Shown: in pieces, positions 1-33,372 of the stretch
How positions within the stretch are numbered: the first letter of the stretch is position 1
Layout of the letters: every line of letters starts with the position of its first letter
Source of the DNA: Ectothiorhodospiraceae bacterium
GTDB lineage: Bacteria > Bacteroidota > Ignavibacteria > SZUA-365 > GCA-2699105
DNA: 33,372 bases
NCBI GenBank assembly: GCA_002699105.1
Contig: PABJ01000138.1
Location: forward strand, 1-33,372
Direction of reading: 5' to 3'
The notes under the pieces: model-generated
Database searches by the model: none
What the model was told of the DNA's origin: nothing
The model's input: the letters and a program-made list of their open reading frames with translations, nothing else
Program-made: the position numbers and the translations under genes

Positions 1-134
1 CCGCACGTTCCTTCGACGACTTGCCAGCAAATGCCAAATCTTACCTCAACGCTCTACGGGAAATGACTGGGGTTGAAATCCAGCATATCTCAGTCGGACC
101 AAAACGCGCACAAACGATAGAACTCACACATTAA
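1..134 (+). CDS. purA: Adenylosuccinate synthetase, C-terminal end (partial)
   Basis: The window opens inside a gene. The frame starting at base 3 gives 43 codons and a TAA at 132-134. The peptide contains FDDLPANAKSYL, TGVEIQHISVGP and KRAQTIEL, the usual tail of PurA (DLP-NA--Y, a V---I--GP-R stretch, then QTI-L). PurA joins IMP and aspartate with GTP to make adenylosuccinate in the cytoplasm, the first committed step from IMP to AMP. The stop overlaps the next start as TAATG, suggesting co-transcription with the DUF1611 gene. The identification rests on about 43 residues, but these are distinctive. Confidence 0.85.
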   Translation, partial: ARSFDDLPANAKSYLNALREMTGVEIQHISVGPKRAQTIELTH

Positions 135-1246
135 TGGTTGGACTGCAAGCGCATAGCCAGCGAATGGTGCTTCTTGCAGAGGGGCGCCTGAGCTCGATTG
201 GACTGCGAATGGTGATTGCGGCGCTTCTCTATGTTCCGGACCGTATCGTCGCCGTTATCGATAGCACCAAGGAGCGCCAGACGGCGCAGGAAGGTATCGG
301 CTTTGGTGGGGATACCCCTATCGTGCATTCTCTCGAAGAAGCTATGGAGTACGAGCCCGACTCGATTCTTATCGGTATAACACCGTTGGGAGGAAGGATC
401 CCGGATACATGGCGGGAAATAATCGTCAATGCTATGGATACGGGGCTTCATGTTGTCAGCGGTCTGCAGCAGATTCTGATGAAAGACGAGTTGATCCGTG
501 CGAAGTCCGCAGAGAAGGGAGTGCAGGTATATGATCTGAAGACCGTGCCGCACAGCCATCTTATCCGGGCGCAGGGGAGCTGGCAGCTCCGCGCAGCGAA
601 GACCATTCTAACGGTCGGCACGGATGCAAATACCGGGAAGATGACCGCCGCGATCAGGATTTACGAAGAATTAAAAGCTCGTGGAAAAAAGGTAGCGCTC
701 ATCGGTACCGGCCCGACTGGTATACTGATTAGCGGTCGGGGAGTGACGGTCGAGTCGATTGGTGCCGACTTTGTGACGGGCGCAATCGAATACGAGATCG
801 ATAAGGCAATCAACGAGGGGTATGATCATATCGTTGTGGAAGGGCAGGGCGCTATTACGCATTGCGGTAACTCACCGGTCTCGCTGGGGATACTTCACGG
901 CACAATGCCCGATGCGATGATTCTCTGCCACCACGCTGCCAGGGAGAAGGATATCTACGGATTGAAGCTGCCCACCGTCGCTCAGAGTATCGCATTACAC
1001 GAACATATCATGGCGCCGTTCAAGGCGAGTAAGGTCGTCGGTATTGCGCTGAACACGATGGATTTGGGAAAGGACGAAGTTGCGAAACTCACAGAGACTC
1101 TCCAGTCGGAGCTTCAACTGAACGCTATCGATCCTATGCGCCACTCCGCAAAGCTGCTCGTCGATGATCTGGAACGGTACTACGAGACCTATAAGAACGA
1201 TAATCGCGGCCAGCAGTTCATCAAGGTCTACGACCGCATCTTCTAG
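134..1246 (+). CDS. DUF1611 family protein, DgcN-like (possible D-glutamate N-acetyltransferase)
   Basis: This 370-residue protein has the two-part layout of the DUF1611 family. The N-terminal part begins with LLAEGRLSS and contains VVAVIDSTKERQTAQE-like sequence. The C-terminal part has a P-loop-like stretch, VGTDANTGKMTAA, followed by GTGPTG, VEGQGAITH and a CHHA motif. One member, DgcN, has been reported to N-acetylate D-glutamate in D-glutamate breakdown; in other genomes the family sits near L-Ala-D/L-Glu epimerases, so a role in D-glutamate or muropeptide recycling is plausible but inferred. The ATG at 134 overlaps the purA stop. Family similarity really begins at the ATG at 164 (MVLLAEG), which may be the true start. 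Neither start has a clear ribosome binding site. Its stop overlaps the stop of the convergent antiporter gene by three bases. Confidence 0.8.
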   Translation: MVGLQAHSQRMVLLAEGRLSSIGLRMVIAALLYVPDRIVAVIDSTKERQTAQEGIGFGGDTPIVHSLEEAMEYEPDSILIGITPLGGRIPDTWREIIVNAMDTGLHVVSGLQQILMKDELIRAKSAEKGVQVYDLKTVPHSHLIRAQGSWQLRAAKTILTVGTDANTGKMTAAIRIYEELKARGKKVALIGTGPTGILISGRGVTVESIGADFVTGAIEYEIDKAINEGYDHIVVEGQGAITHCGNSPVSLGILHGTMPDAMILCHHAAREKDIYGLKLPTVAQSIALHEHIMAPFKASKVVGIALNTMDLGKDEVAKLTETLQSELQLNAIDPMRHSAKLLVDDLERYYETYKNDNRGQQFIKVYDRIF

Positions 1247-2343
1247 AGCTTCCGCCCTAAATCCTCCGGTTTTACCTCAGATTTTATCTTCACGAACGAT
1301 CCCAGAATCAGGATGATGGTTATGGGCAAAAACACGTACAAGAACAGCATGTTCAGGACATCGAGCGATTCAGGCCGAAGCGATTTCATCGTGAGATAAA
1401 ACACATAAAATCCGAAGTAGAAGAGAAAGAGCGCTCCTTCCCACCGCGATAGCTCCAGGCCGTTCACGAAGACAGGTATACAGAGTACTGCCACGCCAAT
1501 CATGAGCGGTAAATCGAAGATCACCACATCGCTGGAAACAGGCATACCGCCAGAACCAACGGCGCTTGAGAGTCCGAGCACTATCAGCAGATTCATGATA
1601 TTGCTACCGATCGCGTTTCCAACAGCGATATCGAGTTCGCCCTTGATACCGGCAACCACAGTCGTCGCAACTTCGGGTAGCGAAGTGCCGATCGCGATCA
1701 CAGTTAAACCTATGATGAGTTCGCTGACGCCAAGCGATGTAGCAATGATAACTGCGCTATCGACAAGCCAGTTTGATCCGAATACGAGGACAATAAGTCC
1801 CGCGACAACATAGAATGCATGTAGAGCCCGGTGCTTATGGTCGGGCTTTGCATCGGGGGCAAGCAACGCGTCGATCTTCGCATCTTTGCTTTCCTTCCTG
1901 CTCCGTTTGACGGTGATAATGGTGTAAACTATTCCGCCCAGGATAAGAATTCCGCCTTCTACCTGCCCGATTCCCCCGTCCAGTGCAAGCGCGAGAACCA
2001 CAAGTGAGACGCCGATCATAATTGGCAGATCGATGCGCACAATTTGTTTCGAAACCGGGAGCGACCGGATCGCTGCCGCCAGACCCAGCACCAGAAGTAC
2101 ATTCGTAATGTTGCTCCCAACGATGTTCCCAAGCCCAAGATCGGACTGGCCTTCGAATATCGACTGCACAGCTATCGCGAGCTCAGGGGCGCTCGTTCCA
2201 TACGCGACTACCGTCAACCCCACGACAAGCGGCGATATGCCGAAATCGATTGCCAGCCTTGCCGCGCCGCGTACGAGCAGCTCCGCACCGGCAATAACAC
2301 AGACAAAACCGAGTATAAAGAGAAGAACGACAGTGTAGTCCAT
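1243..2343 (-). CDS. Calcium/sodium antiporter, CaCA family (YrbG-like)
   Basis: This is a 366-residue, very hydrophobic inner-membrane protein with about ten predicted membrane segments. It carries the two inverted alpha repeats of the Ca2+:cation antiporter superfamily: GTSAPE at residues 49-54 with GNIVGSN at 72-78, and GTSLPE at 219-224 with GNAIGSN at 242-248. These acidic and asparagine residues line the ion-binding site. A charged loop around residues 146-172 (KRSRKESKDAK) separates the two halves. The expected role is exchange of Na+ or H+ against Ca2+; the ion actually used cannot be read from the sequence. The gene is convergent with the DUF1611 gene and divergent from the PAP2 gene, so it is transcribed alone. 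Confidence 0.9.
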   Translation of the reverse strand: MDYTVVLLFILGFVCVIAGAELLVRGAARLAIDFGISPLVVGLTVVAYGTSAPELAIAVQSIFEGQSDLGLGNIVGSNITNVLLVLGLAAAIRSLPVSKQIVRIDLPIMIGVSLVVLALALDGGIGQVEGGILILGGIVYTIITVKRSRKESKDAKIDALLAPDAKPDHKHRALHAFYVVAGLIVLVFGSNWLVDSAVIIATSLGVSELIIGLTVIAIGTSLPEVATTVVAGIKGELDIAVGNAIGSNIMNLLIVLGLSSAVGSGGMPVSSDVVIFDLPLMIGVAVLCIPVFVNGLELSRWEGALFLFYFGFYVFYLTMKSLRPESLDVLNMLFLYVFLPITIILILGSFVKIKSEVKPEDLGRKL

Positions 2344-2509
2344 GAGGAATGAGTTCGCGTGGGGCTATGAGGGGATTGTGTTCACAGTTCCGGATTGTAT
2401 TCGAATGACAGCACGCAATATTCACTCTCATGTCGTGACATCCAAATCACAATGCCAACAGGCAAACCGAACTTTGATAATCCGGCAGCATGCGCTAGTT
2501 TGGAAAGCT

Positions 2510-3436
2510 ATGAATTCGCCGAAGACCCACGATTCACCCATTGCGCGAACCTTGTTCGCCATCGTTGCAGGACTTCTCCTTGTGTTGACCGCCAGCCAGG
2601 CGCAGTTCATCCAAGCAGACACAACCCTGCAGACTCGGGAATCACAAAACCTGGCTGAGATGGTGTGGGAGGATGTAGAGATAGGATTCAACGACGGCAT
2701 TGGGTTCTTCACAGCCCCGGCCAGGTTCGAAACCAGCGATTGGCTCATTGCCGGCGGTATTGTCGGAGTAACGGTCGGGGTGATGGTGTACGATCCGGAG
2801 TTACGCGAGATCAGCCTACGCAACAAGCGAACATCGCCCACCTGGCGCACTGCGCTCGATTGGGGAGAGGATTACGGGACAGTCGCTGCTGGCTGGGCGA
2901 TTGGAGGAGGATTGTACATTACCGGGCTTGCATCGGACTACTGGCTTGACGGCGCTATCGGCGGAAAAGGGGAACTGCGTACACTCGGACGGCTGGTCGG
3001 TCAAAGCCTCACGTATTCAGGACTCGTCGCGGTTATCCTTCGTTCGCTTATTGGAAGGGAGCGCCCCAATGAAGCGGATCCGGAAGAGCGAAATCACTGG
3101 GACGTGGATTTCTTCAATTGGGACGCAAGCGAGAACGCATTCCCATCCGGACATACTACCATTGTATTCGCAATCTCGACCGCAATCGCCGAGTACCTCG
3201 ATACATGGCTCGCTCGCGCCGTGATGTACTCCGCAGCAGGTATCGGCACGTACACGCGCTTTATCAGCGACGGCCATTGGACGTCGGATATCGTCGCGGG
3301 TGCTGCGCTTGGGTACTTCTCTGGTAGATATGTCGTCGACCGGGAGCGGGCGCGAGGTATCCCGACCGACTCGACCACACCCGAAGTGTCGTTCTATCCT
3401 GCTCCGAATAGCGTCCATATGGTCATCCGCTTCTAA
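2510..3436 (+). CDS. PAP2-family phosphatase with signal peptide
   Basis: This 308-residue protein carries the three PAP2 (type 2 phosphatidic acid phosphatase) motifs: GRERPNE for the first, PSGH at residues 212-215 for the second, and a R250...H256...D260 group within TRFISDGHWTSD for the third. The histidines and arginine form the phospho-histidine active site. Residues about 12-31 are a hydrophobic leader (ARTLFAIVAGLLLVL) followed by an Ala-rich segment, suggesting a signal peptide or membrane anchor, so it probably acts on lipid phosphates such as undecaprenyl pyrophosphate or phosphatidate at or outside the inner membrane. The frame is open back to 2342, but the ATG at 2510 follows GGAAAG and starts just before the leader, so it was chosen. 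The exact substrate is unknown. Confidence 0.88.
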   Translation: MNSPKTHDSPIARTLFAIVAGLLLVLTASQAQFIQADTTLQTRESQNLAEMVWEDVEIGFNDGIGFFTAPARFETSDWLIAGGIVGVTVGVMVYDPELREISLRNKRTSPTWRTALDWGEDYGTVAAGWAIGGGLYITGLASDYWLDGAIGGKGELRTLGRLVGQSLTYSGLVAVILRSLIGRERPNEADPEERNHWDVDFFNWDASENAFPSGHTTIVFAISTAIAEYLDTWLARAVMYSAAGIGTYTRFISDGHWTSDIVAGAALGYFSGRYVVDRERARGIPTDSTTPEVSFYPAPNSVHMVIRF

Positions 3437-3774
3437 ATCAAGCTCCCCCATTTCTCCCCACCTTTCCCGATAAATGGTATAAAGCCTTCCATACAAGCAA
3501 GTTATCGCCTTTCTGCTGACCTAGCCTCGGGAGACCGGCATCTTTTTTTGAAGATTCCACGCAAATCTGCCCGATTATTTGGAAGGGTCAGGTCTCCCTG
3601 TAAGTCGCTAATATAAAACGATTTACCGAGCATCGACTGCCGAAGCGCGCTCAGAATGTTCCACTTTTACGTTCTCATCTCGAAAAAAAGCACTTGACTC
3701 TGAGTTAAAATGGTGTGAAATTGGAGGAAAGTGGTATATTGTGGGTCAAAGTGGTGGACTAGTATTGAGGTCCT
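3437..3774. other. Intergenic region between PAP2 gene and dcw cluster
   Basis: No gene is supported in these 338 bases. The right-hand end holds the MraZ operator annotated separately and presumably the dcw promoter. A TTGACT at 3694-3699 resembles a -35 box, but no convincing -10 box follows at normal spacing. GGGAGACC at 3529-3536 and GGTCTCCC at 3591-3598 form a widely spaced inverted repeat of unknown meaning, and a run of seven T lies at 3543-3549. Confidence 0.5.
3717..3756 (+). promoter_or_regulatory. MraZ operator, four 10-base repeats
   Basis: Four consecutive 10-base units place TGG at 3722, 3732, 3742 and 3752: GAAATTGGAG, GAAAGTGGTA, TATTGTGGGT, CAAAGTGGTG. MraZ is known to bind direct repeats of a TGGGN or AAAGTGG type core spaced by one helical turn in front of its own operon, and this array lies 18 bases before the mraZ start. 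It is therefore most likely the autoregulatory site controlling the whole dcw cluster. A further TGG at 3711 is 11 bases away and out of phase by one. Confidence 0.8.
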
Positions 3775-4230
3775 GTGACTGGCTTTAAAGGCAAATACGA
3801 ATACTCGATCGATACGAAGGGTCGCTTGAACCTTCCGGCCAAGATGCGGAAGCATATGATGCCGGAAGCGAATGGTACCTTCGTCATCACCCGTGGTATG
3901 GAAAATTGCCTGTACCTGTATCCCCTCGATACATGGAGTAAGGTCGAGTCGGAACTACGCGAAAAGCTGAATGTCTATCGTGAGGAGGATAGGCTCTTTC
4001 TGCGCACACTCTTGATGTGGGCGCACGAAGTAACGTTGGATAAGCAATCGAGAATCATGATCCCGCAGGAGCTTCTCGAGTTTGCCTCGCTTGATAGCAG
4101 CATTGTTATCATCGGAGCGCTCGACAAGATCGAACTGTGGGCGCCTGCAGAACTGGAGAAATATCTCGGCAAGTTCGCAGAGCAATCGTATGAAGAAGTC
4201 GCTGCCCGAGTTATGGGCGGTATCGAATAA
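3775..4230 (+). CDS. mraZ: Transcriptional regulator MraZ
   Basis: This 151-residue protein has two SpoVT/AbrB-like halves, each with a conserved DxxxR motif: D13-R17 (DTKGR) followed by LNLPAKMR, and D89-R93 (DKQSR) followed by IMIPQELLE. MraZ forms a ring and represses the division and wall cluster by binding the repeats just upstream. The length is near the family norm. The start is GTG, 18 bases after the last operator repeat, with AGG in a weak ribosome binding site (ATTGAGGTCCT). It is the first gene of the dcw cluster and is followed by rsmH after 16 bases. Confidence 0.95.
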   Translation: MTGFKGKYEYSIDTKGRLNLPAKMRKHMMPEANGTFVITRGMENCLYLYPLDTWSKVESELREKLNVYREEDRLFLRTLLMWAHEVTLDKQSRIMIPQELLEFASLDSSIVIIGALDKIELWAPAELEKYLGKFAEQSYEEVAARVMGGIE

Positions 4231-4246
4231 GAGCCATCGGATTACC

Positions 4247-5161
4247 ATGTATCATGTCCCGGTATTGGCTGAACTAGCAGTCCAATACCTCGTTACGAAT
4301 TCGGACGGGGTCTATATCGATGGCACACTTGGCGGAGGAGGTCACAGTGCTCTCATATTGGATAAGCTCAGTCGCAACGGTCTCGTAATAGGCATCGATC
4401 AGGACGAAGATGCTGTGCGATTCTGCAAATCCAGATTTGCCGATGAAACCCGAATCAAAATAGTCCACGAAAACACAGAACATATGTCGCGAATCCTGCA
4501 AGAAATCAATATTGACGCGGTCGACGGAGTGCTGCTCGACCTCGGGATTTCTTCCCATCAGATTGATGAGGGTGCGCGCGGATTTTCATTCCGAGAGGAC
4601 GGTCCGCTGGATATGAGGATGGACTTGCGGACCGTCGCCTCGGCGCTCGATATCGTATCGACGGCAACAGCCGAAGAGCTTACATCGATTATCAAGCGAT
4701 ACGGAGAGGAACGCTTTGCGTATCAGATATCGAAACGCATCGTGCAGCGCCGTACCGAAAGAGCGATAGATACCACCGATGCACTGAAACACGTCGTGTT
4801 AGAGGTGGTGAAAGGGCCAAACGCGATGAAGTCGGTAGCGCGCGTTTTTCAAGCGTTGCGCATCGCCGTGAATCGCGAGTTGGACGTCCTCGATGAGATT
4901 CTGGAAGCGACGTACGCATCGTTGAAAGTAGGCGGAAGATGTGTCGTGATTTCTTATCACTCGCTGGAAGACAGAAAAGTGAAGCAGTTTCTGAAGCAGG
5001 AAGCGCCCGTACAAAACGAGATTGACAGACTATATAACGCTACGGCGCCTGGTCTGTTCAATCTGATAACAAGAAGTGCAATTCAACCCGATGAAGATGA
5101 AGTTCAGCGAAACAATCGCGCGAGAAGCGCGCGACTACGCGCGGCGGAAAAAGCCGTCTGA
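4247..5161 (+). CDS. rsmH: 16S rRNA (cytosine(1402)-N(4))-methyltransferase
   Basis: This 304-residue protein matches RsmH (MraW), which methylates N4 of C1402 in the ribosomal P site using S-adenosylmethionine. Visible signatures are the SAM-binding loop IDGTLGGGGHS at residues 24-34, DGVLLDLGISS with the following GFSFREDGPLDMRMD, RVFQALRIAVNREL and VISYHSLEDRKVKQF near the C-terminus. The frame extends upstream into mraZ, but the ATG at 4247 gives the family's usual beginning, MYHVPVL. The 3' end overlaps the ftsL-like gene by about 70 bases. Confidence 0.96.
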   Translation: MYHVPVLAELAVQYLVTNSDGVYIDGTLGGGGHSALILDKLSRNGLVIGIDQDEDAVRFCKSRFADETRIKIVHENTEHMSRILQEINIDAVDGVLLDLGISSHQIDEGARGFSFREDGPLDMRMDLRTVASALDIVSTATAEELTSIIKRYGEERFAYQISKRIVQRRTERAIDTTDALKHVVLEVVKGPNAMKSVARVFQALRIAVNRELDVLDEILEATYASLKVGGRCVVISYHSLEDRKVKQFLKQEAPVQNEIDRLYNATAPGLFNLITRSAIQPDEDEVQRNNRARSARLRAAEKAV

Positions 5162-5528
5162 GAATCAGCAGAGCGAATTTCTGTTCGATCACAACGTCGA
5201 TGTTCCTCTGACGAACACTGCGTACTATCGTAAACCCGGGAAGCAGGGTTTCGAATTTACAACGTTCAATATCATTGTGATTCTGGTATTCGCAGGATTG
5301 ATCGCAACGGCATACATCTCAAATGTTGTCGCGGTTGACGATCTGATGATCCAGAGAACGAATCTTCGGGAAACGGAACAGAAGCTGCTTCAACAGCGAG
5401 AAAATTTGCGCGCTGATATCAACATGCTTACAAGCTACAATCGCATCCACAGTATCGCGCTAGAAAAACTGGGGCTCGTAGACGCTACCGAACGCCCTTA
5501 TGTATTCTCCAAGCCCGAAGGCGACTAA
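5091..5528 (+). CDS. ftsL: FtsL-like cell division protein
   Basis: This is a small bitopic membrane protein of about 145 residues. It has a basic, soluble N-terminus of roughly 55 residues, one membrane segment (FNIIVILVFAGLIATAYI), and a periplasmic coiled-coil-like region (LRETEQKLLQQRENLRADI) ending in IALEKLGLVDATERPYVF, which resembles the AxxKLGxxxP...Y close of FtsL/DivIC proteins. FtsL works with FtsQ and FtsB to activate FtsWI. Position between rsmH and ftsI is exactly that of ftsL. Possible ATG starts are 5076, 5091 and 5097; all overlap rsmH. 5091 was chosen arbitrarily between them. Sequence conservation in this family is low, so the name rests on topology and position. Confidence 0.8.
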   Translation: MKMKFSETIAREARDYARRKKPSENQQSEFLFDHNVDVPLTNTAYYRKPGKQGFEFTTFNIIVILVFAGLIATAYISNVVAVDDLMIQRTNLRETEQKLLQQRENLRADINMLTSYNRIHSIALEKLGLVDATERPYVFSKPEGD

Positions 5529-5538
5529 CGGCATAGAA

Positions 5539-7698
5539 ATGAACGACCCAATCTCACTCGGAATATCGACGCCGCAGGAAGAATCTCAGAAACCGAAGAC
5601 CGGTTTCCGAATGAGACTCTACTTCCTGTTCGTTGTGTTTTTGCTGGGATACGCAGTTCTCGCAGTGAGGTTGTTTGTTATTCAAGTTCGAGACGCCGAC
5701 AAGTACCAGGAGATTGCACATCTACAATATAAAAGCAGAGAGCCGTTAGAGCCGGTCAGGGGTTTAATCTACGATCGGAACTTATCCATCCTTGCATCCA
5801 ATGTCACAGAATATACCGTTGCGGTGGACCCAAAGGTAATCGAGGATAAGGATTCCGTGGCGGAGATGCTCGCACAGTATTTACCAGGTACAAAAGCCTC
5901 ATACCTCGAGCGGTTGAATACAAAGAAATCGCGCTATGTGATTCTGGAAAAACATATCTCTGAATCGAGGATACTCCCGCTTAAGCAATGGAACTACTAC
6001 GGTGTGCGTTTTGATGCGATATCGAAGCGTAAATACAACTTCAACGATCTCGCCGGCCCGATTATCGGATATACAAATGTCGATAACCGCGGTCAGAGTG
6101 GAATTGAGCTTGCGTTTAATGAAGAGCTCTCAGGCGAAGAAGGCTTTATTGTCTACCAATTAAACGCGAAGCGGTACAAGCGTCCGGAGGTTGAGTATCC
6201 GTATAAGGAGCCAATAAACGGCCGAAGCATCGTACTCACTATTGATCACGCATATCAATCTATTGCAGAGGATGAATTAATCGCAGGCGTCAAAAGGCAT
6301 GAAGCCGTATCCGGTAGATGCATCGTCATGCACCCAAAGAGCGGTGAGATCCTTGCGATGGCGAATTATCCGAGCCTGGATCCTAATAACCGTGCGGAAT
6401 ATACGCCCGAAAAGGCGAGGAATAGAGTTGTTACAGATTTGTATGAACCGGGCTCGACATTCAAAGTCGTAACCATGAGCGCCGCGCTCGATGAAGCACT
6501 ATACAGTCCGGAAGATGAAATCGACGCAGAAAATGGCAGGTACTATCATACGCCGAACGAAAAGCCAATCGTGGATGATCATGAATATGGTTCTCTGACA
6601 CTCCGTGGTGCATTTGAGCATTCTTCGAACATCGTGAGTGCTAAAATAGCGAAAGAACTCGGCAAGGAGCGGATGTATGAATATGCAAGAAACTTCGGGT
6701 TTGGAATTAAAACCGGTATTGAACTCCCCGGTGAATTAAGCGGGGAACTACGTAACCCTACGTCGTATGATGCCACAACGCATTTATATATGGCCTTTGG
6801 ATACGGCCTGGCCGCGACCTCTCTGCAAATCGCTTGCGCGTATGCTGCGATAGCGAACGACGGGATCCTCATGAGACCGTACATCCGAAAATGGATGATC
6901 GATGGCGATAGGAATATTATCCATGAGACCCGGCCACAAACGATCCGCCGCGTTGTTAGCAGTGAGACCGCTGCCACGATGAGAAGGTTTATGCAAGGCG
7001 TCGTAGACTCTGGTACCGCGAGAAATGCGAGAATCGACGGGATGAGTATAGGCGGTAAAACAGGAACATCGCAGCGGCTGGTAAACGGTTCGTATTCGAA
7101 TACATCACATGTAGCATCATTCGTGGGCTTCTTTCCTGTTGAGGATCCCAAGGTTCTGATATTGGTTATCTTGGACTCGCCGCAGAAAGGCTACTACGGC
7201 GGTACAGTTGCGGCTCCGATATTTAAAAATATTGCTCAACGTATTATATCGTATAGCGGTGAATTTGCGAAAGTACCCGACGCTGTTTACGCCTCCGAGA
7301 GCGGGAATAAACTAAAAACCGTTCCTGACGTAAGAGGGTTATCACCTGCTTCAGCTGCTTTGCTATTACATCAGTACGGGCTCGCGTATTCTCCAGCGCA
7401 GGATAGTGGTATCATTGTGGCACAGAATCCAAATCCAGGAAATACACTCGCAGAGGGCGGAATCGTACAATGCGAAGTGGCATCAGATACGGGAAATGGT
7501 GATGTAGTGTCCATGCCTAATCTTGTTGGAATGACTGTGAGGCATGCTAACACACTGTTAACCACACTCGGTTTATCGGTAGAGATACATGGTAGTGGAT
7601 ATGTAAAACGTCAATCGCCAGAACCTGGCAGCAAGGTTGAAGCGCCACGCTGTACACTATGGGCAGAGGCTGCAAATATATCAGCAAATCTATACTAA
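5539..7698 (+). CDS. ftsI: Septal peptidoglycan transpeptidase (PBP) with two PASTA domains
   Basis: This 719-residue class B penicillin-binding protein has an N-terminal membrane anchor at about residues 27-47, a dimerisation domain (LEPVRGLIYDRN), and the transpeptidase domain with all three motifs: STFK with catalytic Ser306 and Lys309, SSN at 362-364 and KTG from Lys507. It cross-links septal peptidoglycan with FtsW. Two PASTA domains follow at about 592-652 (VPDVRGLSPASA) and 658-715 (MPNLVGMTVRHA), a layout typical of SpoVD/PBP2x-type proteins and of many FCB bacteria rather than E. coli FtsI. The frame is open to an ATG at 5500, but 5539 lies just after the ftsL stop and is preferred; no strong ribosome binding site decides. 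Confidence 0.93.
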   Translation: MNDPISLGISTPQEESQKPKTGFRMRLYFLFVVFLLGYAVLAVRLFVIQVRDADKYQEIAHLQYKSREPLEPVRGLIYDRNLSILASNVTEYTVAVDPKVIEDKDSVAEMLAQYLPGTKASYLERLNTKKSRYVILEKHISESRILPLKQWNYYGVRFDAISKRKYNFNDLAGPIIGYTNVDNRGQSGIELAFNEELSGEEGFIVYQLNAKRYKRPEVEYPYKEPINGRSIVLTIDHAYQSIAEDELIAGVKRHEAVSGRCIVMHPKSGEILAMANYPSLDPNNRAEYTPEKARNRVVTDLYEPGSTFKVVTMSAALDEALYSPEDEIDAENGRYYHTPNEKPIVDDHEYGSLTLRGAFEHSSNIVSAKIAKELGKERMYEYARNFGFGIKTGIELPGELSGELRNPTSYDATTHLYMAFGYGLAATSLQIACAYAAIANDGILMRPYIRKWMIDGDRNIIHETRPQTIRRVVSSETAATMRRFMQGVVDSGTARNARIDGMSIGGKTGTSQRLVNGSYSNTSHVASFVGFFPVEDPKVLILVILDSPQKGYYGGTVAAPIFKNIAQRIISYSGEFAKVPDAVYASESGNKLKTVPDVRGLSPASAALLLHQYGLAYSPAQDSGIIVAQNPNPGNTLAEGGIVQCEVASDTGNGDVVSMPNLVGMTVRHANTLLTTLGLSVEIHGSGYVKRQSPEPGSKVEAPRCTLWAEAANISANLY

Positions 7699-7702
7699 GA
7701 CG

Positions 7703-9244
7703 ATGTTTAATCAACTGAATCCAAAAATGCACGACCCAATGGCCCCGAAGAGATTATCGGATATCATCTCGGATGTTCCGGTTGTGCAGTTATTTGGGCC
7801 GGTTGATGCTTCGGTGCAGGGAATTACTACTGATTCCAGAGAAGTGAAACCGGGGTGGGTGTTTGTCGCGCTTGATGGTGAGCATGTCGACGGTCACAAG
7901 TTCGTGAACAAGGCGATTGAAAGCGGCGCCAGCGTCGTAGTGATTCAGGAAGCCCAATACGAAAAGTCTTTGAAGGAACTCCTTACTCCTTCATATGTGC
8001 AGCACAATGGTACAACCGTCGTGATTGTACGATCAACAAGAATAGCCTGCGCAATTCTTAGCGATAGATTCTACGACTCACCGGCGCAGGAGATGCGTTC
8101 CGTGGGAATTACGGGAACCAACGGTAAGACCACGGTTTCGTATTTGTTGGAATCAATCATTGCGCATGCAGGTCTTAAGCCAGGCGTGATCGGCACTATC
8201 GAATACAGAAGTGCAGGAAAAGCAACGCCTGCAAAATACACTACTCCCGCGCCTGAAATACTCCACGGAGTTCTGCGAGATATGAAGCGCGATAATTGCG
8301 ATGCATTTATCATGGAGGTCTCCTCGCATGCACTATCACTCGATAGAATCTACGGAATGACATTCGATGTTTCGATCTTCACAAACTTGACGCAGGACCA
8401 TCTCGATTTCCACGGAACGATGGACGACTACGCATACTGCAAGGCAAGACTCTTTAGTGATCATACAGCCCAAGTCTCCATCATTAATAATGACGATCCA
8501 TATGCAAGCGTGATGCTGCGAAGAGCGAACGGAAGAAAATGGACATACGGTACTTCCAATGATTGCGATTACACGATGTCGGTTGTATCGAATCCATCGA
8601 ATGGGCTGATAGTTGAAATAACACACAAGGATGAAACCGATACGGTAAGTTCCGAACTGCAAGGATTTTTTAACGCTTACAACATTACCGCTGCCTATAC
8701 TGGAGCGCTTGCTCTTGGAATAGAGCGCGAAGCAATTATACAGGGCATCCGAGCCATACAGAACGTACCGGGAAGATTTGAGCTGTACGAAGGCCCCGAC
8801 GGGAAACGAGCTATCGTCGACTATGCACATACACCTGATGCATTAAAGAATGTTTTGCAGGAAGCCCGGAAGATTATACCAGATAACAGAAATCTCATCC
8901 TGGTATTTGGCTGTGGTGGTGATAGAGATATTGACAAGCGGCCCAAGATGGGTAAAATCGCTGCTGAAGGAAGCGATACTGTAATTGTCACGAACGATAA
9001 TCCTCGAACGGAGAATCCGGAAGAAATTGTAGCGCAGATTCTGGCCGGCATTCCAGAGGGTTATTCGAACATATCTGTAATCTACGACCGTGAAGCTGCC
9101 ATCCATACAGCTATAGAAAAGTCCCAGCCTGGTGACATAGTGCTTGTGGCTGGAAAGGGGCATGAAGAATACCAGGTAATCGGTCACCTGCGTAGACAAT
9201 TTAGTGATTCCTCAATCGTGAAAGATGCATTAGGTATCACATGA
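7703..9244 (+). CDS. murE: UDP-MurNAc-L-alanyl-D-glutamate--2,6-diaminopimelate ligase
   Basis: This 513-residue Mur ligase adds the third stem-peptide residue in the cytoplasm using ATP. The P-loop is GITGTNGKTT at residues 135-144 and the substrate-specificity motif is DNPR at 432-435, which in characterised MurE proteins binds meso-diaminopimelate rather than lysine. That predicts a DAP-type peptidoglycan. FGCGGDRDIDKRPKMG and the ending VAGKGHEEYQ are also typical. The frame stays open into the ftsI gene; the ATG at 7703, five bases after the ftsI stop, was chosen, with 7727 and 7739 as alternatives. Confidence 0.95.
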   Translation: MFNQLNPKMHDPMAPKRLSDIISDVPVVQLFGPVDASVQGITTDSREVKPGWVFVALDGEHVDGHKFVNKAIESGASVVVIQEAQYEKSLKELLTPSYVQHNGTTVVIVRSTRIACAILSDRFYDSPAQEMRSVGITGTNGKTTVSYLLESIIAHAGLKPGVIGTIEYRSAGKATPAKYTTPAPEILHGVLRDMKRDNCDAFIMEVSSHALSLDRIYGMTFDVSIFTNLTQDHLDFHGTMDDYAYCKARLFSDHTAQVSIINNDDPYASVMLRRANGRKWTYGTSNDCDYTMSVVSNPSNGLIVEITHKDETDTVSSELQGFFNAYNITAAYTGALALGIEREAIIQGIRAIQNVPGRFELYEGPDGKRAIVDYAHTPDALKNVLQEARKIIPDNRNLILVFGCGGDRDIDKRPKMGKIAAEGSDTVIVTNDNPRTENPEEIVAQILAGIPEGYSNISVIYDREAAIHTAIEKSQPGDIVLVAGKGHEEYQVIGHLRRQFSDSSIVKDALGIT

Positions 9245-9245
9245 T

Positions 9246-10649
9246 ATGATGGAACGATTCTACATATCGCATTTGCTGCAGATTCCGGCTGTTTCGCACG
9301 TAGGTCTGGCAGATAGGACGAAAGAGCCCGTAAACAACATCGTTATCGACACTCGAAAAGTGAAAGATGGAGATTTATTCGTCGCTATAAACGGGGCTAA
9401 CATCGATGCTCATGACTTCATTGATGAATCAGTAGTAAGTCAGGCACAGCTTTGTGTGGTAAGCAAGGAGTGGTATACGCAACGCGGTCATGAGTATCAC
9501 AACGGTTCATTTCTTGTAGTTGAGGATACAACGACCACCCTCGGTCAACTTGCACGATTGTACAGGGATGAATTCCAGATACCGGTGATCGGAATTACGG
9601 GGAGCAACGGGAAAACCACGACGAAGGAGATGTTGAAATCTGTACTGTCAGTAAAGCATCAAGTTTGTGCTACAAGCGGTAACTATAATAACCTTATTGG
9701 CGTCCCATTAACGTTGTTTACTCTGCGCAGAAATCACGATATAGCTGTAGTCGAAATGGGGACGAACCGGCCAGGAGAAATTGGAGCCCTTTGCCAGATT
9801 GCAAATCCCAATGACGGTATTATTACAAACATCGGATATGCCCATATGGAAGGGCTGTCAACTCTAGAAGATGTAGCTAAAGAAAAGACAGCTCTGTACA
9901 AGTACGTAGCAAATCGTGGTATCCGATATATTAATGCAGATGATTCATATCTCGCCTCGCAAAAGGTAGTAGCCGGGCAAAACGTAATCTTTGGTATGGA
10001 TGGGAATGCTGATGTAAGAATAGCAGGCTATTCTACGAACGATTCCGGTAGTACGGTAAGTTTAGAAGTGGGGCAGAATACGAGATGTGATGTTAGTATC
10101 CCGAAGCTTGGTAGGCACTTTGCATACAGCGTTGCTGGTGCCGTTGCTGTCGGACTGCAGTATAGTTGCGGATTAGATGAAATGAAAGAGGCACTCAGCG
10201 CGTTCCATGGTGCTCCCGGCCGAATGGATGTATTCCGTGTTGGTGAGAACACTGTTATTGACGATACCTACAATGCCAACCCAAGTTCGGTCAAAGCAGC
10301 CGTTGATACTCTTGATGACCTTACAACTGATTGCGATAAGGTCGTAGTGCTGGGAGATATGCTAGAACTAGGCCATCGATCCGCTGAATATCATCGGGAA
10401 GTTGGTGAGTATATCGCCGGATCGAAAGTAATGACACTCATGACTTATGGCAGCGACAGCAAAGAAATGAGTGACGCCTTTTCTGAAATACGCAGCGTGA
10501 AGGCCGCGCATTATACTGATATAGGTGAACTTACGAGAACACTAATTGAGTGCATGAGTGTCCGGACTATTCTCCTTGTAAAAGGGTCTAGGAGCATGCA
10601 CATGGAACTCATTGTAGAGAAACTTAAAAATTCTGTACCGGTGACCTGA
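9246..10649 (+). CDS. murF: UDP-MurNAc-tripeptide--D-alanyl-D-alanine ligase
   Basis: This 467-residue ligase attaches D-Ala-D-Ala to the UDP-MurNAc-tripeptide. The P-loop is GITGSNGKTTTKE starting at residue 116, followed by the family markers SGNYNNLIGVPLTL, EMGTNRPGEI and IDDTYNANPSS. The order N-terminal substrate domain, central ATPase, C-terminal Rossmann-like domain is preserved and the length is normal. It starts one base after the murE stop; ATG codons at 9246 and 9249 are both possible. Its TGA overlaps the mraY start as TGATG. Confidence 0.95.
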   Translation: MMERFYISHLLQIPAVSHVGLADRTKEPVNNIVIDTRKVKDGDLFVAINGANIDAHDFIDESVVSQAQLCVVSKEWYTQRGHEYHNGSFLVVEDTTTTLGQLARLYRDEFQIPVIGITGSNGKTTTKEMLKSVLSVKHQVCATSGNYNNLIGVPLTLFTLRRNHDIAVVEMGTNRPGEIGALCQIANPNDGIITNIGYAHMEGLSTLEDVAKEKTALYKYVANRGIRYINADDSYLASQKVVAGQNVIFGMDGNADVRIAGYSTNDSGSTVSLEVGQNTRCDVSIPKLGRHFAYSVAGAVAVGLQYSCGLDEMKEALSAFHGAPGRMDVFRVGENTVIDDTYNANPSSVKAAVDTLDDLTTDCDKVVVLGDMLELGHRSAEYHREVGEYIAGSKVMTLMTYGSDSKEMSDAFSEIRSVKAAHYTDIGELTRTLIECMSVRTILLVKGSRSMHMELIVEKLKNSVPVT

Positions 10650-11758
10650 TGCTGTATTACCTACTGGAATATATCAACGAAGCATTCGCACCACCAGGTT
10701 TCGAAGTGTTTAAGTTTATAACATTTCGAGCGGCTGCGGCTGCAATTACGGCACTTCTTATGAACTGGTTAGTCGGCGCGAAACTAATAAGGCTGCTCAA
10801 GCGATTGCAGATAGGGGAGTCGGCGAAGGTTGAAGCACCGAAGAATCATTTGGCGAAAGCTGGAACGCCCACCATGGGCGGGTTGATCATTATTAGCTCC
10901 ATTACGATTCCTATGCTATTGTGGGGTGAACTCCATAATACATATGTATGGCTCATTTTGGTAACAACGGTATCGCTTGCTGGTGTTGGGTTCCTGGATG
11001 ACTACCTGAAGGTAGTAAAGAAGTATCCGAAAGGCCTCATTGGGGGGTATAAGATCGTCGGACAGGTCCTTGTGGGGGCTATGGTGGGTAGTGTCCTTTA
11101 CTTTTCCCCAGAGTTCGCGGAGGTCAATTCTTTGACAACTGTTCCGTTCTTTAAAAATCTGAACTTCGACTATTTGTGGCTCTATATCCCAGCAGTGATA
11201 TTTGTAATAACGGCAACCTCAAATGCAGTAAATCTATCTGACGGGTTGGATGGTCTCGCAGTAGGTACCATTGTAATAGCATTTCTCGCTATTGCAGTTA
11301 TAAGTTATGTCTCAGGACGGGTGGACCTTAGCGACTACCTAAACATACTGTACCTACCAGGAAGTGGCGAGTTGGCCATATTCAGTGCTGCTATAGTGGG
11401 TGCAGGACTTGGATTTCTTTGGTACAACGCATACCCTGCCCAGGTGTTTATGGGTGATACAGGATCATTGGCATTGGGCGGTGCATTAGGTGCTACAATG
11501 ATACTTATCAAGAAGGAGCTTTTGCTACCTATTCTCGGCGGAATATTTTTTGCAGAAACAGTCTCGGTCATCATACAGCGTCTATATTTCAAATATACAC
11601 GGATGAAACATGGGCAGGGTCGTCGCGTGTTTAAGATGGCACCGATACATCACCATTTCGAACTTGAAGGCTGGGCTGAACCAAAAATAGTCGTCCGATT
11701 CTATATTATCGCTGTTATTCTCGCAATCTTGAGTTTAGCTACGTTTAAGGTACGATGA
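10649..11758 (+). CDS. mraY: Phospho-N-acetylmuramoyl-pentapeptide-transferase
   Basis: This 369-residue integral membrane protein with about ten membrane segments transfers phospho-MurNAc-pentapeptide to undecaprenyl phosphate to make lipid I. Signatures are TPTMGGLIII, LDDYLKVVKK with the aspartate pair D117-D118 that is needed for Mg2+ and catalysis in the family, NAVNLSDGLDGLA, FMGDTGSLALGG and APIHHHFELEGW. The start overlaps the murF stop by one base and the end overlaps murD by four (ATGA), so translation is probably coupled across the three genes. Confidence 0.96.
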   Translation: MLYYLLEYINEAFAPPGFEVFKFITFRAAAAAITALLMNWLVGAKLIRLLKRLQIGESAKVEAPKNHLAKAGTPTMGGLIIISSITIPMLLWGELHNTYVWLILVTTVSLAGVGFLDDYLKVVKKYPKGLIGGYKIVGQVLVGAMVGSVLYFSPEFAEVNSLTTVPFFKNLNFDYLWLYIPAVIFVITATSNAVNLSDGLDGLAVGTIVIAFLAIAVISYVSGRVDLSDYLNILYLPGSGELAIFSAAIVGAGLGFLWYNAYPAQVFMGDTGSLALGGALGATMILIKKELLLPILGGIFFAETVSVIIQRLYFKYTRMKHGQGRRVFKMAPIHHHFELEGWAEPKIVVRFYIIAVILAILSLATFKVR

Positions 11759-13113
11759 AGCCTAAGTATAAGAAATACTCCGTACTAGGGTCTGCAAGAA
11801 GCGGGATGGCGGCAGCGTTATTTCTTAAGCACAAGGGAATGGACGTGTTTGTTAGTGAGCTTCAGGAAGCAGATCATTTTATCGAATCGAAGAAGCAGTA
11901 TGATGAATACGATATAGAATATGAGTATGGTAAGAATAGTAACCGAGTATTGGATTCAGACTGCATAGTAGTGAGTCCGGGTATCTCGCTATCTATCCCT
12001 CTCCTGGAGACAGCGAGAGAGAACGGAATTCCTATTGTCAGTGAAATTGAGGTGGGCTCATGGTTTTACGATGGTACCATCATTGCAATTACGGGTACAA
12101 ATGGAAAGTCCACTACAACAGCGCTTATTGGCTATTTATTGGAGCAAGCAGGATACAATTGCATGGTAGCAGGGAATATAGGCTATCCATTTACTAGAGC
12201 GTTATATGAATCTGGGCCGTGTGAGTATGCAGTTCTGGAAGTAAGCAGCTACCAGTTAGATTCGATCAAGACGTTTCATCCTAATGTTGCAGTCATTACT
12301 AATATCATGCCGGATCATTTGAGCCGTTACAATAATAACTTTCAGGAATACGTTTCATCGAAAGCGAGAATACTGGCCAACATGGCTGCAGACGATCATT
12401 TGGTCTATAATGCCGATGATACGAATGTTGTCACAGTAGTGGAGGAGGCGGAAACCAACAAGCACTGCTATAGCAGTACGGTGCGAGGTGAATGCACTGC
12501 GTATAAAGTCGATAACATGCTGATCATTGGCGATAGTTCGGGATCGATCCTCGAAATAGATGTCAGTAATATGATCCTGGTGGGTGAACACAATTATCAG
12601 AATGTAATGGCCGCGTCAATTGTCGCACGGATATGCAATATGTCCAAGGAGGTAATAGAAGCCGGAGTTACTTCATTCAAGGGTTTACCTCACAGGCTCG
12701 AGTACATAGGTGAAACGAGCTCATTGAGATGGATAAATGATTCCAAGGCTACAAATGTAGCGTCTTTGGCTACAGCACTGACCACCTTAAGCGGTTCTAA
12801 GATCTGTTTAATAATGGGCGGGCAAAGTAAAGGCGAGGATTATCGCGGCCTGTTGGATTTAATGTTACAACAGGTAGTGCATGTGATATTGATCGGAACT
12901 GCTGCAAGTGAGATTTATGAGGTAATACGCGATTCTATACTCTCTACTTTTGCGGTTGACTTGGAGCACGCAGTCAACATAGCAGGGAGTCAGGCTGACT
13001 CTGTAGACGTAATTCTGCTTTCTCCAGGATGTGCCAGCTTTGATCAATTCAAAGATTATGAGGAGCGTGGCGATAAGTTCAGATATTTAGTTGATAGGTA
13101 CATTAATGAATGA
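11755..13113 (+). CDS. murD: UDP-MurNAc-L-alanine--D-glutamate ligase
   Basis: This 452-residue cytoplasmic ligase adds D-glutamate to UDP-MurNAc-L-Ala. It shows the N-terminal GSARSGMAAALFL nucleotide-like fold, the P-loop ITGTNGKSTTTALIG around residues 112-125, the VLEVSSYQLD and NIMPDHLSRY motifs, and WINDSKATN, all diagnostic of MurD. The start overlaps mraY by four bases and the end overlaps ftsW by eight. Confidence 0.95.
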   Translation: MKPKYKKYSVLGSARSGMAAALFLKHKGMDVFVSELQEADHFIESKKQYDEYDIEYEYGKNSNRVLDSDCIVVSPGISLSIPLLETARENGIPIVSEIEVGSWFYDGTIIAITGTNGKSTTTALIGYLLEQAGYNCMVAGNIGYPFTRALYESGPCEYAVLEVSSYQLDSIKTFHPNVAVITNIMPDHLSRYNNNFQEYVSSKARILANMAADDHLVYNADDTNVVTVVEEAETNKHCYSSTVRGECTAYKVDNMLIIGDSSGSILEIDVSNMILVGEHNYQNVMAASIVARICNMSKEVIEAGVTSFKGLPHRLEYIGETSSLRWINDSKATNVASLATALTTLSGSKICLIMGGQSKGEDYRGLLDLMLQQVVHVILIGTAASEIYEVIRDSILSTFAVDLEHAVNIAGSQADSVDVILLSPGCASFDQFKDYEERGDKFRYLVDRYINE

Positions 13114-14260
13114 TGTTAGTGCTGTAAAAATTGGTAGAATAGACCTGTGGCTCTTTGGCGCAGTGCTTTTGCTGCTGGTTTTCAGCGCAGCATCAGTTTA
13201 CAGCGCAAGTATTACTATCTCTGAAATTCGTCATGGAGCGCCAGATGCAGTTTATAAGAGTCACATACTAAGAGTTGTTCTTGCCCTCGTAGCTTTGTTG
13301 ATTGGCGTGGTGGTAGACTATCGCATATACATGCGCTTGTCGAAGATTGCTATAATTATGGGTGTTGCGCTGTTGGTATTAACCTTGTTTGAGGGTACTG
13401 TCGTCAATGGTGCACGTAGATGGTTGGAGCTTGGACCACTGAAATTTCAACCATCTGAGTTCGTCAAGTACGCATTGGTATTTCATATCGCGACGATAGC
13501 TGTAATGAAGAATGAGAGAATCGGGACTTTCAAGGATGGTTTTCTCAAGACCTATGCATGGATAATGATCTCAACTGTACTGATTATTGTGCAACCTAAT
13601 TTTAGTACTGCAGCTGTTGTTTTACTAATCGGGACAGTTATGGCTTATGCTTGTGGCGTAAAGGTGAAATATATTGGTGCCAGTTTAGCCGCAGCATTAC
13701 CGTTGGTGGTGTTGTATGCCTTTAGCGCACCGTACAGAGTGCAGAGAATTGTATCGTTCTTTGGCCTAGGTGACGGTTCAGACACAAGAGTAGATGCCTC
13801 ACGATATCAGGTGGAGCAAGCGATCATTGGATTGGGTAGCGGCGGTATTATGGGCGTCGGTATGGGGATGAGTAAACAGCGTGAGTTGTTTCTTCCTGAA
13901 TCGTACAGTGATTTTGTCTTTGCTATCGTCGGTGAGGAGTATGGGTTTATCGGCGCATTACTGATACTATTTCTGTTTGCATTGATTACATTGCGTGGTG
14001 TGAGAATCGCAAAGAATGTTCAGGATGATTACGGGAGGTATCTGGCATTTGGTATTACTAGTGTGATAGCGATATACTCGATTATCAATGCCGGTGTGTC
14101 GGTGGGCCTGCTCCCAACAACTGGTTTACCGATGCCGTTTATCAGCTACGGTGGAACATCCCTTATAATTAGTGGATATGTCGTAGGCGTACTACTAAAC
14201 ATATCGACAAATACACGGATACGGCCTCGGGCCTATGAGGAGGCTGCTGCCGATGCTTAA
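13106..14260 (+). CDS. ftsW: Septal peptidoglycan polymerase FtsW (SEDS family)
   Basis: This 384-residue SEDS protein has about ten membrane segments and polymerises lipid II at the division site in a complex with FtsI. It carries NGARRWLELGPLKFQPSE, GVGMGMSKQRELFLPES with SDFVFAIVGEEYGF, and GLLPTTGLPMPFISYGG, which are the strongest FtsW/RodA signatures; its position between murD and murG supports FtsW over RodA. A TTG at 13091 would lengthen it by five codons, but the ATG at 13106 is preferred. The end overlaps murG by eight bases, and the murG ribosome binding site lies inside this gene. Confidence 0.95.
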   Translation: MNDVSAVKIGRIDLWLFGAVLLLLVFSAASVYSASITISEIRHGAPDAVYKSHILRVVLALVALLIGVVVDYRIYMRLSKIAIIMGVALLVLTLFEGTVVNGARRWLELGPLKFQPSEFVKYALVFHIATIAVMKNERIGTFKDGFLKTYAWIMISTVLIIVQPNFSTAAVVLLIGTVMAYACGVKVKYIGASLAAALPLVVLYAFSAPYRVQRIVSFFGLGDGSDTRVDASRYQVEQAIIGLGSGGIMGVGMGMSKQRELFLPESYSDFVFAIVGEEYGFIGALLILFLFALITLRGVRIAKNVQDDYGRYLAFGITSVIAIYSIINAGVSVGLLPTTGLPMPFISYGGTSLIISGYVVGVLLNISTNTRIRPRAYEEAAADA

Positions 14261-15377
14261 CCGGAATCCATATAAAGTTGTGTTTGCAGCCGGCGGTACT
14301 GGCGGGCATATATACCCGGCCATAGCGATAGCAGGTGAGCTTCAATTGGTTTCGCCCCACATTGAGGTCACTTTTATCGGTACCACAAACAGACTCGAAT
14401 CAAAGATCGTCCCAAGTAACGGATACACGCTGAAGTTCATCCCGGTTATGGGGCTTTCGAGAAGCTTGAGTATCAGGAATGTCTATGCCATCATGCTTCT
14501 CGTTTATGCCGTAATAAAGTGTATTGGTATTCTCAGACGTGAGCGAGCGAGCCTCGTCGTAGGAACTGGCGGCTATGTTTCTGCACCAACGGTTATCGGT
14601 GCACTCCTATCGGGAATCCCAGTGCTCATGCTAGAACAGAATGCGATACCTGGGATGGTGAATAAATACTTGGCTAAGTACGCAGAAGAGGTGCACTTGA
14701 GCTATGAGGTGACACAGAAACACCTTGACCGTAAAACACATTCCATTATTTCAGGAAATCCAATAAGACGACTCAGTGAAGTTGATAGAGAGTCTGCGCG
14801 TCGTGAAATTGGCATTGGAGGGGATAATCGAACTGTACTTGTCTTCGGTGGCAGTCTTGGAGCCTCTGCCATTAATTCGGTTTTGTTAGAACACATTGAT
14901 GACATTGTAGAGTCATCTATTCAAATGATATGGCAAACAGGCTCGAAAGACTACCAAAAGGTGGTCGATCGGGTTGATCAGCCAAATATCAGAGTCTATG
15001 AGTATATAGATGATATGGCGTCAGCATACTCTGCATGTGATCTTGTTGTATGCAGGGCAGGAGCTACGACAATTGCCGAACTGCAAGAGATGAACAAACC
15101 AGCGCTGCTTATACCATATCCACATAGCACAGATAACCATCAATATTACAACGCAAAGGGCTACGAAGAGATGGGGATGGGGCTTGTGATTGAAGAAAGT
15201 GAAATACGTGAACTTGTCCCCAGGATGATCGAGTATGCAATCGATGACGGTGGGCTGGAATTGAAAAGAAGAGATGGAACATCAAGCGGATCAATGAACG
15301 CACGTGAAGAGGTTACTGCTAGTGTAATGTCTCTATTGAAGAATACCACGGATGGTACGGTGAATCGATGCGGATAG
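14253..15377 (+). CDS. murG: UDP-GlcNAc--lipid I N-acetylglucosaminyltransferase
   Basis: This 374-residue GT28 glycosyltransferase adds GlcNAc to lipid I to make lipid II at the inner face of the membrane. It has the N-terminal loop AAGGTGGHIYPA at residues 12-23, VVGTGGYVSAP, LEQNAIPG, the GGSLGASAIN loop, and CRAGATTIAELQEMNKPALLIPYP for UDP-GlcNAc binding. An ATG exists at 14235, but the ATG at 14253 is preceded at nine bases by a strong GAGGAGG (14237-14243), so this start was chosen. The stop overlaps murC by ten bases. Confidence 0.95.
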   Translation: MLNRNPYKVVFAAGGTGGHIYPAIAIAGELQLVSPHIEVTFIGTTNRLESKIVPSNGYTLKFIPVMGLSRSLSIRNVYAIMLLVYAVIKCIGILRRERASLVVGTGGYVSAPTVIGALLSGIPVLMLEQNAIPGMVNKYLAKYAEEVHLSYEVTQKHLDRKTHSIISGNPIRRLSEVDRESARREIGIGGDNRTVLVFGGSLGASAINSVLLEHIDDIVESSIQMIWQTGSKDYQKVVDRVDQPNIRVYEYIDDMASAYSACDLVVCRAGATTIAELQEMNKPALLIPYPHSTDNHQYYNAKGYEEMGMGLVIEESEIRELVPRMIEYAIDDGGLELKRRDGTSSGSMNAREEVTASVMSLLKNTTDGTVNRCG

Positions 15378-16753
15378 CCAATATACACAACATACACTTT
15401 ATCGGTATTGGTGGTATCGGTATGAGCGGCTTAGCTCATTTGATGCTCAATGAAGGGTATCATGTGTCCGGCTCAGATATGAATGAGTCCGAGAACGTGC
15501 TAGATCTACGTAAAGCAGGTGCGCATATCGAGGTAGGTCATCGTGCCGAAAATGTAACAGATGCTGATCTAGTAGTATATAGCTCCGCCGTTCAGGAAGA
15601 GAATGTTGAGTTAGCTGAAGCCAGACTACGTGGAATCCCGGCCATAAAGCGCGCAGAGATGCTTGCGGAGGCAATGCGATTATATGATGGTATTGCAGTA
15701 TCTGGCACTCATGGAAAAACAACAACGACATCGATGTTGGGAAGTATTCTTATAGAGGCACAGCACGACCCTACCGTCATTGTGGGAGGTAAACTACATG
15801 CATTTGGCGATACCAATATCAGAGTCGGAAATGGTACTACAATGGTAGTTGAAGCCGATGAATATGATCGATCCTTCCTGCGATTGAATCCTGCAATTGT
15901 AGTGATCACCAATATCGATAATGATCATCTCGACACTTATGAAACAATTGACCAGATCGTTGAGGCCTTCAAATCCTTCGCAAATAAAGTGCCTTTCTAT
16001 GGCTTTGTGACCATATGCCTTGACGATGCCCAGCTACAGCGATTATTGCCACTCATAAATAGAAAGGTAGTAAGCTACGGTATAAACTCTCAATCCGATT
16101 ACCAGGCCAAAAATATCACAATGACTACCGATCGTACTGAATTCGACGTCGTGCATGACGGAGAGGTACAGGGGAGAATAGGCATCAGAATGCCAGGAGA
16201 GCACAACGTACAGAACGCAATTGCCGCAACGGCTGTAGCCTTGGAACTAGGTGCTGATTTCGGTTCTATTCAGACAGCGTTGAATGAATATGGCGGTGTA
16301 TTTAGACGGTTTGAATTAATCGAGCAAGTCGGTGAAACACAGTTCATCGATGATTATGCTCATCATCCTACTGAAGTAATGAGTACGCTAAAAGCCGCAA
16401 AGGCAGCAATGAAGAAACGTGTTGTCTGTGTGTTTCAGCCGCATACCTACTCGCGTACTCGAGATCAGTATCGAGAATTTGCACAAGCCTTTATACTTGC
16501 TGATATACTTATTGTTTTACCAGTATATCCCGCAAGAGAGGAACCCATCCAAGGAATTGATGGCCATTTGATCTCTGAAACGTCTCGGCGTTATGGTCAC
16601 AAGGCATCCTTCGCTGTGCAAACAAAAGAGGAAGCTGTGAGCAAAGTAATAGAAGTTATAAAAGAAGGTGATGTGTGTATCACGATGGGTGCAGGAGATG
16701 TTTACAAGCTGATGCCAGATATAATATCCAAGTACAAAGAAGGTGTGGGATAA
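15368..16753 (+). CDS. murC: UDP-N-acetylmuramate--L-alanine ligase
   Basis: This 461-residue ligase adds the first amino acid, L-alanine, to UDP-MurNAc. It starts with IHFIGIGGIGMSGLA (dinucleotide-like fold), has the P-loop SGTHGKTTTT at residues 112-121, EADEYDRSF, TNIDNDHLD and the MurC marker DDYAHHPTEV. The ATG lies inside the end of murG, and its stop is directly followed by the murB start codon. Confidence 0.96.
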   Translation: MRIANIHNIHFIGIGGIGMSGLAHLMLNEGYHVSGSDMNESENVLDLRKAGAHIEVGHRAENVTDADLVVYSSAVQEENVELAEARLRGIPAIKRAEMLAEAMRLYDGIAVSGTHGKTTTTSMLGSILIEAQHDPTVIVGGKLHAFGDTNIRVGNGTTMVVEADEYDRSFLRLNPAIVVITNIDNDHLDTYETIDQIVEAFKSFANKVPFYGFVTICLDDAQLQRLLPLINRKVVSYGINSQSDYQAKNITMTTDRTEFDVVHDGEVQGRIGIRMPGEHNVQNAIAATAVALELGADFGSIQTALNEYGGVFRRFELIEQVGETQFIDDYAHHPTEVMSTLKAAKAAMKKRVVCVFQPHTYSRTRDQYREFAQAFILADILIVLPVYPAREEPIQGIDGHLISETSRRYGHKASFAVQTKEEAVSKVIEVIKEGDVCITMGAGDVYKLMPDIISKYKEGVG

Positions 16754-17665
16754 GTGAACACTAAGCTGCCATCATTGCCAGCGAGTAGGATATCCTATGA
16801 TTATCCGGGTAGTGCATTGTGCTCTATGCGTACCGGTGGTCCTGTTGATATCTTGGTTGATGTGGGTAGTATATCTGACCTTAATATACTAATGCGAGAA
16901 CTGAACTGGGAATCAACTCGATATCTCATATTAGGACGAGGATCTAATGTGCTTATCCCTGATAATGGGATTCGGGGTATCGTCATAAGACTTGAAGGAG
17001 AATTTACACAGCTTCTTTCTGATGGCGATATACTTTATGCCGGTGCAGGAGCAAGAATATCCAATCTCGTAAGCTACGCCATCCGTAGGGGGTATTCGGG
17101 ATATGAGCGTTTAGCAGGTATCCCAGGGGCTGTTGGCGGGGCTGTGATAATGAATGCAGGTGCACATGGGGCTGAAATCAGCGACAATGTCATATCCGTC
17201 GAAACTTTTACAAGAGAAGGTCTGAGGGCGTACTCGAAAGAAGAGTGTCAATTTGAATATCGTACGTCCAACTTACAAGGTCAGATTGTATTGCGTGCAA
17301 TATTCAAGTGTGAAGCGGGTGATACAAACAAGATGAGGGGAACCCGAAGTGAGATTCTGGCCAAGAGGAATGCTAGTCAACCAGTTCAATGGCCTAACTC
17401 TGGGAGCATATTTAAAAACCCTAAGTCTGGGTATGCCGCGAAGTATCTAGAAGAGGCAGGACTTAAAGGATATAAGGTTGGGGGGGCAGAGATATCAAAT
17501 AAGCATGCAAATTTCATCATTAATACTGGATCGGCACGTACTCAAGATGTTATTGAGCTAATTAAGCATGCACGTAGAACCGTTTCTGATAAGTATGGTG
17601 TCCTACTAGAGCCAGAGGTAAAATACCTTGGCTCTAAAGGTGAAATCGTTGAGGGCGAGGTGTAA
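16754..17665 (+). CDS. murB: UDP-N-acetylenolpyruvoylglucosamine reductase
   Basis: This 303-residue FAD enzyme reduces UDP-GlcNAc-enolpyruvate to UDP-MurNAc with NADPH. It contains MRTGGPVDILV, LGRGSNVLIPD, AGIPGAVGGAVIMNAGAHG for FAD binding, and NSGSIFKNP, in which Ser218 corresponds to the catalytic serine of the family; VGGAEISNKHANFIIN closes it. The start is GTG directly after the murC TAA, with GAAGG upstream inside murC. Finding murB inside the dcw cluster between murC and ftsQ occurs in several phyla but is not universal. Confidence 0.94.
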   Translation: MNTKLPSLPASRISYDYPGSALCSMRTGGPVDILVDVGSISDLNILMRELNWESTRYLILGRGSNVLIPDNGIRGIVIRLEGEFTQLLSDGDILYAGAGARISNLVSYAIRRGYSGYERLAGIPGAVGGAVIMNAGAHGAEISDNVISVETFTREGLRAYSKEECQFEYRTSNLQGQIVLRAIFKCEAGDTNKMRGTRSEILAKRNASQPVQWPNSGSIFKNPKSGYAAKYLEEAGLKGYKVGGAEISNKHANFIINTGSARTQDVIELIKHARRTVSDKYGVLLEPEVKYLGSKGEIVEGEV

Positions 17666-17668
17666 AAT

Positions 17669-18433
17669 ATGCTGATGCGTAGATTTCAAAGATACGTATT
17701 TCTGTTTGTAATCCTCCTCATATTGGTCGTAGGAGGATGGTTCTCGATGAGCAAGCCAGCCGATAGCACAAAGAATATATCCATTGTGGGCTGTCAAATG
17801 TTGAACGAATCTATACTCAAGGCACAAATCGATTCGGCATTCCAAGGCAATGAGGAGCATATAGCAGAACGTATTCGCGAGTTTGTTGAGCAAAACCACA
17901 TTGTGGATAGAGTGATTGTAAAGGAAGAGCACTTCAATGATATAGTAGTCGAAATCCATGAGAGAAAGCCGGTCGCGACTGTAACATCAGCTTCTGGAAA
18001 GGTCCTTGTTGATCGCTTGGGTAAACCGATTTCGAATGAGATACGTGGTGCTATGAAGACACTTCCAAAGATCGTTTTATCAGAAGAGGGCAACGTATCT
18101 AAGAAATCGTCGCAGCGTGACACGAAGTTACTTGCAACACTGCTTCATGAACTTCATACGCAGCATAGACAGATCTATGACGTCATATCGGAGGTGGTCC
18201 AATACCGATCATCATCATGGATGATTTATCGTTGCGACTTCCAGCACCCGATTATTGTGGCTCCCACAAAGAAGAACATACATTCTCTTGTGAATACTCT
18301 CTCTTTACTGCAGAGTTCTCCGCATGGAGATGAAAGTGAGACCGATATCGAATACATAGATCTTCGCTTCGAGAATCAGGTCATTTATGGTAAAAACCAA
18401 GAATCAGTTGTAAATAGTCCCCGGAGAAGTTAA
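17669..18433 (+). CDS. ftsQ: Cell division protein FtsQ (POTRA domain)
   Basis: This 254-residue bitopic protein has a short basic N-terminus (MLMRRFQRY), one membrane segment at about residues 10-27, a POTRA-like region (ISIVGCQMLNE, then RVIVKEEHFNDIVVEIHERKPVA) and a beta domain ending with DIEYIDLRFENQVIYG, a pattern typical of FtsQ/DivIB. It recruits and regulates FtsL and FtsWI in the periplasm. GCGAGG precedes the start by eight bases. The stop directly abuts the ftsA ATG. Sequence similarity in this family is low, but topology, ending and location agree. Confidence 0.9.
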   Translation: MLMRRFQRYVFLFVILLILVVGGWFSMSKPADSTKNISIVGCQMLNESILKAQIDSAFQGNEEHIAERIREFVEQNHIVDRVIVKEEHFNDIVVEIHERKPVATVTSASGKVLVDRLGKPISNEIRGAMKTLPKIVLSEEGNVSKKSSQRDTKLLATLLHELHTQHRQIYDVISEVVQYRSSSWMIYRCDFQHPIIVAPTKKNIHSLVNTLSLLQSSPHGDESETDIEYIDLRFENQVIYGKNQESVVNSPRRS

Positions 18434-19663
18434 ATGTCGGACAGAATATACGTTGGGTTAGACATTGGTACGACCAAAGTATGTGTCATTGTAGCAGCCG
18501 TCAATCAAGATGGTTTAGTGAATATTCTAGGCGTCGGCAGAGCTGATAACGAGGGTATGAACCGCGGGACTGTTACACATATTGACAAAACTGTCCGATC
18601 GATAAAAACTGCCGTACAGGAAGCAGAGACACAAGCGGGCACCACTATAAGAGCCGTGAACATCGGTATCGCAGGGGACCATATTCAGAGCTTTCAAAGC
18701 CGCGGAGTAGTTGCGATCAGCAACTCCGACAATGAAATAACGCGCCGTGATGTTGAACGTCTTCTTACGGATACGAAGAAGGTTGCCCTGCCATCTGATC
18801 GACGGATAATACATGTTATTCCGCAGGAGTTTATTGTCGATGGTCAGGACGGTATTTACGATCCTGTGGGAATGTCCGGCATTCGCATGGAAGCAAACGT
18901 CCACATAATTACTGGCTCTGTTACAGCAACACAAACACTCTATAAATGTGTTGAGCGAGCCGGGTTGGAAGTAAACGACCTTGTATTAGAACCACTGGCT
19001 TCCAGCTACTCAGTGCTAAATGAAGAGGAAAAAGAAGTCGGTATCGTCTTGGTGGATATCGGTGGTGGAACCACGGATGTTGCAATTTTCGAAGACAAGA
19101 CGATCAGGCACACTTCCGTATTGGCAATCGCAGGTAAGAAAGTGACCGAAGATATTCGTAAAGGACTCGGTATTCTTAATGAGGATGCTGAGAAGCTCAA
19201 AAGAGAACATGGTTGTGCATTCTTGCCCGAAATCGTGAATGATACACCAATCACACTACGTGGTATCGGTGGCAGGAAACCGATGGAGATATCTAAAAGC
19301 CTTCTGTGTCAGATTATCCAACCTCGTATGGAGGAAATATTTGAGATTGTGGGGCTGGAGATTAAACGATCCGGCTATAGCAGGCATCTCCACTCTGGCA
19401 TAGTCCTGACTGGCGGAGGTTCGCTCATAACGGGTACAACTTCGTTAGCAAGAGAAGTACTTGGAATGCCTGTTAAGCTCGGTCTGCCTGACGGCTTTTC
19501 TGGTGGTCTCAACACAGAAGTAGAAAATCCGATATACAGCACAGGCATCGGATTGATCATGCACGGAATGAAGTACCAGGCTTCGGTATTGTCGAAGGAG
19601 TACAATTCGAAGTTCGGCGGAAACATCTTCAAGAAGATGATCGACTGGTTCAATGATCTTTGA
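18434..19663 (+). CDS. ftsA: Cell division protein FtsA (actin-like)
   Basis: This 409-residue actin-fold ATPase tethers FtsZ to the membrane and recruits the divisome. The phosphate loops VGLDIGTTKVCVIVA at the N-terminus and LVDIGGGTTDVAIFE in the middle are visible, the SHS2-type 1C domain lies between them, and GIVLTGGGSLITG marks the adenosine motif. The C-terminus, GGNIFKKMIDWFNDL, would form an amphipathic helix and is the likely membrane-targeting sequence. The gene begins on the base after the ftsQ stop and is followed by ftsZ after a 44-base gap. Confidence 0.95.
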   Translation: MSDRIYVGLDIGTTKVCVIVAAVNQDGLVNILGVGRADNEGMNRGTVTHIDKTVRSIKTAVQEAETQAGTTIRAVNIGIAGDHIQSFQSRGVVAISNSDNEITRRDVERLLTDTKKVALPSDRRIIHVIPQEFIVDGQDGIYDPVGMSGIRMEANVHIITGSVTATQTLYKCVERAGLEVNDLVLEPLASSYSVLNEEEKEVGIVLVDIGGGTTDVAIFEDKTIRHTSVLAIAGKKVTEDIRKGLGILNEDAEKLKREHGCAFLPEIVNDTPITLRGIGGRKPMEISKSLLCQIIQPRMEEIFEIVGLEIKRSGYSRHLHSGIVLTGGGSLITGTTSLAREVLGMPVKLGLPDGFSGGLNTEVENPIYSTGIGLIMHGMKYQASVLSKEYNSKFGGNIFKKMIDWFNDL

Positions 19664-19707
19664 TAATAACGTTTGAAACTATACACGCTCAAAACCGAGG
19701 AGGGTTT

Positions 19708-20904
19708 ATGGCTATTGTTTTTGACAGCACACTCGATCAGCGCGCGAGTATTCGCGTCGTTGGAGTAGGTGGCGGCGGCGGAAATTCCGTCGAGGACATG
19801 ATCGCACGAGGTATTAACAATGTGGATTTCATTGTTGTTAATACAGACGTTCAGGCACTCGAGAGAAGCAATGCACAGTATAAAGTGCAGGCTGGAAAGA
19901 ATCTTACGCGCGGCCTAGGTGCCGGCGCAGATCCGTCGGTCGGGTACCGCGCTGTGGAAGAAGACAAGGAGGAGATTGCAGCCTCTCTATCCGGCAGCGA
20001 TATGGTATTCGTCACCGCAGGTATGGGCGGCGGCACCGGTACCGGCGGGGCGCCTGTAGTTGCTAATATAGCAAAAGGAACAGGTTCACTCGTCGTAGGT
20101 ATTGTGACGAAGCCGTTCCACTTCGAAGGTCGCCGGCGAATGGCCCAAGCAGAAGAGGGGATTGAAGAGCTGCGTAAACATGTAGATACCCTCATCGTTA
20201 TCCCAAACCAAAAACTCCTGTCGCTGGTAGATAAGAATACTCCAGTAACAGACGCCTTTGGTATAGCCAACCAAGTGTTGTTTAACGCAACGCGTGGTAT
20301 TGCTGAAATAATTACCGTCCCAGGATTGGTTAATGTCGATTTTGCAGATGTCCGGACCACAATGCGCGACATGGGCGATGCATTAATGGGTAGCGGAATT
20401 GCGAAGGGCGATAATCGCGCAGTCGAAGCAGCTCATCAGGCGATATCCAGTCCTTTATTGGACGGTGTATCAATAGGCGGAGCGCAAGGCGTTTTAATTA
20501 ACGTCACAGGAAGCTCTGAACTATCGATGCTGGAGATCGATGAGGCAAGTTCGATAATCATTGAAGCTGCTGGCGAGGACGCCAACGTGATTTTCGGAGC
20601 CGTTGTCGATGAGACAATGGAGGATGAGGTCATGGTGACAGTGATTGCGACGGGGTTCAATAAGCGGAACGCTGCGATATCACGGAATCAGATTGGGCAA
20701 AGACAGCCCAGTACGAGCTCCAAGATCAATCATATACCCACGGGCGTGAATGATCTTAAGGACCTTGATATGCCTGCGTTCATGCGAAAAGGTACCTTGA
20801 CGCTTACGCAAAACGAAAGCGAAGACGATCAGCATGATGACGCTGGCCAGGAGGAAAGAAGCAAAAGCGACCGTCCGGCATTCTTGCGTAAAATTATGGA
20901 CTAA
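19708..20904 (+). CDS. ftsZ: Cell division GTPase FtsZ
   Basis: This 398-residue tubulin homologue polymerises into the Z ring. It has VGVGGGGGNSVEDMI near the N-terminus, VNTDVQAL, the GTP signature GMGGGTGTGGAP from residue 105, NQVLFNATRGI and the DFADVRTTM loop. The start at 19708 follows a strong GAGGAGGG; an upstream TTG at 19660 is unlikely. The C-terminal tail is unusual: a conserved-tail-like peptide DLDMPAFMRKG occurs at residues 352-362 and a second, SDRPAFLRKIMD, ends the protein at 387-398, separated by an acidic, Gln-rich linker. This peptide normally binds FtsA and other partners and is usually single. Confidence 0.97.
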   Translation: MAIVFDSTLDQRASIRVVGVGGGGGNSVEDMIARGINNVDFIVVNTDVQALERSNAQYKVQAGKNLTRGLGAGADPSVGYRAVEEDKEEIAASLSGSDMVFVTAGMGGGTGTGGAPVVANIAKGTGSLVVGIVTKPFHFEGRRRMAQAEEGIEELRKHVDTLIVIPNQKLLSLVDKNTPVTDAFGIANQVLFNATRGIAEIITVPGLVNVDFADVRTTMRDMGDALMGSGIAKGDNRAVEAAHQAISSPLLDGVSIGGAQGVLINVTGSSELSMLEIDEASSIIIEAAGEDANVIFGAVVDETMEDEVMVTVIATGFNKRNAAISRNQIGQRQPSTSSKINHIPTGVNDLKDLDMPAFMRKGTLTLTQNESEDDQHDDAGQEERSKSDRPAFLRKIMD

Positions 20905-20941
20905 TCCCCAGCCCGAAAACAAGGGCAAACAAGAGTAAATG

Positions 20942-20987
20942 AAAAGTCGTCATATGTGGCCTGTACGGCCTGTATATGACGATTTTT
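20942..20987 (+). terminator. Rho-independent terminator after ftsZ
   Basis: A 14-base stem pairs 20942-20955 with 20974-20987 (AAAAGTCGTCATAT with ATATGACGATTTTT, one G-T pair), enclosing a loop that can pair partly through GGCC. The right arm ends in five T. It is placed 37 bases after the ftsZ stop and probably ends the dcw transcript. The A- and T-rich arm ends mean it could work in both directions. Confidence 0.75.
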
Positions 20988-21030
20988 CTGTATTTGGTCG
21001 TATCATCTTTGGATGATGCTTTCTGATGAT

Positions 21031-21079
21031 TTGTTGCACAAATGTTGCACGATCGAAAAACGTGCAACAATTGTTGCAT
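21031..21079. repeat. Cluster of four TTGTTGCA(C/T) sites with a perfect palindrome
   Basis: Four near-identical 9-base units are present: TTGTTGCAC at 21031-21039, ATGTTGCAC at 21042-21050, the reverse complement GTGCAACAA at 21062-21070, and TTGTTGCAT at 21071-21079. The last two form a perfect 16-base palindrome, TGCAACAATTGTTGCA (21063-21078). The second and third units form another inverted pair around GATCGAAAAA. The cluster lies just before the recombinase gene, so it may be the recombinase arm-type or core sites, or an operator. No tested function. Confidence 0.7.
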
Positions 21080-21103
21080 GTTTCACCTGTTTTCCTATAT
21101 TTG
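21073..21103 (+). promoter_or_regulatory. Possible Bacteroidota-type promoter of the recombinase gene
   Basis: TATATTTG at 21096-21103 matches the Bacteroidota -7 consensus TAnnTTTG exactly, and GTTG at 21073-21076 stands 19 bases upstream, one base from the -33 consensus TTTG. It lies 50 bases before the recombinase start, and its upstream element falls inside the TTGTTGCAT palindrome, so a protein binding there could block it. Confidence 0.45.
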
Positions 21104-21153
21104 GTACATAGCTGATTCTCACAGGTCATATTGGCATGGAGCAGGAGGACTGA

Positions 21154-22191
21154 ATGAAGGTGACATTAAGAGAGCGGACAGTGAAATCTGGAAGGACACA
21201 ACTCTACTTCGATATCTACTATGGCGATGGAAAGAGGAAAACGAAGGCATTCGGGACACTATCCGGCAATAGACAGCAAGACAAAGAAGCAAGGCGGATC
21301 GCAGGTGCAGCTCGTTCAAAGCTCGAAATAGAATTATTGAATGAATCGCATGGCTTCCACAAACCTTTCCAGTTAGAGCGCAACTTCTTCGAATTCTTCG
21401 ATCAAGTCATGGACAATAAAAAGGGGAACTATGGATGCTGGAAATCGACTCGCTTTCACCTAGTAAATTTTGTCGGTAAGGAGAGCCTTCATTTTAAAAC
21501 TATCACGCCTCAATGGTTAGAGTCCCTCAAATCTTATCTCTTATCACAAGTAGCTCCAAATACAGCAAGAGGGTACTACGCTGCGGTACGCGAAACTCTC
21601 AAGCGGGCAGTTCGTGAGGAAATAATCCCTGACAATCCGAGCGACAAGATCGACAACATCAAACCGCGTAACTCATATCGCCCTTATCTGACTCTCGAAG
21701 AATTAAACGAACTAGCGGTAGCGCCATGTGGTGATCCAGAAGTAGAACGAGCATTTCTTTTTTCTTGTCTCACTGGATTGAGGTTGGGAGACGTCAGGCG
21801 TCTGCAATGGAAGCACGTTCACATGAACAAGATCGAAATAGTTCAGAAAAAGACCTCCGAACCGATCTACCTATCGTTAAACGATCAGGCCATTGAATTA
21901 CTCGGTCAACGAGGTGACAATGAAGAGCGGATATTCGCCATACCGAGCGATTCACATCTATCTTTAATCATGCGGACCTGGGCCTCCGGTACGGGCATAA
22001 ACAAAAAGATTACATTTCACACTGCGAGACACACATTTGCCACTCTTGCTCTAACTAATGGAGTGGAGATTTATACGGTTTCCAAACTCTTAGGCCATTC
22101 CAGACTTGAGACCACTCAAGTGTATGCGAAGATTATCGACGCGAAGAAGGAGGACGCTGTCAAGATGTTACCTAAGATCAAGGTGAAGTGA
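21154..22191 (+). CDS. Tyrosine recombinase/integrase
   Basis: This 345-residue site-specific recombinase has an N-terminal arm-binding domain (MKVTLRERTVKSGRTQLYFD), a SAM-like core-binding domain at about 75-165, and a C-terminal catalytic domain with Arg210 (TGLRLGDVRRL), His289 and Arg292 (HTARHTF), His315 (LLGHSRLET) and the nucleophile Tyr324 (QVYAKI). The layout is the one common in integrases of Bacteroidota elements. AGGAGG at 21143-21148 gives a good ribosome binding site. It probably integrates or excises the surrounding element. All residues needed for catalysis are present. Confidence 0.92.
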   Translation: MKVTLRERTVKSGRTQLYFDIYYGDGKRKTKAFGTLSGNRQQDKEARRIAGAARSKLEIELLNESHGFHKPFQLERNFFEFFDQVMDNKKGNYGCWKSTRFHLVNFVGKESLHFKTITPQWLESLKSYLLSQVAPNTARGYYAAVRETLKRAVREEIIPDNPSDKIDNIKPRNSYRPYLTLEELNELAVAPCGDPEVERAFLFSCLTGLRLGDVRRLQWKHVHMNKIEIVQKKTSEPIYLSLNDQAIELLGQRGDNEERIFAIPSDSHLSLIMRTWASGTGINKKITFHTARHTFATLALTNGVEIYTVSKLLGHSRLETTQVYAKIIDAKKEDAVKMLPKIKVK

Positions 22192-22194
22192 AAC

Positions 22195-22635
22195 GTGTTT
22201 CTATTTACCTGCTACACAGGATTGAGGATTGGAGTTGTGCGCTCGTTAACATGGAATATGGTGTACGGGAATCAGATCGAGATAGCTCAGGAGAATCCAA
22301 AGGACCCAGTATATTTACCACTTTCCGACACAGCGCGTACGTATATGGGCAAACCAGGAATGGACGACAATCCAGTTTTTATATTACTTAGTAATTCGCA
22401 CTTATCGGTAATTTTAAAAACGTGGAGTTCGCCAGTTGGAATGAAGAAGAAGGTGACCTTCCATGTAGCTCGTCACACGTTTGCAACACTGGCTCTCTCA
22501 AGCGGTGCTGATATATACACAGTCTCCAAGCTACTCGTTCATTCAAGACTCGAAACGATACAAGTATATACGAAGATCATTGACTATAATAAAGTCGAAA
22601 CGGTAAATATGTTGCCTGATATTGGGATAGGTTAA
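22195..22635 (+). pseudogene. Truncated tyrosine recombinase, catalytic domain only
   Basis: The 146-residue frame, opening with GTG, is homologous to residues about 203-345 of the recombinase just upstream, beginning at FLFTCYTGLRIG and running to its end. The N-terminal arm-binding and core-binding domains are absent. Homology begins within a few bases of the upstream stop codon, which suggests that a deletion fused a second recombinase to the end of the first. All catalytic residues are retained (Arg11, His90, Arg93, His116, Tyr125), although the usual Gly before the second His is Val. The two copies are clearly diverged, so this is not a fresh tandem duplication. No ribosome binding site is seen; it is probably a remnant. 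Confidence 0.75.
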
Positions 22636-22647
22636 CTAAATGAGGGT

Positions 22648-23556
22648 ATGATAGCTATGAATGGATTACCAGATGATTATTATCACGAAGATCAGTTTCG
22701 AGGACACTGCAACAAACTGATGGATTCACTGCGACAAGAGTATAAGGAAGAGCTTGACAAAGTAGGTTCATCTGAAATAACGCCCGAACGCGCTGGAGAT
22801 ATTTTTAGGGTAGCCTGGGAGAAGTTCGACAATGAAATGACTCCTTTCTTGTTTTATCGCGCTATCACTGTACCAAAGAATGTGATGAGACATCTTAATA
22901 TTGACGATCAGGAACTTTCTGATAGTAGATATGCAGCATTATATAAGTCAAAACAATGGTGGGATGCCGTTGAAGAAATTTCAATAAATTCAATCCCCCC
23001 ACCTGGTTCTTTAATAGACCTAATCGCACAACCATTGCAGTTGTTTTCAAATGTAGAAAAAATCCAATACGTCGATTATGTTAAAACCATAGTGGTTCAG
23101 AGGTACTTGGTAGGTGTGGGTAGTTTACAAGATATGTACATGAAAGGGGCCGTTATTGATCCATTTCCTGAATTGATCGATTGGATCAAAGTCAATGCCA
23201 AATATTGGTCCAGATACTCGGAGACTAAATCATCTAACACTGTCTACTCTTATGGTCATTACATCGAGAATGAGTCTGGACGTCGGTTGTTCAACTGGAC
23301 CGCTAAATTAGTCCAATTGGCAAAGGTTCTAGTGGCAATAAAGTATGAAGATGGTTCTGAGTTTGTCTCGGCCTCTTCCGGAGAACTTGCGAGATTGGCA
23401 GAAGTCCGCATCCTCTACCATGGTGATAAGATCAAGGCAAATTCTCTTGAGACATCTATTAAGCGGGTTTTTGATGGATACGAGTCCCCATCTGCCATCC
23501 CAGATGGTGCCGTAGTAGTCATCAAACAAATTTTGCTAAACAGCAACAAATCTTAA
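22648..23556 (+). CDS. Hypothetical protein of the integrated element
   Basis: This 302-residue protein is not recognised. It appears soluble: there is no signal peptide or membrane segment. It is rich in Tyr, Ile, Lys and Asp, with a charged N-terminal half (KLMDSLRQEYKEELDKVG), a central hydrophobic stretch (SLIDLIAQPLQLF), and a C-terminal part (GELARLAEVRILYHGDKIKANSLETSIKRVF) that could be a small DNA-binding-like helical domain. ATG codons at 22648 and 22657 are both possible; GAGGG at 22641-22645 is better spaced for the second. It lies where Bacteroidota elements often carry a regulator of excision, but this is only context. Confidence 0.6.
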   Translation: MIAMNGLPDDYYHEDQFRGHCNKLMDSLRQEYKEELDKVGSSEITPERAGDIFRVAWEKFDNEMTPFLFYRAITVPKNVMRHLNIDDQELSDSRYAALYKSKQWWDAVEEISINSIPPPGSLIDLIAQPLQLFSNVEKIQYVDYVKTIVVQRYLVGVGSLQDMYMKGAVIDPFPELIDWIKVNAKYWSRYSETKSSNTVYSYGHYIENESGRRLFNWTAKLVQLAKVLVAIKYEDGSEFVSASSGELARLAEVRILYHGDKIKANSLETSIKRVFDGYESPSAIPDGAVVVIKQILLNSNKS

Positions 23557-23573
23557 TCCCAACAAAATTGGGA
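23557..23573. terminator. Short inverted repeat after the hypothetical gene
   Basis: TCCCAA (23557-23562) and TTGGGA (23568-23573) form a 6-base stem with a CAAAA loop directly after the stop codon. There is no T run, so this is a weak terminator candidate or an operator half of the next gene. Confidence 0.3.
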
Positions 23574-23602
23574 ACAATATTGGTGTAGTTGCTGACCTAC
23601 AT

Positions 23603-23640
23603 TTCCTGCAAGCAAATCATAAGCATGAACAATGCAGGAA
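23603..23640. promoter_or_regulatory. Inverted repeat upstream of the helix-turn-helix gene
   Basis: TTCCTGCA (23603-23610) and TGCAGGAA (23633-23640) are perfect inverted copies separated by 22 bases, ending 10 bases before the start codon of the helix-turn-helix gene. The right arm includes the AGGAA that would serve as its ribosome binding site, so pairing or protein binding here could control its expression. Autoregulation is an inference. Confidence 0.4.
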
Positions 23641-23650
23641 GACATCTCTC

Positions 23651-23947
23651 ATGGAAAACCAACTCAACTCACGGCTCAATGCCATTGAGGAGAAGCTTGA
23701 GGACCTCTCAGCATCACAACGAGACGTGCTGACCTTCCAACAAGCGGCTAAATACCTCGATTTCAGTCCTTCTTTCTTGTACAAACTCACCTCCCAAGGT
23801 AGAATCCCGCATAGTAAGCCGAATGGCAAGCGTATCTACTTCGATCGCCGGGAGCTAGATCGCTGGTTGCTGCAAAATCCCGTGAAAACGCAGGACGAGA
23901 TTGAGGCAGATGCACTTTCCTTCACAAAGTCGGGGAAGCGGAGCTAG
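23651..23947 (+). CDS. Helix-turn-helix protein, MerR/excisionase type
   Basis: This 98-residue protein has an N-terminal coiled-coil-like helix (LNSRLNAIEEKLEDL) and a winged helix-turn-helix of the excisionase (HTH_17) type: LTFQQAAKYLDFSPSFLYKLTSQGRIPHSKPNGKRIYFDRRELDRWL. Such proteins direct excision or regulate genes in integrated elements. It starts at an ATG following AGGAAG and sits just before the replication-initiator-like gene, with an inverted repeat upstream. Family assignment is firm; the specific role is inferred from the neighbours. Confidence 0.85.
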   Translation: MENQLNSRLNAIEEKLEDLSASQRDVLTFQQAAKYLDFSPSFLYKLTSQGRIPHSKPNGKRIYFDRRELDRWLLQNPVKTQDEIEADALSFTKSGKRS

Positions 23948-23999
23948 TATCCTGTGTCCCTTTATTAATAAGTGGGACAAGGATACAGTTTCTGTATCC
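23947..23999. promoter_or_regulatory. Overlapping alternative hairpins before the Rep-like gene
   Basis: GTATCCTGTGTCCC (23947-23960) can pair with GGGACAAGGATAC (23974-23986) around a TATTAATA loop, with one base unpaired. The right arm overlaps GGATACAG (23981-23988), which pairs perfectly with CTGTATCC (23992-23999). The two hairpins share bases 23981-23986 and so exclude each other. The site lies between the stop of the helix-turn-helix gene and the likely start of the Rep-like gene. It could be a replication origin nicked by Rep, an operator, or an attenuator. Confidence 0.5.
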
Positions 24000-24005
24000 G
24001 TACTC

Positions 24006-24941
24006 GTGTACGATACAGTCAAAATAGTGCACTCCAATGGTGAGTACGAGGAGATTCCTGGGCGACTAACAGGCGTTGTAAATCGTCGTGATCAATACGA
24101 TAAGCTACTCTCCTCCATAGGGAATCTAGTCAACCTGGACGTCCGCGTTACTGACAAGCACTGTACTATTCGAGGCTCACTCAGCAGGTTCTATCACGGA
24201 AGCAATCTTTACATTCTATCCAGGCAGGAAACAAAGGCCGCGATTGAGCAGATATCTGCACTCCTGGGTCTCGATATCAGTTATGCCAAATTAACGCGCA
24301 TTGATGTCGCATCAAATCTCATCATGGATCATCCTGTCTCGAGTTACCTCAAGCTTCTTCAATCCATCCCCCGTTACAAGAAGTCGCTCATAGGCCTACC
24401 TGAAAGTCCTAGTCTCTACTTTTCTACCACTCAAAGAAAGCTGCTTTTTTACGATAAAATCCATGAACTCAGGTCTAAAAGAGTATCTGTACCTGCTGAG
24501 TTCAGGGAAGCGAACCTGCTCCGATACGAACTTCGTTTCAATCGTCACCTGCCGCGGCAGTTCTCGGGAAAACGTGTGACGTGCGCTATGTTGTACGATG
24601 AAAGGTTTTACCAAAAGCTCGTTAGCCGTTGGCTTCAGGAGTACAAGAAGATTCGAAAAGCCCGGAAGCCGAAAGTTGGACACAGGGATATCACCGATTG
24701 TCGTGTGTTGAATTCATACCTGGCGACGATTGGATTGGAGAAAGTTGGCGCTGACACGATGCTTGATGATCTTTCTATTCGGCGCAGTAGTGGCCATATC
24801 GGCAAAACGCAGCACTCCCGCCTCAAGTCGAAGATATCGGCTCTCAGGTCGAATGAGGCCCACACAGTAGAGCACGAGCTTGCAAGAGAACTCGATGAGA
24901 AAATGCAAGCAGCAGCAGACTACCTGCATTCGCAGGCGTGA
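24006..24941 (+). CDS. Phage/plasmid replication initiator-like protein (gene II/X family-like)
   Basis: The 311-residue form begins at a GTG (MYDTVKIV). The pattern YAKLTRIDVASNL, then LYFSTTQRKLLFYDKIHEL, then LLRYELRFNRHLPRQF followed by MLYDERFYQKLVSRWLQEYKKI is the one seen in phage/plasmid replication proteins of the filamentous-phage gene II/X group, which nick an origin to start rolling-circle replication. The assignment is from pattern memory and is moderate. The frame is open upstream to an ATG at 23910 inside the helix-turn-helix gene; the GTG at 24006 fits family N-termini better but has no clear ribosome binding site. The hairpin cluster just upstream is a natural origin candidate. 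Confidence 0.6.
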   Translation: MYDTVKIVHSNGEYEEIPGRLTGVVNRRDQYDKLLSSIGNLVNLDVRVTDKHCTIRGSLSRFYHGSNLYILSRQETKAAIEQISALLGLDISYAKLTRIDVASNLIMDHPVSSYLKLLQSIPRYKKSLIGLPESPSLYFSTTQRKLLFYDKIHELRSKRVSVPAEFREANLLRYELRFNRHLPRQFSGKRVTCAMLYDERFYQKLVSRWLQEYKKIRKARKPKVGHRDITDCRVLNSYLATIGLEKVGADTMLDDLSIRRSSGHIGKTQHSRLKSKISALRSNEAHTVEHELARELDEKMQAAADYLHSQA

Positions 24942-25533
24942 GGTACCTAATTTCGATGACGAACGTTTGCTGGGACTCAAAAACCGCGCGACAACTGACT
25001 TCTCGTTGCAATCCCAACATTTTTCGATTGAGGACGAGATTGCATTCAAAGTTAGGTTCTTGTAGGTTCTCTCTCTCAGCCCTTGCAATCGACATTACAT
25101 CCGTAACTGGGGCTGGGATGACAGTTTACGCATACAATTCTCCACAGTTAAATTGCCCGCCACTGTAGGCGTATACATCATCACAGTTGCATGATTGCAG
25201 GCTGTGATAAGTAGCTACTCCATTCGGGTGTCATTCGGCTCCCCACGTTTCTTGAAAGATGTGTCGTTTCGCCCGTTTATCCTCTTTGGCATTCAATGCG
25301 ATACTACAAGCTGTCGTCTTCCCCTCCTGGCTCAGTACTCCAATTGCGATACCCCGACCGCGATATCGATTCGGGACTGTGATCGTTCCCTCTTGTACCG
25401 ATGGTTCGTTTTTTACGTGCCAAGTGTCACAGATATAGGCTCCCAGTTCTCTTATTATAAGGAGACCTTGTCTCTTATTTAGCCACTTCCGATCTTGAAT
25501 TGCTCTCACTCCATCAACAGTTCTCAATGCTCT
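24942..25533. other. 592-base intergenic region upstream of cse1
   Basis: No gene is supported here. In an ordinary type I-E locus cas3 often lies at this position; no helicase or HD-domain sequence is visible on either strand. Short open frames exist on both strands (a 98-codon one at 25231-25527 on the minus strand and one of similar size on the plus strand) but neither has a recognisable motif. The right border of the integrated element and the promoter of the Cascade operon should both lie in this stretch. A TTATTATAAGG at 25451-25461 could contain a -10 box, without a clear -35 box. Confidence 0.5.
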
Positions 25534-26955
25534 ATGAACTACAATCTACTCGATGAACCCTGGATCCCCGTGCTATTTAGGGACGGGCGCTATGAGCGTC
25601 TCGGGATTACCGATACACTCACCAGGGCACATGAAATACGGCAGGTAGCCGCCAGCAACCCAATGGACCGTGTTGCGGTCCTGCGGTTTCTGCTTGCACT
25701 ACTCTACTGGTGCAAGGGCAATCCGCCTCGTGATGCCCAGACACAGCTACATGAACCGCTTCCATCAACCTGGTTCACAGCACTTACAGCACATCGAGGT
25801 GTGTTTGAGTTGTTTGGCAGCGGTAAACGTTTCTACCAATATGGCGGGCTAGGAAAGAAGAAACCGTTATCCGTGAACTCACTCATCCATGAGGTACCGA
25901 CAGGGACGAATATTAACCATTTCCGGCACTCGATCGACGGTGAAGACGGCCTCTGCCCCGCTTGCTGTGCTTTAGGACTCATCCGCCTGCCACTATTCAC
26001 AACCCAGGGAGGTCAGGGTAAAAGGCCCGGAGTGAATTTCAAACCCCCAATCTATCTCATCCCGGCTGGCGATAATCTGGCTGAGACGTTGCGCTTATCC
26101 TGGATGCAGATTAAGAACCTCGGTGCCCCAATATGGAATCGAGACACCTACCACATCCCGATAGACGGTGAAATCTTGTTTTTGGAGGCGCTGACTGCAC
26201 TCCCACGCAGGGTGTGGCTTCGCAATCCGGATATCGAAGACCGGTGCATCTCATGCGGTAGATTCACGGACCTTGTTAGGGAATGCGATTTCGAAGGCGC
26301 CCCGAAAAGGGAGCTACCTAATAGCTGGCAGGACCCGCACGTTGTGTATTTCCTCAATGAGGATGAGATCCGCTCAGCGCGTGCAGATAATACTATGAAG
26401 CCTGGTGGGTTCAGGACCGACCGTCCCTGGTCGAGGCTCATGGAGCGCTTTCTTGGTGCAGAATCCCTTGCCTCCAGAGATACCGATACTCGCTTCCTGA
26501 TCGTCGGCTTCGCATCTGATCAGACGAAATACATCGACGCTTGGGAACGTACATTCACACTACCTGCCAACACCAACAGGATAGCAGCATCCGATGCGAT
26601 AGACAGATGGTCGGCTGCCGGCGCAAGAATGCCGTGGCGGATAAAACATCCATCCCCACAGCGCAAACCATCATCGAACGAAAAGGCTATAATTGGCTCC
26701 ATCCGGCCGCATATAGAACACACAATTTCCTCGAACCTGACAGAGCTTGTTACTTGGGATGACGAATCCTGGAACGAGGCATCCATGGAGTACCGCAAGC
26801 TGATGGAGGGAGTTGCTGAATCACTATCCCCAGGTTACAGTACCGCTGCCGTTCGGCGCCGGGGATACCTGTCTCGCGTATTACCTGATTTGAGCCAGAA
26901 ACAGAACGACGTTTCAGAGACCGAACCGGAGGATGAGGAAGATGCAGATTCTTGA
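25534..26955 (+). CDS. casA: Type I-E Cascade large subunit Cse1 (Cas8e)
   Basis: This 473-residue protein begins MNYNLLDEPWIPVLFRDG, the characteristic Cse1 N-terminus, and ends in an acidic tail. In type I-E Cascade this subunit recognises the PAM, starts DNA unwinding and recruits Cas3. Two Cys groups are visible, C141/C144/C145 (CPACC) and C238/C241 (CISC) with C251, which could together bind zinc. The frame extends to 25495, but the ATG at 25534 matches the family start; no strong ribosome binding site is seen. The end overlaps cse2 by 14 bases. Because no cas3 is present, whether the Cas3 docking surface survives is an open point. Confidence 0.93.
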   Translation: MNYNLLDEPWIPVLFRDGRYERLGITDTLTRAHEIRQVAASNPMDRVAVLRFLLALLYWCKGNPPRDAQTQLHEPLPSTWFTALTAHRGVFELFGSGKRFYQYGGLGKKKPLSVNSLIHEVPTGTNINHFRHSIDGEDGLCPACCALGLIRLPLFTTQGGQGKRPGVNFKPPIYLIPAGDNLAETLRLSWMQIKNLGAPIWNRDTYHIPIDGEILFLEALTALPRRVWLRNPDIEDRCISCGRFTDLVRECDFEGAPKRELPNSWQDPHVVYFLNEDEIRSARADNTMKPGGFRTDRPWSRLMERFLGAESLASRDTDTRFLIVGFASDQTKYIDAWERTFTLPANTNRIAASDAIDRWSAAGARMPWRIKHPSPQRKPSSNEKAIIGSIRPHIEHTISSNLTELVTWDDESWNEASMEYRKLMEGVAESLSPGYSTAAVRRRGYLSRVLPDLSQKQNDVSETEPEDEEDADS

Positions 26956-27508
26956 ACTTGAAACTCGAGGCACTACGGGATTCGTCGGAAAACTTACGGC
27001 CCTAAAGGAGGGCGATCTTGCCGTACTTCGCGGATTGGCAAATCAGCCGCTTGACACGAGCCTGGAAGGATTTGATCTCTTTACCGGATTATGGTGGGGG
27101 TTGCGGCAGGCGGATAAATGGACCCCAGGCCGAGAGGTATCGTGGCTGGCATGTAAACTCTATGCGCAGAACCCACAACCTCAGCAAGACGGAGCGGCAC
27201 TCCCATTCCTTCTGCGCCAATATATGATGAGTCAATATGGAAATGATTTGGATGGGAGAGACCGGTTCTCGCAGAAATTGGACCGTCTACTCGCATCCTC
27301 GTTTGCAGAACTGGAATCCCAATTAACATGGGCAATCCGACTCGTACGCAGGGACGAACCAAAAGCGAAAAAAAACCCAGAGAGCAATGTCGGCGATCCC
27401 CGGGGTTTCGATTGGGTACATCTCATCAACAGCCTTTCTCACTGGGATAGAAGCACTACACGCACTAAATGGGCAGAACAATTTCTCAATATTCATACCG
27501 GAGTATAG
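26942..27508 (+). CDS. casB: Type I-E Cascade small subunit Cse2 (Cas11e)
   Basis: This 188-residue, mainly helical protein occupies the casB position. It shows FDLFTGLWWGLRQ, a typical Cse2 pattern of Arg/Trp-rich helices, RFSQKLDRLLASSFAELESQL, and WVHLINSLSHWDRS near the C-terminus, which resembles the Cse2 LL--L--W ending. Two copies normally line the belly of Cascade and hold the target strands. The ATG at 26942 was chosen because GGAGG at 26928-26932 is nine bases upstream; an ATG at 26933 abuts that site. It overlaps cse1 and is followed by cas7 after two bases. Confidence 0.9.
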   Translation: MQILELETRGTTGFVGKLTALKEGDLAVLRGLANQPLDTSLEGFDLFTGLWWGLRQADKWTPGREVSWLACKLYAQNPQPQQDGAALPFLLRQYMMSQYGNDLDGRDRFSQKLDRLLASSFAELESQLTWAIRLVRRDEPKAKKNPESNVGDPRGFDWVHLINSLSHWDRSTTRTKWAEQFLNIHTGV

Positions 27509-27510
27509 CT

Positions 27511-28689
27511 ATGTACATCACAATCCACATGATCCAAAATCACAGTCCGGCAAATCTCAATAGGGACGATCTCGGTGCCCCCAAGACCTGCTACTTCGGT
27601 GGTGCTTTGCGGTCTCGCATATCGAGTCAGTGTTTGAAACGCAGCATCCGGCTCAGCAGTGAATTCCGCGACTTGCTTGGTGGTATACGGACGCGCAGGC
27701 TGGCCGATATGCTTGTACAAGAAATTGAAGAAGCAGACATGAAGTCCGGCACCCGCAAAAAAGCCGTGAAGGTTCTAAAAAAATGCGGATTCGATACAAA
27801 AGAAAAAGCAGGCGAGGAGGGGCATGATCATACAGAGATGCTGATTTACACAACTCGCAATGCAATCCGGGAAATGGCGGAGATCCTCAAAAACGCGAAC
27901 GGCGAGAGCGATGATGAGTTAGCAAAGAAATTCGGCGAGCTTATAGCCGAGAGGACAGCGGTTCCCGATATGGCACTGAGTGGAAGAATGCTCGAGCCTG
28001 GCAAGGCTGGCAAAGAAGTCTGGAAAAACAGGAACACAACAGTTGAAGCGGCTCTCCAGGTGGCGCATGCCCTCTCAACACATGAAGCGCGTCCGGAAGT
28101 AGACTATTACGTGGCAGCTGACGATGTGCGCGAACACGCCGAGGATGCGGGTGCTGGCTATGTTGACGAGGCCATGTACAACTCGGCATGCTTCTACAAG
28201 TACTTCTCCATTAACTGGGAGCAATTGGTGGGCAATCTGCAGGATAAGAAGGAACTCGCTGCGCATACAGTGGGCACATTCATTCTGGGTGCAGCCTTTG
28301 CGAATCCGAGCGGCAAGCAAAACAGCTTCGCAGCACACAATTTGCCGGATGGTATCGTGGTCGAACTCCGCAAGTCCCCCGTGAGCTACGCAAATGCCTT
28401 TGCACGGCCAGTTGAGAGCCGTGGTGAGCGAGGCGTCATTGAACAGAGTATTGCGCAGCTGGGGAGCTATATGAACGATCTGGATGCAGGATACGGAGGA
28501 CCGGAGCATCGGTTGTGGTTCTCTCCGAATGGCCGGCATACATTGAATGAAGGCGAGTCTTCATTCCAGAGTGAAGCGCTACGCTCCATTGACGATCTTA
28601 TCACCACTACGCTTACTAGACTGGGCTTCGAATGGGAAAAAGTACGTCAAGTGAAGGTCGATGCTGACGCGCTAAAGGCTGAATTATGA
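27511..28689 (+). CDS. casC: Type I-E Cascade backbone subunit Cas7 (Cse4)
   Basis: This 392-residue RAMP protein begins MYITIHMIQNHSPANLNRDDLGAPKTCYFGG followed by RSRISSQCLKRSIR, the classic Cas7e opening whose RNA-binding fold coats the crRNA spacer. AADDVREHAEDAGAGYVDEAMYNSACFYKYFSINW and KQNSFAAHNLPDGIVVELR are further Cas7e hallmarks. Six copies form the Cascade backbone in the model system. The ATG at 27511 follows GGAG and lies directly after the cse2 stop. The TGA overlaps the cas5 start (ATGA). It is somewhat longer than the E. coli protein (363 residues), with a Lys-rich insertion around residues 85-110. Confidence 0.95.
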   Translation: MYITIHMIQNHSPANLNRDDLGAPKTCYFGGALRSRISSQCLKRSIRLSSEFRDLLGGIRTRRLADMLVQEIEEADMKSGTRKKAVKVLKKCGFDTKEKAGEEGHDHTEMLIYTTRNAIREMAEILKNANGESDDELAKKFGELIAERTAVPDMALSGRMLEPGKAGKEVWKNRNTTVEAALQVAHALSTHEARPEVDYYVAADDVREHAEDAGAGYVDEAMYNSACFYKYFSINWEQLVGNLQDKKELAAHTVGTFILGAAFANPSGKQNSFAAHNLPDGIVVELRKSPVSYANAFARPVESRGERGVIEQSIAQLGSYMNDLDAGYGGPEHRLWFSPNGRHTLNEGESSFQSEALRSIDDLITTTLTRLGFEWEKVRQVKVDADALKAEL

Positions 28690-29852
28690 GTAGGCACACA
28701 CTTTTTCTCAGACTGGAAGGACCGCTCCAGGCGTGGGGTGGCCACGAAGCGAAATTCGTCATACGCAGGTGTGCAGAAGCTCCCACAAAATCAGCCATCA
28801 TTGGGATGCTGCTTGCTGCCAAGGGTATCGACCGGAGCAAAGCAGTAGAGGAAAATTGGCTATCTGAGCTATCACAGCTCTCGATGGGTGTGAGGATCGA
28901 TAGACCTGGTGTGCGCTGGTGGGATTATCACACGGTTGGAGCAGATATAGGTACCCACTCTGCGCAGGGCAAGGTGAAACGGACCGCCGCTACAGGTGAG
29001 ATCGAGACGTTTGTATCCCGAAGGGAATACCTCTGCGACGCGAGCTTTCTCGTTGCTCTGCAGGGTGATGCAGATCTTATGGAAAAACTCGCTACTGCGC
29101 TGGCTAATCCTGAATGGACGCCCTTTCTCGGGCGTAAATCCTGTCCACCAAGTGTACCGCTCCTAATGCGTGACAAAAACCCCTCTGAGCACGACTCACT
29201 CGAAGCAGCACTCCGTTCTCTGCCTTGGCAACCACGCATGCAGGGAGACAAGACACCGGATTCTTTGCATTGCATACTGGACTGGAAACCATCCGAGAAT
29301 GAACCAAACGCACCGCCTGATGCAGAAATCTGGTACGATATACCTCTCAGCTTCGATCCGCCTTCACATGCTCCACGGTTCATAGAGCGAATAGAGCTCG
29401 CTGTTGGAGGTCAGGACGGTGTCCCGGTTGCAGGTGTTCCGCTGGTGAGCAAAACACCCTCTCCCCCCCGACCGCGTGCAGACTACAGGAATTCAGAGTA
29501 CCAGACTGCCAGGCAGAACCGACTTGCACACGACCAATATCTCTGTGTGTTTTGCAAGTCACCTGCAAATACCGTCCAACACATCACGTATAGGAATGCC
29601 GGTGGCGCCGAACAGCAGGAGGACCTGCGTGCCCTTTGCCGCCTATGCCATGATGCAGTAACGATGATCGAGTACGGAGAAGGTATGGGTATGGATCGTG
29701 TGGACCCGAAAGACCCGAGATGGAGGAAGCAGATAATCGATAACCGAGCAAATATTGTTGAGCATCGTTCGCGTGAGAAAAAACGCCGCATGATGATCAA
29801 GGCAGACCCGGAGAGAGCAGCCAGATTCAAAGACGAAGAGGAGGACGACTGA
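28686..29852 (+). CDS. casD: Cas5e fused to a C-terminal HNH nuclease (Cas5-HNH)
   Basis: Residues 1-240 are a Cas5e: LFLRLEGPLQAWGGH at the start, APTKSAIIGMLLAA, VSRREYLCDASFLVAL and TPFLGRKSCPPSVPL. Ordinary Cas5e ends near here. This protein continues through a Pro-rich linker (about 241-265, with PSPPRPR) into an HNH endonuclease fold: C287 and C290, VQHITY with the likely general base H299, GGAEQQEDLRALC, and C318, C321, H322. The four Cys should bind a structural zinc. A basic, then acidic tail of about 60 residues follows. Cas5 caps the crRNA 5' handle and touches Cse1 near the PAM. With no cas3 in the window, the HNH domain is the likely target-DNA nuclease. The reading frame is continuous across the fusion. 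The residue before H299 is Gln298, where HNH enzymes usually have Asp or His. Confidence 0.93.
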   Translation: MSRHTLFLRLEGPLQAWGGHEAKFVIRRCAEAPTKSAIIGMLLAAKGIDRSKAVEENWLSELSQLSMGVRIDRPGVRWWDYHTVGADIGTHSAQGKVKRTAATGEIETFVSRREYLCDASFLVALQGDADLMEKLATALANPEWTPFLGRKSCPPSVPLLMRDKNPSEHDSLEAALRSLPWQPRMQGDKTPDSLHCILDWKPSENEPNAPPDAEIWYDIPLSFDPPSHAPRFIERIELAVGGQDGVPVAGVPLVSKTPSPPRPRADYRNSEYQTARQNRLAHDQYLCVFCKSPANTVQHITYRNAGGAEQQEDLRALCRLCHDAVTMIEYGEGMGMDRVDPKDPRWRKQIIDNRANIVEHRSREKKRRMMIKADPERAARFKDEEEDD

Positions 29853-30685
29853 TGTACTATTCGTATCTCATCATCGACACTGGCGGCAACCCCGATAGAC
29901 CGAGACCGGGACGGAACTGGATAAAAGATGTCTATGCCGTGCATCGCCGCCTATGTATGGGCTTCCCGTCTGATCAGAAACGCCAGTCCGACCCGCAATT
30001 CCTGGATGAGTTTGATATGGTTGGTTTTACATCGAACAGCCGTAGGCCGGACCTCCACAACGATACTCCTCGTGGGAAATCAAATCGTCCAAATTTCCTG
30101 TTCAGGATCGAAAACACGATCAGAGGTAACGAAACCCAGGCTGCAATCGTGGTTCGCTCTGAGAAGCCTCCAGACTGGGAATACGCATTTTGTAATGCTC
30201 GGACACTGCTCGCAAATGTTCCAATAATGGAGCCGCGTGTGTATAACCCCGAATTCAGGGTAGGGCAGAAACTTCAATACCGGATTCGCATGAATCTGAG
30301 TAAAAAAAGCAAGCTTGTCGCTGCTGAAAACGGCGAGAAGAATGAACTCTCTAAACCCAAACGAATGGCATTCACCTGGGAGCCTGACCGAAGCCGCGAT
30401 GAGCAAATCCAGGACTGGTTTGTGATGAAGACAGCAGGGAAGGGGCTGAATGTTCTTTCCTGTGAAGTAGAACAAATTGGCTGGGTACGCGGCTGGAAGC
30501 CTGAAGCCCGGCAAAAGGTGAACGGCAATTTTGAGAAGCACAGGCATCGTCTGCAGTACCGATCTGCAATGCTAAACGGTACGCTGGAAGTGACCAATCC
30601 CGAGGAATTCCACACGGCACTTACTGCCGGTATCGGCTCTGCGAAAGCATTCGGCTTTGGCTTGCTCTCAGTGCGTGAAGTATAG
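29852..30685 (+). CDS. casE: Type I-E crRNA endoribonuclease Cas6e (Cse3)
   Basis: This 277-residue ferredoxin-like RAMP nuclease cuts the repeat hairpin to make mature crRNAs and stays bound to the 3' handle. VYAVHRRLCMGFP places the catalytic histidine at residue 31, and the C-terminal glycine-rich loop GIGSAKAFGFG (260-270) is the Cas6e signature. NFLFRIENT and WVRGWKPEA lie between. The start overlaps the cas5-HNH stop (TGATG). A hairpin terminator candidate follows 20 bases after the stop, which separates the Cascade genes from the mini-array and cas1-cas2. Confidence 0.94.
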   Translation: MYYSYLIIDTGGNPDRPRPGRNWIKDVYAVHRRLCMGFPSDQKRQSDPQFLDEFDMVGFTSNSRRPDLHNDTPRGKSNRPNFLFRIENTIRGNETQAAIVVRSEKPPDWEYAFCNARTLLANVPIMEPRVYNPEFRVGQKLQYRIRMNLSKKSKLVAAENGEKNELSKPKRMAFTWEPDRSRDEQIQDWFVMKTAGKGLNVLSCEVEQIGWVRGWKPEARQKVNGNFEKHRHRLQYRSAMLNGTLEVTNPEEFHTALTAGIGSAKAFGFGLLSVREV

Positions 30686-30705
30686 CACGATGTTTCCCAC
30701 ACACT

Positions 30706-30733
30706 CGGGACGGTGCGCGTCCCGGCGATTTTT
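30706..30733 (+). terminator. Terminator candidate after cas6e
   Basis: CGGGAC (30706-30711) pairs with GTCCCG (30719-30724) around a 7-base loop, followed after GCGA by five T (30729-30733). The gap between stem and T run makes it imperfect, but it lies just after the Cascade operon and could end that transcript before the mini-array. Confidence 0.5.
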
Positions 30734-30767
30734 GACGTATTAGCTAACCATCTGGATCGACTCCGCG

Positions 30768-30857
30768 ATTCTCCCCACGCCCGTGGGGCTGTACCTCCAA
30801 GTGAAGAGGTTCAACTTGAAGCGGTGAATTCTTCCCCACCCTTGTGGGGCCCTATCC
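30768..30857 (+). CRISPR. One-spacer mini-array between cas6e and cas1
   Basis: Bases 30768-30795 match the 28-base repeat of the main array exactly. A 32-base spacer follows (30796-30827), then a degenerate repeat (30828-30857) that keeps ATTC, CCCCAC and GTGGGG but has one added T near its start, CCTT for the usual GCCC before GTGGGG, and a changed 3' end. A degenerate last repeat is typical of an array's distal end. The 40 bases before the first repeat do not resemble the leader of the main array. The spacer is one base shorter than the main-array norm and contains TTCAACTTGAA, an internal palindrome. It may be an old remnant or produce a dedicated crRNA-like regulatory RNA. Confidence 0.85.
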
Positions 30858-30886
30858 CATTCTAAATTCAAAACAGGAAGTTCGAC

Positions 30887-31876
30887 ATGAAAGAACATGA
30901 AGTGCCTGTAATGCCGTTAAAATCCCGAATATCAACGTTCACCGTCGAGCGTGGTGCCGTTGAACGTGAAGGGACTGCTTTGATCGTCCAGGATGCAACA
31001 GGAGTACGGGCACAAGTGCCAGTAGGCGCAATCGCCGCACTCATGCTAGAGCCGGGTACGACGATTACCCATGAGGCAATCAAGCTATGTGCGGAACATA
31101 AAACACTCATTTTATGGACTGGTGAAGCTGGAGTACGTATCTATTCTGCAGGTCAAGAGGGAGCGGCACATACCTACCGTCTTCTACGGCAAGCCCGGCT
31201 TGCACTCAGCGAGAAATCCCAGCTTGCTGTTGCCAGAGAAATGTACAGGTTACGATTCCGTGAAGAAGCCCCGTTGAAGCGATCCATTGAGCAATTGCGA
31301 GGGATGGAGGGTGCGCGCGTTCGCAATCGCTATCGTGAGTTGAGTCTTGAGTATGGAATCGAATGGAACGGGAGAAACTACGACCGAAAAGACTGGTGGG
31401 CTGGAGATCCCATTAACCGCGCGATCTCAGCAGCGAATAGTTGCCTTTATGGAATTTGTCATGCCGCAATACTCATCGCGGGGTACAGTGCAGCCATCGG
31501 ATTTGTTCACACTGGATACCCGCTAGCCTTTGTTCACGATATTGCTGATTTATACAAGATGGATATCGCCGTGCCCTTGGCATTCCGTCTCACCGCCGAG
31601 GATGAACATCATATCAGCGCAAAAGTGCGCCATGCACTCCGTGACGAGTTCCGCTCGACTGGATTGCTAGAAAAGCTCATCCCTCAAATCGAATCTGTTC
31701 TGAACGCAGGCGAGGAGGAAGGAACGCCACCTCCAGAGATAGCCGGCTCCCGAAGGGATGAAGACTTGGAGCCCGAGGATTTCCCATGGCTGCTCCACCT
31801 TGATCCCGAACAGCGATACGGTGGATATCCTCAAAGTGGTCAGGCGGGTAGTAATGCTCCAGATAAAGAGGTGTGA
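30887..31876 (+). CDS. cas1: CRISPR spacer integrase Cas1 (type I-E)
   Basis: This 329-residue integrase, with Cas2, inserts new spacers at the leader end. The metal-binding residues fall at E141 (MEGARVRNRYRELS), H208 (GFVHTGYPLAF) and D221 (HDIADLYK), the same numbering as the well-studied E. coli protein. AGGAAG precedes the ATG at a suitable distance. A Pro- and Glu-rich C-terminal tail after about residue 285 is normal for Cas1e in kind, if a little long. It follows the mini-array by 29 bases and is followed by cas2 after two bases. Confidence 0.96.
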   Translation: MKEHEVPVMPLKSRISTFTVERGAVEREGTALIVQDATGVRAQVPVGAIAALMLEPGTTITHEAIKLCAEHKTLILWTGEAGVRIYSAGQEGAAHTYRLLRQARLALSEKSQLAVAREMYRLRFREEAPLKRSIEQLRGMEGARVRNRYRELSLEYGIEWNGRNYDRKDWWAGDPINRAISAANSCLYGICHAAILIAGYSAAIGFVHTGYPLAFVHDIADLYKMDIAVPLAFRLTAEDEHHISAKVRHALRDEFRSTGLLEKLIPQIESVLNAGEEEGTPPPEIAGSRRDEDLEPEDFPWLLHLDPEQRYGGYPQSGQAGSNAPDKEV

Positions 31877-31878
31877 AC

Positions 31879-32166
31879 ATGGTAGTTTATTCGGTCGAAT
31901 GCGCACCGCAGCGGCTTCGAGGTGTACTTTCACGTTACTGCCTGGAGATAAGGGCGGGACTGTTTGTTGGACGTCTAGACGCGCGAATGCGCGAGCTATT
32001 GTGGGAAAAGATCCTCGATCTTGCCAAAGAGGATACAAATGCGGTAATGATCTGGCGGACTCCGACCGAACAGGGTTACAGCATGCGCCAGTATGGCGAA
32101 GACGCCCGCAATTGCGTTGAGATGGATGGGATTTGGCTTATCGAATACGAGGGGGCAAGGTCCTGA
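31879..32166 (+). CDS. cas2: Cas2 (type I-E)
   Basis: This 95-residue protein begins MVVYSVECAPQRLRGVLSRYCLEIRAGLFVGRLDARMRELLW, the standard Cas2e pattern (P-RLRG-L--W--E---G--VG). It forms the central dimer of the Cas1-Cas2 integrase. The ATG at 31879 follows AGAGG; a GTG at 31873 inside the cas1 end is a less likely start. It lies immediately before the leader, as in most type I-E loci. No nuclease domain is fused to it. Confidence 0.94.
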   Translation: MVVYSVECAPQRLRGVLSRYCLEIRAGLFVGRLDARMRELLWEKILDLAKEDTNAVMIWRTPTEQGYSMRQYGEDARNCVEMDGIWLIEYEGARS

Positions 32167-32241
32167 GTAGCATTGTGCGCTACCAGCTCGTTCGTTGAGC
32201 AATTCTTTTGGAAAAATGGCGAATATGACGATATTTCAAGT
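32167..32241 (+). promoter_or_regulatory. Leader of the main CRISPR array
   Basis: The 75 bases between the cas2 stop and the first repeat should hold the array promoter and the signals for leader-end integration. They include a short inverted pair GTAGC/GCTAC (32167-32171 and 32179-32183) and an A/T-rich stretch TTCTTTTGGAAAAATGG that could bend or bind a factor. No clear promoter boxes are seen. Confidence 0.6.
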
Positions 32242-33372
32242 ATTCTCCCCACGCCCGTGGGGCTGTACCGTAATACTTGATGACGGGGTTGGTGCGGAGC
32301 TCATTCTCCCCACGCCCGTGGGGCTGTACCCTTCAAACCCCGCCGCCTGGCCCCGAAGGACGAATTCTCCCCACGCCCGTGGGGCTGTACCTCGTTATGC
32401 GGATACTTGCCGACGACTACGGTTATTCTCCCCACGCCCGTGGGGCTGTACCCTCATTGCTTAGCTCGATGGGCGATCTGCAGGCGATTCTCCCCACGCC
32501 CGTGGGGCTGTACCGACTTCGCTGAGCTTGCTGGAGCCACGATCTAAATTCTCCCCACGCCCGTGGGGCTGTACCGCAGAAGATCGAGACGCACGCGAAG
32601 GCCCTGGCATTCTCCCCACGCCCGTGGGGCTGTACCCAGCCCCCAGTGCTGGTACCAGAGCGAGCCGTCATTCTCCCCACGCCCGTGGGGCTGTACCCAA
32701 CAGGAGTGATCATGCGCACGATACTCACAAATTCTCCCCACGCCCGTGGGGCTGTACCTTCCATCATCTGCACAGGAGGCGTATGAGATGCATTCTCCCC
32801 ACGCCCGTGGGGCTGTACCCACGGAGGTACGAGATCGTGAGATATAGCATACATTCTCCCCACGCCCGTGGGGCTGTACCCTCTAAGCCATAGCGGATGT
32901 TCTTTGTTTATCAATTCTCCCCACGCCCGTGGGGCTGTACCCCACTTGCGCTATGAATTTCTCTGCATGGACCGATTCTCCCCACGCCCGTGGGGCTGTA
33001 CCCGCAACTACAAACGGCTCACGCGCGAACTCAAAATTCTCCCCACGCCCGTGGGGCTGTACCGGAAAATCGAGGCGATGTCTCCGAGGACTATTCATTC
33101 TCCCCACGCCCGTGGGGCTGTACCTACGTGCAAGAGTTCGAGGATGAAAGCGGCAACATTCTCCCCACGCCCGTGGGGCTGTACCGGATTATAGGTGTTA
33201 CGACTTCGCTGGCGGTCGATTCTCCCCACGCCCGTGGGGCTGTACCTTCGCTCCGCCGCCGTGATTCGATATAGCTTTTATTCTCCCCACGCCCGTGGGG
33301 CTGTACCCATTCGCGTATTGCTTTCGATATGCCCGCCGCTATTCTCCCCACGCCCGTGGGGCTGTACCCACA
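32242..33372 (+). CRISPR. Type I-E CRISPR array, at least 19 repeats, cut by the window edge
   Basis: Nineteen repeats of 28 bases start at 32242 and recur every 61 bases, the last at 33341-33368; four bases of the next spacer follow. All repeats look identical. They begin ATTCTCCCC and end GGGGCTGTACC, with the hairpin arms CCCCACG and CGTGGGG, like other I-E repeats and in the same orientation. Spacers are 33 bases except the fourth (32453-32486), which is 34. The array lies directly after cas2 and its leader, so new spacers should enter at the left end. No spacer was seen to match elsewhere in the window. Confidence 0.98.

What the first reader, a model, noticed from the sequence alone, without database searches (positions are those of the whole stretch)
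24942..33372. Type I-E locus without cas3
All of cse1, cse2, cas7, cas5, cas6e, cas1 and cas2 are present in canonical order, but the usual cas3 position upstream of cse1 holds 592 bases without a gene and then an integrated element. With a nuclease fused to Cas5, loss of Cas3 would be functional rather than decay. The clean reading frames, identical repeats and intact Cas1 residues argue that the system is active.
Basis: partly seen in the sequence, partly recalled or inferred. Interest (0 to 1): 0.75.

Follow-up and report, generated by a model that had tools for sequence, protein, structure and literature searches.

The report
Cas3-less CRISPR locus with Cas5-HNH nuclease
This is a bacterial CRISPR immune locus that has no Cas3 shredding enzyme because a cutting domain is built into its Cas5 subunit, a known rare variant (type I-E2), here apparently joined to spacer-capturing genes from an ordinary Cas3-type relative.

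Summary
The window carries cse1, cse2, cas7, cas5-HNH, cas6e, cas1, cas2 and an array, all open, with no cas3. The array reaches the contig end and probably continues on contig C15, where no cas3 follows. The recovered genome (74% complete) holds no Cas3. The window's Cas5-HNH aligns almost end to end with the solved protein (8yb6, E 7e-119). None of 48 related Cas5-HNH loci carries an intact cas3; a plain I-E control does. Three additions are not in the finding. (1) The adaptation module looks exchanged: Cas7 and Cas6e nest among I-E2, but Cas1 and Cas2 pair with a Cas3-containing plain I-E locus (64% and 63% identity) that shares an unusual trait, spacers never beginning with A. (2) An isolated repeat-spacer-degenerate repeat lies between cas6e and cas1; no target was found. 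(3) One I-E2 relative (L046) has a convincing CreR-like autorepressor RNA. Interest is modest: a new, chimeric member of a known kind.

The parts
25534..26955 (+). cse1/cas8e (ATG at 25534; longer frame from TTG 25495)
   Evidence: PF09481 E 7.6e-45; Cas8e
26933..27508 (+). cse2/cas11e
   Evidence: PF09485 E 3.3e-10; Cas11e
27469..28689 (+). cas7e; nests among I-E2 Cas7, sister to Kapabacteria L040
   Evidence: TIGR01869; tree
28686..29852 (+). cas5e fused to C-terminal HNH nuclease; zinc Cys 287, 290, 318, 321 and His 299, 322 conserved
   Evidence: PF09704 and PF01844; PDB 8yb6 E 7.1e-119 over 4-370; conserved columns
29852..30685 (+). cas6e
   Evidence: PF08798 E 4.8e-32; groups with I-E2 Cas6e
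30705..30725 (+). terminator-like stem-loop directly after cas6e (CGATTTTTGA tail)
   Evidence: pattern match only; the number of such matches in the region equals chance
30768..30795 (+). isolated perfect copy of the array repeat
30796..30827 (+). 32-nt spacer-like stretch TCCAAGTGAAGAGGTTCAACTTGAAGCGGTGA; no target found
30828..30857 (+). degenerate repeat; hairpin CCCCAC/GTGGGG intact, loop and 3' end changed
   Evidence: sequence; fold
30887..31876 (+). cas1e; closest relative is in a plain, Cas3-containing I-E locus (L103, 64%); E141, H208, D218 kept
31873..32166 (+). cas2e; closest relative in the same plain I-E locus (63%)
32242..33372 (+). CRISPR array: 19 identical 28-nt repeats ATTCTCCCCACGCCCGTGGGGCTGTACC, 18 complete spacers, cut by the contig end; probably continued by C15 (58 repeats)
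24942..25533 (.). 592-base gap upstream of cse1 without a recognised gene or cas3 remnant

Best explanation
A type I-E2 (Cas5-HNH) CRISPR-Cas locus. Cas6e cuts the pre-crRNA at the repeat hairpins; Cse1, Cse2, Cas7, Cas5-HNH and Cas6e assemble on the crRNA; a full R-loop on a PAM-flanked target lets the HNH domain of Cas5 cut both DNA strands near the PAM-distal end, so no Cas3 is needed (shown for a homologue, inferred here). Cas1-Cas2 acquire spacers. In this locus the adaptation genes were most likely exchanged: effector genes are of I-E2 descent, while cas1-cas2 descend from a plain I-E lineage of the same class, whose Cas1-Cas2 keep C, G or T (never A) as the first spacer base, suggesting acquisition at an AAB-type PAM (inferred). 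The isolated repeat-spacer-degenerate repeat lies in the gap where the two modules meet.
For: Cas5-HNH aligns over residues 4-370 with the solved Cas5-HNH protein, E 7.1e-119, HNH region included; C287, C290, H299, C318, C321 and H322 are near-invariant over 48 relatives and kept here. Cas3-free target cleavage by this family: PMC10910872; named I-E2: PMC12669027. 48 Cas5-HNH loci from many phyla, 35 with at least 1 kb upstream of cse1, none with intact cas3; L045 keeps a 71-aa stretch; the plain I-E locus L075 shows cas3 next to cse1 as positive control. No Cas3 in the recovered genome. Exchange: Cas7 lies inside I-E2 (SH-aLRT 97 with L040), Cas6e likewise, but Cas1 pairs with plain I-E L103 (100/98) inside a clade of otherwise plain rows (100/99), and Cas2 pairs with L103 (SH-aLRT 99). 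AU tests reject keeping window Cas1 with I-E2 Cas1 (p 1.8e-47 on all rows; 0.021 after dropping rows that break the grouping themselves). First spacer base: window plus C15 0 A of 75, L103 0 A of 26; nearly all other I-E2 arrays have G there.
Against: The genome is 74% complete, so Cas3 elsewhere is not excluded, and 13 of 39 genomes searched (including the plain control) carry a cas3 somewhere. The reduced AU test is only moderate (p 0.021). Exchange rests mainly on one close relative (L103), and its direction is inferred. A misassembly in the cas6e-cas1 gap was not excluded. No expression or activity data.
Confidence: 0.93

Rival explanations
1. Decaying canonical I-E: cas3 was lost by insertion of the neighbouring element, and the remaining genes no longer interfere.
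For: An integrated element with integrases lies 592 bases upstream of cse1.
Against: All frames are open and catalytic residues kept; absence of cas3 is shared by all 48 relatives regardless of neighbours; the family is shown to work without Cas3 (PMC10910872); at least 77 identical repeats.
Confidence: 0.03
2. Cas3 is supplied in trans from the unrecovered quarter of the genome.
For: Genome 74% complete; 13 of 39 genomes searched, one of them the plain control, have a cas3 somewhere.
Against: No second cas1 or further repeat array was found apart from C15; most Cas5-HNH genomes searched lack a cas3 above cut-off; homologues cut without it.
Confidence: 0.08
3. The isolated repeat-spacer-degenerate repeat (30768-30857) makes a CreR/CreA-like regulatory crRNA that guides HNH-Cascade to a promoter without cutting, as proposed here for L046.
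For: Same architecture as the L046 element; the 5' repeat is perfect, and in the degenerate repeat all differences fall outside the 12 stem positions.
Against: No seed match with a plausible PAM in the window above chance or in the recovered genome; not present in the other I-E2 cas6e-cas1 gaps. A single-spacer remnant array, possibly left by the module exchange, fits as well.
Confidence: 0.2

Closest known systems
Type I-E2 / Cas5-HNH CRISPR-Cas (Candidatus Cloacimonetes system; PMC10910872, PMC12669027; PDB 8yb6, 8yha)
   Same: Gene set and order, Cas5 with C-terminal HNH, no cas3, 32-33-nt spacers, conserved HNH residues.
   Different: Cas1-Cas2 come from another branch; repeat ends CTGTACC instead of GTGAACCG; first spacer base C, G or T instead of G; extra repeat unit between cas6e and cas1.
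Canonical type I-E
   Same: Cse1, Cse2, Cas7, Cas5, Cas6e, Cas1e, Cas2e and hairpin repeats.
   Different: No Cas3; HNH fused to Cas5.
Type I-F4 (Cas8-HNH)
   Same: HNH built into a Cascade subunit replaces Cas3.
   Different: HNH is in Cas8f, not Cas5; subtype I-F.
CreR / CreA crRNA-like regulatory RNAs (PMC12737573)
   Same: The repeat-spacer-degenerate repeat at 30768-30857 has this shape.
   Different: No target promoter found for it.

Membership tests
Type I-E2 (Cas5-HNH) | Full set of I-E effector genes | tested here: met
Type I-E2 (Cas5-HNH) | HNH nuclease fused to Cas5 with metal and catalytic residues | tested here: met
Type I-E2 (Cas5-HNH) | No cas3 in the locus | tested here: met
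   beyond the array
Type I-E2 (Cas5-HNH) | Effector proteins phylogenetically inside the Cas5-HNH group | tested here: met
   Cas7, Cas6e
Type I-E2 (Cas5-HNH) | Adaptation genes of the same descent as the effector genes (usual, not defining) | tested here: not met
   Cas1, Cas2
Type I-E2 (Cas5-HNH) | crRNA-guided cleavage of both DNA strands without Cas3 | not testable with these tools
   shown for a homologue (PMC10910872)
Canonical type I-E | Cas3 helicase-nuclease | tested here: not met
   absent from locus and recovered genome; genome 74% complete
CreR-type regulatory RNA (element 30768-30857) | Repeat-derived ends around a guide | tested here: met
CreR-type regulatory RNA (element 30768-30857) | Seed match next to a PAM in the cas promoter | tested here: not met

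The most novel reading that the evidence does not exclude
A natural hybrid in which an HNH-Cascade (I-E2) effector works with the repeat and Cas1-Cas2 of a plain I-E lineage that accepts C, G or T at the last PAM position, and in which the solitary repeat unit between the modules yields a crRNA-like RNA that steers the self-cutting Cascade to regulate rather than cut, as the L046 element suggests for I-E2 generally.
Probability: 0.15. Interest if true: 0.6.

Novelty: new member of a known kind. Interest (0 to 1): 0.32.

Why it matters
It confirms from independent sequence that Cas5-HNH loci stably lack Cas3 across many phyla. It also shows that their adaptation module and repeat can be exchanged, with a different crRNA 5' handle and probably a broader PAM, which bears on which guides and PAMs HNH-Cascades can use. 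The CreR-like element in L046 raises a testable question: how a Cascade with a built-in nuclease is used as a repressor without cutting its own promoter.

Tried and rejected
Cas3 by HD and helicase profiles in the own genome: hits are an HD phosphodiesterase, RecG, Mfd, a DEAD-box and an SNF2 helicase. Cas3 remnant in the 592-base gap: none credible. The 98-aa reverse frame 25231-25527, which looked to me like a transposase fragment: no Pfam or NCBIfam match. Orphan spacer as self-targeting guide: best matches no better than shuffled spacers, and the shifted guide gave runs of at most 8; two 11-base seed matches elsewhere in the genome are what chance gives and lack an AAB PAM. Orphan unit conserved in relatives: not found. 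Protospacers for the first 30 array spacers in phage records: none; orphan spacer in IMG/VR: none. A wide scan for handle-plus-seed pairs was swamped by array self-matches and gave nothing usable. The window's repeat ending in CTGTACC occurs in no other of 395 genomes of the phylum and not in IMG/VR.

Full report
What is there. The window is one whole contig (C139) of a draft genome of 3.2 Mb, 74% complete. From 25534 to 32166 it encodes cse1, cse2, cas7, cas5, cas6e, cas1 and cas2 in canonical type I-E order, all open, each recognised by its family models. Cas5 carries an HNH domain at its C-terminus. An array of 19 identical 28-nt repeats follows and is cut by the contig end. Contig C15 opens with 58 identical repeats and is the probable continuation, though adjacency is inferred; after the array it carries other genes and no cas3.

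Is Cas3 really missing? The 592 bases upstream of cse1 hold no recognised gene, and Cas3 sequences find no credible remnant. In the recovered genome the Cas3 HD profile finds only a protein that reads as a membrane HD phosphodiesterase. The cas3 helicase profile finds proteins that read as RecG, Mfd, a DEAD-box helicase and an SNF2-type helicase, all far below the cut-off. A Cas3 in the missing quarter is not excluded.

Comparison with relatives. A scan of one genome per species gave 48 Cas5-HNH loci, spread over many phyla, and one plain Cas5e locus, L075. Thirty-five of the 49 have at least 1 kb upstream of cse1. With thirteen full-length Cas3 genes as queries, none of the 48 showed an intact cas3; L045 retains a 71-residue stretch; L075 has cas3 directly upstream, so the search works. 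Thirteen of 39 genomes searched, L075's among them, carry a cas3 somewhere. Absence of cas3 is therefore a property of the variant, not an accident here.

How it works. The window's Cas5-HNH aligns over residues 4-370 with the protein of PDB 8yb6 and related entries, E 7e-119. Cys287, Cys290, His299, Cys318, Cys321 and His322 are near-invariant in the relatives and kept. For this family, crRNA-guided double-strand cleavage without Cas3, with cuts just outside the PAM-distal end, and collateral single-strand cleavage have been shown (PMC10910872). Structures show HNH held between Cas6 and Cas11 and released by full R-loop formation (PMC11822464). The classification names it I-E2 (PMC12669027). 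That this locus works the same way is inference from homology.

Exchange of the adaptation module. Against columns near-invariant in I-E2 relatives, the window deviates at 3 of 97 in Cas5, 2 of 92 in Cas7 and 1 of 47 in Cse1, but at 8 of 62 in Cas1. The closest Cas1 found is in a genome of the same class (G045, locus L103; 64-65% identity; Cas2 63%), in a plain I-E locus with a 991-residue Cas3, two adjacent cas7 genes and a Cas5 without HNH. Trees agree: Cas7 and Cas6e lie inside I-E2; Cas1 pairs with L103 (100/98) within an otherwise plain clade (100/99), and Cas2 pairs with L103. Tests reject window Cas1 as part of an I-E2 clade (p 1.8e-47, of which part is due to other rows; p 0.021 on a reduced set). 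L040 from Kapabacteria, the window's Cas7 sister, has a Cas1 that pairs with another plain I-E Cas1, so exchange may be recurrent. Shuffling of adaptation modules is a known feature of CRISPR evolution (general knowledge).

A shared trait. In the window and C15, none of 75 spacers begins with A (C 32, G 26, T 17). In L103 none of 26 does (C 13, G 8, T 5). In nearly all other I-E2 arrays this position is G, as expected if it comes from the last base of an AAG-like PAM. The window-L103 Cas1 lineage therefore probably accepts AA followed by C, G or T; this is inferred. The window repeat also ends CTGTACC instead of GTGAACCG, so the crRNA 5' handle differs; this ending was found in no other of 395 genomes of the phylum, nor in IMG/VR.

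The isolated unit. Between cas6e and cas1 lie a perfect repeat (30768-30795), a 32-nt spacer and a degenerate repeat (30828-30857) whose hairpin stem is intact. No other I-E2 locus examined has it there. No target was found in the window or recovered genome. It may be a single-spacer remnant array, possibly left by the exchange, or a regulatory crRNA; I favour the remnant.

By-product. In L046, an I-E2 locus, a repeat-guide-degenerate repeat lies on the minus strand upstream of cse1. Its guide matches 15 of 16 bases, the one mismatch being position 6 (flipped out in type I-E crRNAs), of a site with PAM AAG. The PAM overlaps the TTGACA box of a promoter-like sequence reading towards cse1. L103 has a similar element between cas3 and cse1, with PAM AAC. 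Both look like CreR autorepressors, known in type I and V-A systems (PMC12737573). I have not seen one reported for I-E2, but my literature search was limited to open papers.

Noticed in passing
L046:3179-3300 (I-E2 locus, JAOSKN010000003.1): CreR-like crRNA element on the minus strand upstream of cse1; guide matches 15 of the first 16 bases of a site with PAM AAG overlapping the TTGACA box of a promoter-like sequence. Would be an autorepressor RNA for a Cascade with built-in nuclease.
   Followed up: partly
L103:3436-3620 (G045:C74, plain I-E): CreR-like element between cas3 and cse1: degenerate repeats around a guide whose first 14 bases match, except positions 6 and 12, a site with PAM AAC just downstream of a promoter-like sequence.
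   Followed up: partly
L103:6136-9143: Two adjacent, overlapping cas7 genes, the second with a long proline- and arginine-rich tail of repeated RGRPPKDPNAPPKPKP units.
   Followed up: no
window 32242-33372 and L014 1-3508: None of 75 spacers begins with A, suggesting an AAB-type acquisition PAM; the trait is shared only with L103 among loci examined.
   Followed up: partly
L045:3496-3708: 71-residue Cas3 remnant just upstream of cse1 in an I-E2 locus, a trace of Cas3 loss.
   Followed up: no
L040: Kapabacteria I-E2 locus whose Cas1 pairs with that of a plain I-E locus (L112), a possible second adaptation-module exchange.
   Followed up: no
window 21154-24941: Integrase (345 aa) followed by a second integrase fragment repeating its catalytic half, an HTH gene and a G2P-like replication gene: a small integrated element.
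   Followed up: no
L060:8938-11050: I-E2 locus without cas1 or cas2 in the fetched stretch and with two adjacent arrays whose repeats differ by one base, directly after cas6e.
   Followed up: no

Follow-up and report, generated by a model that had tools for sequence, protein, structure and literature searches.

A Cas3-less type I-E CRISPR locus that joins a Cas5-HNH Cascade to Cas1-Cas2 of an ordinary type I-E lineage

The window analysed here, a stretch of 33,372 nucleotides, carries a type I-E CRISPR-Cas operon in which an HNH nuclease domain follows Cas5 in frame, and it raises the question of how such a system would cut its targets and from which lineage it obtained the machinery that captures its spacers.

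The Cas5-HNH fusion and its operon

The locus is complete and has the order cas8e-cas11-cas7e-cas5HNH-cas6e-cas1-cas2-array, without cas3, all on the forward strand. Pfam and NCBIfam profiles identified every other type I-E Cascade gene in the operon: cas8e (Cse1, the PAM-recognition subunit; 25534..26955; PF09481, 6.8e-45), cas11 (Cse2; 26933..27508; PF09485, 3.3e-10), cas7e (27511..28689; TIGR01869, 1.2e-79) and cas6e (29852..30685; PF08798, 4.8e-32), the last retaining the catalytic-site histidine that corresponds to E. coli H20. The start of cas7e was set at MYITIHM (27511), and the longer frame that begins at 27469 was used for the TIGR01869 search. A weak intrinsic-terminator-like hairpin lies 3' of cas6e (30704..30731, +), such hairpins being about as numerous in this region as expected by chance. 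The adaptation genes follow: cas1e (30887..31876; TIGR03638, 2.2e-104), whose product retains the catalytic E141, H208, D218 and D221 and has Tyr in place of Lys211, and cas2e (31873..32166; TIGR01873, 4.2e-21). The initial annotation had described an otherwise normal type I-E Cascade operon, which holds for the Cascade genes and for cas1-cas2 but not for cas3: a profile search found none in the locus and none in the host genome, a MAG of 74% completeness in which a distant cas3 is possible. The sub-threshold Cas3 matches in this genome were RecG, Mfd, CshA-like and SNF2 helicases, and the remaining weak ones were an HDIG protein and a spurious hit next to a TolC-family gene.

The fusion gene itself (28686..29852, +) is a single uninterrupted frame of 388 codons, consisting of Cas5e (about residues 1-240), a linker (about 241-265) and the HNH domain (about 266-370). 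Both parts matched profiles, residues 5-227 the Pfam family Cas_Cas5d (4.8e-40) and residues 5-179 the NCBIfam family casD_Cas5e (TIGR01868, 2.8e-43), with residues 287-325 matching Pfam HNH (PF01844, 1.3e-5; 25.6 bits against a curated cut-off of 21.4) and, weakly, an IscB model. The zinc ligands are C287, C290, C318 and C321 and the catalytic histidine is H299; the motifs first noticed (C287-C290, VQH with H299, and C318/C321/H322) are all present and the in-frame fusion then proposed is borne out, with no frameshift or stop between the two domains. The AlphaFold2 model of the protein (pLDDT 86) had as its top fold match a solved Cas5-HNH chain, 8zlu_B (E 4.3e-45); the fold matches 8zlu, 8yha and 8yb6 show 51-54% identity to the fusion, and the Cas5-HNH chains of PDB entries 8yb6, 8zp9 and 9jxs align to residues 4-370 (E 7e-119). 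Furthermore, full-length fusions with 42-60% identity to the window protein were found in 59 other loci, and all 60 proteins share C287, C290, H299, C318, C321 and H322; the pattern used in the scan partly overlaps C318-H322, while C287, C290 and H299 lie outside it. This recurrence, together with the six invariant residues, excludes chance or a frameshift artefact; the gene is a genuine, undamaged fusion, typical of its family.

That family is already known: in 2023 Altae-Tran et al. described a type I-E Cascade with Cas5-HNH in Candidatus Cloacimonetes (PMC10910872), and the window system belongs to this kind, as the initial annotation had proposed in pointing to a Cas3-less type I variant. 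When the HNH extension was used to seed a scan of 84,980 species genomes, 58 further Cas5-HNH loci were recovered in at least a dozen phyla, their hosts including Planctomycetota, Nitrospirota, Nitrospinota, Armatimonadota, Chloroflexota, Hydrogenedentota, Cloacimonadota, Synergistota, Acidobacteriota, Myxococcota, Thermodesulfobacteriota, Sumerlaeota and Kapabacteria. On contigs long enough to show it, the gene order is cas8-cas11-cas7-cas5HNH-cas6-cas1-cas2 followed by the array, with few exceptions such as L036 and L042, in which no cas1-cas2 was found. None of the 58 genome loci contains cas3, and a whole-genome search found no Cas3 core above the cut-off in 36 of the 50 genomes that carry Cas5-HNH; cas3 was present in all 14 ordinary type I-E operons examined, and in all five relatives from the host's class with an ordinary Cas5e it shares a contig with cas5, at a distance of about 5-8 kb. 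The host's close relatives lack the fusion. The Cas5 domains of the fusions fall on one side of a branch that separates them from seven ordinary Cas5e proteins (SH-aLRT 97), a split that would fit a single fusion event followed by wide transfer.

Two further observations concern the arrangement of these loci. In a Synergistaceae MAG (L074, positions 1-15696, with L036) an ordinary cas3-bearing type I-E operon is followed by an array of 95 repeats and then by a Cas5-HNH Cascade without cas1-cas2, so that a single array is flanked, and probably shared, by a shredding effector and a precisely cutting one. In addition, the first repeat of Cas5-HNH loci (L012-L067, and 32166-32242 in the window) starts about 4-100 nt, often 9-20 nt, 3' of cas2, which leaves little space for a separate leader or promoter.

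Interference and adaptation modules of different descent

In phylogenetic trees the Cas7, Cas6 and Cas8 proteins of the window grouped with those of other Cas5-HNH systems (support 100 for Cas7). Constraining them with the ordinary loci L159 and L164 was rejected for Cas7 (p-AU 3.8e-4) and Cas6 (0.04), and constraining Cas8 with L159 alone was likewise rejected (5e-7); a placement of Cas7 at the base of the Cas5-HNH clade gave a p-AU of 0.12, its placement with L159/L164 being the one rejected. Cas1 and Cas2 showed the opposite affinity, each grouping with L159 (genome G179) and L164 (G421) at support 99-100. Both of these are Cas3-bearing type I-E loci, and L164 comes from the host's own class. 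Constraining the two proteins with the Cas5-HNH group was rejected at p-AU 1.2e-3 for Cas1 and 2.6e-5 for Cas2. The Cas1-Cas2 lineage shared by the other Cas5-HNH members, a usual rather than a defining trait, is thus not the one found in the window. The locus is a hybrid, with Cas8, Cas7, Cas5 and Cas6 of the Cas5-HNH clade and Cas1 and Cas2 of an ordinary Cas3-bearing type I-E lineage, and the join falls between cas6 and cas1. A second hybrid is possible in Candidatus Kapabacteria (L067), whose Cas1, with Arg211, falls among ordinary type I-E Cas1 proteins, its Cas8 and Cas6 pairing with those of the window.

At this junction of the interference and adaptation modules lies a mini-array (30768..30857, +), in which one perfect repeat copy (30768-30795) is followed by a spacer of 32 nt and then by a degenerate repeat whose stem is kept. 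Among the other Cas5-HNH loci whose repeat could be derived, none carries a repeat in the interval from cas6 to cas1, and a search of the host genome found the spacer of the mini-array nowhere else. We infer that the mini-array is what remains, at this join, of the trailing end of an older array. Its layout of repeat, spacer and degenerate repeat within a cas operon also resembles that of a CreR-like regulatory guide, which would direct Cascade to the cas promoter, but its seed match to the region upstream of cas8 is only 8 nt, other spacers of the array reaching 9, and no relative carries a mini-array. Since this complementarity does not go beyond chance, CreR-type autoregulation was rejected, and a regulatory role of this sort is very unlikely.

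A little less probable still is that the hybrid is a product of tree artefact or mis-assembly and that the locus is simply an ordinary Cas5-HNH operon passed on by vertical descent. In favour of this are the MAG origin of the genome and some long branches in the trees; however, Cas1 and Cas2 join L159/L164 with nearly full support and their placement with Cas5-HNH is rejected, and Cas7, Cas8 and Cas6 show the reverse pattern in the constraint tests. Moreover, the presence of one and the same repeat on either side of cas1-cas2 (at 30768 and from 32242) speaks against a mis-assembly, and Tyr211 of Cas1 and the base signature of the array are mutually consistent. The hybrid reading is therefore retained. 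Two things are new in this locus, the exchange of its adaptation module and the pattern at residue 211; the initial annotation had noted neither the foreign origin of Cas1-Cas2 nor the mini-array. The hybrid means that effector and memory-making modules have recombined, and comparing hybrids exposes a Cas1 residue that tracks the PAM-derived base of the array.

Cas1 residue 211 and the PAM-derived base

The CRISPR array (32242..33372, +) has a 28-nt repeat, ATTCTCCCCACGCCCGTGGGGCTGTACC, and 33-nt spacers with the PAM-derived base counted in. It runs off the contig end and almost certainly continues on contig C15 of the same genome, which has 58 more copies of the same repeat in the same orientation. 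In type I-E systems the last repeat base derives from the PAM (PMC8482600), and molecular dynamics on crystal structures showed that E. coli Cas1 uses Lys211 to contact C28, the base complementary to the PAM G (PMC6395717). Over the window array and C15 together the PAM-derived base was C in 32, G in 26, T in 17 and A in none of 75 spacers, an absence of A whose chance at a background of 0.24 is about 1e-9. Across 38 other Cas5-HNH arrays, in comparison, 771 of 822 repeats carry G at this position; within Cas5-HNH loci, those with Lys211 have G in 625 of 654, against 35-78% in the four loci with another residue. Ordinary type I-E systems of the same phylum followed the residue as well, Lys211 going with G (271 of 278) and Ser211 with C or T (561 of 582). 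Two ordinary Tyr211 systems gave C23 G15 T4 A0 and C11 G5 T5 A0, so that the three Tyr211 arrays together contain no A in 138 spacers.

The identity of residue 211 was thus a predictor of the PAM-derived base in 58 other type I-E arrays (L126-L170 included), with Lys going with G, Ser with C or T and Tyr with C, G or T. G was fixed (at least 80%) in 33 of 34 loci with Lys and in 0 of 25 with other residues, counting 59 loci with the window included and L164 left out. The three Tyr211 Cas1 proteins are sisters, and relatedness limits the independent contrasts on supported branches to four, which point in one direction without exception (sign test 0.125); as a pattern the rule is strong, and its causal reading is inferential. 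No statement of such a rule was found in a literature search. On balance we favour the view that in this natural hybrid Cas1 residue 211 acts as a natural switch for the last PAM base (Lys for G, Ser for C or T, Tyr for anything but A), and that the system samples, and probably targets, more PAMs than its relatives; the relaxation at position -1 is suggested by the spacers themselves and by the published Cas1 contacts. Searches for protospacers gave none for the array among phage records, and none in IMG/VR for five spacer cores (that of the mini-array and four of the array).

Cleavage, comparison with known systems and genomic setting

The Cloacimonetes Cas5-HNH Cascade performs PAM-dependent precise double-stranded DNA cleavage, is inactivated by mutation of HNH residues and also gives collateral single-stranded DNA cleavage (PMC10910872). 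The expectation of defined cuts in place of processive degradation has thus been demonstrated for a relative of the window system. The further proposal that the nuclease would sit near the start of the R-loop is unsupported, because in the relative the HNH domain lies between Cas6 and Cas11 and cuts 3-4 and 8 bp past the PAM-distal end, as summarised in a commentary on the cryo-EM structures (PMC11822464). By analogy, Cas6e would produce crRNAs from the array 3' of cas2 to be loaded by Cas8e-Cas11-Cas7-Cas5-Cas6, a matching target with a suitable PAM would allow an R-loop to form, and the HNH domain on the C-terminus of Cas5 would make cuts at defined positions in both strands, past the PAM-distal end, replacing the absent Cas3. 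New spacers would be captured by the Cas1-Cas2 of the different, ordinary type I-E lineage, whose Tyr211 would no longer demand G as the last PAM base. We hold with high confidence this account as a whole, an HNH-cutting Cascade that replaces Cas3 and is fed by ordinary type I-E Cas1-Cas2 with a relaxed last PAM base. It builds on the gene architecture, the residue conservation, the lack of cas3, the incongruent modules and the spacer-base statistics observed here, cleavage and cut positions being those expected from the characterised relative. That the HNH part is instead inactive, the complex only binding DNA as a repressor or in a decaying locus, is the least probable alternative, since the replacement of the central Asn of the classical HNH motif ('EDLRALC') is shared identically by the active Cloacimonetes protein, H299 and the other five residues are invariant across the 60 loci, every frame is open and the long array holds 75 different spacers.

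Compared with the Cloacimonetes system (PMC10910872; 8yb6, 8yha, 8zlu, 9jxs), the window shares the full-length fusion at the identity given above, the zinc and histidine residues, the Cascade genes and the lack of Cas3. It differs in its Cas1-Cas2, which come from another type I-E lineage and carry Tyr211, in its repeat handle (CTGTACC plus a variable base, against GTGAACCG in Cloacimonetes), in the mini-array between cas6 and cas1 and in a host outside Cloacimonadota. With canonical type I-E of E. coli it has in common Cas8e, Cas11, Cas7, the Cas5e domain, Cas6e, Cas1e, Cas2e and the repeat architecture, but it lacks Cas3 and has a nuclease domain fused to Cas5. Cas8-HNH type I-F1 Cascade (PMC11480323, PMC11459484) is similar in that Cas3 gives way to an HNH domain carried by a Cascade subunit, and is an independent fusion in another subtype, with another HNH-bearing subunit (Cas8) and other cut positions. 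The window therefore adds a divergent homologue, from a lineage unlike the characterised one, to the precise RNA-guided nucleases with editing use.

Lastly, mobile-element genes stand between the cell-division cluster that ends in ftsZ, on their left, and the cas operon on their right (21154..24941, +): a tyrosine integrase, an integrase fragment, an ORF of unknown function, an excisionase-like HTH gene and a filamentous-phage-type replication protein. The fragment (22195-22635) encodes 146 C-terminal residues directly after the full integrase, and is a partial tandem copy. A similarity search for a plasmid or phage origin matched ordinary Cas5e only. On contig C15 a terminase small subunit (L096, 3535-4905; 4e-39) lies beyond the end of the array, on the side facing away from the integrase and replication genes, so the cas locus may lie inside a phage-like element, on which it may travel or in which it may have landed. 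In an IMG/VR contig (L005, 1-8259), cas8-cas11-cas7-cas5HNH adjoins genes for a phage portal, a head maturation protease and a scaffold-like protein, and this Cas5-HNH system is possibly phage- or prophage-borne.
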